NCBI GenBank assembly: GCA_947561395.2
Contig: OX387190.1
Span: 37,126,392-37,190,391 of the forward strand
DNA: 64,000 bases
DNA from: Buxus sempervirens
Lineage: Eukaryota > Streptophyta > Magnoliopsida > Buxales > Buxaceae
Direction of reading: 5' to 3'
The notes under the pieces were generated by a model. That model was not told where the DNA came from and made no database searches. It saw only the letters and a list, made by a program, of their open reading frames with translations. This document shows, in pieces, positions 1 through 64,000 of this stretch (within the stretch, counting starts at the first letter, position 1; each line of letters begins with the position of its first letter). Position numbers and translations under genes: made by a program.

Positions 1-9
1 ACAAGTATA

Positions 10-140
10 GGGATACAAGAATTTTCATATGAGGATACACGTATAATCATAAAGGGATACAAGCATTTTCATAGGAGGATACAAGTCCTGTCATACGGGG
101 ATACAAGCATTTTCATAGGATGATACAAGTCTTGTCATAA
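10..140. repeat. Three-copy 44-bp tandem repeat
   Basis: Three head-to-tail units begin at 10, 54 and 98, each opening with GGGATACAAG and containing ATTTTCATA and a second GATACA core. The period is 44 bp. The second and third copies are closer to each other than to the first. The array touches the window edge, so more copies may lie upstream. No coding potential is evident. Confidence 0.8.
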
Positions 141-881
141 ATGGCATGTGAGGCCCTTTTGATAAATTTAAGAGGAAAGGAGGCCTGCAGCATCATAACT
201 TTGATGTGCAGGCCTTTTGAGAAAGACCTCCAAAAAAGGAGGCCTTTCCCATCATTTTCCCCAAGAGTTTTCCATGATTTGGAAATGAAAACCATTAGTC
301 CCGTCCGAAAAATCCACGACAGTGACTACAAGCTCCACCGTCCACATACTAGGTAGGTAGCCATCATTCGTTCTAGTCTAGACTGCTTTTCTAACTTGGA
401 TGGTATAGTCGGCAAATTTGGGCAATATTTTTTCTCAAAGAGCCAATCTCAGTTCGGTATCACGTCTTATATCTAATTTATTTACTTGGGCTTGAAGGGA
501 AACTTGAAAACTACAGAAATGTCACCATTAAGAATGACCGAATGAGCCGCACTGAAACACACTGTTAGGTTGCAGTTGCTCTGTATCAGTCTCGTAAACA
601 TCACCAGATAAACATGCCCCATCAAACATAAGCTTCAATGGTGATAGATATTCAATTTCTTCACGTTAGTTTCTCCTCCGTTTCTAACTTTATCTTTACC
701 CCAAAGAATAGAACACCAAGAATTTGTATAAGCTGCAAGGGCACTGTCATTCGAGCATTTAAACTGGGTAATCGAAACATATACATGTTATAAATACCTG
801 CACACGTCCATCTTACAAGAACCGACAGATGCCACCAACTTCCCTTCACCAAGTTGCCCAGGAAGAGTTTTGACTCTCAAA
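141..881. other. Non-coding interval upstream of first gene
   Basis: There is no convincing gene here. Short open frames on both strands have no recognisable domain and overlap each other. The last part (roughly 780-881) is probably the promoter and 5' leader of the gene starting at 882. No clear TATA element was identified. Confidence 0.4.
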
Positions 882-1573
882 ATGAGTTTTTTGGCTCCTG
901 AAGAGCCCAAACAACCTCCAAAGCCTTGCAGATTCTTCACATCAGCCCTCAGGGATGCTCTTGCTCAATGCCAGAATTGTCCAGGAAGACTGTCTTCTTC
1001 AAGCATCGAGGAGGAGTCTCTACCCAGCGACATGGACGATGAAGAAGATGTACTAATTCCGCAAATCCTGTTTTGCTGTTCTCTCAACTTGTGGTTAATT
1101 ATTCTGGGATTTATATATTTTGTTCTCAGGTGATTGTTTTGGCGATTCGAAGTCGAGCCATGGAAGCAAGGATGAGACGTAAGGCTAGCTCGAATCTCAG
1201 CTGGGTTTTACCACCAACATTGGGGGAATTGTTCATTAGTCCGAAGGGAGGAATCCAACACACAAAAGATGACGAAGATGAGGAAGAAGATAGGGAAGCA
1301 TTCCTCTCTGCTGGTAGCTGCTTATCTCGCTGTTCCAGTGCCAGCAGAGAACTGTTCTTCTCTGTTGGGGGGAGCTTGTCCCGATGTTCGAGTGCAAGTG
1401 GTTTTGGCTTCAAAGATGAAATTCGCAGGCGCTTGATGATTAAGGAGCTGTGTCACTGTGATGGGTGGCCGTTCGGTCTCTGCCGAAAGTCTATGCTGCT
1501 TCCGCCTCTGCCCAGATCTCCTTCAGACTCCTGGTCATGGAGTAAAGGCGCTCGAATGGTTAAGATTCTTTGA
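882..1573 (+). CDS. Plant protein of unknown function, acidic/Ser-rich, two exons
   Basis: I infer exons 882-1049 and 1130-1573 with an 80-bp GT-AG intron; joining them keeps the frame and gives 203 aa. The ATG at 882 is the first methionine of the frame. The protein is hydrophilic. It has a Pro/Lys-rich N-terminus, a Ser run followed by an acidic patch (about residues 42-56), a basic stretch ARMRRK (about 68-73), a second Asp/Glu-rich patch (about 103-113), and two near-copies of LSRCSSAS. The C-terminal third holds a Cys/Trp-containing segment (KELCHCDGWPFGLC). There is no signal peptide or membrane segment. I do not recognise the family; the composition would suit a nuclear or scaffold protein, but that is only a guess. 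Without splicing the first frame would end in a hydrophobic intron-encoded tail, which argues for the intron. Confidence 0.6.
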
Positions 1574-1787
1574 ACCAGCATCGGGACGACGACAGTGCCA
1601 GCAAAAAGTTGTGTTTTTGGGTTTCATTAAAGCTTTTTCAGAAGAAAACCTTCTTCCATGTGAATGACAAAACCTTTACCCCCAAAAAAAAAAATGTGAA
1701 TGATAAAACGATTCGCATCCCCTACTGCGCATGCTCTATATACAATTTTTACTCTTTATTAATGCAGAATTTATCGAATCTTCTGGG
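1574..1787. other. 3' flank of the first gene
   Basis: AT-rich sequence after the stop at 1573, presumably the 3' UTR, including an A-rich run near 1683. No other gene signal is seen. Confidence 0.4.
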
Positions 1788-1885
1788 TTGGTTCTTAGAA
1801 TGCTTTTTAAAAATAATTCTGATTCAGTCACCGAATTCTTGGTAATTGAGAATTTGTTATACTTTTTTAACATAATTGTGAATGA
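1788..1885. mobile_element. Half-copy of the MITE found at 55186-55516
   Basis: The core CTGATTCAGTCACCGAATTC followed by TTGGTAATTGAGAAT closely matches the terminal arms of the inverted-repeat element near 55.2-55.5 kb. Only one arm is present, so this is a truncated or solo end. It probably lies in the 3' flank of the gene at 882-1573. Confidence 0.55.
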
Positions 1886-1940
1886 GTGTTGTTTTATTAT
1901 TCATGAAGGACTTTTCCCAAAAATGCCCTTCTGTTCTGAT

Positions 1941-2466
1941 TAGGGGTGCAACTCGGTTCGGGTTGATGTCAACCCAAAACCAAACCGAAAATATCTATAA
2001 TTAAACCGAACCGAATTAAAAACCGAACCAAAAATATATTAAAAAACCAAAACCCAAACCGAACCGAACCGAACTACATGAAAACTATTCGGTTCGGTTC
2101 AATTCGGGTTAGACCAATATATTATTATCTCAAACAAAGGTTTTTTTGTAATATCCTTAAAGTTTAAAGATAAACTTTAAAAGTTTAATATATATTATAT
2201 TATATATATATATATAACATATATTATATATTATAATATATATATGAATTCGGTTCGGTTCGGTTCAGTTTAGAAAAATAATATATTCGGTTTGGTTTCG
2301 GTTCGGGTTTGGTTTTTCTGAACATGAAACCCAAAACCGAACCGACCTAGTTCGGTTTAGAGATTTTTGGACCGAAACCGAACCGAACTACTATAAAACC
2401 GAACCGAACCGAAGTCGGTTTGGGTCGGTTCGGGTTCGATTTTAACCGGACCGAGTTGCACCCCTA
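1941..2466. mobile_element. Non-autonomous hAT-type MITE, complete, 8-bp TSD
   Basis: The element is bounded by terminal inverted repeats TAGGGGTGCAACTCGGT at 1941 and its complement ending at 2466. It is flanked by a perfect 8-bp direct repeat GTTCTGAT (1933-1940 and 2467-2474), diagnostic of hAT-family integration. The interior is made of many CGGTTCGGTT-type motifs in both orientations plus an AT-rich centre around 2170-2250. There is no transposase coding, so it depends on an autonomous element elsewhere. A second family member lies at 57198-57945. Confidence 0.85.
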
Positions 2467-2474
2467 GTTCTGAT

Positions 2475-3349
2475 TTAAAACATCCCAACTCCTTGTACTT
2501 AGGCTGTGAATTTATTTTCTCTTGTTTGATTAGAATGAAGGAAACTGATTTGAAGAGAAAGTTTATCAAAACATTATCTCTTCCTAGTTTCTTTCAAGAT
2601 AAAGATTTTGAAAGAAATTAAGAAAAGGAAATCCACTAATATCCCACCACGATCACCATTGCTGATGTTTTTTTTTTAATGCTATATTGTTAGTTGCATC
2701 CTTTTAAGAATTTATGCGAAAGGAGTTTGAAAATGATTTATTAGTGAAATATTTATTTAACTACCAAAAAAGGAAAAGTGTGAGGATCTTACTTAATATG
2801 CAAATAAATCTCTAATGGAGCATTGGCTTTGTTCGTCTACTATTCCCAATGGTGAAACATGTGTACACGTATATGTATGAATAGGAGGTGTACATTTGTT
2901 TTATTGGGAGTAGCATATGAAACAGCCAATGCTCTAGTTGAGGATGAAATCAAATCCATTATTTGAAATTGCATTGAGAACACCATCATGTCAGGAATAA
3001 ATAAGGTCAAATGATTTTTTTTTAACTCTATGTTAATAATGACTTGAAATCTGCTGGAGCCCTAGCCTGAAAATCTGTTAGTCCAACGGTGAAATACATG
3101 TCCACATAGGTGCATAAAGCTTATGTATACAAACCCTCCACCATTGGACTAGTAGATGTTCGAGCATGAGGGACCTGCTGATATGGTCTCGTTAATAATT
3201 AAATTTCACACATAATGCGTCAAGAAAAGTGATCTTCAAATTTAATTATTTTTCAAAAGAAATCCTGTAATTTAATTATGATGGACTGTTTTTATAATTA
3301 TTAATGAAAAGTGACTTTTTCATAAAAAGTGAAAAATAGAAGTATTTGG
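2475..3349. other. AT-rich intergenic DNA
   Basis: No gene is recognised. A short motif (CTAATGGAGCATTGGCT ... CCAATGCTCTAG, about 2811-2935) forms an inverted pair around a region with ATGTGTACACGTATATG, perhaps another degenerate MITE. The segment ends exactly where the large inverted duplication begins (3350). Confidence 0.4.
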
Positions 3350-5261
3350 AATGGACCTGGATCCTCTACGGTCGAACTCGGAAAATTCTCAACCCATAAT
3401 CAATGGGAGCACGACACGTCAGTTTAATTTCTTTGCCAGGGCACGTCAGTCGTCAACAAACGAAAGCGCCCTCTCTTCCAAAAACCGAACGGGTTAACGT
3501 TAACGCCCAATATGAATATTTTATTGGGTACGACAGTCGATGCTATGCCTCGACTGTCGGACCTGCGTACCTGGTTTGACGTTTCCTCCCTTCCCTTCCA
3601 GAAGTGCAAAACCCATGGCTTCTCCAAGAATCCTCCTCTCTGTAAGTCAACATTGCTCCTTTCTCTCTGCAAATCGACAAAAATTCAAGAAGGTCATGCT
3701 TGCAACTGCTTCTTTGAAATCAGCTTAGGTCTTATTAATGGCCGGCATAAGCACATGTTTTTGGGCAAGCGCCATTAAAGGACTGCTCAACTACCTTCCC
3801 TTGTGAGTGTGTGTCCACTTCTACACTACAATAGAATCTTTCTATCTTTTGTTCATTCATCAACTACCTTCCCTTATTGCTCGAAATTGCCATGGAGGAT
3901 TCGTTGCTGCTATAGCTCCATCTTGTACAACTTCGTTTATGACAGAAGCACTCGCTGCCTTGGACTCTTTTGTTCGTCTCATCGTTGAAGATTGGAAGCA
4001 CGAGAAAACGAACTAAGCAGGTACGTTTCTAAAGAAAAATTAACTTTTAGGCACTCTATGATTTTTGTGCCTCTCTTTTTCTTCTCTGTTAGGATGGATT
4101 CAGAACCGTTCAAGCAATGGTCAGATTGAGTTCTAGGGTAAACCCAAATTTTCAACACTGGGTAGAAAGTTGCATTCTTCATTTTTTAACCTTTTATTTA
4201 TGTACTCAATTTAGGGGAGGAATGGCATTTGCTCAAAAACGTTAATTGATTCATTTTGTTAAGTCAAGTCCAGAATTCTTCTTTTTTCCCCTTTCTTTTC
4301 ATTTAGTTGAAAATTCCAAGTTCCAATTTCTGCAGAATGGCTTCAATATGAAAATATTTCTGGTCTTGCAGAGAAGAGGAGTAAGTCATCTCAAATTGTC
4401 ATCGTAGCTGTAGTATACGCAGTTGTCATAGATATGCTTGTCTCCATCATTTGGTTCATTTTATGGAGGTGCAAGCCAAAGCCAAATCATGACAGTAAGT
4501 ATCCATACTTAGAACTTAGTACTCCAAATTTTTGTGTGATTAATTCCATTAAAGAGTTGATAAACCAAATAGTGTTTAAGAATCAGAAGCAAGTTTACTT
4601 CATTTTATTTATCATATAATGTGAGGAAGTAAGGCATGCTTTGTATGCAAATACCTAGAATGTAACCACTGCAATGGGGAGCCTAGTATTTCCTTAAAGT
4701 GTGTTAACAAGCTTCCCCACATAACATACTGATATGAGTTTTTAGCAGTTTAAAAAAGCACCCCCTTTTATGTTTTCCTTTATGGGAAATTTCTCGGATT
4801 TGGCAATTTTTACTAATTTCTTCTACAATTATGTTGCTTGTTTTTTTTTTGTGAAGATATGGATGAGATCAAAAGTGTTAAATCTTTGCAATTTGACTTT
4901 GGTAAGATAAGAGCTTTGACAGTTGACTTCTCCGATGCTAATAAGCTTAGCGAAGGTGGATTTGTTGCTGTCTATAAGGTAATAACTCTACTTCTTCTAA
5001 GGACTTAAAATTTTTTTTGTCTTTATTCTTTAATTTGAGATGGTTTTGCATGAAATTTAGAGAGTTCTGTGAGCTGCTTCAACTGGATTTCAGGGTGTGC
5101 TTTCAAATGGGCACCAAATAGCTGTTAAGAGGCTCTCTAGAAATTCTGGACAAGGCGATGCAGAATTGAAGAACGAGGTTTCCTTATTAGCCAAGCTTCA
5201 ACACAAGAATCTCGTTAGGGTTCTTGGTTTCTGCTTGGAAGGGGAAGAAAGGCTACTTATC
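3350..5261 (+). repeat. Left arm of a ~1.91-kb inverted duplication (receptor-kinase 5' half)
   Basis: This arm is the reverse complement of 7363-9274. Corresponding positions always sum to 12624, so there are no net indels. I found six single-base differences: 3646, 4412, 4797, 5201, 5244 and 5258. The arm carries a short first exon starting MASPRILL at 3615, a transmembrane segment (IVIVAVVYAVVIDMLVSIIW, about 4397-4456), and the kinase N-lobe, with the Gly-loop variant GGFVAVYK, the catalytic-lysine motif IAVKRLS and a helix-C Glu in NEVSLLAKL. The match stops at 5261 inside ...ERLLI, after which unrelated sequence follows. The left copy is therefore a truncated kinase fragment. Confidence 0.9.
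5097..5261 (+). pseudogene. Truncated receptor-like kinase N-lobe (left copy)
   Basis: The exon encodes [19 protein letters not shown]... to ERLLI, typical of plant DUF26/CRK or S-locus-type receptor-like kinases. The open frame runs on to 5501 through non-homologous sequence with no catalytic loop, activation segment or C-lobe. It cannot encode an active kinase. Upstream pieces (4859-4979, N-lobe start; about 4373-4494, transmembrane exon) are in the same arm. Confidence 0.75.
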
Positions 5262-6238
5262 CAAAAGGAAAAAAAATCTAATTGTCTCTTGGTTGCCGAT
5301 TCATTCTTTCCTGTTTTGTTGACTAGTTCGTTTGAGAATGATGTAAGAATTTCTTTTTGTGATTATGAAATTGATACTTGCTACTGCATGAGAAAAGGGC
5401 TAGCAAAAGTATGGAGTTCTGGCTTCCAGGTAGCTTACATCTTGATCAAAGTACTTAGGAATTGGTTATTTTCCTGGAATTATTTCAGTTGCCTTGTATG
5501 AGTGGAATATGTATAATTCTTGGAGTTCTTAGTTTTATTCTCAGAGATTTCCTTCCTGTGAAAAACCATCTCTTCACACCACCCAGCAGCTCCTGTACAC
5601 CAAATCACAAAACAACACTCTGTGCAGAGCTCTGTGTACAACTCAATAATGTTGTCCGCACAAAACCACAAATGAATCATGTATGGTTTTTCAATTATTT
5701 AATGATGTGGTTCTGTTTTGGGAGGTATTACAACTTCAGATTAAAGTCTGACGTTAAAGCCTTCTTAAATTTTTTATCCTTAGTCAACCCCTGGAAACTT
5801 GAATGCTTCTTTGTCTTGGTTTTTGCGTTTCTTAGGCTTCACCGATTGCTGCTAGAACAACCACTTGCAGCTCGTCTGATAGCTGACATGGATGTTGATC
5901 AAGTTCAACATTCCCTAATCTGATCCACATGTTAGACGTTTTCCCTAATTTGATCCACATGTTAGACGTTTGTCATTCACATCGACAAGGAGGCGCTGTA
6001 CAACTGATGATCCAAAATGCTCAAAATCAAGCAAAGGAAACTCAATAGCCATGATCAAACAAACCAACATGGTATTAATTTACTCCAGTTTTTAGTGATT
6101 TCTTAGGACAAACAAGTTCATATATAGCTTCTAATAATCCGGATTCTTCCGTTTCTCTGCTGACATAACAAAATTCATTGATAGCTTATAATGGTCATTA
6201 TTCTTCCATTCATCTTTCTGACATAAGAATATCATAAA
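5262..6238. other. Spacer between the inverted arms, non-homologous part
   Basis: This sequence separates the truncated left arm from the 3' end of the right-hand kinase pseudogene. An open frame at 5462-5923 (+) has no recognisable domain. A 30-bp direct duplication (TTCCCTAATCTGATCCACAT..., near 5910-5970) is present in two copies that differ at about one base. No functional gene is called. Confidence 0.5.
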
Positions 6239-9009
6239 CTATTCAGCTTCCCGTGAAATATCCTCTCTTGATGGCATGTCAGCCTCAATCCTACTGTCGT
6301 CAAAAAATATAGGCCGTGAAACTGAAGGGAGAGTCATGGAGTGTCTACTGAGCATGAGAACAACTGAAGCCATGGTGGGTCTGTCAGCTACACTTTCTTG
6401 AACACATAATAATGCAATATGGATGCACCTCGTCACTTACTCTTCCAGAATGACATTCTGCCAAAGTTGGATCCATGACATCTAAGGCCATCGCTTCGCT
6501 CCATTTCATCCATGCCTAATTCAGAGATTTAAAAATGAGGGTTGCTCATAGCTACCCACCAAAGAAGAGGGAAGTGTAGATAAAAATTCAATTCATACTC
6601 ACATAGCTTAGGAGGTCTTTGGCACTTTCTGATTAAAAGAAATCAGTGTTCTTCCTGCCACTTATAATCTCCAGAAGACACCGAAACTAAACACTTCTGA
6701 TTTAAATGAAAACTGCCCATGCATTGCGTATTCTGGAGCCATGTAACCACTGAATGCCAATGTCAATGAATTAGTCTCAAGAAGTAAATTAGCCATATAT
6801 GAGTACTAGATCGTGATTGTTGCACTTACAATGTCCCCACAATTCGACTTGTATTGCCCTGTGATTGCTCTACTATAAAAAGCCTTGCCACACCAAAATC
6901 TGAAAATTTTGCATTCATATCTAGGTCCAACAATATATTGCTAGCTTTCAAATCATGATGAATAATCCTATGTTGAGAATCTTCATGAAGGTAAACAAGC
7001 CCCCCAGCAATTCCTCTTATGATCTTGTAACCCTTATCCCAATTAAGCTGTGCGCAGTTCGCAGGATCTGTGTTCACCAAATAAAGATACAAACAAGGGC
7101 TCAAAGTTGTGGCAAGTAATCATCAAGATCAGAACCAAGTTATATGTAACTCATCTATTTATCAGCCTTGCAAAATCAAATGTGAAAATGTAACTAGAAG
7201 AGAATTAAGAAGGAAGGTTTTTCATTTTCATATGAATAGTTGAACTGCAATTTCCCAGTCAAACCCAGTTGTTAAATGTAGAAATGCAAATTCAAGCTAC
7301 AGAGGATAAATATCCAAACCATATATGAAGTGATCAAGGCTTGCATTTGGCATGAGCTCATAGATCAGTAGCCTTTCTTTCCCTTCCAAGCAGAAACCAA
7401 GAACCCTAACGAGATTCTTGTGGTGAAGCTTGGCTAATAAGGAAACCTCGTTCTTCAATTCTGCATCGCCTTGTCCAGAATTTCTAGAGAGCCTCTTAAC
7501 AGCTATTTGGTGCCCATTTGAAAGCACACCCTGAAATCCAGTTGAAGCAGCTCACAGAACTCTCTAAATTTCATGCAAAACCATCTCAAATTAAAGAATA
7601 AAGACAAAAAAAATTTTAAGTCCTTAGAAGAAGTAGAGTTATTACCTTATAGACAGCAACAAATCCACCTTCGCTAAGCTTATTAGCATCGGAGAAGTCA
7701 ACTGTCAAAGCTCTTATCTTACCAAAGTCAAATTGCAAAGATTTAACACTTTTGATCTCATCCATATCTTCACAAAAAAAAAACAAGCAACATAATTGTA
7801 GAAGAAATTAGTAAAAATTGCCAAATTCGAGAAATTTCCCATAAAGGAAAACATAAAAGGGGGTGCTTTTTTAAACTGCTAAAAACTCATATCAGTATGT
7901 TATGTGGGGAAGCTTGTTAACACACTTTAAGGAAATACTAGGCTCCCCATTGCAGTGGTTACATTCTAGGTATTTGCATACAAAGCATGCCTTACTTCCT
8001 CACATTATATGATAAATAAAATGAAGTAAACTTGCTTCTGATTCTTAAACACTATTTGGTTTATCAACTCTTTAATGGAATTAATCACACAAAAATTTGG
8101 AGTACTAAGTTCTAAGTATGGATACTTACTGTCATGATTTGGCTTTGGCTTGCACCTCCATAAAATGAACCAAATGATGGAGACAAGCATATCTATGACA
8201 ACTGCGTATACCACAGCTACGATGACAATTTGAGATGACTTACTCCTCTTCTCTGCAAGACCAGAAATATTTTCATATTGAAGCCATTCTGCAGAAATTG
8301 GAACTTGGAATTTTCAACTAAATGAAAAGAAAGGGGAAAAAAGAAGAATTCTGGACTTGACTTAACAAAATGAATCAATTAACGTTTTTGAGCAAATGCC
8401 ATTCCTCCCCTAAATTGAGTACATAAATAAAAGGTTAAAAAATGAAGAATGCAACTTTCTACCCAGTGTTGAAAATTTGGGTTTACCCTAGAACTCAATC
8501 TGACCATTGCTTGAACGGTTCTGAATCCATCCTAACAGAGAAGAAAAAGAGAGGCACAAAAATCATAGAGTGCCTAAAAGTTAATTTTTCTTTAGAAACG
8601 TACCTGCTTAGTTCGTTTTCTCGTGCTTCCAATCTTCAACGATGAGACGAACAAAAGAGTCCAAGGCAGCGAGTGCTTCTGTCATAAACGAAGTTGTACA
8701 AGATGGAGCTATAGCAGCAACGAATCCTCCATGGCAATTTCGAGCAATAAGGGAAGGTAGTTGATGAATGAACAAAAGATAGAAAGATTCTATTGTAGTG
8801 TAGAAGTGGACACACACTCACAAGGGAAGGTAGTTGAGCAGTCCTTTAATGGCGCTTGCCCAAAAACATGTGCTTATGCCGGCCATTAATAAGACCTAAG
8901 CTGATTTCAAAGAAGCAGTTGCAAGCATGACCTTCTTGAATTTTTGTCGATTTGCAGAGAGAAAGGAGCAATGTTGATTTACAGAGAGGAGGATTCTTGG
9001 AGAAGCCAT
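6239..9009 (-). pseudogene. Cysteine-rich receptor-like kinase (CRK/DUF26-type) pseudogene
   Basis: Read on the minus strand from the ATG at 9009: a short first exon (MASPRILL), a transmembrane exon (about 8130-8250), the kinase N-lobe (7645-7765, then 7297-7527), the catalytic segment (6826-7045, HHDLKASN and DFGVARLF), an activation segment with [14 protein letters not shown] (about 6660-6750), and a C-lobe ending with CVQESVADRPTM (6239-6436). Family members act at the plasma membrane in defence and stress signalling. Here no DUF26 ectodomain Cys motif is visible. The catalytic HRD is HHD, and the Gly loop reads GGFVAVYKG. There is a frameshift after SFGV, a stop after NTDFF, and another frameshift before TRCIHIALLC. 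I judge it non-functional as a kinase. Confidence 0.75.
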
Positions 9010-9274
9010 GGGTTTTGCACTTCTGGAAGGGAAGGGAGGAAACGTCAAACCAGGTACGCAGGTCCGACAGTCGAGGCATAGCATCGACTGTCGTACCCAA
9101 TAAAATATTCATATTGGGCGTTAACGTTAACCCGTTCGGTTTTTGGAAGAGAGGGCGCTTTCGTTTGTTGACGACTGACGTGCCCTGGCAAAGAAATTAA
9201 ACTGACGTGTCGTGCTCCCATTGATTATGGGTTGAGAATTTTCCGAGTTCGACCGTAGAGGATCCAGGTCCATT
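7363..9274 (-). repeat. Right arm of the ~1.91-kb inverted duplication
   Basis: Reverse complement of 3350-5261 with about six substitutions. Outside 9274 the flanks diverge abruptly, and inside 7363 the right copy continues as authentic kinase sequence. This arm is therefore the likelier source and the left arm the inverted copy. No terminal repeats or target duplications typical of a transposon were found at the arm ends. Confidence 0.9.
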
Positions 9275-10009
9275 TTCAAAAGGCAAGTAAGTTTAATTTT
9301 CTCTTTTGTTTATCTTTTCGGTCGAATGTTGTAATTTGTAATTTTTTTAGAAAGTAATGGTGGACTTTCAATATTAAAGATATTAGACATTTTGATTTAA
9401 TGAATTCGGTAAATTGATTTACATGAGACACAAGCGTATTCTACGTGGGATACGAGTATGTTATAAGTGGGCACAAGTGTGTTTTACCTACAATAAAATG
9501 ATATTATTAATTAATTTTTTTAAAAAGTGACTCTTCAGGTGAATTAAGTTTAGAAAGTGATCTTTATGTGTAAAATGTGATCTTTATGGACTGTTTTTAT
9601 AAATACAGTCCAAAAATAACCCTTTTTCCTAAAAATTTTGAGATTAAGAAAGTAAAAATTAATTGAGAAGTATTTTTGATAAAGAGTCATGCGTGATTTC
9701 GATCATTCAAACTTTCATTATTTTATTATTTTACCGTTGGTTGAAAACTGGTGCAAGCGAGGTTAGTATCGTCATTTTATAGACCTGTTTTCAGTTGCAA
9801 ATCAAAGGAGGTAATCTGTGTCAAAGAAAGGGATAACAGGATAGCAGGTTGAGGGAAAAAGAGGTGAGGCAATGTGGCACGTTTTGTCCGTTAAATGAAC
9901 TCATGTCGCCGCCTTTCTTGTCCAAAGAAGGGAATTCCGTGAATCTTTTCTTTATTATTCTTGCCATTCTCTCTCTAGTTTTTCCTGATTTTGGTGAAAG
10001 CGAGAAACC
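9275..10009. other. Intergenic DNA and presumed promoter of the CTLH/CRA gene
   Basis: AT-rich from 9275 to about 9750 without coding signal. Sequence around 9530-9605 (GTGACT..., GTGATCTTTATGGACTG) resembles motifs just left of the inverted repeat (about 3280-3330), perhaps remnants of a shared repeat. The last 200 bp before the ATG at 10010 is a plausible 5' leader with CT-rich stretches. Confidence 0.4.
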
Positions 10010-13000
10010 ATGGAGACTATGAATGTCAATTGGGAAGCCCTTGATGCTCTCGTTATCGATTTCGCCAAATCTGAAAACCTAATCGAAGATTCAATCTCTT
10101 CTCCTCCTTCCTCTCCCTCTTCCTCTTCCTCTTCCTCTTCTTCTCCCTCCTCTCCTTCGTCTTCTTCTTCTTATCGCTCGCGTTTGCTGATCCGCCAGAT
10201 TCGACGGTTTATAGAGATTGGGGATATAGACGCAGCTATCGATCATCTTCGGATCCACGCTTCTTTTGTCCTCGACGATCATCGCCTTCTCTTCCGACTA
10301 CAAAAACAGGTGTTCGCATTACATTTTTTTTCCGTTATCTAATTAAGCCTGAGTTAGATTTCTGAGTTGGAGAATGTTATTTCTTAATAGAAATTCATTG
10401 AGCTTCTGAGGAGGGGGACAGCAAAGGATCAAGAGTCTGCCATTGAGTGCCTGCGGACAGCGCTGGCTCCTTGCGCTCTTGACGCCTACCCGGTATGTAA
10501 GAATATTTTTCCCTTCTTATTTTCCCTTCTTATCTTCGCTTCATTTGTTTTCCTCTTAAGTTATTGGGCACTTCTAAAAAGGTTTAATGGCTTTGGGAAT
10601 GGTGTTCTTGTTGCATTGGGGTAACGTATCTTTGTAGTTGAACAGGAAAATCTACTACGAAAGATAATTGACAAATTGAAAAGGATGGGCACCATTCTGT
10701 ACGGGCTAGACTTTGTCAAACGAAAACCAAGAGTGACGAGACCAAAAGACCTAATCACTGTATGCAATACGAATCCCAGCCATTTACAGAATCGGAATAT
10801 GAAACTCCCATTTATTTCAGAAAATTAGAACATTACATCTTTAACAAATTGATACCTGTGCTCCGCAACTTTAAAATGTGGCAATTATTTTCTTTCAAGC
10901 GAACCTATCATACCATAGAGGGCAACATATTCTACACAGGAGCCACCTCATCTAGCGCCAGCAAAAATAAATATTTAAATCTCACTTAGCATCACGCAAA
11001 AAACCACAAGCTTATTTCATAATAGAAAAAGAAGAGAAAAAAATGGTCAAGGGTTACTGCCCAGCTCCAATGCACGTCAGATTCTGCCTCCTTGCACAAA
11101 ATCCGTTCATTCTTCAGTATCCACTATCCGTTGACAAGATGATCTACTGTTAAAAATTTATCCAAAGCTATTTCTACATGAAGAAAGCGATCTTAGATGA
11201 ACCAAGAGCTCTCCAAATAAGCTTCCAAGGTGCAATGTGTGCGCGCGCGCATGCAGGTGGATGTACTTCCTACTTCATCTCATTCTCTGGTTCAAAGCAT
11301 ATATTTCTGGTATTGTGTCTTTTCTGTACAAGCATGCTTTTAATGAAGGAATACTCCAAATGTTAATGAAGAATAATGGCAATAGCTCTTATGGAGAATT
11401 GTGTTTTGTTAGAGTTAATCAGGCAAAGTTTGACAGTTGCACATGTTAATGACATAATTTGGATTCCACTAATCATTATTTACAAATTGGGAAAAGAAAT
11501 GATGGATGGTTGGAAGTAGGCAATCTTATCTTTTGTTGACCCAAGTGGAATTGTGAGTAAGAGAGCAGAATTGGCTTTTGCATGTGGAAGTGGCAATACA
11601 ATTTTTCTGAGTCAAGTAGCTGCAGATGAAGCTTTAAAAGTCAGATAAGCTGGTTTAATTTTTTGCTAAAAGATTGATTATTACCTTTGTGGGCATGGAT
11701 TGACGTTTCGTGGATGGACGTTAAATTTAAGGTGCCAAGAATGCTAAATGTCATGCTTTTTCTTGGCGTCTGTCAAATAAAAATTTATTTAGTCAAGTCA
11801 CGAGCATTTGACTAGAATACTTCGTTTGTAAGACATTAATGAAATGGAGTATATAATTACTATTTAAAGGAATCCTCATGAAGGATACGGTTCTGGAGAT
11901 TGCCTGACATAATGCTTGTGAAGCGGTGCTTGATGTGCTGGATATTTGTTTTAGTTTAGTTTTTGGGGTTGTAGAGAAATTTGCTACATATGTTTGCCCT
12001 GCCATTTAAAAATTTTTTTTTTGTATTAATCATTTTTGTTCGGTTGTTTCCTGGCCATATGGGTTATTCTTTTTTCCAATTTTTAATAAAAGTCTATCAA
12101 TACCCATCAGAAAAATAAAACAAAAACAGTGAATCAGAGAAACTTCCCTTTTTTACTTCTTATTCATCTGACCGAAAATCATTTCCCTTAACTACTTAAT
12201 ATAGGGCTTTCCATTTCCATTAATAGTTACACAAAATCTATCTCCCAATGATTGCTATTAACTTATGCCCACTTGACCTCAAAACAGTATCTATTTGGAG
12301 ACATTAGTACTGCAATCTTATTCAGAGATATCTGATTGGTCTCTCTCTTGCCTTAATTCTGACATATTTACGTGTCCCTATTGTGTTCAAGGAAGCGTAT
12401 GAGGAGTTCAAGCATGTTCTTCTTGCCTTTATATTTGATAAAGATGATCAGACATCACCAGTTGTGAATGAGGTAAGCTGAAATGTTTATTTATATGTAT
12501 TATTAATTGTTTGCACCATATTGTACTGGTTTCTACTTGTTACCATCTAATTTTGAGCATCCTCCATGGTGCAATATTAATAATCATTAATGTCCTTTCC
12601 ATTCTAATTTTAGAGAGATTGTTTTCCTTTCTAATGTGAAGTCATTACTTGATTACTATTGTAAATTAATTAAGCCGTACAATGAGCATATAAGATTGGA
12701 TAGCATGAAAATTTTCTTGATTGGTCAAGATGAGATTTAGTGACGATATCTGATAAAAATTATGTTTTCCTTTGGTTTAGATTTGTCTGGTCAGATTCTG
12801 ATTATCAGATGGGTAAATGCTTGATCTCATACTTGGACCCATTTGGTGGTATGCACTTGAAAACCTTTTGATGAGGTGTAAATAAAACAGAATTTGGCAA
12901 GGTCATGCTTCGCCCAGCTCAGGCCAACTGGGAAATATTAAGCCTTCTTAAGGCTTATTACGGCCTATATTTTGGGTCCAAGCCTGGCTAAATTATTTTT

Positions 13001-16000
13001 TTTTCATAGGTTAAGCCTAGGATTTGGCAAGCCTTATCATTTTAAAATGTATTCAGCATTAGCTAGAGATATATATCGTCAATTGAAGATTCCTATGAGG
13101 GTCCTTTGACCACAAAGTGATGCCTCTTAGAAGCTAAGTCATCATATGAACTGATCTAATCTGTTAAGGATAATAACCTTTGGAATTTCCTGGTCTTTTA
13201 AGCAGAATAATATATGAGAAGGCCTTACTACAATGTCAAAAACAATATAAGAAACATATGGATACTTCTTGGGACAAAAGATAACTATTTTGAAACAAAG
13301 CATAGCCATCTCGAACTCTTCAATGGTAGGCTCAGGCTGTGTAGGAAATGAGGAAATTAATCTTTGTTTATATTGATTAATATGTTCAAGCGTCATCAGA
13401 ACTATAGCTTTTTGTCTTTCAAATTCTTTGGTGAAACGTTCCCACTTGGATCAAATTGCTGTTTAATTTAGAACCTTGGGCATGCTGTTTGATCCAATGA
13501 AGCAAATATGTCCTGTATGTAAGTATCTATTTATTTGATTGAAAAAGGATAAAAAAAATCATTTTGAGTGCAGAACTTTGCAGAATAACATAGTTTCTTG
13601 AAAAACAATTCACCTTTCAAATTTTGTATGTCATTTTTTGAAAAATCAAGATTGAATGAATCAATGGTATTGAATTCTTCTTTTGTTTTTCTTCTGTCGA
13701 CAATATCACAACCACCAGCATGTTTAACTGCTGCATCACAGCCTATGATGTTGGCATCACCACTATCACCACCTAGGACATGTACGATTCTATGTAACAT
13801 ATGTAGAACACCTTGTTTTAACATGTTCTTGGGTTGTCCATTCGGGTCGCTATTTTGTTTGCTCTCTATGGGCTGATAGGAGTATTGAGTGAGATATAGT
13901 TTTATTGAGGGCGGGCATATAGATATCTTGGGGTTGTGACTTGCACTTGCCTCTATGGGTGCTCCCTTGTACTACAATCTTTTCTTTTTCTATATATATT
14001 TATCTTTCATTATTGATCAAATAAAAAAAAATTTTAAATTTCCATCATGTCATTGAAACAAACATTGCTACCACTTTGGCAACGTTGACACTCGGCATCA
14101 CCATTACTATAATCAGTGGCGGAACCAGGACTCCAAATCTGAGGGGGCAAAAAAAATTTCAATTAACACTTCTCATGAAATATAGAAATTTCAATGAGTT
14201 AGGAGGGGCAAACCAGAAATTTGGGGGGGGGGGGGGGGGGTGGGTGTGGGGTGCAAAACATAAATTTCAATTAAAACATATAGAAAAATATTTTTTTTAA
14301 TTAAAAAAAAAAGTTCAGGGGGGGCATAATCACTATAAGGTGGTTCCGCCACTGACTATAATAGCCCTTGCTCCACTAATATAGTCGTCATTGCTGTTGC
14401 CATTACTACCACCACCACTACTTTTGGCTAAGGGACCGCTAATCACTATTAACCACCTCCTGTAGCAAGCATAATCACTACCATTTGGTAATGGCCCAAT
14501 TATTACCAATACCTATGATATGATAATCTCCCTAAATAATGGTATCTAGGTGTGTCATTTGGTTGGATCTCTTTTTTGGGTCAAACAGAAACAAAATTGA
14601 ATTAGAGTTGGTAAGTTCGGTTTAGTTTGTTTCAGTTTTTATTACGGTTTATTTTTACATATACACATATATACATACATATACATAATATGCATTAAAT
14701 ATATGAAATGCCCTTTTAATGCAGATTACAATATGACAAATGAAACTATTAGAATTGAAAATCAGGATATCCCTTAATGCAATAAATTTAGGTATCTTGG
14801 ATCAGTAACACAAAAAGACAGAGATATGGATAAATATGTATATGGATGAAGATGTAGCACATAGGATTAGAGCTGGTTAGCTTAAGTGAACAGGTGCTTC
14901 TAGGGTTTTGTATAATATGCGTGTTCTACTTGAATTAAAGGTAAGTTTTATATTTTATAAGACAACATAATGTTGAGTGGCAGAGGCACAACATGTTTAG
15001 AAGATGAATGTTATTGAGGTAAGCGTGCTAAGATTGACATTTGGATAAAAAATACAAAAGACAAAGTAAAAAAATGAAGATATTCAAAAGTGGTTAGGCA
15101 TGGCCATCCATTTAGGGATAAAATGGAGGAAAGTATGTTAAGGCAGTTTGACATGTAAACCGGAGACCTTGAGATGCACATGTAAGATGGCTTGAGAGGT
15201 TGCATATTGAAGGGCCTAAGTGATCAAAAAGTATGCCTAAAAAGACATGGATGGAATTAATAAAGGAAGACATAGATAAACATAAATTAACTAAAGATAT
15301 GATTTTTGATAGAACGTGATGGGGAGACAAGATTCGTGTCTCCGACCCCACTTTAGTGGAACTGGCTTACGTTGGTGATGGTGATGATAGAGGACCAACC
15401 AGTGAAGCAAAGTGGCATCTATCTTCATATATATCTATTGGTTGGGAGACGCTCTCTCCCAATTGAAGTGGGACTAAATCCAAGTGTGCAGAGCTGCATG
15501 CTTGTATTATTTTTAGATTTAGTTTTTTTTTGGTTTATATATGCTTCTTCTTTTAGTTCATTGCTTGGTTTTGTTTATTTTGATGAAAGCCTTGAACATG
15601 ATGGAACCAAATTATAAAAACTGAACCAAAGTACCAAACTGATCTTTTCTGGTTTGGTTTGTTTGGTTTTCAATTTAGATCAAACCAATTAACATCCATG
15701 ATATCAACACCATGTTGCTGCCATCTATTGTCTTTTTCATTCCATTATGTACTAGAAATGGCAAATAATTGTCCCATCCCTGCTGTTGGTATGGTCTGGT
15801 ACCGATGGTGAACAACTGGCCTTTTGGCCTTTTTAAATTTGAGTTTCCTGGGTGGACTAGTACATGTTGTTCCTTGCTGCTGTTTATTTAATTTATTCTT
15901 TTAAATTTTCTTTGGATCTTTTCCTCATACTGGAACGGGCCTCATCATGGAAAACACAATGCCCAATATCTGCATCTTGAGTGTGTCAGTATCTGTTTCC

Positions 16001-19000
16001 ATGTCCATGGACACATGATGCCATGTGGCATAGATTACTGATTGCACAACAGTGACAACATGAAATTACTGATAGGCATCTACTAAATTAATATGACATA
16101 GGTTTTTGATTGCCCACTAATTACTCTTTAATTCCTAATCTAATATTGCAGAATATCTTTCTTTTTTTCAATTTGATTCATATCACACCAACTGCAGAAA
16201 GATAGCTTTTGTTAGTTTTTCTTCCCCACCTATATTTTTATGCTTCTAGTCTATCTAGTCTTTATATTTTTAGTCATTGGATTTATTTTGCGGCTTTAAT
16301 TTTCTTTACCATGATAACTTATTCTCTATAGGGAAAAAAATAGGCAATAAACAATTGGAAGGATGATCACACATCTTCATTATTTTTTTATTTACCTCCT
16401 AGCTATTCATTTGGATCAATGAAATTTCTGATATGAGATTATATTTATGGGCTATCTTCAGATGTAGTACTTTTGTACAGATTTCATTTGTTAGGAGGAT
16501 TTATCTTAAATGCTGTATTCTTTCAGTGGTCTGAAAGAAGAAGATTCGAGATTGCTGGACTGTTATCCTCTGTGCTAAGAGCCCATTTGCATGCTTATGA
16601 CCCAATCTTTTCAATGACATTAAGATATCTCATAAGGTATCTCCACTTTGGCTCCACCTTCAAATAATATACATTGTCATAGTATATTTATTTGTACTGT
16701 TCTCTTCCTAACACTTACTGAATTCTTATTGTTTCTCTTGATGATATGCAGCATACACAAAGGATTTTGCTTTCGTCAAGGCATTCCATCTCCCATTTCG
16801 GATCTTAGTGAGAGGTTACTTCTTGAGGAGTCTGATCCGCCTGCAACACCCCAGGAAGGTCTTTATGAGGCGCCTCCTTTTGATGAGGTGGACTGCTTAA
16901 AATATGCTGCTTCTTTTTTACCTTTTCTTTTAATTATTTTTAATTTTATATAATAGTACACATTCTCCTTTCAAAATTCAGGTTGACATACAAGCTCTTG
17001 CGCATGCTGTGGAGCTTACAAGACAAAGTGCAGTTGATAGCTTGAGATTTGCCAAAGGCAATTTATTTCAGGCATTTCAGGTTCTTACAAAATTTAATTC
17101 ACCTTTAGACTGATTGTTTACTCTTTAGTGTATGTGCATGTGTGTGATATGACAAGCATCTTTTTGCTTTAATGTGGGATCAAAGAAGAAAAGATGCTTA
17201 TATATTGTGGTTTAAATTCATGCATGTTCTTATGTTATAGGAGTTTGAGTAGATTTGGGTATGAAAAATTAAGAAAATCTTTGCCGTAATCTGGGAAGAT
17301 ATGATGGACATCTTTTACATGTGCTCATGCATGTGTCTGTATGTATGAAGTTATGATGAGCATAGTAGCTTTAATAGGGAAAGATATGATGTGCATCTTT
17401 GCTCTAATATGAGATTAATAAAGAGAAAAAAAATGCTTATGTATGGTGATTTTTGTTCATGTATATTTTATGTTATATGTGTTTGAGTAGCCATGGCTGC
17501 CATGCATGAAAATTTTGGAAAAATCTCAAACCTTTAAGGGCTTTAGAATAAATTCTGATCCAGAAATTTTCTTTTCCCTTTTAAGGGACTATAAAATTGT
17601 GAAATGGTGCTGTCCATGTGAGAAAGCTGGTTTGAGTCTAAGCATGTTGTTACTACTTTATCTGTTGCCACTTGCCAGTCCATTGCTCCTAGGACCTTGC
17701 TTTGGTGGGACCTATACCAGATCACAATCATTTAATTTTAATTTCACAATAAGATTTTCCTATCTTTACCATTAATAATTGTTGGTTTTGATCTTTCAAC
17801 ATTATACTTTGTCTTGTTAAGATGTACAAATTAACTTAAAAGATAACAGAGGAAGGAAAGGAAATTTGCAGTATCTTATGTTGAAGGTTATAATCCCAAA
17901 GCCATTATGACATCAGAAAGTCAATGATGCTAAAGATTATGAACGTTGAAATCAAGGCAGTTTGTTCTTGTTAATTCATAAAAAATTGAATGATTAAAAA
18001 GAGATCAGATATGGTAGACATTTCTTGATGAGTATTAACTTGTTACTGTACTTACGTTTATACTTTTCCCCTAATGTATGAATGCTAACCATATTTTAAT
18101 GTTTCTGCAGTAAATACTCTAGTTCATTAAGATGCCAAAGAAATTTATATAAAAAGGCATGTGTCCTTTAAGTGTCTAAGTTGTTCATGCATGATGCAAC
18201 GCCATCCATGATTGGGTTTCTTTGAGATCTTGTGTTAAATGTGGGTCCTTGCTTATTATCTGAGAAGGCATAGAGTGTGCTGAACAAATTTGGCTCATCT
18301 ATTCGATGGCCATAAGGCTCGATTTATCCTCAATTGAATGAAGAAGAATGGGTGCTTTGAGAAGTAATTGGTGTATTTCCAAAATTATGATCCAAAGCAA
18401 TTTGGACCTAACCGGTGTCTCAAAGGGAAGGTTTAGGGGTGTGTGTCTCTGTGTGTTTTTTATTTTATTTTATTTTTGCTGGAAATATTAATAATTGTAT
18501 TCCAAAAAAGGCATTGTGGCTGTACAAGTATAGCTATACAATTCATCACACGCCTATAAAAGGCATAGCCTGAGGAATGAAGCCTAGAAGGCAAGACATG
18601 ACAAAAAGAACAACATAAAACATGCACAACTATACATCTCGTTCAGTCAAAAAAAGGGGGAAAAAAATACTAAACTGACTATCAGCTATATAAACTAGGA
18701 TTTCCCACGTCTGCAACATCTCTCTGTTCCTCCGATTGTCTTCTATTCCACCAGCTTGATTTCCAAATTTCATGTGAACAGTAACACTAATCTTATCAAG
18801 CACAACTTGAGAAAATCTGGCATTATGTTCTTCCCGTAGATAGTAAACACGTGCTGCAAAAGCTGACTTACGTACTTTTTGAGCAATTTCCTTCCCTTTA
18901 AGCTCCGACTGACCCAACTTACCTCCATGTCTGATGGGAGAATTGCTCGTCTGTACCCACATATCTGCAGTACTGAAGCAAATATTGGCCATGTGTAATC

Positions 19001-22000
19001 ACAAACAAAGAAAAGGTGGTTGATGGTTTCCATGTGAGCATGGCAAAAAACAGAAGTACCAGATTGAATCAACCCCAATTTTCAGCAGTCTTGCCTTGTT
19101 TAATAGAGCCGAGTTATAAGGGCGTGGTGAGGAATGTAATTAGCAAAGCAGATTAGTGTGTCATGTGAAAACTGTACCTGGTCTATTTGCAACCACCTAA
19201 TGTTAGCATGTATATTTATCCCAAAAGCAGGCAAAGATACACAAGAAATTGTGTCTTCCTCAGATGAGCGTGCGGGTAAGTAATCCTGTGCCCAAATTGA
19301 TCTCTCAGACGGCCTATAGGGTGCTGTGGATCATGCCAAGCCAAAAAGATTCACCCACTTTAAATTGAGAAGTCCAACTCCAAGAATCTTTCTCCAACTC
19401 CAAGAGGAGGAAGTTGGAATTGTGACAGCCCAGAGGTTCTTGTCACTTATCAAATTGTTTCGCACCTAACCTGCCCATAGTGATTGGAAATCTTTAAGTG
19501 ATACCCATATATCTCTTAGCAGTGCAACCTTGTTACATGGGAAGGTGATTTTTTTTTTCTTTTGTGGTTGGGATGTGTGGTTTTATTGATTGCCCTAGAA
19601 GCTTGCTATCCCTGTTTTAACTCAATTTCCAATGCTTAATGTTGATTGGAGTTGCAACAGGCTGCATGTCGATGTTGATAAAGGTTTCTTGGTAAGTGAT
19701 GAAATAATATTTAATGACTAAAATATTGCGAGTGTTGTTGTTAGAAATTTTATCAAGAAGTACTGACATGAGCTCAATGTCAGTGTTAAACAAGAAAATT
19801 AAGTGCTAACGTGGTCTCTTGGGATCCGAAAGTAATTATTCTGTTGAGATGTTATAATATTTCATTTATTAGTAAAAAAGAATATTCTATAATACTTAAG
19901 TCTTTATTAATCACTTGGTTATTGTCCTGGCTGTAATCATGGAGTTTTCTGGAATCTGTTTTTTGGAGTATTCATTAATAAGAATCAGGCTTGCAAATGA
20001 TGTGGTGGGAAACTTATGTTTGGAAAGAATGAATAGGAAGACCCTTTGGAGAGCAAAGTTAGACAAAGCAAGATGTGCACAGACGATATGGCTCCTAATA
20101 GCTGAATGTCGATTTAGGAGTTCAAAAACGAATAAAAGGGGGTAATTATATAAGTTATAATTAGTGATTATCTACCGGACCGCTGAAGCATTGTTTTTTG
20201 TGTTTTTATGCTTTGACTTAATATAGACATCTATCCTCTGAAAGTGGACTTAATACATGGAACTTGCACTAAATTATAAAAGTTTAAATCAATTGATGGA
20301 GAAAGGGGACTTTTGGATGTAATTTTATTGATAACCTAAATTTCTAGACACGTTAGAGCTAGTTGCATAACAAAATAATGCTTTTCATAATATAAAAATA
20401 TGAGATAAGAACAGAGAAACAAAAGTGCCTTGTATATATGAAATACTTGAAGTACAAGTTACATGTAATTACCTTGTAATTTCTTGCTCGTTTAGGTTGA
20501 AAACTTCATGTGTTTATTTGCTTGTTATTCATGGGCAACATATAATTCATTAATTTGAACGAAGAAAAGCAAACAAAATTATAACAGAAAAAATGGGAAT
20601 ACCTTACCTCATGCCCAAAATTAAAAGCCCAATAAGAAGCAAAATTTTGGAGGGCTAGAAACGGTGTAGCCCCTTTGATTGCACAGAAAAGACGGAAGTT
20701 GTATTCCTGATTTGTTTACCTAAAAAGAAGTTGGAGGGAAAGAAAGAAAGTAGGTAAATCTATAATTACGCCTGGAGATATATTTATATGTATGGTCTCT
20801 TGCTATTTCATTTAAAGAAGGAAAAAATAAAAGAGAGGTTCCCTGTTTCCTGGGTATCATTGGATCAAAAAGGCCTGAGGCTGGCTGAAATTCACTGAAT
20901 TGAAGTACAAGACATCTAAATTTAACATCTGGACGGAGGATCAGGAAAAGGTGATACAAATAATGGAAAGGTATAGAGTGTTTGTTAACTCTTTTAAGTT
21001 TCATAGGGGATGATATTATGTGGATAATAAGTGTTTGGACATGGTTTTCATAGAGTGGTTTGATCCAGAAGATTGCTTGTGCTCTGCTTTATGAGATACT
21101 CTGTTAGAAAAAGATGTAGGTGTCTGAAATTATGAGTCTCCAGAGGGCCATAAACAGTTTCTAACTGGAATACCTACTTATTGCATTAGTAAGAATGTCG
21201 GTTTCTGTTCAAATTCTATGGAGTTCAAGTGAATTTTGGTACTGGGATTGTGGAAGTGGAACTAATCTCACTTGATAATAGGACTTTATAGGAATTTTGT
21301 AGCTATGGCATCGATCATATGTCCTAAGCATTGAAATTTTTTATTTTATTGTGTAATGATTGCAGCACTAAATTCTTCTTACCCTTAAATAGAATACATT
21401 GTTGGTGATCATGAAGATGTTTGCCATTGGTTGCAACTTTTGTATTAGTTTCAGTATATTTTCTTGCAAGTTCACAGTTAAACCGTAACATCTATATCTG
21501 CCTATCTGGTATACTAGGATCTGTTTATGGAATGTTATTGGGATAGGAGGAACATATGTGGTTACCAGTCTCTTTTTTTTGGTATTTGTGTTCCACAGAA
21601 CGAATTGTGCCGGATGAAACTGGATGTTTCCATGCTTGATGAGCTTGTTCATGAGTATTGTGTCTATAGGGGGATCGTGGACTCTGGTCTTGCATCACCT
21701 TCTGGTGACTTTTTTGTCAGACTTGTGCATTTGTTTATGAATTTCGTGTCTGATTTTCCCTTCTTTTTTTTTTTCATGTATATGTGTATATATTGCTGAT
21801 TGTTTCCTAATAATCTTATATTCTGGCTGTTCCAGATTCATCTTTGGAAACGCATTCTAGATTGTCAAAAATTTGTCATCCAGAGCCTGGGAATCATTCT
21901 ATGTGTGACTCTTCCCATAACATGGATTGTGGAAAACAATTTGATGGTGAGACAGCCACTAACAATTGTGAGGTGGATCTTTTTCCAGAAACCAAAGCCG

Positions 22001-25000
22001 ATACCATGACCATACAAGTTACTGATGTTGAACAACGTTCTCCATGCGATGCAACATGTAATCCTGAAGATTGCAGTACCAGTGAAGCACATCATGGAAG
22101 TTGTAAAGGGTATGAAAGGAACAGAAGTCATGCAGCACATGAAAGGAGTAGGCGCAAGAGGTGGAGAGGGAGAATTGATCAGCCAGAAGTTAGCCCTGAT
22201 TTTCCTTTTTTCAGAGGTTCTAAGCGAGAGCCTAGCCCTTCTGGCCAGTTTGGTGGTACAAATATGATACAGGAGCAGCAGGTATCTATTGTGCTGATTT
22301 TTCTGTGCCGGATGATCATATAATTGAATTTTGATAAATTTCTTCTTTGTCAGGATACATTGAAACACTTTTCTAACAAAAGGGTGGATCAGAAATATGA
22401 AACTGTGTTGGAGATGAAGGAACTAGCCACAAAGGGATTTGCTGTGGAGGTTGTGGAGGAAGTAAATGCAATGGACCCAAACTTTTTTTCTCAAAATCCT
22501 ATCCTGCTATTCCAACTCAAACAGGTAAACTCTACTGTAGAATGCATGACCGGAGAAATGGGGAGGGGGAAAAATTAGGAGTAGGCATGTATTCTATGAA
22601 TTTTCACAGACATATTTGTCTAAGATGCGACATTCTGACATTTGGGGGCTTTCAGGTTGAATTCCTTAAGCTGGTCAGCTGTGGTGATCACGCTGGAGCA
22701 ATAAGCGTTGCCTCATCTCATTTAGGCCCTCTGGCAGCAAGTAATCCTACTCTGATGAAGCCATTGAAGGAGACGTTGTTGGCTTTACTTGCACCAAATG
22801 AAGATGCACTTTCAAAAGGTGTACCCTTACCCATCCTTGCAACGTCACTCCAGGTATGGAATGGTTTTCTTATGAAGCAAAAATTGCTATGTATGTTTGT
22901 TTGTTCCCATTTAGTGCACATTTATTCTTATCGTTTAAACTTATATAGCTATATATATCATACTCTGCCTCTGATTCAGTCAACTTGTTTTTTTCTGTAA
23001 AAGATTATATACATCCACATGTTTGAAAACACAATAATTGTTGTTGGATAAAGAAATGATTATCACAGTCAACAACTTGTTCATGATTATGTTTCATGAG
23101 TTATCAGGTTCCCTGAATAATGCTTATCTATTTTCCATTGGATCATAAGATGAACACATGATTATCACATTTTCTATGCTAAAACTTCTGTGCAGTTTCA
23201 TTGAGCAACTTTTCTAGTAATTCAAAAAATCGGATGCAACTATCTGGTTACATTTTCAAGGGAAACTTGTGTTAGCTGGAAATTGATAATTTTTTACAAT
23301 AGAATATACTTATACATCTAACATGACATCATCGTCTTCTTCTTCTTCATCTTCCCAGATTTTATATGTTAATTTGATCATATCCATATGCAATAGGTGA
23401 GAATAAGGTGGGATTGTACTTTAATTGTTCCCATGTGATTATGCGTACACTTTGTTGTGTATGAGCTAGTTGAATGAAGTGAAATACTTTTAATGAGCCA
23501 AAAAAAAAAAAAAAAAATTTTTATATATCCTGCCCTTATATGCTGGTCTATCTGGGGTGGAAGGAAAAATTATTTTTTTGACGAGTTGGGAGGAATTTTG
23601 TTGCGATGTTGAGGTGTTTGTCATTTTTGCTTTTCAGTGATCTTCTTCTTTACCTGAATTCAGAGTGCTTCTTTTTTAGTTTATATGCATTGTTAGGATG
23701 TGTTGTAGGATCAGTAACTTATCTTTGGGGGTGGACTAGTGCTTATTTTTTATGTGCTGGTCTAATGTATGTTTTTGATCCTTGCATTGCTTGCCCTCCT
23801 CCTCCATGAATTATCTGCATCAAATATGTTATCCTTTCAAAGGAGTTCTTTGGTTCTTCCAATCCTCGTCTCCATCTTGGCTGTGAAAACGCATGCACAA
23901 GTTGACAATTTTGAATTAATATTTCCAATTCTCTACCCCTTGTCTCCCACATTGGTGGTGAACTGCTTTCCATTGGCACTATTAAATTTCCTGAGCTTCC
24001 ATTAATACAATGCATTACTCCTATGCATGCACCCAGAAATAAATCCTTACCCACATTGGTTCTGAACTGCTTTCCATGGCACTATTAAATTTCCTAAGCT
24101 TTCATTAATAAAATGCATTACTCTTATGCATGCACCCATAAATAATCCTTATCCTTTGAATAAATGGGACATAAACTTGTATAATACATATTAATTTCAA
24201 CAGATCGTTGGTGAATAGCAATAAGTTATATGTACAGCCCTGAGTATCAATTTATATTAAAAAAAAAATAGGGTGTTTTTACTTTTCCATGGGACAATAA
24301 TATTTTCCTTAGTTTTTCCTTCAACTCTTGCATTCCTTTTCCATTTTACACTTCTTTTTTTCCCCATTATTTCTCTATCATGTCATCTGGCTTTTCCTTA
24401 TCAAGGGACGTGTACCCCTTTGTGGAAAACATCTTCCCTTTTGAGGAAAACATCTTCCTTATATATCATTATGATGGTTGCTCTATGTCAGATTTGTCCC
24501 CAATTTTGAAAAGGTTAAAGAGCATTCTGGTTTTCACATGTAGAAACCATTTTGGCCTTACTTTTATCCTTGAACTTTTTCCCTTTACTGAAAATCACAT
24601 TTTCAGTCAGATCTTGTCTTCAAATCATTTATTACCACCTCCTAGAAATCTATTTTAGCTTCAAGGCATGCTATTGTATTATCTTTAGATGATGCGTTTA
24701 TCTAACAGGAGTGCTGTTAACTGGGTATATGGTAAGTGCCATAATTTGATTCTGTCTAGGTCATTTAATTTCAAGGTATGAGATTTCTGTACTTTGAGCT
24801 AAGCATATTCATCACAGAATATTAAGAATTTTCCAGTTTATTGAATTATATAACCCATTATTATGTTTCAATATCAACAATTCATTGATTTATCTGAAAT
24901 TTCTATTACGTGCTTTCATTTCAATGATTGGACAACATATAGTAATCTCAGTTTTTTTCCCTGAAATTATTTCATACTCGTTGTCACATGAACGTGAAAT

Positions 25001-26415
25001 CTTTTTATTTGATTTTTTTTTTATTTTTTTAGTTGAAATGGTGATTTTTATATCCTGATCATATGGAGAGGATATAGAGTTAGAAAATATTTTCTAGGTC
25101 TTGTCCTTTTTGAGTAATCATGACCAAATGATAAAGACTCCACCGCTTCCATATTGGTACTTGTTAAAGTTTGTAATTGTCCAACTCCATGGGAACGAAA
25201 CAGTAGAACTTCTGTCCAGTCTGAAGGAGTGAAATCTTGAAAGTTGTCAATATATACATATGAGATTCAGTAAATTCTAGTGTGGAAATAATACTGCCAA
25301 ACTTACAAAAGTTACAACATTTATATTCCATCAGATGGTTAAAAATCTTCACTGTTCTTTTTTTAATTTATGGTAGTAGCATCTTGAAGCTTACTCTTTA
25401 ATATAGGTGGCAATGGGTGGGAGGCTTGGTATTGAAGAACCTCAGTTGATGAAGATAATGAGAGCAACGCTCTACTCACACAGTGAATGGTTCAAACTTC
25501 AGAGGTGTAAAGACCCATTTGAAGGACTTCTGAAGGTTGAAACTTTAAAAGAAATAAGTAGTCCCCTACTTATTGATGGAACGTCCAAGACAGACGCAGA
25601 CTCTTCTGCCAGTGGATCTGCTCAAATTACCATATCCTCAAGCGGGAAGCCAGAAGATGGTAGCAGTCCAACACAAGTCTCTTCTACAGAAGTTGCCTGT
25701 GATGAAGGTGCAATACTCAAAGTAATGGTGAGCAATGTGCTTATGGACCTTTCAGTATTGGTAACTTTGCTTGTGCAGTTTCAATTATGATTCTAAGTTT
25801 AATTTATTTCGAATATACGCATACATATATATCTATATGCTTGTGTGTGTGTAACATATGCATGTCTGCATATAAACTCACTGCAATGGATAAATGGCAT
25901 GCATATGTTGAATTTGCAAGTTTCTCTGCTTTTCTAATTTAAGTGCCCTGTACAGTCTTTCTTTACCAATCAAAAGTACAAGAAATTTCAATGGCATACT
26001 GATTTTATATTAGAACTTACTCCAAGAGGTCTAATTGGATATTTATCATTATAAATGGCACTTATTAGTTAAGAAATATGCCTTGGTAAGATTATCTTCA
26101 GTAAAAAACCAAGATTCGACTTCTTGCTTGCTTTTGACAAGTTACATCTACAAGTGACGGGGGGAACGTGGGGGAAGGAAGTGTCATTTGTTATTTATAA
26201 TGTAAATTTTTTGGGGGTAAAATTGTTCCTTATTTAATGTTTCCAGATATGTTAAATGGCAAGGTTGAACTTCACTATAAAATTTTCTTATTCATTTAAC
26301 ATCATATCTTGGACTGTTGCAGGAATTTCTTGCTCTGCCAAGGGCTGATGCTATCCATCTCCTTGCGCAGTACAATGGTAATGCGGAGACTGTCATCCAG
26401 CAGATATTTGCTTAG
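10010..26415 (+). CDS. CTLH/CRA-domain protein, RanBPM/GID-complex-like, 12 exons
   Basis: Exons (inferred): 10010-10309, 10391-10492, 12392-12472, 16527-16636, 16752-16887, 16982-17080, 21599-21704, 21836-22281, 22354-22524, 22656-22853, 25407-25727, 26323-26415. The frame closes exactly at 720 aa. After a poly-Ser stretch (about residues 28-53), residues about 55-240 look like a CTLH-CRA module (LLIRQIRRFIEIGDIDAAI, then FEIAGLLSSVLRAHL). A linker rich in Cys, His and basic residues follows (about 312-460, SRRKRWRGR). A second CTLH-CRA-like module spans about 461-720 (FLKLVSCGDHAGAISVASSHL), ending in a short helix IHLLAQYNGNAETVIQQIF. Such proteins are subunits or relatives of GID/CTLH ubiquitin-ligase complexes. 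No LisH, SPRY or RING domain is evident. It resembles the Arabidopsis protein annotated 'Ran-binding protein in the microtubule-organising centre' (recalled, not searched). Confidence 0.85.
10493..12391. other. Intron 2 of the CTLH/CRA gene
   Basis: About 1.9 kb with no conserved exon. Sequence around 12000-12115 (TTTAATAAAAGTCTATCAAT...) resembles the tail of a LINE insertion. A CG-alternating tract GTGTGCGCGCGCGCATG lies near 11238. Confidence 0.4.
14114..14354. mobile_element. hAT-type MITE with CAGTGGCGG termini and 8-bp TSD
   Basis: Termini CAGTGGCGGAACCAGG and GGTGGTTCCGCCACTG are inverted repeats. The flanking direct repeat ACTATAAT (14106-14113 and 14355-14362) is a perfect 8-bp target duplication. 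The 241-bp interior includes a G-homopolymer run (about 14223-14240) and no coding. It sits inside intron 3 of the CTLH/CRA gene. Confidence 0.85.
14790..15390 (+). mobile_element. RTE-type LINE 3' remnant
   Basis: The degenerate reading matches the C-terminal part of plant RTE reverse transcriptases: a KYLGS-like start (GGTATCTTGGATCAGTAAC), an AHRIRAG-like piece, and a WLGMAIHL-like piece. The tail GTTGGTGATGGTGATGATAG resembles the short tandem repeats that end RTE elements. Many stops and frameshifts make it inactive. It lies in intron 3 of the CTLH/CRA gene, same strand. Confidence 0.6.
17081..21598. other. Intron 6 of the CTLH/CRA gene (4.5 kb)
   Basis: The intron contains a diverged tandem duplication of about 110 bp (about 17138-17251 versus 17382-17490, both ending GTTTGAGTAG) and an antisense LINE remnant (18484-19500). 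The remainder is AT-rich with no supported gene. Confidence 0.5.
18484..19500 (-). mobile_element. L1-type LINE remnant (zf-RVT region), antisense in intron
   Basis: The minus-strand frame 18770-19078 reads ...CHAHMETINHLFFVCDYTWPIFASVLQ, the signature of the zinc-binding reverse-transcriptase domain (zf-RVT) that follows the polymerase in plant L1 LINEs. A T-rich tract with ATTTT repeats near 18455-18478 would be an A-rich tail on the minus strand. Frames are broken; this is a dead 5'-truncated copy. Confidence 0.65.
22854..25406. other. Intron 10 of the CTLH/CRA gene
   Basis: A 2.5-kb AT-rich intron. It has a tandem duplication with a 104-bp period at 23946-24150 and no conserved exon. Open frames here are short, hydrophobic and low-complexity. 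Confidence 0.5.
23946..24150. repeat. Two-copy tandem repeat, 104-bp period
   Basis: Units start at 23946 and 24050, each beginning CCCACATTGGT and containing AACTGCTTTCCAT and GCATTACTC. The second copy is slightly shorter with about ten differences. It lies within intron 10 of the CTLH/CRA gene. Confidence 0.8.
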
Positions 26416-27492
26416 TCTGGATCGTCTAAATATACTTAACTCACCTAATTTGTTTTTTTTTTTTTTTTGAACATTTTATTAATTCATTTGTAATATAAGT
26501 TGTTAGTGTAGATATATAAATTAATGGAGAGGTAAGTGTTCATATACTCTTGAGACCTACGTTTGAACAATTATACTTCACTAAAATTTGTGAGATTAGT
26601 TGATTTGTTCACATAATTTTTGTGCCCGATTGAAAAACTGTGACCTTTATAGTTGAGATTATATCAGTTACCGGTCGTTTCACTTGTCACTTTATGAAAC
26701 TCTCGGTGCAACTCGTCTTCCGTTCGTGCTACCAGAATTCTAGATTGACTCGGTCCCCATCATGGGCAAAGGACGTGTCAAAATCACACGATCGTATTGA
26801 GTCAGAAATTGCCATTTCCAACGGGAATTTTGATCCCAACCATCGCAATGAAGCGATTGCTGGAACACGGATGGAACATTCATACGATTCACGTGTTGGC
26901 TTACCCTTTCCGATGGATGAATGGTTTGAGATTTCGACAGCTTCAAGCCAAGAGAGTGAAGCAGCTTCAGGCCAAGAGAGTAAAGCAGCCGTGATGAAAT
27001 CCACATTCCACGGCTTGATTGTGTTTTATTATATGATTCTGCGTGCTTGTTTTTGTTCGGACATATTCATTAAGGTATAATTGCTATTTTCTGGTCCTCG
27101 ATTAGGGTTTTTTATATTTGTAGTTTTAGTCTTTGTTTTTTTTTTCTTCCCCTTTTCGGACAGATACATTGTTTCAAAAAAGAGCAGAATCCACAATCCA
27201 AGTCTACTAATCAAACCAAAAATCACAATTCATAAAAAGAAGATAATTTTTAGAGATTTTCTTTTAATAAAGGCATTTGGTACGGATTATAAAACTGGAT
27301 TCTACAAACAGAAGGTAGAATCAAACCAAAAACTACAATCTATACAAAGACGGTTTCTAGAGATTTTTCTCATAAACTATAAAAACCTCAAAGGTGGGAT
27401 TGAATATGGTTTCTACTCCACCCGATCCTGACGTTTGCTCTTGCCATCGTCAAGCTCGTCGCCTTTACCTCGGGCTGCTGGAAACAGGTACC

Positions 27493-27523
<31 letters not shown>

Positions 27524-28243
27524 CAATCCCCCTCTCCCTCTTCCTCCTGTCCCTCTCCCTGTCCCGCTACACTCTCCCACTCCTTTTGTAGTCTCGCCTA
27601 CACCGACGACACCCATATGCCCTCCGGAATCCCTTTTTTACAGCCCTGCCCCTGAGCTCCTTCTCTGATTCACTGTACCTCCCCAACCCCAGCCAACCCT
27701 TCATCGCCAGCACTGGCAAGCTCGGTGATGGTCGCCACTGCCTTTTCTCAATACCTTAAAACACTTCAAAACGCTCTCGAACTCTTCCCCCCTGCAAATT
27801 CTCTGCCACCATGAACCGAAGAGACTTCGATCTCAGAGTCTGAAGATCCGAGGCATCCTCTGCCTTCTTGGCAAGCGTTACCAAACAGTTCCTAAAACGC
27901 CATATTAATCAGAGCTTGAATTTCCAAAAGACGGGAATAGATATCAACAAAACTTCAATAATTCCTAACTTGTTGTGGATCCTGAACATGGGGAAAATTA
28001 AAGAAGCTTGTAAGTCATAATTGGCAACATTTCCCCACTGATTACCGAAGCCATTATTAAAAATATCAACGAAAAAAAATGGCCCTTATGTTTAAGTAAA
28101 ATTAGATCCGAGGAAGGGCGTCATTTGATGCATGTTTTTTTCTGGATAATTAAAATATTATATTCTGAGTCGTCCCAATCAATTGAGATTTTCGGAATCC
28201 TATTTCTCACTATTTTCACGTAACCAGGCACACTGGAAGAAGG
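26416..28243. other. Interval between the CTLH/CRA gene and SDH5
   Basis: Contains a GC-richer block (about 26640-27010) with open frames on both strands but no recognised product, and an internal 27-bp duplication (CAAGAGAGTGAAGCAGC / CAAGAGAGTAAAGCAGC). A diverged tandem repeat starting ATCAAACCAAAAA occurs near 27203-27375. A (CT)n microsatellite and a pyrimidine-rich GC-higher stretch follow (about 27490-27700). The 28000-28243 end is the presumed SDH5 promoter and leader. Confidence 0.45.
27497..27523. repeat. (CT)n microsatellite
   Basis: An uninterrupted CT dinucleotide run within a pyrimidine-rich tract. It encodes spurious Leu/Ser or Arg/Glu repeats in overlapping frames and is not a gene. 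Confidence 0.8.
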
Positions 28244-31200
28244 ATGCTGAGAGTATCAGGGAAGAGGATATCATCTTTCTTATGGCGGGGGAACCAGGCC
28301 GCCTTGGCTGTCCTCTCCAGGGATCTGATCAACGGTGACGTCGCATCTGGTGCTTACGGAGCGATATATCATCCACTTCGTTTAACCTCCAGATTGGCCT
28401 TTCGGGATGTGATAAGAGGTTAGGGCTTTCCTTTATTCTGTTTGCCTGTACCGTTGTTACCGTGGACTTAGGGTGGGATTCCTTTGTCTATCTTTGATTC
28501 TTTGTTCATAAGGATGAATTGAACGAGCAAATGTTGTGTGATAATTTTTCATTTGTTCCAATTAGGTAATATGAGGTTGTTAATTTGTCGATTGCATGTA
28601 TATAGACTTTGTAAGTTTTGCGATGCTGGCGATATGAGACGTTGTTGATTTTTCAGTTGGAAGTATGCATTTTTTACTAAAAATTTGCATGATCTGATTT
28701 TAATAGGATTCAATTCTCGACTACATTTTATTGGTCTGTTTGCCAGTTAACCTTTATATGTACCTTAGCATCTCCAGATTCGATTGTGCAATCTGTTTTT
28801 CTGATAGAAGGTTTCAGTTAGGGGTTTTGATCTTCTAGTATAATAAGCTGGGGAATGATGCCTTTCAGATCCTAAAATGTGAACTTTGTGGAAGAATTAT
28901 TTTATGGCTGATTGCAGTGTTTGACAAGGATTTGGCATCATTATTTTAACTGCTTCTGCTGTTGTTAAAAACTGAAAAGCTTCCTCTCAATAATTCTAGA
29001 TTTTTTAAGATTTATTGATGGATATGTATCGAAGTGGCAAAATATGGTTCCATGATTTATCCCTGAATGTCTTCTTTTGGTGGTGTTTAGGAAGTCATCC
29101 CTTTCCTCTGGAAAAGCAAGGTCAATTCTGTTTCAGTGGGTTTCCACATGAAATCTATATCTAAGGCTTGTACAAAAATAGTTGCATACGTGTCTTTCAT
29201 GTTATTTGGGTTGGTGGAGGCAAATCTAAATCCCTGGTACAATAAAGAATGCCCTAATTTTATCAATTTAGATGTTGAGGTGGATTTTGGTAGTGCGTTT
29301 TGGTGGGCAACCAACTAGAAGAAAGTCACTTGGAGCCTTCCTTCTTCCATGAAGAAAAAAAAAATGCAGGATGAAACTGCTAACTTCATGTATATGTTTC
29401 TACCTGGCATCCAGATAATCATGAGTTGGTGGATGTTCTCTTCCAAAGGGGGGTGTCAAAAGTCATGTTGTAAGTAATGGCATGATTATTGTGTTGTAAT
29501 TTTGTCATATGTATACTACTGATGTAAAGAACAGAAATCGGTTGTAAGAATCAATATTGAGCTAATGCTATTGAACTGATTTCAACTTGTAACAATTATA
29601 ATCTTTACCTATTTGGATTGTTTGTGCAATGAATTTTCTCTTTCTACCAAGTCATTAGCTGATTTGTTGGAAAACTTATTTGGTGTTGTTGAGGGAGGTC
29701 GCATAGACTCCTACATGGTTGATCAAGCAATTAGGCAGTTTTTTCAAAGGTAAGGAGACCTTAGCCTATGCAAAGTATGCCTAGGTGGCCACCTAGGCAA
29801 TGTTTTGACTTGATAGTTTATGTAGTTTATATAATTTTAATATATTTTTTTTGGTTCTAAACTTTGTTATATGTTATACTGTATCACTTATTAGTTACTG
29901 TTCACCATTATCTAGTTACTATATACTTTTTTTAAAATGAAAGTATAAATGTTTTCAATTTATTTAGTGTGAAGACTTTGTAGCTTTGCCAATTGATTTT
30001 TTTTTTTTTTGGGAGGGTGGGGGGTGGATCTAACACGTCCACTGATCCTATTTATTCTAACTTTCTTCTTCCATCTCCATGTTTTCATTTTCCCTTTTGG
30101 ATCTCTTTCAAAAGATCTGTGTGGCCTTTTTTTCTGGAGCTCCTTTCAAATATTGAAAGGAGGTCCTTTCTAATCAGGAGACAGTGAATCACCTTCTTAT
30201 ACATTGTATGGTCACAAATGGGATATGGAATGCATACCTAGCTAGGTTTGGAGTGGCATGGGTGCAACCTGGAAATTTGAAACAGCTCTTGTCTTCTTGG
30301 AGAAGCAGTAAAGGGGACTCACACATTCAGGTATTATGGAGATTGACTCCGGGGTTGTTCTTTGAGCTGTTTGGAAGGAATGCAACAACAGAATTTTTGA
30401 CAACAAAGAAAGGTCTCCAAGTGCTTTGTTTCTCGCAGCCTTCTCCTCTACTGGCCATTGGCTATGGAGTCGTGTAATGGTTTAAATCTTCATGAAGTAC
30501 TGATATGTGATAATTTTAGTGCTTTGTAGTGGTTTGGGCTGCTGTTATCTGTACACACTTGGTGTACAGCTGTGTATCTGAGTCTATTTCGAAGTAATAT
30601 AATCCTCATTACTGATAATATATATATATATTGATATTATTAAGGATATGTATGAGAGAATGCCAATTAAGGTGAATATAGATGTTAATCTAAAAAAAAT
30701 GAGTTTCCAATTATTTGATAGGTTGAATTAGGAGCTCTTGTCTTTTTTCTTTAGTTATTAGAAAAGTGACATTTATTTTCAAGAGGAGGCATCCTGGTAT
30801 ATGTTATTTACAAATGGTGTGACTTTAATGGATCAATTTGCAGAAAAGGTAACTAAATATTCAGAATTAATTCACCTTGGAACGAGAAGGTTCCAAAATA
30901 AGTTAAGACTGAACATTCCTAAAATATAATGGTGAACCAGAACATTCCTAAAAGTAATCCCATATTATTTTGGATTAATATCCATAGATAGCTGGGGATT
31001 AATAATGATGGTGCATAGGCAATTAGAACTAGGTGGCATAAGTAGGTAGACAATAGAGTGATATGTTGTTGGCATATTACAATAAATTTAAAATGCTATT
31101 TTTGTAAGACAGCTATTAATTATACTATGATGTATAGAGTAGAATGTTACTCAATATAAAAGAAATATACTCCTGGGAAGACTGATACTGGGATGAGGGT

Positions 31201-33337
31201 ATTGAGATTAGTGTATGAAAAGATTATGAAAGATAAAGGAGTGAACATATATGAGCTTCTAAGAGTAGCTCACATAGGAAATAAGGAAGTTAGCTTTGGA
31301 TGGTTTGGTGGGGGAAAAATGAACAACTTAGTAGATGTTAGTGGCAAGGTGTGAAGTGTGTGCATATTGAAGGATCCAAAAGGTATACATGATAAAAAAA
31401 AATGACCAAGAGCAGCTGAACAGAAGTGATTTAAATATACGTAAACTGACTGAAGCTGTGGCATTTGATAGGATGATAGAATAAAATTCATACTACTGAC
31501 CCCAATATTTAAGGCATTTTATTGTTATTTGTTGTTGTTGTTCATTATTAACGGGACCTAGTAAAGTTGCATATATGAATCCTTATAATTGAAGTGCAAT
31601 GCATGCCTTTGAAGATGAATGTCAACTGCAATGGATATAAAGTTGTGAGAATTTTACATAAGCTATATAATTATTACACTGATCTGAATTAAGTACGCAT
31701 TGTTGAAGCATTGATTACACTGATCTGGATTACTTTGTTGAAGCATTGATTGTTTGGCCACACATTTGAACTGTTGAACTATATTTCTAGTAGTCTCTTA
31801 TGATTTTAATTTAAAAATTAGTGTTTCCTTTTATCATTGGATTTAGAATTCATAAATTTTCTTCTTGGCATTCTTAAATTTATGTGGATTTAGGATGCAT
31901 AGTTGCTAGTGTGTGTTTGTCTGTACTACCTATATTATGCATATATGTGTTCCAAGTTCCAACTAGTTGGCTAAAGGTTATGATTGATAGTTATGTTGTG
32001 TATCAGTGTGTGCTGGCCTATTAACTTTTGTATAGCATTTTATGTTCTGACATTGTTCTCATTTGGTAAAAAGACACAAATAGCAGGCATCCATTTGCTA
32101 TGGGTATGGGTGCTGTGAGATCATTTAGTGAAGATGCAACCCATATGCCGGTAATAACAGATCCTGACATTCAAAATGCTTTCAAGGATTTAATGGCTGC
32201 AAATTGGGATGAGCTCCCGAATGCTGTCATTCATGATGCAAAGAATGCACTGTCTAAACACACCGAGGATAAGGCTGGCCAGGAAGCTTTGGAAAATGTT
32301 CTTCGTGCAGCTGAGGCTGTTGAGGAGTTTGGTGGGGTTCTTGTATCTTTGAGGATGGCAATTGATGACAGCATTGGAATGAGTGGAGAGGTATGTAATG
32401 TTAGGATGTCATGAGCTCGGGTTTTTTCTTTTGTTGTTCCTGACCTTCTTGTGATTTGATGATTTGCACTATATTTCAGGATGTGGGGCCATTGCCGGAA
32501 GAGTTTGTAAAAGCACTCCAGGTAGCTTTTCAACGGTACACAACATATTTGGATGCATTTGGTCCGCACGAAGCCTATTTGCGGAAAAAAGTAGAGACAG
32601 AATTGGGTACAAAGATGATACACTTAAAGATGAGATGCAGTGGTATTGGTTCTGAGTGGGGAAAGGTAAAACTCCTTTTATTTCTTCCTGCCTTCTTCCA
32701 ATCAACAACATCAACGTTAACTAATGCCTTATTCAACTATTTGGGGTTGTCAATACAATGCCTGTTCCTCCATCTCAATCTATCAAAACCAATTCTTCAG
32801 TATCCGAAGTATTTTTGTTGGACTTAAATATGAGTAGTGCCAAGAGTTTGCAGAGTTGGTGCTTGTGCTATGCAATGTGGTTTCTCTTACTTCACATATA
32901 ATCTCAAGCTTCCTTTGCACATTGGTTTTTCCCTCTAATAATTTTTTCTCGCATAGGACAAATTTTTGGTGGCATTGGATGTCTTTCAACACGTATTCAT
33001 GTTATATGTTGTTTTTAAACTTAATTCTGTTTTCGATCATAGATGTGAATTATCTTTGTAAATTTGCGGTTTCTACTGTGAAGTATGAACAAGGAAGTTG
33101 GTGAATAAATCTTTGTGTTTTAAAAAAAAAAAAGGGATGATTGTAAAAATAAATAAATGAAGACAGATAAATTGACAATTCTAGTATTTGTAGAATCCTT
33201 GTAATGAGGTTTCTTATGCTTCTGAAAATGCTCACTCTGGGGACTTGTGATTTATAAGTTATTTGGTTTCTGGATTACAGGTTACAGTCCTCGGGACCTC
33301 GGGGCTTGCTGGGTCTTATGTTGAGCAAAGAGCATAG
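28244..33337 (+). CDS. SDH5: Succinate dehydrogenase subunit 5, mitochondrial
   Basis: Exons (inferred): 28244-28418, 32074-32390, 32480-32665, 33281-33337, giving 244 aa with a closed frame. SDH5 is a plant-specific accessory subunit of mitochondrial respiratory complex II. The N-terminus (MLRVSGKRISSFLWRG...) is Arg/Ser-rich and lacks acidic residues until about 27, as expected for a mitochondrial presequence. The conserved body includes DPDIQNAFKDLMAANWDELP, RAAEAVEEFGG, YLDAFGPHEAYLRKKVE, and the C-terminus KVTVLGTSGLAGSYVEQRA. The last exon has only 18 codons plus stop. The acceptor of exon 2 (after AAAAAG, 32073) was chosen because it is the only one that keeps frame with exon 1; the nearby CAG acceptor does not. 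That junction is the least certain. Intron 1 (3.65 kb) carries LINE remnants. Confidence 0.85.
30080..30480 (+). mobile_element. L1-type LINE remnant (zf-RVT region)
   Basis: The + frame 30184-30477 reads NHLLIHCMVTNGIWNAYLARFGVAW, resembling the zf-RVT domain C-terminal to plant L1 reverse transcriptase (NHLL-HC...IW pattern). It is preceded by an in-frame stop and lacks the polymerase. It lies within SDH5 intron 1, sense orientation. Confidence 0.6.
30960..31540 (+). mobile_element. RTE-type LINE 3' remnant
   Basis: The region holds phrases of the RTE reverse-transcriptase C-terminus in broken frames (a YRVECYSI-like piece near 31132 and a KKILLGRLILG-MRVL-like piece near 31165), ending in a (TTG)n tail, TTATTTGTTGTTGTTGTTC (about 31525-31543). 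It is similar in plan to the copies at 14.8-15.4 kb and 37.4-37.7 kb. Confidence 0.5.
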
Positions 33338-33884
33338 CTTTGGAAACTAGCCAATGTTGATTTGAGGGGGTTTACCATATCTGAAGAAACCATCTTATAA
33401 AGGGTTGCTTTATGGGTCCAATAACAAACTTGTCAATGTTGATCAGAGGGGATGTAGGTATGTTCTCTGAGGACTCTTTTATCAAGAGTTGCTTCACAGA
33501 TCAATAACAAACTCGTCATGTTGATTTGAAGGGATGAAATTTAGCTGCTATGTCCCTTTAACTTCCTTTTTCTTTTGCATCTTGGGCTTTATTTTTCCTG
33601 AAAATATTATCATGTCCAATCCAATCATGAGCTTCTCTTCCCTTGTGATTAAGATGATTTATTTTGTTTTGCACTTTCTTCGTCCAATAGTGGTGTGATG
33701 AGATTCTCCATTTGTGGCCTGAAATACCAGAGAAATTGTTCCCTGAGCCAGGTTAGACGGTTAAGTTCTAAGGAAAATTTGGACGACTGGTAACTGCAGA
33801 TTTCGCTGAAAATGTGGAATGGGAGGAGAGAGAGAATATTGATTTGGCTTCAGGTTTTTAAAATTCAAGGAATTGAACTTCTTA
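33338..33884. other. SDH5 3' flank
   Basis: Holds the 82-bp tandem duplication (33354-33517) and an otherwise unremarkable AT-rich stretch. No gene is recognised. Confidence 0.4.
33354..33517. repeat. Two-copy 82-bp tandem repeat just after the SDH5 stop
   Basis: Units 33354-33435 and 33436-33517 both start ATGTTGAT and share CAATAACAAACT near their ends; a third start (ATGTTGATTTG) follows at 33518. Because it begins 17 bp after the SDH5 stop codon it is probably part of the 3' UTR. Confidence 0.75.
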
Positions 33885-34990
33885 TTACGACATGGCTTGT
33901 GCACTTAGAAATTGAGTTGACGTGATTGCATAGAAATTGAAATATGGTCTGCAGCGGCGGGAGCTAGGGTTTCGAAAGAAATTGAGTTGACGTGATAGCA
34001 TAGAAATTGAAAAATGGTCTGCAGCGGCGGGAGCTAGGGTTTTGAGAGCGGGTTTTCTGGTGAGAGCGTCCTTTTTGCAGCGTTTCCGACCGCAGGCAAT
34101 CGGCAGGCCACGGTGGATCCGGTGGCTGTGAGCGTGTAAAGAGAAAGGTCGTTTCTGTTCACAGTTCGTATGGAGGAAGCAGCTGATGGGGAAGATACGG
34201 ATGATGCAGCTGATGAGGCCGATGAAGATGGTTGGTGTCTGGTTGGTCCTGGAGGGATCATTCAGTATCGTCAACAAATCGTTTGTTCGCCTCCTTGGTT
34301 TATAGTGTCATTCGATTGACACGCTTTTTTGTGCGTCTTTTTTCAAGTGACCATTGTGAATAGAAACAGGGTCGATTTGTGTTTGTTCATGTTCATGGGT
34401 TGTTTCGTGGCTATCTTGTCGAAGTTCGGTGGTTTCATTTTGTTGTCTTTGAAGGTGATTGACATCAGTTTTCATGGTGCTCTCCTCAACCCCTATTCGC
34501 AGCTGCTCTTTAACCGAGTTTTTGTGGGTTATCCGACGATATTCCTCCTTCCCGTCACCTTAAAGATGGTTCCCAATTTATTGGGTTTATCAATCCTTGC
34601 GGGCCCTTCAGGAATCACTGATGGAGTTCCATCGGTACCTATAGTTTCGGCTATTGTAAACCTAATTTACTTTTGGTTTGGAGCAATCGCACAGGGTAGT
34701 GGAAGGAATCTTTGTATCTTGTTTTTTTTTTTTTGTGGACAATAAGTGAGTACTTGTATTTCTAAAGAAAAGTATCAAAATGTACAAGAAACAAGGTCAG
34801 CGTTCCCACCTTTACAAAAAAAACTTTGAACTATACGAAGACATCTTTGTATCTTGTTGTTTAGCCTTTATTTAGTTGTTGATGTTTCAACTTGTATCTT
34901 TTTTACTTTAGTCTCATCGGTTGTAACCATCTTTTTTTGAATGAATTGGCCTAAGATTGGCCTTTATCAAAAAAAAAAAAAAAAGAAAGA
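33885..34990 (+). mobile_element. Probable retro-inserted element with A-rich tail
   Basis: A GC-richer start with a 70-bp tandem duplication (33908-33977 and 33978-34047, sharing GGTCTGCAGCGGCGGGAGCT) is followed by a small acidic open frame (from about 34170) and a T-rich 3' region ending in a poly-A run (34970-34985). This resembles a short LINE or LINE-derived copy, with a tandemly repeated 5' leader and a poly-A end, but no reverse transcriptase was identified. It could alternatively be a processed pseudogene. Confidence 0.4.
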
Positions 34991-35519
34991 AAAAAAAGAG
35001 TTGAAATGATTGCGATAATCCTCCACAACTGCAATTGATTTTAATTATTAGATATCCTAGGGGTACAAACAATTCAAAACTCATTGGAAGAGCTCTTCGT
35101 ACACATCAACAGAATGTTTGATTCGGGTTAGGATGGAACCGAACATGAACGTTTTGATTTTTTGTTTAGCCTGCGGATATGTTGGGAAAGATTTCTGTTT
35201 GATTATGCATTTTGAAGATAATTTAAATATAATTTTCCGCTTTTGCGAGAATTGAAAACCAAAAAATTATATGACCACAAAAAGGAAAATAAAGTCAGTT
35301 GTGTGAGAGGGAAGTGTCAACTTGGAAACTTATTTTCAAAGCCGCACTTTTCCGTTTATAATTTTAAACCAACCTTATATCATATATTAAACAAAATTGA
35401 AAATTTCTTTTTTTATGTGACATAAAGTAGCACACAAAATTTTTTTTTTCTTATTATTAATTTCAGAAATATTTAAAAATTTCCTATCTTCAAACATAGA
35501 AATGTAAGTAAAAAAATTT
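34991..35519. other. AT-rich intergenic sequence
   Basis: No coding signal and no recognised repeat termini. Confidence 0.4.
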
Positions 35520-35785
35520 TTTTTTTTGGTAATGAACACAGCCAAATTGTATTTCTTAAAACAGGAACGAACAAAAACAAGTCCACGGGCTTCATCAAAT
35601 AGCCCATTACACAAGAAACCTGGAGACCTACCCAACCAAGTACATGAAAAGTGATCTTGTGCGAAATTTTCAAGGAGATTAGTAATGGAATTTGCTTCAC
35701 GGAAGATATGAGAAAATTTTACTTTCACAAACATTGAAATCAACTTCTGAATTTCCAACACATAAGGCCGAGCCTTCCATGGCAT
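35520..35785 (-). mobile_element. LINE RNase H fragment
   Basis: The minus-strand frame reads PWKARPYVLEIQKLISMFV followed by SHIFREANSITNLLENFAQ, which is the C-terminal part of the plant LINE RNase H-like domain (FSH-FREAN-AN-A pattern). The poly-T run at 35515-35526 would be its A-rich tail. It is truncated and isolated. Confidence 0.65.
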
Positions 35786-36025
35786 GTTTTTAAAAAAAAA
35801 AAAAAAAAAGACCTGTTGGTTAAGTTATTATATGTTGAAACTTTGTCTAAAGGCGTCCTTTTAAATTTATGGCTTCGTGTAACGCAAGCTATCACTCTTT
35901 CCCTTTTTTGGATGTTTTTGAGATTTAAGATTTAAATTAGCTCATCGGAAGATTCAGAACCCATAAACGATCCCATCAAGCATTTTATCTGTTGTGAAGC
36001 CGTGCTGGTCGAACGTTAGAAGAAA
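35786..36025. promoter_or_regulatory. Presumed PREP promoter and 5' leader
   Basis: About 240 bp between the LINE fragment and the PreP ATG. An A-run at 35792-35809 and AT-rich sequence are present; no specific factor-binding site is assigned. The inference rests on position only. Confidence 0.3.
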
Positions 36026-39000
36026 ATGGAGAGAGCGGCATTGGTGCGCTCCTTATCGTGTTCGTCGGCCGCCTGCAACAGACTCTTCTTCCGTTTTGCT
36101 CAACGGCCATTAAGACCCCTGTCTCCTTTCTTCTCTTCTTCTTCTTCTTCCTCTTTCGTTCTTCGCAAACAACAGTGTCTTTTACCAAACCCTGGCAGAC
36201 GGTCTGCTCTTCGTCACAAGTGGAGACTGATTTCGAGCTCTCCTTCCTCCTTTCATCCCAAAAGATGCTTCTCGTCTCTTTCCCCTAGAGCTGTTACCAC
36301 TTCTCCCAAAGACGCCTCACCGGGTACTTACAACAAAAGCTTCACACCTTTATGGTTATGGACCTCCTTATTGATTAAGTTAACCGATCCGTTCCTCTGT
36401 AGATTTTGTTGGAAGCCAGGATGCTGTTGCCGAGAAGCTAGGATTCGAGAAGATTTCAGAACAAGTGATCGATGAGTGTAAAGCGAGAGCTGTTCTGTAT
36501 AAACATAAGAAAACGGGTGCTGAAGTTATGTCTGTGTCCAACGACGATGAGAATAAAGTTTTTGGTATTGTTTTCCGCACCCCACCGTAAGTGTATCCTG
36601 GATATTTATTCTATGTTTGTTTTTAATTATACTGAAGCCTTTAGTTTGATACAATTTAAAATTTGGCGATGTTGACAATTTTTGTACTCAGTTAATCCTT
36701 TTGTACTCGAGGAATTGAAGCGACGAAGTCTTGTGAATTCAAATTAGGTTCGTCATTGCCACATTTAATGATTGATAGGATTGGAGTAGTATTCAACTTT
36801 ACTTTGTGCATAGAGAATTGGTTTTGATCCTAAGCCATTGCAATATTGTGGGAAAGGCAACTTATCCCTTGTTCCTTGCCAGAACTATTGCTCCTCTGGA
36901 ATATCCAAGGTTTTTTTTTATCTTACTTTTATCTCTTTTTTGCAATTGAGTCTTCTTTGGTCCTTTTTTTTTCTTTTGGTTTTCTCCCTTACAGTGCTTC
37001 CTTTCACTGCCATCCGTGCATTGAATCTGGGAGGAATTCTCATTTTGCACTTCTTCTTATTTGTCCTTTTATTTTTTTTCTTTTTCAAAATTTTTCTAGT
37101 TGTACCAGTGTTGCCTGAGGAAGTTGAGCACAGAATCTTCCAATACTCTGTTTACATTTGGAAAGTGGTTTTTGCAGTACATTTGGCCTGATGTCTGATG
37201 TACTTGGCAAATAAATGTTTTAGATTGGAGCAACCTTTTACTGGTGTGAAATCGGCATACTATTATGGCAGGACTGGTTGAAATATCTTGGAAAACAGTA
37301 TGCTTTATTTTTTTGAAACATGGCCCTGTTGGGAGAAATAGTATCTTTTTGAACATAGAAGAAATGTGATAAGATAAGGAATAAATATATTCATCAGTTG
37401 TTAGGTGCCGCCCAAATAAGTGATAAAATAAAAGCGAGTAGTTAAAGATGGTTTAGCCATGTAAAGTGAGGACCTAGGGAGGCATATATGAAGAGGTGTG
37501 GAAGGGCACTTGTTAAAAGATCTAAGAGATCAAGGGAAAGACCAAAAAGAACATTTATGGGATTAGATAGAAAGGATATGAACAACCGTAAGTTGATTGA
37601 AGATATGGTTTTTGATGATTGGGATGAAGCAACACGATTCTTGTTGTTAACTCAAAATAGTTGGGATAAGGCATTTGGCTATTGATTTATTGGTTTATTT
37701 GCATAAAGTAAGTCATATGAAACTTTGTAGTATATATGTGTTTCTTTTTCCCTCATATTTTATGTCTTATTTCATAACTGTGATGGAAAATTTGGAGTGC
37801 AAAAGCATATCTTGAACATGCTATCTTCAAGGAAAAAACCGTGGAAGTTCAGAACGCCATTTGATATGTCATCTCATGCCCCAAGATTCTTATCAAGACT
37901 TGCATATCTTTTGGACCTTGCCTAGTAATGAAGAGTTCTGCAAAAGAGGACATGATTGCAGGAATTTCACAAGGCATTACAAAGAAGTTAAATGGTGATG
38001 GCATAAGAATTTGTTGTATTTTCTTGGCTTTTCATCTTTGTTTGTTTTGGGTTAGTGTTTTCTCCATGAGAACTATACCTTTCGTAAGTTACTTATTATC
38101 TCCTTAATAATCATAGACAGATCTTGGTTTCCAAGAGAGCAATAGGTTCAAGAAGTATTGGATCTGTTATGATTTAGATTCTTCAGGAGCCCTTTTTCTT
38201 TTCTTATCCCATCTTTATTGTGTTTCTCGAGTCATCCAATCCATGAAAGAGGCTAAGATTTATGATTCATTTAGAGGGACCCAAGTTTGCAGAAAGAGAA
38301 ATATCCAAAATTGGGCTTGAATATATTGATCTCCCTTCTCCATAGGAAGATTTTACATCATATTTATTACTTAAATTGATAGATAAGAGCTGTAATTTCC
38401 ACGAAAATTTTGTGAGATTGGCTACTTTAACTCCTCAGTTATATAATGTAGTTCTTTTTTGACAAGAGAGGAAATGAAATGACAGTTTGACTTTCATTTA
38501 CTGTAAATGTCTACTTTGATATGTTTTTGTTGGAGTTTTCTTTCAGTAGGTTACTTGTTGGTCAATACCTGATGTTCCCTTTATGTGGGTTTATAATAAT
38601 GTAGGAAAGATTCAACTGGGATACCTCACATATTGGAACACAGTGTATTATGTGGATCAAGAAAGTATCCTCTGAAGGAACCGTTTGTTGAGCTGTTAAA
38701 GGGAAGCTTGAACACTTTTTTGAATGCATTCACATATCCAGATAGGACTTGTTATCCAGTTGCTTCCACAAATTCCAAGGTGAACATGAAAAGTAAAGTG
38801 TTATAGTTTAGGAAATATATATGTCCTTGAATCTTTGTTTTGGTTTCCTATTTACGCTAAGTGAGTTATGGTTACAGGATTTCTATAATTTGGTTGATGT
38901 ATACCTGGATGCTGTCTTCTTCCCAAAATGTGTGGATGACCTTCAGATATTTCAACAGGAGGGTTGGCATTATGAGCTAGACAGTCCTTCAGAAGAAATA

Positions 39001-42000
39001 TCTTTTAAAGGTTGCAATTTATGCAAACATTTTTTGCTGGCTGCTTATCTTTTGATGAGTGATACTGTTTTCTTTATTTCAAGTCTGACAGTTTCTATTC
39101 ATTTTTGTCAGATATTATTATTTGAGAATATTGGATGATGTTTATATATATGTGTGTTTTTCACTCATTATTTTAATGATAATTCAGGAGTTGTTTTCAA
39201 TGAGATGAAAGGGGTTTACTCACAGCCTGATAATATATTAGGTCGGAGAGCTCAAGAGGTGAGTTCTTTCCCTGATTATTAATTCAATTTTTACTGTCAT
39301 ATACTATAGCAGTTTTTCTGTTAATGAACGATCATTAAAAAGTTGTTCCATTGCCTGTGTAGGGGTAGTGAATGATGTTCCTCTGAATTATCATGTCAAA
39401 AGCCCTAGGCTACTAAATTTGTTGGCTTGGAAAATCATTTTTATCCGAATTCAAAATTGCATGCCTTTCATGCATGTATTTGTTGTGGGAAATAAAACTT
39501 AAAAAGGTAATTTAGAATCTAGAATCAATACAAGTTGAGAGAAATGGTTTATATCAACCTAAGAACGTAAAATAGTTAGTTTATTTAAAATCTAGAATTA
39601 ATATAAGCTGAGAAAATAAACGGTAAAATATAAAATAATTTTGATTTAAAAATTATGCCTATGTTTTAGACTTTTGGTATGTTTACCTTAGCTGGAAATA
39701 TATTTCTTTCATTTTGCACAGATTTTAGAAACCTCAAAGGAGACTTCAACTTTTTAGTTTCAAAACAGCTGCAGTGTGTGTGGGCAGTTGGCAGTTGGGG
39801 TTTTATATGTTCTATCTTTACTAGCCTCCTCTCGGAGGTGATGGTAGCTGAGAGAAACAGTGCCATAATGGTTCCATTTGTACTTATTCTCCTCTCTTTT
39901 TAATGCTATCTTCATTAATGATAAAGTAAACTAAATGAAATGTGGTTTTGTTTTAAACTCGGGCTAATAGTAGTGACTAATTTGCTGCATTGTGAATTAA
40001 TCCTTGCTAGAAATTTTCAGGCTTATGATGAGTTTATCTGTTGCCATTTTTGCATTTATGTTTCTTAGTAACGAGGATCAACTAAAACATGAAAATGTTT
40101 CTGGTTTAATTAATGTTGTTTATAAAATGTAGTTATTTCATTTCATTTGGTCTAAACAAGATGCCATATAGATAACTGTGGATTTTACAAGATATCATAG
40201 AGATAACAGTATTTATTGCTACATTCCAAGCAGGCTCTGTTTCCTGACAATACTTATGGAGTTGATAGTGGAGGTGATCCAAAAGTTATTCCTAAACTTA
40301 CTTTTGAAGAATTCAAGGTTTGTTGGTCCTCTTTGGTTAACTTGTTATTGTTAAATTCATCACATTGTTTATTCTACATTTCTACATTAATCTAAACTAT
40401 TATGTCTTATTGTTTAACATGAACCTAATTAACCTATGCAGTGTTTCAACATGTGTTCCGCATCAGAATTCCAGAATTAAGACTTCTACTATTTAAAAAT
40501 TTAATTTATATAAACATGACTTATGTACATAAGTGGCCACACAATAGAAATGAATGTGGCTGTTGCATTTACACTATATATGCATATTTTGATGGGCACA
40601 AGCTTGATTCTTCTTAGTACCCTATAGGCCTACAAGAATGATACTTTGATATATATCATATATATATATATATCCTGATCCCAGAACATAAATAATCTTT
40701 TAATCAATAGTGAGACTTTATCAAGAAAAAGAAGAATACAAATCCCAAAATCCTCCAGCCATAGTTAATGGACTGGAAAAAAAAAGGACTACAAGAATTG
40801 CCAATAATAAGAGAGGAAAAGGGGTAACACGCTTACACCCAGGCCCACAGAGAAAAGCACAGACGACTCCTTACTCTCTTCTGCATCATGTCTTCCTTAA
40901 GGATGCTCTTAAACATTGTTCTCCCAACACCCACTTATGGCTAGACAATCAGCCAACTCATTAGCCAACCCTTTTTTAATGATTAATAATGAAGCTACTA
41001 TGGATGAAAGTAACTAACCATGTGTATATCCTGTACCAACTACCACCTAAAATCACTTACCTGATAAAATCTATTCACCTGGGTGGTAACTAACCATGAT
41101 TAATAATCACTTAACATTAAACCTTAATCCATCAAACCAGCAGCAAGGATCAAATATTGGAGGACTGCAAAGCAGAGTGACTAAACAGAATCTAGAATAA
41201 ATCAATTACTAGACAAGAAATCAAAATGCCAATTTTATATCATGACCTTGACTAACCAACAATCTGATCCCACAATAACCTTTTGAGGTTGTTGATCAAG
41301 ACTTAGAGACACCTAAGAATGGTTTCTCAAGTTACTTTATCTTATCAAGTAACTAACCTTGTGAATATCCTGTACCAACTACCACCTAAAGAGTCCATAC
41401 GTGCAGTAGTGCGCGTGCCTCCCCTAGTTTATATAAAATCACTTTTCCGTTTGGTAGTGAACTATGCTCTTAATTCTTTGCAATAATATTCAGTAGTTAG
41501 ATGCTTTATGTTCATTTGTTTATAAACGTGTTTCATTTTAAAAAAAATTATATATGTAAAATTAACTTTGGATACTTCAGCATTCATTAGCCATATTTAG
41601 GTGTTGTCTCCAAAGCTTAGAGAGTATCTGTTGATATTTATGTTGTGAAACTTTTCAAAGGAAGCATCAAACATAACTATGCTATATAGGCTACTCACGC
41701 ACAGTCCAAATCTTCTCTAAACCTAAAAGTTCGATTCTTTTGATGGATATTCAAGACTATGCTCTTTGCTGACTAGCTTTTAGTTCAACTTGCCTTCAAT
41801 ATAACTTTCTGCAACTTGCTTCATCTCTTGTCATGGATGCTGGGTATTGTTTCTGAATCCTGTTCAAACTTGTTCAATTATACTTGTGAACAAAAGATGT
41901 GGGTTAGATTCATTAAAATAAAAAAAAAAACACAGGGAAGATGTGGGTTAGGATTTTTGGGGAAGATCCTGCACAATAATATACTTTTGGCTTTTATAAA

Positions 42001-45000
42001 AGAAACTATGGTTTCAACAATTGAGAATCAGCACAAATAGTACTGATGCTTTATTTTCTATTCCACTTTATTTCTTCTCAGTTCTGATTATGTGACCCTA
42101 AATGTGTCTGCACAAGTTTCTTCTGCAGATAGGTTTCTGCCCCAAGTCACTGCAGTAATCTTTTAGAGAAAAATCTAATGGTTCTATATATGTGCATCTT
42201 ATGCATATTCATGTTTGTGTTTACAGATATACATGGACATGACTCTTATATCACCAATATAGGCTAGCGGAGACTCAAAGGCATGGATATTTGGCATGCA
42301 TATGATTTAGTGTTTAATTCCTACTTTATATCTTGTGTGGTCCCTCTGTTTACAGGAATTTCACCGTAAATATTATCATCCCGGCAATTCCAGGATATGG
42401 TTCTATGGAGACGATGATCCAATTGAGCGTCTACGCATTCTAAGTGGTACTTGTGATTAAGCAATCTCGAACATGCTCTAATAGTTTCACATTTATTCCT
42501 GTCAAATTTCTTCTATGTCTTGTAATTATTTATGCTAAAAGATGTTTTTGACACACTAAAAATTGAAACAGTTAGTCTAAACCCATTAAAGTACAGTGAG
42601 AAAAATGCTCCTAATAACAATGGAAATAAGTAGGGTGAAAGAAATGCTGAAAGGAGAATATACTTGGCAAGAAAAAGAAAAAAAGGAAAAAGGTTAAGTC
42701 ATTTAAAAAGAAATGTATTGGAGGAAGAGAGTATTTTAAGAAACTATTGGCAGCCAAGTTCTGTCTCATTTTGTTGTGGCAAAATTTTAAATACATTAAA
42801 TTTGGCTCCAGTTCATTACATTTACACGTTAACTAAACTTCTTTTGAGTACAGCAATTCCTTTGAGTTTTTTACCACGCGCACTCAAAGAACCTTCTAAA
42901 CTAGTTTTCTAAATGAGATCAAAGAACTGGTTCTAGGAAGGAGTTCCTTGTCCAAGATGAATGCCAAATGCTGAATGATGTATTATTAAGTAGCTGGTGG
43001 TTTATCTTGGAGATTGTGGCATTATACATTTTTAATGTTGCTCTTTTTTGTTGTACAGTATACCTAGATATGTTTGATGCAAGCTCAGCTCCCAATGAGT
43101 CAAAAGTTGAACCACAGAAGCTCCTTTCAGAACCTGTTAGGATTATTGAGAAATATCCTGCAGGGGAAGGTGGTGATTTGAAAAAGAAACACATGGTTTG
43201 CATTAATTGGTTGCTCTCTGATAAGACCCTAGACTTTGAAACCGAGCTTACGCTCGGTTTTCTGGATCATCTTATGTTGGGAACTCCTGCATCTCCTTTG
43301 AGAAGAATTCTCCTGGAAAGTGGCTTAGGAGATGCCATTGTTGGTGGTGGGGTTGAAGATGAGCTTCTTCAGCCCCAGTTTAGCATAGGTTTAAAGGGTG
43401 TTTCAAAAGATGACATCCAAAAGGTAGAAGAATTGGTCATGAGTACACTGAAAAATTTGGCAGAGGAAGGTTTTGATCCAGAAGCTGTGGAAGCATCCAT
43501 GAATACAATTGAGTTTTCTTTGAGGGAGAACAACACTGGATCATTCCCTCGAGGCTTATCCTTGATGCTTCGCTCTATTGTAAGGACTCGAGTTGTCTTC
43601 TAATCTTCAAATTGAATAAAAGGGTTTGTCTACTATAAGTGCTTATTTTGGTCTCTATTTTCTTAGGGAAAATGGATATATGATATGGATCCTTTTGAGC
43701 CCTTAAAATATGAGAAGCCTCTAATGGCGCTAAAAGAAAGGATTGCTGAAAAAGGCTCTAAAGCAGTTTTTTCTCCTTTAATTGAGAAATTTATTTTGAA
43801 CAACCCACACCGTGTTACCATTGAAATGCAGGTGATATTTCCTGACTTCTCACTTTATATTTTTATTTGGTATGTAAAATCAATTTTGTATGTTAACAAA
43901 GAGTGTTTCATGTCAGCCTGATCCTGAGAAGGCATCTCAAGATGAATCAGCTGAGAGAGAAATTTTGGAGAAAGTTAAAGCAAGTATGACAGAAGAAGAT
44001 CTTGCTGAGCTAGCACGTGCTACACAGGAGCTCCGACTAAAGCAGGAAACTCCTGATCCACCGGAAGCTCTGAGAAGTGTACCAAGCCTCTCTCTACAGG
44101 ATATCCCCAAGAAACCTATACATGTTCCCACAGAGGTAATAAATGCCTGTACTGTTTGTAGAATTTCTTATTTTAATAATTTGATCGGAATAATATTTTG
44201 TTCTTAAATGTAATTGTTATTATCCTTTTGGGTGCGATGTCTTACGACTCTTACCATAGAATATTCTCCCTACCTGCAGGTTGGGGAGATCAACGAAGTA
44301 AAAGTTTTGCAGCATGACCTTTTTACAAATGATGTTCTTTACACAGAAGTTGTCCTCGATATGAGTTCATTGAAGCAAGAGCTTCTTCCATTGGTACCAC
44401 TGTTTTGGTGAGCTAAAAATGTTGTCCTAAAGTCAGAATGGTCATTTTTATTTTTTGTATGTTCCTTTGTCTCCTCCTCCCTGTTTGTGATCACCAATTA
44501 TACTAGAATGCTGGTCCAGGAGATCTTTGTGTTCAATTATCTCTGGGCTGCAATGATGGTTTAAATCTTAAGGGATACATTTAGATATTGTTACTCATGC
44601 TCATGTATCTTGACAGTCAATCATTGCTAGAAATGGGTACGAAGGACATGGACTTTGTGCAACTTAATCGATTAATTGGAAGGAAAACTGGAGGAATTTC
44701 AGTTTATCCTTTCACTTCATCCATACGGGATCAGAAGTATCCATGTAGCCATATAATTGTTCGAGGTAAAGCCATGGCAGGAAGAACTGAAGATCTATTT
44801 AACCTGGTATGTCCTTTTTAGGTTTAGCATCTGCATTTTGTTCTTGTTGAAACTTTTTTGAAATCTTTATGCTCAATTCATGAAATGATTCATATATATC
44901 TTGCAAAATGTCTTCTTTTGTTTTGTTAGTTATATTAATATGGTTACTTCTAACTATATGACCTTGTATGTACTTATTGTTCAAGATTTCATATTAGGTA

Positions 45001-48000
45001 GGGATGGTACAGACTGAATTAGCATAAAATCATTAAGACCACATGGAATTTCATGTAAGCTCAGATTCATTCTCTTGGTAATCACCTTGCAAAATTTTAT
45101 GCAAATGCTGAATATGCTAATAATAAGATGAGAAATCTCTATAGGTATGCTAACTGAAATAATAATAATCAGGAGTTAGTCAACACAAAATAATACCATC
45201 AGTTAAAATTCTCAGATTTTTTAAAACTATTTTAATAAAATTAATTTTAAAATATCTTTAAAAATAAAAATGTTGCTATAAATCCATGAAGCTGATAGTT
45301 CAGCTATGTATTTATTAAATGTATGTAATAATAAAATAAAACACGTTTGCTTTTTAGAGAATATCTTTTTATATTTTTTAGAGCTATTTAATCACAAAAA
45401 TAATTATGAAAAAAATATTCATCAAATGAAAAAATAAGAGTTATGAGGCTGAGAGATCATCTTTAAATTACTTGTAAGAGATATTATGTTTGAGAAACTT
45501 TATTTCGAAGAAAATTGAAAGGAATGAACAAATATTCTTTAGAAGTGAAAACTGAATTATTTATTTATTTTTAAAAAAAAATCAAGATTTTATATCTTTG
45601 TAATAGCTTAGAAACCTGCCTTTAGACTTAATAAATATGATTCATAATGAAATTGAACTCTTAAAATGTATACCTTGAAAATTTTGCAAGAAGTACAAGT
45701 CTTCTCTTTTATCATCAGATAATTAGTTTTTGGAAACAAAATACTGAAATTTTGGATTGAAAATGGGCCGATTTTGACGGGGTAAAGCATAATTTGAAGA
45801 GGCCAAATGGCTATAGTGTTCAGATTTGTTGAAAAATGAGGCTGGTTTTCTATTCTTTTTTAAATAATTTGTAATCAGTTTATTGACTGATAAGGTCAGT
45901 TTGATCAATTTGTAATTTGTATCAACCAATATGATAAAAATAAAATAAAATATGGTATCTTTTGTACTTTGATGATATGGTTTATATTGATAAACATTGA
46001 CTGTATCACGTGACTTCTACCCAAAAAAAAAAAAAAAAAAATACTATCAAGTGACTCGGCATGTTCTTAGTTCCATGTCTATAACTGGGGTTCATCATGT
46101 AGTTATATTGTTCTCTCCAATTTCACTGCAATTATCATTCAGTTACTTCATTAAACACAATTGTTGTTTCTTGTTGTAGTCTGGATGGCAAAATGATGTG
46201 CTTCAAGCCTTCAACCCAGTTGAAGAATGATAAATGGCTGGTGAAATGCTAGTGACTTCAGTGGAGCTATGGCTTTTAGTTTGTGTTATATACGAATATA
46301 ACATAATTCAAATAAAAAAGATGAGATAGTGGAAGCCATACTAAAACTCATAAAAAGTATATATTTCCATCAGATCAAAAGGAGCATCAATCATCCATAT
46401 GTTGAAGTGTATGTTAAGGGAGTAGCTTTTTTCCCATAGAGATTATGTCATTTAAATCTTGGATCTTACTAAGTACTGTTTGAGAAGTCATGGAAAGTCA
46501 AGAAATATGATTTATTACTTTTCCCGTTCTTGCAGTACTGTGAGAATCATAGAGTTCGTTCAGTGGGGGTCATGCAATTCAAGATGTTTGAACTTCTTGA
46601 GCTGCTTTAATACTACGATCCCCTGTCGTTTGGTGTTTCTTCAGAGATTGCATTTTAGTTTCATTAATAGAGGATAATATAATTTATATATTGAAAAAAA
46701 TAAAAGAAACTGATATAGGTCTTGTCCTCAACAATCAAGCAAATGCTGTATGTTGGATTCACCTTGTTTATCCTGAAGTGCAACATATTTTCTGTGATTA
46801 AACATAGTTTTCATGTGCTCCGTGAGCCCACTGGAGCCATAGATTTTGGCATTTTTGGGTGAATTCATTCTTAAGACTTATCTTGCCCTGTTAGTGTTTC
46901 TAGAAACATGATAGCATTAAGAGTTCTGTTTAATTTGCTTCTGTTTTGTGCTACACAGCTATAAATTTTGTATGTATAAAATAGTGTTTTGATTTTTCTT
47001 TTGGTTTTGTGGGGTTGTCATTTTTTTCTTGCATTACCATTCAATCTCTGTCAATATGCATTCCAAATTCAGATCATGACCATGCCATGTTCCATATATT
47101 TAGCATATTATAAGCTATAGGTCTATATCCTCCTCATGTTATTGCCATCTGTTATTTACATTATTAAGAAGCATCATTTGGTGAGAGAAGTAAACCCTAT
47201 CTCATGTTTTTATTTATTTTTAGTTGCTAATGGATGCGTGTTGCAACTTGTAACTGTATTTTTTTTTGTTGGAGCTGTCTTTTAATTTTTCTTTTTTCAG
47301 TGTTTGTTTGCTGATAATATCTTTTGTTTGGGCCTCTTGCATTTGTTACGTGTAGATTAGTTGCATCCTTCAAGATGTTCAGTTCACAGATCAACAGCGC
47401 TTTAAGCAATTTGTTTCACAGAGTAGAGCAAGAATGGAGGTATGCATTGAAATTTATGTAGGGTTCACAATTAGATCCTTTCTACCTCTGAAATTGATAT
47501 TTACTGCAAAATTGATATTTGTTCTCAGAATCGAGTAAGAGGCAGTGGTCATGGAATTGCTGCTACTAGGATGGATTCGAAGTTAAATGTTGCAGGCTGG
47601 ATCGCTGAACACATGGGGGGTATCAGGTAGGGTTTTGTTTGAAATTTCTTTGTTTGGAATTATCTCTCATAGTCCTCCAATATATGGTATCAGGTAGCTT
47701 ATTAACTTTCTGGAACTGGATAAGACAAAAGGATTTTATATAATTGAGAGAGTCTCAAAGTCTCTCTGTCCACTTTTATGGTGATAAAATATCGACATTT
47801 ACTCCTCCTACATGCCACATGATGTATCTTCTAAGAAATTTAATAATTAGACTATAATTCAGTAGGGTTCTGGATGTGGTCTACTGCCAATCAACCTAAT
47901 GTTTGGCTATTTCACAGAGTGGCTGCACTCATACTTTAACCTGTGCTTTCGTGCTAGCAGTATAGAGTTTTAAACATCATAGCAAATGGTGGTCCCGGTC

Positions 48001-50522
48001 TTCTAGGAAATTAATGTTTGAAAAAGGAAAGTGTTTTCCAGGGTCTTTATTTTATCTGAAACCTGAAACTTACCAGCCAAGCAATGTGTCTTTTCTAGGT
48101 GATATAAGCTTGCCTTGCCTTATGATTTCTTTATCAAGTATAGATTCTAGCTTTGAAACATATGAAAGAAATTCCTCTCCCCCTATCTCCCCTACACAAA
48201 TGCTTTCACAGGGCAACCGGCAGCTCAGTGGATTCCACAGTTTCTGTTCAACGTGTACCTCATTAAATGAGCATCCATTTGGTTCTGTCATGTATATATG
48301 TGTGTGTGTGTGTGTGTAGACAAAGCTATGTTATAGCATCGGATTGAATCAGGAATTTATGCAGATCTGGAATATAATTTTATAAAGTTGAATGTGATTT
48401 TCTATTTGGAAATTTTAAGTGTCGTGACCTTAAAGGATACAATAGTTTCAAGTTTATGCCTGTTAACCGAATAATTTAACGAAGATACTCTCTTTTTTTT
48501 ACATGTCACCCCATCCTTAATACTGACGATTGATAAAAAGTTACATTACATCTTACAGTCAATTATTTAGTCTATAGAAGATTTATACCTGTACTTGCAT
48601 TTATATATTTACACTTGCAAACACTCTTATACTTTTAGTGAATCTGACAATTTTTGTTTATGGATACTTGCAGTTACTTGGAATTTTTACGCTCTCTCGA
48701 AGAGAAAGTTGAACAGGATTGGGATGTAATCTCTTCATCTCTTGAAGAGATTCGCAAATCATTACTTTCAAAGGAGGGTTGTTTAATAAATATGACTGCT
48801 GATGGCAAAAATCTCAAGAAGTCAGAGAAGTCTCTAAGCAGATTTCTTGATCTGCTCCCTAGAACTTCACAAGTTGAACCTAGTTCTTGGAATGCTCGTC
48901 TTTCTCCGGAGAATGAAGCCATCGTGATTCCTACTCAGGTTAACTATATCTTTTGTAGCCATTCTTCCTCATGACTTTTCAATTTATCCATCATATTTAC
49001 CTTTTAATTTTACAGGTTAACTATGTTGGAAAAGCAGCTAATATATATGAGACTGGGTATCAACTTAAGGGAAGTGCTTATGTCATTTCAAAGCATATCG
49101 GCAATACTTGGTTGTGGGATCGTGTGCGAGTTAGTGGGGGTGCTTATGGAGGTTTTTGTGATTTTGATACCCACTCAGGTACCATATTGTGTACATGTTA
49201 ATGGTCTTGGTTGCTTCCTTCTTCAGATTACGCGTACTTGAATTTCGTATTATGTTTGAATTTACTGTAGGTGTGTTTTCATACCTTTCTTATCGTGACC
49301 CCAACTTGTTAAAAACACTTGATGTATATGATGGAACTGCAAATTTCTTGCGTGAATTGCAAATGGATAATGATACTCTCACAAAAGCAATTATTGGAAC
49401 CATTGGAGATGTGGATGCATACCAACTTCCTGATGCCAAAGGTTACAGTAGGTAAGTGGAAGGTTCTTTTTTGTGACATTTTTATAATTGATTTTAGGTT
49501 AGGTTATTTGGTCAGTTTTTGCATCCATATCTTAGTCCTTGCATCCATTTTATTATTATCATTATTGTTTTTGTTATCACTATTATTATTTGTACATGAG
49601 TATATTATTGTTATCATTATCAGCACATACATTATTACTATCGTTATCATTATTTTAATGACTGGATATTCTTTCCTTCTGTCATTAAAATAATGCTAGT
49701 GTGCTTGCTTAGGACATAAGATGGGAAGAGAAATAAAATAGTGGCTTCATTTTACTTGTTTCTTTTACAATAGCTTATACTCAATATTATGCCAAAGAAA
49801 CCTCATAATTATACTTTTTATTTTCAGTTTGCTACGTTATTTGTTGCGAGTCACAGAAGAAGAAAGGCAAAAACGACGTGAGGAGATCTTATCAACTAGG
49901 TACAGTATGATGTTTAGTACATGAATTTATTTCAAAATTTTCCTTGCAGCGAGGTGAACATTGTTCATGAAAGTTATCAATTAAGCTTTACATGAATAAT
50001 TGGCAGACTCAGTAGAATTCCACAAAAAATTATCGAATAACATCTTGATCATAAACCAATGTGCCCCCCAAAACACAAAACACAAAAAAAAAATTCTTAA
50101 TTTCTTTTATTTTTATTTTTTGGTTCTTTTTCATAAAACTAGAATTCCTCCTTCTATAGGTAACCAAAAATAGCAAAGGGAGAGAGTCTATAGATCATGT
50201 TGCTTTCTTCTACTTTTGTCAAAAAAGGCACCTAAATGGTCAATATCACTGTTGACTATGGCCTGAGAAACTCCGAATCTCTTCTAAGCATTGATAGAAA
50301 ATCTTGTGGGCCTCCTGGATTTGCATTTTAAATCTTTTCTGATTTCTGGATTTCCTTTTAATTTCTTGTACCCTTTTCAGTTTGAATGACTTCAGGGAAT
50401 TTGCGGATGCAATTGAAGCAGTGAAGGATAGAGGCATTGTCGTAGCAGTGGCATCACCAGATGATGTTGCTGCTGCAAATGAGGAGCGTTTTTGTTTCTC
50501 CTGCCTGAAGAAAGTTTTGTAA
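36026..50522 (+). CDS. PREP1: Presequence protease PreP (M16C zinc metalloprotease), mitochondrial/plastidial
   Basis: Nineteen exons: 36026-36323, 36403-36586, 38605-38779, 38878-39010, 39188-39258, 40234-40317, 42356-42446, 43059-43579, 43667-43831, 43917-44135, 44280-44407, 44617-44806, 47356-47439, 47529-47626, 48674-48938, 49016-49178, 49271-49451, 49828-49899, 50381-50522. The frame closes at 1087 aa, close to the roughly 1080 aa of Arabidopsis PreP. PreP degrades cleaved targeting peptides and other short unstructured peptides in the mitochondrial matrix and plastid stroma. The N-terminal ~85 residues are Ser/Arg-rich, a transit peptide. The inverted zinc motif is H169-I-L-E172-H173, and E269 in NEMKGVYS is the distal ligand, 97 residues after E172 as in the family. 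An Arg/Tyr-bearing SGGAYGG segment near the C-terminus is also conserved. The extreme C-terminus (RFCFSCLKKVL) looks diverged. Confidence 0.92.
36587..38604. other. Intron 2 of PREP1
   Basis: A 2-kb intron with an RTE-type LINE remnant (37385-37690). The remainder is T-rich with no conserved exon. Confidence 0.5.
37385..37690 (+). mobile_element. RTE-type LINE 3' end
   Basis: The open frame 37488-37685 reads RPKRTFMGLDRKDMNNRKL...DDWDEATRF, matching the conserved C-terminal segment of plant RTE reverse transcriptases (RP..T..E...KDM...D...W). It ends GTTGGGATAAGGCATTTGG, the usual RTE terminal motif, and lacks anything upstream of the 3' end. It sits in PREP1 intron 2 in sense orientation. 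Confidence 0.65.
40318..42355. other. Intron 6 of PREP1
   Basis: A 2-kb intron. Around 40715-40980 a likely antisense LINE tail occurs (reverse complement ends TTGTATTC...CTTGATAAAG). Two near-identical 35-bp segments containing CCTGTACCAACTACCACC lie at about 41030 and 41370, suggesting a local duplication. No exon is supported. Confidence 0.45.
44807..47355. other. Intron 12 of PREP1 with a possible alternative terminal exon
   Basis: A 2.5-kb intron. At 46180 the sequence TTGTTGTAG is followed by a 51-nt in-frame stretch reading SGWQNDVLQAFNPVEE and a TGA at 46228-46230. It is compatible in phase with the end of exon 12 (phase 0). Whether it is an alternative last exon or a captured fragment of another gene cannot be decided here. 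Confidence 0.4.
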
Positions 50523-50937
50523 AATTTCAATCTGGTTAATGTTGGAAGAAACACGTATCTTTGTATACAAGGTGCTCAACTGCCTGAGCTGTGGATGTTG
50601 TAATCGCGTTCTCCAAATTCTTCACACCAATCCATGAATAATTTTCTTTTCAACAAATATTCTCTCATGTAACTTAAATAACAGTTGAGTAGTGAGGTGT
50701 TAGTCGGAAATTTTTTCTCTCTCTACTTTTCCTTTGTCTTTAATACCTTTTCTTCCTCAACCTTTTTTTCGTATGTTGTGAACTTGGGAGGACGAGTTGT
50801 TTCCTTCGTTTTTGTCTTTTTCTTGGTTTGATACTTTCGTCTGATGGAAGGAGATGCTCTGCTAAAGAGCCAGCCATCCTCTTTCAGGTACTCAAAACTC
50901 CCCGTGAGTCCGCTCGCTGCGTGTGGGTTTTGCTGAA
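50523..50937. other. Intergenic: PREP1 3' UTR and carboxylesterase promoter
   Basis: 415 bp between the PreP stop and the first carboxylesterase ATG. A CT-rich stretch (TTCTCTCTCTAC, near 50712) and AT-rich flanks are present. No other gene. Confidence 0.4.
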
Positions 50938-51870
50938 ATGGATTCACGCAAGGCTGAAATAGATGAAATAGATTACGAGTTCCTTCCTTACCTACGCGTG
51001 TACAAGGATGGACTCGTTGAAAGACTTCGAGGTACCGAGGTCATCTCCGCCTCCTTCGACCCCCACACTGGTGTATCCTCCAAAGACATTGTAATCATAC
51101 CAGAATTAGGGATTTCAGCCCGACTCTACCTCCCCAAGATCACAAGCTCTAATCACAAATTACCCCTCCTTGTGTTCTTCCATGGTGGTGCCTTCTGCAT
51201 CAGCTCAGCCTCTGACCCAAAGTGTCATCGCTTTCTCAACTCGTTAGTAGACGAGGCCAGTGTTGTGGCCGTGTCTGTAGACTACCGACGAGCCCCGGAA
51301 CATACGCTCCCAACTGCATATGAAGATTCCTGGGCTGCACTCAGGTGGGTGGTTTCCCATTCGAACGGGGAGGGTTCTGATCCTTGGTTGAACAACCATG
51401 CCGACTTCGACCGAGTCTATTTGGCCGGAGATAGTGCAGGGGCTAATATTGCACATAACATGGCGATGCTTGCTGGGAACCTACAACCACAACAGGGTCT
51501 GGGTTTGGAGCTTCTCGGGGTTGCTCTGATCCAACCTTACTTCTGGGGTTCACAGCCAGTCGGTTTGGAAGCGATCGATCCTAATAGAAAAACACAAGTG
51601 GACCGCGTATGGCCATTCGTGTGTCCTTCGAGTCCGGACAACGATGAGCCGCGTGTGAACCCAGTGGCAGCCGGAGCGCCGAGCCTGGCGGGTCTTGGGT
51701 GCAGCCGAATGCTGGTGTGCGTGGCGGAGAAAGATGTGTTTAGGGAGAGAGGAAGGCTTTACTACGAGTCTTTGGCCAGGAGTGGGCGGATGGGGGTCGC
51801 GGAAATTATGGAGACAGAAGGGAAGGATCATATCTTCCATCTCAACAACCCTACCTGTGAGAATACTTAG
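50938..51870 (+). CDS. Class I carboxylesterase (CXE), C-terminally truncated by an in-frame TAG
   Basis: A single-exon HSL-type alpha/beta hydrolase of 310 aa, related to plant carboxylesterases and gibberellin-receptor-like CXEs. Features: oxyanion-hole HGGAF (82-86), VDYRRAPEH, nucleophile S166 in GDSAG, and by family pattern D266 (VAEKD) and H298 (KDHIFHL). The family hydrolyses small ester substrates; this one's substrate is unknown. The ATG at 50938 matches the starts of the two downstream paralogues. The frame ends at TAG (51868-51870), but the next 16 codons in the same frame read LLRRLASFFN-like sequence before a TAA (51919-51921), aligning with the C-terminal helix (MMKRVVSFMNQN) of the third copy. 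The stop therefore looks like a recent nonsense change, perhaps CAG to TAG. The catalytic triad is upstream of it, so activity may persist. Confidence 0.85.
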   Translation: MDSRKAEIDEIDYEFLPYLRVYKDGLVERLRGTEVISASFDPHTGVSSKDIVIIPELGISARLYLPKITSSNHKLPLLVFFHGGAFCISSASDPKCHRFLNSLVDEASVVAVSVDYRRAPEHTLPTAYEDSWAALRWVVSHSNGEGSDPWLNNHADFDRVYLAGDSAGANIAHNMAMLAGNLQPQQGLGLELLGVALIQPYFWGSQPVGLEAIDPNRKTQVDRVWPFVCPSSPDNDEPRVNPVAAGAPSLAGLGCSRMLVCVAEKDVFRERGRLYYESLARSGRMGVAEIMETEGKDHIFHLNNPTCENT

Positions 51871-51921
51871 GGCTTGCTGAGACGCTTGGCTTCTTTCTTC
51901 AACAGGAGCAGGCCTCCCTAA

Positions 51922-52438
51922 CCGTAATTTGGTTTGATTTTGGTTTGTTTAATTTTCTGTTTTTCTCTTCTTGAAAATCAAAATCTGTGGTGTGCGGTTC
52001 TATACGAGTTAGGGGTGTAATCTCTAGCTGTCGATCTGAGAATTGCTCCCTGAGTAGGTAAGTTTTCCCTTGCATTTTAATTCTACAGATTCACGGGTGG
52101 GAATCCTTGGAAAAGGGCATTTTTTTATTTTAGGACGACTTTGCGGAATCAGCTTTCTTATCTGCTGAGGGTGCGCCCTTCATATGAGGAATTCTTCCAA
52201 AAATGGGTGCCAATTCACCGAGGAATTCTTCCAAAAATGACCTCAACAGAGTGTATCACTTAGTCTCTATTGTTTTATTTCCAATACTGCACCCACAGAA
52301 CCAAAAAAACAATAAACAAAAAGTAAAAAAACCAAGAGAAAAAAAAAAGGTTTATCTCCAATGCGTCTCCTTGCCTTTAATAAGGAGGCACTCATCTCCT
52401 TATCCTCCAAGTCTCTTATTCTTCGATCTTCTTCTGCC
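51922..52438. other. Intergenic between the first and second carboxylesterases
   Basis: About 500 bp. A 19-20-bp direct repeat GAGGAATTCTTCCAAAAATG occurs at about 52187 and 52219. The last 80 bp before the ATG resembles the leader of the third copy (CTCATCTCC...TTCTGCC), supporting tandem duplication including the 5' flank. Confidence 0.5.
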
Positions 52439-53401
52439 ATGGATTTGAGCGTAACAGAATTAGACCACGAATTTCTTCCATTCGTCAGAGTTCACAAAGA
52501 TGGGAGGGTAGAGAGACTCATAGGCAGTGACGTTGTACCTCCATCTCTCCACTCCCACACCACTGTTTCCTCCAAAGGCATTGTCATTGTCCCAGAAACT
52601 GGTGTTTCTGCTCGCCTCTTTCTTCCCAATAACATCAGCCCCCATCAGAAACTCACCGTCCTCGTTTACTTCCATGGAGGAGGCTTCATCATAGAAACTG
52701 CCTTCTCTCGTCTCTATCATGACTATCTTAACCTGTAAGTCTCCGAGGCCAACGTTGTTGCCATCTCGGTGGACTATAGACGCGCTCCTGAGCACCCAAT
52801 ACCCATTGCTTACGAAGATTCATGGGCTGCTCTCCAGTGGGTGGCTTTTCACTCTGGGGGCGATGGCCAGGAGGCCTGGTTGAGAGATCATGCAGACTTT
52901 GGCAAAGTGATCCTGGCCGGCGACAGTGCAGGTGCCAACGTCGTTCACAACATGGCCATGCGAGCTGGGAGGACCCAGTTGCCTGGTGGGGTAAAGCTTC
53001 GTTCTGTTGTTTTGGTTCATCCTTACTTCTGGGGAGATGAAAGGATTGGTTCTGAGGCAACAAAAGATCCGTCTATGCTCGAATTGATAAACAAGGTGTG
53101 GGTTTATGTTTATCCAACGGCAGTCGATAATGAGGATCCGTGCCTCAACCCTTTTGCAGCTGGAGCGCCGAGCTTGTCTAGCCTGGGCTGCACCAGGGTG
53201 CTAGTCTGCGTTGCAGGGGAGGACGTGCTTAGAGATCGGGGGTGGCTTTACTACGAAGCTTTGGGAAAAAGCGGATGGGATGGGGTGGTGGAGATCATGG
53301 AGACAGAAGGGGAGAGCCACGTGTTCCATCTGTTCAACCATACCAGTGACAAGGCTGTCGACATGATGAAACGATTGGTCTCCTTCATGAACCAAAATTA
53401 G
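52439..53401 (+). pseudogene. Class I carboxylesterase with a single internal nonsense codon
   Basis: This is a 321-codon frame (320 amino-acid positions), collinear with the intact third copy without indels, except that codon 100 is TAA (52736-52738) where the third copy has TTA (Leu in NSLVSEANV). Downstream everything is preserved: GDSAG nucleophile, VAGEDVLRDRG, ESHVFHLF and the terminal MMKRLVSFMNQN. If translated normally it gives a 99-residue fragment that contains the HGGGF oxyanion motif but no nucleophile, so it is a pseudogene unless the stop is bypassed. The codon lies in the string TGTAAGTCT, a good 5' splice donor, but no matching acceptor that would restore the frame was identified. 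Loss looks recent because no other defect is visible. Confidence 0.8.
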
Positions 53402-53582
53402 ATTATGTACCTTGTTGTTATTTCCATGGTTACTTTGAAATTATCAAAGATTATGGAATATTGATAATTAAGTGTGTTTAATTAGTTTATTACCAACAAA
53501 AAAACAAAGTGTGTTTAATTAGTTCCGCTAAGCGTCTAATACTCTAATCGTACTTCAGATATGGACTCAGTCAACAAACAGC

Positions 53583-54882
53583 GGACTTGCATCGTCTACA
53601 GCATAGACTTCACAGCGCGCACTACAGCATGTAGGAGGAGGTGACGCGTGGTCAACATGTCTCGTGCCAAGCATGAGACAACTTAACGGGACAAAAGACC
53701 TCAAGTCCCGTTAACGGCTGCTGCGGAGGGGTAAAATTGGAAAACAATGAATAAAATATAAAATTTCTCTTTTAATTGGTTTGTGTCTATCGTTTTCAAC
53801 CTTATTGCCTGCAATTTCGCTCCAAGTTCATCAGAGAGACCCGTGACTACTTTTTGGAAAACAATGAACTCACACAAGTGCTTAATCTGGTTTGTGTGTA
53901 ATGGGCTTTGGGATAATCTAGTAGGTTATATCCTATTTCAGAAAAAAAGGCTTTCATCTGGGGGACCCTGAGCTCATCATTCCTAGAATATTTCAAGTTA
54001 ATCAGAGAGACCCACGAATACTTTATGTTTATCTTGACTGAATTGAAGTTCCTCGAAGACGAGCAAAGAGAGAGATTTTGTAACAAATAGAATAAGTTTC
54101 TCTTGTTTTTCTTCCATTTGGATTATTTTTCAACTCGAGTAATATCATTCAATATCCTTCGTATTTTTCTTCCTCGTCATGGATTTTTAAAACCTCCTTA
54201 ATGCTCCTTATAGTCTATAGTCTAATCTCAATTTTTTTCCTTTTTCCTGGAGGTGCGGATGTGTTTTTTTATGTCTCCCTTATTAACTGAAGTATCAACA
54301 ACCTTGACCAATGTGTAAATTTTTAATCAAAAGAAACGAAATAGAATAGAGTACAATAAATATAACAATCTAGTGAAACTTTTAATCTCCATGTTACAAT
54401 GATGATGCAGCCACCTGATGGCATATTCTTGGATCAATGAGAATGAGAAGACCAGATTCACTGAAAGATGTTTGAAGCTGGTTTGTGAATGCCCTTGGAG
54501 TGTGCCGACTAGCAATTGGAGGAGCTCCTGTGTACTGCACAAACTTAAAAACAACCCTTTGACCATAAAGCATTGCAGATTGAACAATGATGTCTTGCGG
54601 GTTTTCAATTGCAACGATAACCCTAGCAGCTAGTTGAAGCTTCTCCCATGTTAAGAGCAGAGGGAAGAAGACGATGAACTAGGCGGAACTCTTTTATTGC
54701 TTTTATCACCCGCCTGTTTCCGTTTTTTGCTTTTTTTCTTTTTTGTATTTTTGGTTTAATACTTAATGGGATGGGATACCGTCAATGGCTTGCCAGGCAC
54801 GCGGGAGTCCTGGACGCGTGGCGATGTTTCCTCTACGCTGTAATCCATGCTGTGAAGTCCATGCTGTAGACGATGCAAGTCC
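53583..54882. mobile_element. MULE-like non-autonomous element, ~1.3 kb
   Basis: The termini are inverted: GGACTTGCATCGTCTACAGC at the left end and its exact complement at the right, with about 34 bp near-identical and weaker similarity to about 100 bp (both arms contain ACGCGTGG/CCACGCGT motifs). Flanks carry a 9-bp direct repeat, ACAAACAGC (53574-53582) versus ACAAATAGC (54883-54891), 8 of 9 identical, as expected for Mutator-like elements. The interior has a GTCCCGTTAACGG hairpin near the left end and no convincing transposase. It lies about 180 bp downstream of the carboxylesterase pseudogene. Confidence 0.7.
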
Positions 54883-54891
54883 ACAAATAGC

Positions 54892-55185
54892 AGGTTCCTT
54901 GTATTTGTGTGTAGTGTTTTTTCTGTTTAGACGTTTCTTAAAAGGTATCTTGGACGGATATATATCTCATATGCATATAATTAATCAGTAAAATTTGTTC
55001 CCTCTTGTTGTCTTATATCAATTTTTTTAGTGCATTTCCTCTGGAGCTAGAATCCGGTGGTACCATGAAACCACCTGATGGGATGTGGGCCCCCATGAAA
55101 CAGTGCATCCTTCTGCATGTTTGCATGTTTGGGTACCATTGAGTGGCGCCAGATGAAATGAAACGTTCTCCAATTTCTTTTGGAT
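54892..55185. other. Intergenic, no gene
   Basis: AT-rich sequence with short GC-higher patches (55060-55160). Nothing recognised. Confidence 0.4.
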
Positions 55186-55516
55186 AAATTGGTTTTTAGT
55201 GATACTTTCTTAAAATAATTCAGATTCAGTCACTTAATTCTAGGTAATTGAGATTTAGTGGTACTTTTTTAAAATAATTGAGCAACAATATAATTCATAA
55301 AAAATTTATTCTGACAATACCTTCAAAAGACTTTGAAAACCTACTCAATAAGTGAAGTTTCAAGTCGTTTGAGGGTATTTTCGGAAACAATATGTCATAA
55401 ACAGTAAAGTCACACTGATTTTCAATTATTTTAGAAAGGTACCACTAATTCTCAATTACCAAGAATTGAACGACTGAATCTGAATTATTCTAAAAAATAT
55501 AACTAAAAACCAATTT
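55186..55516. mobile_element. MITE with ~100-bp inverted arms
   Basis: The left arm (55186-55285) and right arm (about 55420-55516) are reverse complements, sharing AAATTGGTTTTTAGT, AATTCAGATTCAGTC and GGTAATTGAGA. The centre is short and AT-rich with no coding. A related arm is present at 1788-1885, and a weaker third relative (GACTGAATCTAAATTATTTT) at about 55590-55615. I could not define a target duplication with confidence. Confidence 0.7.
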
Positions 55517-56110
55517 TCCTTTTTTCTGGTCTCATGCTAGATCGTTATAGTTTAGCTTAATTAATGGAAAAGTAAGACAATGGTGGGAGACTGAATCTAA
55601 ATTATTTTGGAAAAGTAACACTTAAAACAAAATTTCCCTTAAAATAAAGGCTTTTGCTGGTTGTGGTTTAAAAAAAACGATTTACATAACCTGATGGTAA
55701 GCCCAAAAAGTGCTCAACAACAGCCTCGAGGTTCTTTTTGTAAATTTTCTTTCTCTCTCCTTCATTGGAACTCATAAAACTCTTTTACACTTTTCTTTCT
55801 CTCTCCTGTTTGAAACTCATAAACTCGTTTATTTTTTATTCAAGCTGCTTGTTTAATTACGAGCACTTGTAGACTACTGTTAACAAATTTTATGGAGCCA
55901 TTCTTCTCAAATCTTCAGTTTTCAATGAGATTGATATGTATACATTTTTGAATTGGCAAGGTTTCCCTTGCATTTACAACCAATTCAAGGGTATATATAT
56001 GAGTTTTGTTGAAAAATACGAGAAGGCTAAAGATATGAGAGGAATTGCTCCTGAGGGATGGCAATGGGACAAGTTCAAGACGGGATTTGGAGAACCAAAA
56101 CCTACCCCTG

Positions 56111-56396
56111 CAGGGTTGGTAATGAGGCAGGGTGGGTTTGACCCAGTTGGAGTATAAAATGTTAAAAAAAAAATTGTATTTTGAGTAGAATACATATATA
56201 TTAATAACATATGTGTTTTTATACATGATATATATGAAAATAATATTTAAAACATATAAAAATAATAATTTAATATAAGAAGGTCAGGTTCAGGGTGAGT
56301 TAGGTTGGGCGAAACCCAAACCGAATTTAGCCATACCAGACCCTAACCATTAGGGGCAAGAAGGTTACACATTAACCCGCCCCATTGCCATCCCTA
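56111..56396. mobile_element. Degenerate hAT-like MITE
   Basis: The left end CAGGGTTGGTAATGAGGCAGG pairs imperfectly with the complement of the right end (CCGCCCCATTGCCATCCCTA). The interior includes GGTTGGGCGAAACCC-type text as in other plant hAT MITEs. No matching 8-bp target duplication was found, so the ends may be eroded. Confidence 0.45.
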
Positions 56397-56502
56397 ATCT
56401 CCTACCTTAGTTTATTAAAATATTATTTTAATATATATATATATATATAGTGCATAAAAAATATGTTTAATAAATAAATATTAATCGATATATATTTAAA
56501 AG

Positions 56503-56990
56503 GGTTTTTTACATTCATATCCCTACATTATGATATATTTGTATTTATATCATCTTGTTTTTAGTATTTGTATTTATATCCCTTCATTTAGAATAATTGT
56601 TGCAACTGTACCCCTAACGTAAAATTTCCATTAACTTTTGTTGTTTATAATTAACCTTCTATAAGATAAAAAAAATATTTAGGCGGAATTCTAATGAAAT
56701 ATTATTAATTGAGTAAATTAATATTAAGGACTTAAAGTATATATGCAATAAATATAATGATATAAGGACATAAATGAATTTATAAGATAATATTGGACGA
56801 TAAATGCAAAATATTTTTTATTTTATACAGGGTTACTTTAGTCATTTAATTAAAATAAACATAAAAAATTAATAGACTTTAGCTTTGGGAGTATGATTGC
56901 AATGATTATACAAAACAGAGGGATATAAATACAATAGGCTATAGATGCAAATATAATATAATATAAGGACATGAATGCAAAAAGCCCTAG
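56503..56990. repeat. AT-rich inverted-repeat (MITE-like) element
   Basis: The left end AGGGTTTTTTACATTCATATCC and the complement of the right end (AGGGCTTTTTGCATTCATGTCC) match at about 18 of 22 positions. Similar GGACATAAATGAA motifs recur in the interior. No coding and no clear target duplication. Confidence 0.5.
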
Positions 56991-57197
56991 TTAAAAATGT
57001 ATTTTTTCATATTTATTTGTTCAATCGGATCAAGGTCGACTTATTGCCACTCTAAACCCGCTCAGTTTCTATCCCAAGTCATTATTATCCATGCTTACAC
57101 AACTGCCGCTAATAAGAGAACTCAAGTTGATTACCAAAAAAATAAAATAAATAAGAGAACCCAAGTCTCCTTTTATGCTCGTTGTTAGAGTGGAAAT

Positions 57198-57945
57198 TAG
57201 AGCTGCAACTCGTTGCGGTTTGGTTCGGGTTGGTCTCAACCCAAGACCAAACCAAGGTTATTGATAGTCAGTCCAAAACCGAACCGAACCGACCTCAGAA
57301 CCGAAATACCCAAACCGAAAACCAAACCGATTATTTAAAGAAAACCCGTAACCCAACCCAAACTGAACCGAATTGCAAAATTCGCTTCGGTTTGGGTCAT
57401 TTTCCCATACTTAAAACCTATTATCAAGAGAGAGAAATTCCCACTTTTGTCTCCAAAAAAAATTTTAAAGAGTACACACAACAAATTTAAAGGATCATCA
57501 CTTACATGCGGTCCAATCCCTTAAGTAGTTTACATGCATACATAAGATGGAGCAAAGAGCTTAGAATCCCAAGTCATATGTTAATTGTTTTGGATCGCAC
57601 TTTTGAGCTCATGAATTAATTTAATAATTAATTACAAAGATTTATAAAATAATAATCTTATTCATTATTTTATAACTTATAATTTATAAGTTATATTTTA
57701 TTATTACAACTTTATTTATTGTATATTATATATATATATATATTTCGGTTTGGTTCTATTTGGTCTAGTTCGGTTTTATACTTAGGAAATTCGGTTTGGT
57801 TTTCGGTTTAGTTCGGTTAACCCGAGCCTTTAACCCAAAACCGAACCAAACAAATTCGGTTATCTATTTTTAGAACCAAAACCTACCCAAAGTCGGGTTG
57901 GACCGGTTCAGTTTCGGTTTTAACTTACCCAAGTTGTAGCCCCTA
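57198..57945. mobile_element. Second copy of the hAT-type CGGTTCGG MITE, 8-bp TSD
   Basis: The left end TAGAGCTGCAACTCG and right end AGTTGTAGCCCCTA are the same diverged terminal repeats as the element at 1941-2466. A perfect 8-bp direct repeat GTGGAAAT flanks it (57190-57197 and 57946-57953). The interior again consists of CCGAACC/GGTTCGG motifs around an AT-rich core (about 57600-57745). At 748 bp it is longer than the first copy. Confidence 0.85.
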
Positions 57946-57953
57946 GTGGAAAT

Positions 57954-59555
57954 GTGTGAATATTTGACGACGCTTGAAAAGTGCCATATGAAGCGGTGAC
58001 ACGAGAATTTTTAGGGAGTGAACGTCCCTACAAGATTAAATAAATATGTAAACAAAAAAAATTCACTAACAAATCTTATCTTTCCATGCACAATTCCAAA
58101 AACAGAGAATCCAACAGATATATAATGTCTAAAAAATAAAATATAATACAAATAGATCTACAAGCCCTAACCGTACTATCCTCTATAAACATGATGACAG
58201 AAACATTTTAAAAAATTTATGATTCTTATAAGATCTATGCCACATGGAAACTTAAGTAAATAATCCTAAAGGATAAAAATAAAAATATAACTTACACTAA
58301 ATTCATGCAGAAAATAGTAAAATCTACTTACCTATTATGAAAAATTGAGCAATAAAATATGTTTTCTTTCTAATCTTCAAAATATCCCAAACTCCGCCGG
58401 CTTCGATCCAAACAAAAAGGCAAAAAAATAAAATAAAATCCGCCGGCTCCATCAGACAAGGACGACAAGAGAGAGGGCTTTACGTTGCCGAATTTGCATC
58501 GCGAGGCCCTTTGTCTAAAGCCTTTTATATTACTACCAAGGGTCTACGTGCACGTAGAGAGTGGAGAATGAGGAGAAGAGAAGTGGGGGAGTAGTTACAA
58601 ACTGACTGGGTTTCGAACGAAAAATGCTAAATTTAGACGGTTAGAACCTTGTATTATTGAAACCCAAACTACGTAGGGAATGAGCATTTTGGGAAAGTTG
58701 AGAATTGTTTGACACGCTTCCCAAGGGCCTTTCTCGCGTTAAATATAATATATAGATTTTTATTAAGTTTAGAAAGATTTAATCCGAATCGTCAAAATTG
58801 CATGATGATAAAAAGGTTAAAAAATTCTGTGTGTGCAAACATAACATACGATATCGGATGATATCTGCTATCTGCTGCAGTGATATAGTGCTGTGATCAC
58901 TGCATAGACTGTGAGATGCTACCACGTGGAGCATCTCACTGCCTTCTGTTTTCATTTTTGCATGGGTCCATTTCAAACAAAATAGAAGGAAAAAACTGTA
59001 GACGATTTTGTTTCATAAGATACACCATCACTAAATTTGGCTTTTGGTCAAAAGTCAAAATTAATTTAGGTTTACTGCAATGCCAGACGGGATTAAGACG
59101 GCTAAAGACGGAATGAAATCATCTGCCACTGTAGGGCTCATGCGGCAAACGATTTCAGTGAGAGTTGTTAATATTTCACGTGGAGCATCCTACTGTCAGT
59201 GTTTTTTCACTTTTTATAAATATTGTATATGGGGCCAATTTGAAAAAACATTGAGCGTGAGATACTCACATGGAAGCATCCCACTTCAACAGTGGTAGCC
59301 AATTCAGGCCATCATTGTCATTCCAACTAAAAGTATCCTACCTCGATGTCGATCTCCCAACAATAACCCCTAACATATTGAAATTTGTTGGGACTTTTGT
59401 TTCACAAGAAAGGAATCTTGATTTGTTCATCGGACCAGATGCTTCCTTGGCTCATTGTTGAAGTTGAATACCCTTATCAATATCTCCGATGTGTTTGTTT
59501 TCGTCGCTTTGAATAGGCACTACTCATCTCCTCCTCCTATTCCTCTCCTTCTGCC
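57954..59555. other. Intergenic upstream of the intact carboxylesterase
   Basis: No gene recognised. Two CACGTGGAGCATC motifs, the first part of a palindrome (GATGCTACCACGTGGAGCATC, about 58915-58936) and the second near 59178, suggest another eroded inverted-repeat element between about 58880 and 59290. A repeated CCGCCGGCT motif occurs near 58397 and 58440. The final about 60 bp is a CT-rich leader matching that of the pseudogene copy. Confidence 0.4.
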
Positions 59556-60518
59556 ATGGATTTGGGCCTAACTGAAATAGATCACGAATTTCTTCCAATC
59601 GTTAGAGTATACAAAGATGGGAAGGTGGAGAGACTCATAAGCGATGATGTTGTTCCTCCGTCTCGCCACTCCCACACCTCTGTTTCCTCCAAAGACATTG
59701 TGCTTGCCCCCGAAACTGGTGTTTCTGCTCGCCTCTATCTTCCCAATAACATCAGCCCCCATCAGAAACTCCCTCTCCTCATTTACTACCATGGAGGAGG
59801 CTTCATCGTCGGAACTGCCTTCTCCCGTACCTACCAAGACTATCTTAACTCGTTAGTCTCCGAGGCCAACGTTGTTGCCATCTCAGTGGACTATAGACGC
59901 GCTCCTGAGCACCCAGTACCTACTGCTTACGAAGATTCATGGGCTGCTCTCCAATGGGTGGCTTCTCACTCTGGGGACGATGGCCCGGAGGCTTGGTTAA
60001 GGGATCATGCGGACTTTGGCAGGGTGATCCTGGCCGGCGACAGTGCCGGTGCCAACATCGTTCACAACATGGCCATGCGAGGTGGGAGGACCCAGTTGCC
60101 TGGCGGTGTAAAGCTTCGTTCTGTTGTTTTGGTCCATCCTTACTTCTGGGGAGATGAAAGGATTGGTTCTGAGACAACAAAGGATCCGTCTAAGACCGAA
60201 TTGTTCAAGAAGTTATGGCGCTATGTTTGTCCGACGGCCGTTGATAATGAGGATCCGTGCATCAACCCAGTTGCAGCAGGAGCGCCAAGCTTGTCCGGTC
60301 TTGGCTGCACCAGGTTGCTAGTCTGCGTTGCAGGAAAGGACGTGCTTAGAGATCGGGGGTGGCTTTACTACGAAACTTTGGCAAAGAGCGGCTGGGATGG
60401 GGTGGTGGAGATTATGGAGACAGAAGGGGAGGATCATGTGTTTCATCTGTTCAACCCCACCAGTGACAAGGCTGTGGACATGATGAAACGGGTAGTCTCG
60501 TTCATGAATCAAAATTAG
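59556..60518 (+). CDS. Class I carboxylesterase (CXE), intact
   Basis: A single-exon, 320-aa HSL-family alpha/beta hydrolase. HGGGF (79-83) forms the oxyanion hole, the nucleophile is S163 in GDSAG (161-165), and by family pattern D262 (VAGKD) and H294 (EDHVFHLF) complete the triad. VDYRRAPEHP and VHPYFWGDERIG are further family hallmarks. There is no signal peptide, consistent with a cytosolic enzyme acting on small carboxylic esters or xenobiotics; the substrate cannot be read from sequence. It is the third gene of a same-strand tandem array and is closest to the pseudogene at 52439-53401, with which it also shares the CT-rich 5' leader and a short 3' segment (GTGTTTAATTAG...AAGCGTCTAAT). 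The ATG follows TTCTGCC, as in that copy. Confidence 0.92.
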   Translation: MDLGLTEIDHEFLPIVRVYKDGKVERLISDDVVPPSRHSHTSVSSKDIVLAPETGVSARLYLPNNISPHQKLPLLIYYHGGGFIVGTAFSRTYQDYLNSLVSEANVVAISVDYRRAPEHPVPTAYEDSWAALQWVASHSGDDGPEAWLRDHADFGRVILAGDSAGANIVHNMAMRGGRTQLPGGVKLRSVVLVHPYFWGDERIGSETTKDPSKTELFKKLWRYVCPTAVDNEDPCINPVAAGAPSLSGLGCTRLLVCVAGKDVLRDRGWLYYETLAKSGWDGVVEIMETEGEDHVFHLFNPTSDKAVDMMKRVVSFMNQN

Positions 60519-62192
60519 ATTGCCTTGCTCTCATGGAAATGGTGTGCTTGGAAGTATATATCAGCTATTAATTATAAGGAACAATATATCTGTGAGTGTT
60601 TAATTAGCTCCAATAAGCGTCTAATCAGACCATCGTTGAAGAGCATGATACTTCATGGGCTCGATCTGTTTAGTTGCAGTTGCATGATTCACACATGAGG
60701 TTTCCTCCTGCAGCACCCCGAAACTTTCGGTATAAACCCTAAGCATAATCCTCGTGTTTGTGTTTTAACTTTTTGAATTTCGAATGGCTCGTTATCAATA
60801 AAATGTATTCGCAGTTATCGATTGTTGTGTTCTTAATGAGTATTCAAATGGCTCGTTTATCTATCCTATATATAAAAAGAAGAGGGGGAATATTCCTTCT
60901 AGATTCTAGCTCCCTTTTTTTTCCGAGCATTACCCTCCCCAAACAAAACAATCCCCCACTATTGTAACTACCTTGACTGTTTATCAAAGTGGGTTCACGT
61001 TTTCTACGCACGTAGCGCGTGTAGCCTCCTAGTTTATTAAAAGCAAAGCTTAATGGGTAAACTAAAGTAAGTAAAGAATTCATGGTTTTAAATCTCAGTC
61101 GTTAGGGGTGTATCGCTGATGACTTGGCGAAATTTTGACGATTTTTCAATGAAACGGGCAAAACAAAAAAAAATTTATTTTTTATTATCGAAACGGGGCG
61201 GCGTGTTGACGAAATTTTCCCAAAATCCAAAAAAACCAATTTTTTGCCTTTTTATTTTTTTTGCCATTGCCAAAATTTGTTTTGGCCAATGGGCGGTGCG
61301 CCCACCGGCACTGAAACCGTAAATCTTGTGTGCAGTACTTGCTACGAAAATCGAAATTAAAATTAACCATGGGAGGTCAATGAAGGAAAAGGCGACGTTG
61401 AGGCGGGCGATGCCCCTCCCATACCATTAAAAGACCTTTGCAGACTCTCTCTACTTTCCGTTTTGTCTCGTGGACGAGGATTTTGCAGCGATTTACGCGC
61501 TTTTCTTACAGTATAGCAATTGAAGTCTTCGGGCAATCACGGTGCCGTAGAGTTCTCAATCTCAGGTTAACATTTTGAGCATCTTCGTCAACCAGTTGGT
61601 GACAGTGGTGATTCTGATTGGAGAAGTGTTCGGAGCACTACAACCGTTGGATTCGATTACAAATAAGTACGAAATTAAATCAGACACATCAATCACTGGA
61701 CGTTGATCTTTATATACAGTATTTGGAACGGCTCTAGGATGATTTAGCTACATCTGATGCCTGCTGGCATTATATATCACTTATTGAAATAAAAGATGAA
61801 CATTGAGCTATATATATATGGAATTGGAATCGAGTACATTGGTAAACCAAATTACTATGAACCACAATAAGATGAACTCATTTTATTCATCGAAACAACT
61901 AAATAGAGATGCAATAATTAACAATGGCATAATCTAGTTATAACATGAACTCAATTCATTCAAATTTTTGGTACCCGTGGTGATGTTACCTCACGCAGCT
62001 TCCTTTCGTCTGAAAGTAATTTCGCAAACCTGTAGAGAGATGGGGAAAAGGATTATAAACCTTTCAAAAAACTTAAGCTACGACTATCGTCTGCTTTTGG
62101 TTCCATAAGAAAAACGTGCAGTTTCTGTCATCATCATTATTACTATTTTTTTTGGGGTAGAATATAATTGAGGATTCCTAATTTTCATTTTC
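60519..62192. other. Intergenic between the carboxylesterase and patatin genes
   Basis: Convergent genes: the 3' flank of the carboxylesterase lies on the left and that of the patatin-like gene on the right. An open frame at 61119-61322 is Lys/Phe-rich and unrecognised, probably repeat-derived. No clear gene or well-bounded element. Confidence 0.4.
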
Positions 62193-63955
62193 TTACTTCT
62201 TGAGAGCCTCCGCATTACTGCAACTGTTTTTCACGGGCTCATGTACGCCAGTCCTCAGGTTCACCCTTGAAACTGGTTTCTTCAACAATGCTTCGCCCAC
62301 TTTGACAAGTTCTTCCAAGTTCTCCTTGGTGGCAACATCCACAGAAGATACGGTCTTGCTTAATGTGTCGTCCTAGTTGTACGTGCATCAAAGAGCATCA
62401 TCAGTGCAGATTCATGGAGGTCTACTTAATTAACAGGGAAGTAGCCAGTTATGACCATAGCTAGGCTTAATTACCTGAATCCGAAGGTATCTATCTTCTG
62501 ATTGAAGGGAGCGAAAGACGACACCTATGTGGTAATCAACCATGTCCGCACTTGCTTGAGTAAACACATCCACTAATGGCGTAGAGCCTTCATTGAAAAG
62601 CCACCCCAAAACACCCCAATCGGCAGCGTTTTTAGCGTTGTATTTATGTTCCATCTTTGGTGAGCCAGTCCCTATTGAGATAACTAGAAACTGACTGTAG
62701 TCCATCGGCTTTATCGGGAAGAAATCTGGGTTCTCCTTGATGACCTGCTTCGTCACTTCCCCCATTGAAACCAAAGCCTGATACATATCAAGTTGCATGT
62801 AATTTAAAAGATATGTTAGTTTTGTGTTGTGGTATTTCCATGCATCTTTCACTAGTAATTAAGAAAATTTTACAATTTCATCAGCGTTCTCAATAATGCA
62901 TTTACTTACCGGATTATTTGCAGCCAAACCGCCATCAATGAGGTTAAATACTCTCACTTTCCCATCTGTGCCTTGGTTCTTGAATTGGTAGGCAGGGAGG
63001 TAAGTAGGTGCTGCCGATGTTGCAATGCAGATGTCGGACAGTCGAGCATCAATAGTCGGGTTGGTCCTCACCTAAACAACAGATCAATGCCAAGTTACTA
63101 AGGTTGATGATCTATAATATATATGTTGTACTTACACATGTATAATATTTCTTACGTTAGTCGTCTTTTGTCTCTTATATGACTGCAGATTAATTACGTA
63201 TCCTAGAGAAAGAGGGAAGGAAAGTAAACAACCTCATAGGAAGAAAAGATGGTTGGCTGGAGTCGATTGATATCAAAAGTTGGAATAACAACGTTGGTCA
63301 AGGTCTGGTGTAATCTTGTTTCTCCCAATTTGTCCCTTACAAGGCCATGAAGGTACTTCCCATCATATTTGGGTCCTGTTACTGTTTTGAATAGCTTTGA
63401 TACCCTATCAAAAATGGATCTGCATGCGATGGAGAAACCAGGACAAAAGTATTAGTTTCTCAAATGATGTTAAATCTAACTTCTGACTTGTGTGTGTACG
63501 TTGTTACCTGCTTTGTGGAAAAATTTTAGGACAGTTGTCAAGGTAGAATGGAACTATATCTTTTGCAGCAAAGGAAGGACGTTTGTTTTCATTAGGTGCA
63601 GTTAACATGGCGGTCACAAGACCGCCCGTGCTTGTCCCGGCGATCACGTCGAAGTAGTCCGCAAGCCTTGCATCCTCACCATCTAGCTCCTGCACCAACA
63701 CGCACAGTTGAGAGTTAGAATGCACGAGGCAGCAAAGCCAAAGCAAGATGCCCATAAATAAACATATATGTACTGTATAATGTTTATGAGGATGTTAATT
63801 AGTATATAATATACCTGAAGTTGTGCCTCAAGATAAGCAAGAATAGTTCCAGGGATGATCCCTCGAATGCCTCCTCCATCAATGCTAAGAATGGTGATTA
63901 ACTTCCCATAGGTTGGGGGTTGGATTTGAAGAAGGGATGATTTTACTGTTTCCAT
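62193..63955 (-). CDS. Patatin-like phospholipase / lipid acyl hydrolase, six exons
   Basis: Minus-strand exons (inferred): 63815-63955, 63508-63689, 63233-63419, 62910-63071, 62475-62777, 62193-62372, closing exactly at 384 aa. Patatin-type enzymes release fatty acids from galactolipids and phospholipids using a Ser-Asp dyad. Visible motifs: oxyanion DGGGIRG (26-32), nucleophile S67 in GTSTG (65-69), and catalytic D216 in LIDGG. The [10 protein letters not shown] segment and TGSP...W typical of the plant PLP family are also present. The N-terminus has no obvious signal peptide, so this resembles cytosolic PLP2-type members, often induced by pathogen or stress (family knowledge). Only 45 bp upstream of the ATG are in the window. 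Length is in the normal range (about 380-410 aa) and no defect is seen. Confidence 0.9.
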
Positions 63956-64000
63956 GAGGGATTAGTTTGCAGAGAAAATAAGGTGTGGATGTGTAAATTC

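Follow-up and report, generated by a model that had tools for sequence, protein, structure and literature searches.

At rice Lgc1, duplicated gene parts lie in a read-through or inverted layout that goes together with silencing. The same can be said of the soybean CHS inverted repeats, where duplicated gene parts in such a layout accompany silencing (PMC3608071). Few natural silencing cases have a suggested trigger, and read-through of rearranged genes and convergent transcription are the ones given (PMC3608071). In the Arabidopsis accession Cvi, the inverted layouts VIM4-VIM2 and PAI4-PAI1 have been reported to make siRNAs (PMC13213937), and two inverted pseudogene pairs with small RNAs are known from rice (PMC2708354).

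The locus described here was found in a 64-kb stretch of Buxus sempervirens DNA, called the window below, and it is confirmed as an inverted repeat, an instance of an arrangement already known in plants. In soybean CHS and rice Lgc1 silencing is reported, whereas the present locus is only a candidate for it. Like PAI4-PAI1 of Arabidopsis Ws/Cvi, the locus is a tail-to-tail inverted gene duplication from which a near-perfect stem-loop RNA is possible, and like VIM4-VIM2 of Cvi it is an inverted pair lying near enough for read-through and chimeric transcripts (PMC13213937 for both systems). Unlike PAI4-PAI1, for which siRNAs and silencing of homologs are reported in that source, the locus apparently derives from a pseudogene and one copy holds the 5' part only; unlike VIM4-VIM2, which is head-to-head and has reported siRNAs, it is arranged tail-to-tail. 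As in the rice pairs, two pseudogene copies lie side by side in opposite orientation and a hairpin is possible; the two rice pairs have stems of about 154-185 bp and identities of 83 and 96% (PMC2708354), in comparison to 1912 bp and 99.7% here. On this footing the locus may be counted as one more candidate silencing repeat rather than a demonstrated case. Taken as a whole, it is read as a recent inverted partial copy of a pseudogene, made by repair or template switching and having no protein role, for which self-silencing would be the likeliest outcome if it is transcribed; a probability of roughly 0.7 is given to this reading.

Geometry of the inverted repeat

In a base-by-base alignment the two arms (Table 1) are reverse complements of 1912 nt each, aligned ungapped with 99.69% identity and a coordinate sum of 12624. 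The spacer between them has 2101 nt, and both its length and the arm coordinates were reproduced by an independent repeat finder. The sequence-only reading, which had described arms of 1.9 kb with about six mismatches, no net indels, a sum of 12624 and a 2.1-kb gap, proved exact on all these points. The six mismatches are located at 3646, 4412, 4797, 5201, 5244 and 5258, leaving perfect runs of 296, 765, 384, 403, 42, 13 and 3 bp, and 1790 of 1892 21-mers are common to both arms. When the window was compared with itself (E<=1e-10), the arm pair came out top in length and in identity among the 10 repeat pairs listed, and a match of this kind is far outside chance expectation. The inner arm end is soft because only 3 matching bases follow the last mismatch at 5258; the true end may be 5257, which would give an arm of 1908 bp with five mismatches.

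Table 1. Parts of the inverted repeat and of its source gene. All exon bounds are the authors' reading of the sequence; exon numbering, from exon 3 on, follows the CRK convention.
Feature	Position	Strand	Description
Plus-strand arm	3350..5261	+	Partial copy, inverted; holds ~0.98 kb of upstream sequence, the transmembrane exon, exon 3 of the kinase and most of exon 4
Minus-strand arm	7363..9274	-	Same stretch, copy of parental look; colinear with the downstream kinase exons
Spacer	5262..7362	.	Parental pseudogene, 3' part (7362-6239); other sequence, ~1 kb (6238-5262)
Transmembrane exon, parental copy	8130..8288	-	159 nt between AG and GT; has its mirror image in the plus arm
Kinase exon 3	7646..7767	-	122 nt; glycine loop degenerate
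Kinase exon 4	7320..7530	-	211 nt; contains the inner breakpoint of the duplication
Kinase exon 5	6830..7067	-	238 nt; HHD in place of HRD, DFG retained
Kinase exon 6	6603..6749	-	147 nt; frame shift (by eye), stop 6635-6633 in the shifted frame
Probable kinase exon 7	6239..6515	-	Second frame shift; final stop 6241-6239; taken as exon 7 by eye, from sequence motifs

The low divergence between the arms is what would be met if a chimeric or allelic fragment had been put in reversed during assembly, and 0.31% is also in the size range of allelic variation. Such a mis-assembly is nevertheless held to be very improbable: each of the two distinct breakpoints of the repeat is flanked on both sides by unique sequence, its six mismatches are spread along the arm, and from a simple fold-back chimera one would expect a palindrome that is perfect and lacks a unique spacer.

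Other repeats occur in the window. A 30-bp unit forms a tandem pair with 97% identity at 5911-5970, within the spacer and about 270 bp past the final stop of the parental pseudogene. An element of 526 bp at 1941-2466 carries terminal inverted repeats, with arms of 38 nt that are 76% complementary and have TAGGGGTGCAA at their tips, and is flanked by an apparent 8-bp direct repeat, GTTCTGAT; we take it to resemble hAT-type MITEs. The imperfect palindrome at 55182-55519 matches its reverse complement at 77% identity, has related pieces at 1788-1889, and is possibly another MITE family. Nearby Pfam matches comprise plant succinate dehydrogenase subunit 5, a Peptidase M16 domain and a carboxylesterase-type alpha/beta-hydrolase. 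Carboxylesterase-like ORFs stand in a row at 50908-60521, the first one tested matching PF07859 (E 2.8e-50) and the others assigned by similarity; a direct repeat pair of 978 bp, 88.9% identical and ungapped (52427-53404 and 59544-60521), is found there, the first copy of which is interrupted by an in-frame TAA stop (52736-52738). Weak matches to the reverse-transcriptase-associated domains zf-RVT (E 0.00091) and RVT_3 (E 0.0004), both under the curated cut-off, at 18773-19081 and 35390-35824 are perhaps retroelement remnants.

The source gene and its probable parental copy

The kinase part of the locus matches PF07714 in Pfam (E 1.8e-21), and the joined exons 3-5 match a solved plant receptor kinase with a best E of 2.7e-42. 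Ahead of this RLK-type kinase domain lies a hydrophobic segment (read by eye), so the transmembrane-plus-kinase organisation of a CRK is present. The ectodomain that defines CRKs, DUF26 (Gnk2-type), was not found at E<=1 in the scanned material, namely three of the six frames (among them two of the three arm sense frames), a set of eight pieces, and a further set made up of seven open pieces selected from the third sense frame ahead of the transmembrane exon together with one ORF beyond 9274. The arms had been described from the letters as the 5' half of a receptor kinase, with the cysteine-rich family as the supposed target, and two parts of that description held, since a kinase domain is recognised both by Pfam and by the solved receptor kinase and since the arm does include the transmembrane exon together with the N-terminal part of the kinase. 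The rest has to be changed: the source is an apparent pseudogene in which no recognisable ectodomain was found, and the cysteine-rich label is an assumption made from sequence motifs. In open papers containing all the terms together, no literature joining CRKs with inverted repeats or pseudogenes was found.

In comparison with the two solved chains shown, exons 3-5 have lost two glycines of the glycine loop and read HHD where HRD is found, and exons 6-7, read by eye, contain two frame shifts and one premature stop. As it stands, exon 6 matches PF07714 under the cut-off (E 0.0086); when its two frames are joined by X, the score is 23.2 bits against a cut-off of 23.1. The last 63 residues of exon 7 gave no Pfam match. 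The intact frame, complete glycine loop and HRD motif expected of a working kinase are thus missing; the source gene looks like a decayed receptor-kinase pseudogene, and the locus is most likely without protein function. Pfam gave no match above the curated cut-off in the approximately 0.98 kb upstream of the transmembrane exon, and no match in the frames and pieces scanned of the spacer part 6238-5262. An RNase H or retroelement origin of the sequence upstream of the transmembrane exon, suggested by eye, was rejected on the basis of no Pfam match at E<=10. The weak matches of the locus to PRIMA1 (E 0.97), COS (E 0.095) and CR_prot_dom_plant (E 0.36), all of them under the curated cut-off, are taken as chance.

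The two copies are not equivalent. The minus-strand copy continues past its arm, unbroken, via exon 4 into AG/GT-bounded kinase exons as far as the stop, and it is the only one that carries on into the remaining kinase. The plus-strand copy stops inside kinase exon 4 at about 5257-5261, after which unrelated sequence follows. Because exon 4 is cut off in the plus arm, while the minus copy goes on through the kinase exons, the plus arm looks derived; it is probably a partial copy, with the minus-strand copy as its parent. Pseudogene and truncated copy face each other tail to tail. Local alignment of the 700-bp flanks detected no homology beyond the breakpoints, the scores being 22 at the inner and 27 at the outer breakpoint and the maximum of 100 shuffles being 30 for both.

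Two of the mismatches, 5201 and 5244, make the arms differ in amino acid (Q/H and E/K, respectively). At 5244 the plus arm has E and the minus arm K, and the residue is D in solved BRI1 and G in the second solved chain shown; at 5201 both solved chains shown carry a residue other than Q or H. That the minus copy has changed since the split would be only lightly supported by this comparison, because the polarity depends on one residue (5244) and on CRK motifs. Mismatch 3646 sits in a GTAAGT/GTAAAT pair, by eye a candidate splice donor.

Origin and age of the duplication

It is proposed that 1.9 kb of the decayed minus-strand pseudogene, which runs from the arm start at 9274 to the stop at 6239, was recently copied one way and inverted, and that the copy was placed 3' of the pseudogene at about 2.1 kb from the copied stretch. 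As the mechanism, template switching or copy-in repair at a DNA break is considered most likely, in preference to a transposon. We infer this repair origin and the age of the copy, as well as any RNA or silencing arising from the locus.

Capture by a transposon or a foldback element was considered and rejected because target-site duplications and terminal repeats are no better than background. With 3350-5261 taken as the insert, there is no target-site duplication of at least 3 nt at its ends; direct repeats of 3 nt for 7363-9274 and of 4 nt for 3350-9274 are present, and at least 3 nt was obtained in 256 of 500 random placements. The best terminal inverted repeat of the plus arm has 11 of 20 positions, a value equalled or bettered by 132 of 500 random placements, in a search that can miss short or gapped repeats. 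Because neither a target-site duplication nor a terminal repeat rises above background, a repair or template-switch copy is the favoured origin. The bases just past the arms mismatch at the outer junction, and at most three bases are shareable at the inner one, so microhomology at the junctions does not clearly favour template switching.

At substitution rates of 1.3e-8 or 2.5e-9 per site per year, the divergence of 0.31% corresponds to about 0.12 or 0.63 million years, an estimate that is valid only if gene conversion is absent. An older inverted duplication whose arms gene conversion has kept alike except close to the inner breakpoint would be compatible with the position of three of the six mismatches within the last 61 bp of the arm (p about 0.001; such crowding at one end or the other arose in 0.11% of simulations). 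The crowding depends on where the arm is ended: with an end at 5257, two of five mismatches fall in 57 bp (p about 0.017, 1.7%), and three of six mismatches within 57 bp anywhere in the arm have a p of 0.045 (4.5%). In addition, the outer arm end is without mismatch crowding and no residual homology extends past the breakpoints into the 700-bp flanks. Crowding at the inner end is thus a weak hint of conversion, and an old, homogenised duplication is considered improbable. The inverted repeat is probably young, which agrees with the earlier claim that the high identity (6 mismatches in 1912 nt) implies a recent event or conversion, the second half of the claim being only weakly hinted at.

Predicted hairpin and possible silencing

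An RNA reading through 3350-9274 is predicted to fold arm to arm with 1906 of 1912 register positions paired and an energy of -4064.7 kcal/mol. The expectation of a very long hairpin from any transcript across the locus is borne out by this prediction, and an arm-to-arm fold is to be expected of any such repeat. The locus has the structure of an endogenous inverted-repeat siRNA locus, i.e. a long, near-perfect, foldable inverted repeat. Transcription of either copy through the spacer would give a duplex of about 1.9 kb open to cutting by Dicer-like enzymes, and most likely the resulting small RNAs would act on the locus itself, by silencing and methylating it. Local self-silencing is thought likelier than action on other genes, since antisense siRNAs of rice pseudogenes were mostly 24 nt (PMC2708354).

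A rival reading is that of a functioning hairpin-siRNA locus (proto-MIRNA or PAI/VIM/Lgc1-like) acting in trans to silence related receptor kinases. It could draw on the near-perfect arms, their many identical 21-mers, the tail-to-tail layout and the predicted fold, and it has precedents in VIM4-VIM2 and PAI4-PAI1 of Arabidopsis Cvi (PMC13213937) and in rice, where small RNAs come with two pseudogene pairs of inverted layout (PMC2708354). Several points speak against it, though. With a decayed source, it is uncertain whether working kinases would share long exact matches with it. The 2.1-kb spacer also has poly(A)-like hexamers on either strand, at which transcription might stop short of the second arm, although such motifs are common. 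The length of the rice pseudogene siRNAs points to local silencing, and for proto-miRNA small RNAs there is, according to PMC13128112, little evidence of a substantial effect on gene expression. Nothing in the 64-kb window reached the Rfam gathering score for a known structured RNA. Silencing in trans is accordingly rated unlikely. It is also rather doubtful that the locus is a very young hairpin locus in which a kinase pseudogene yields small RNAs restraining working immune-receptor relatives before shrinking to a MIRNA. No tRNA was detected in the window by ARAGORN (bacterial code).

The preferred reading thus remains a recent partial copy that would, if transcribed, silence itself. Some plant MIRNA genes are proposed to have started as long inverted gene duplications, which also underlie several natural silencing alleles. 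With a young repeat made from a receptor-kinase pseudogene, one could test how frequently such events turn into silencing loci and how frequently they remain inert.
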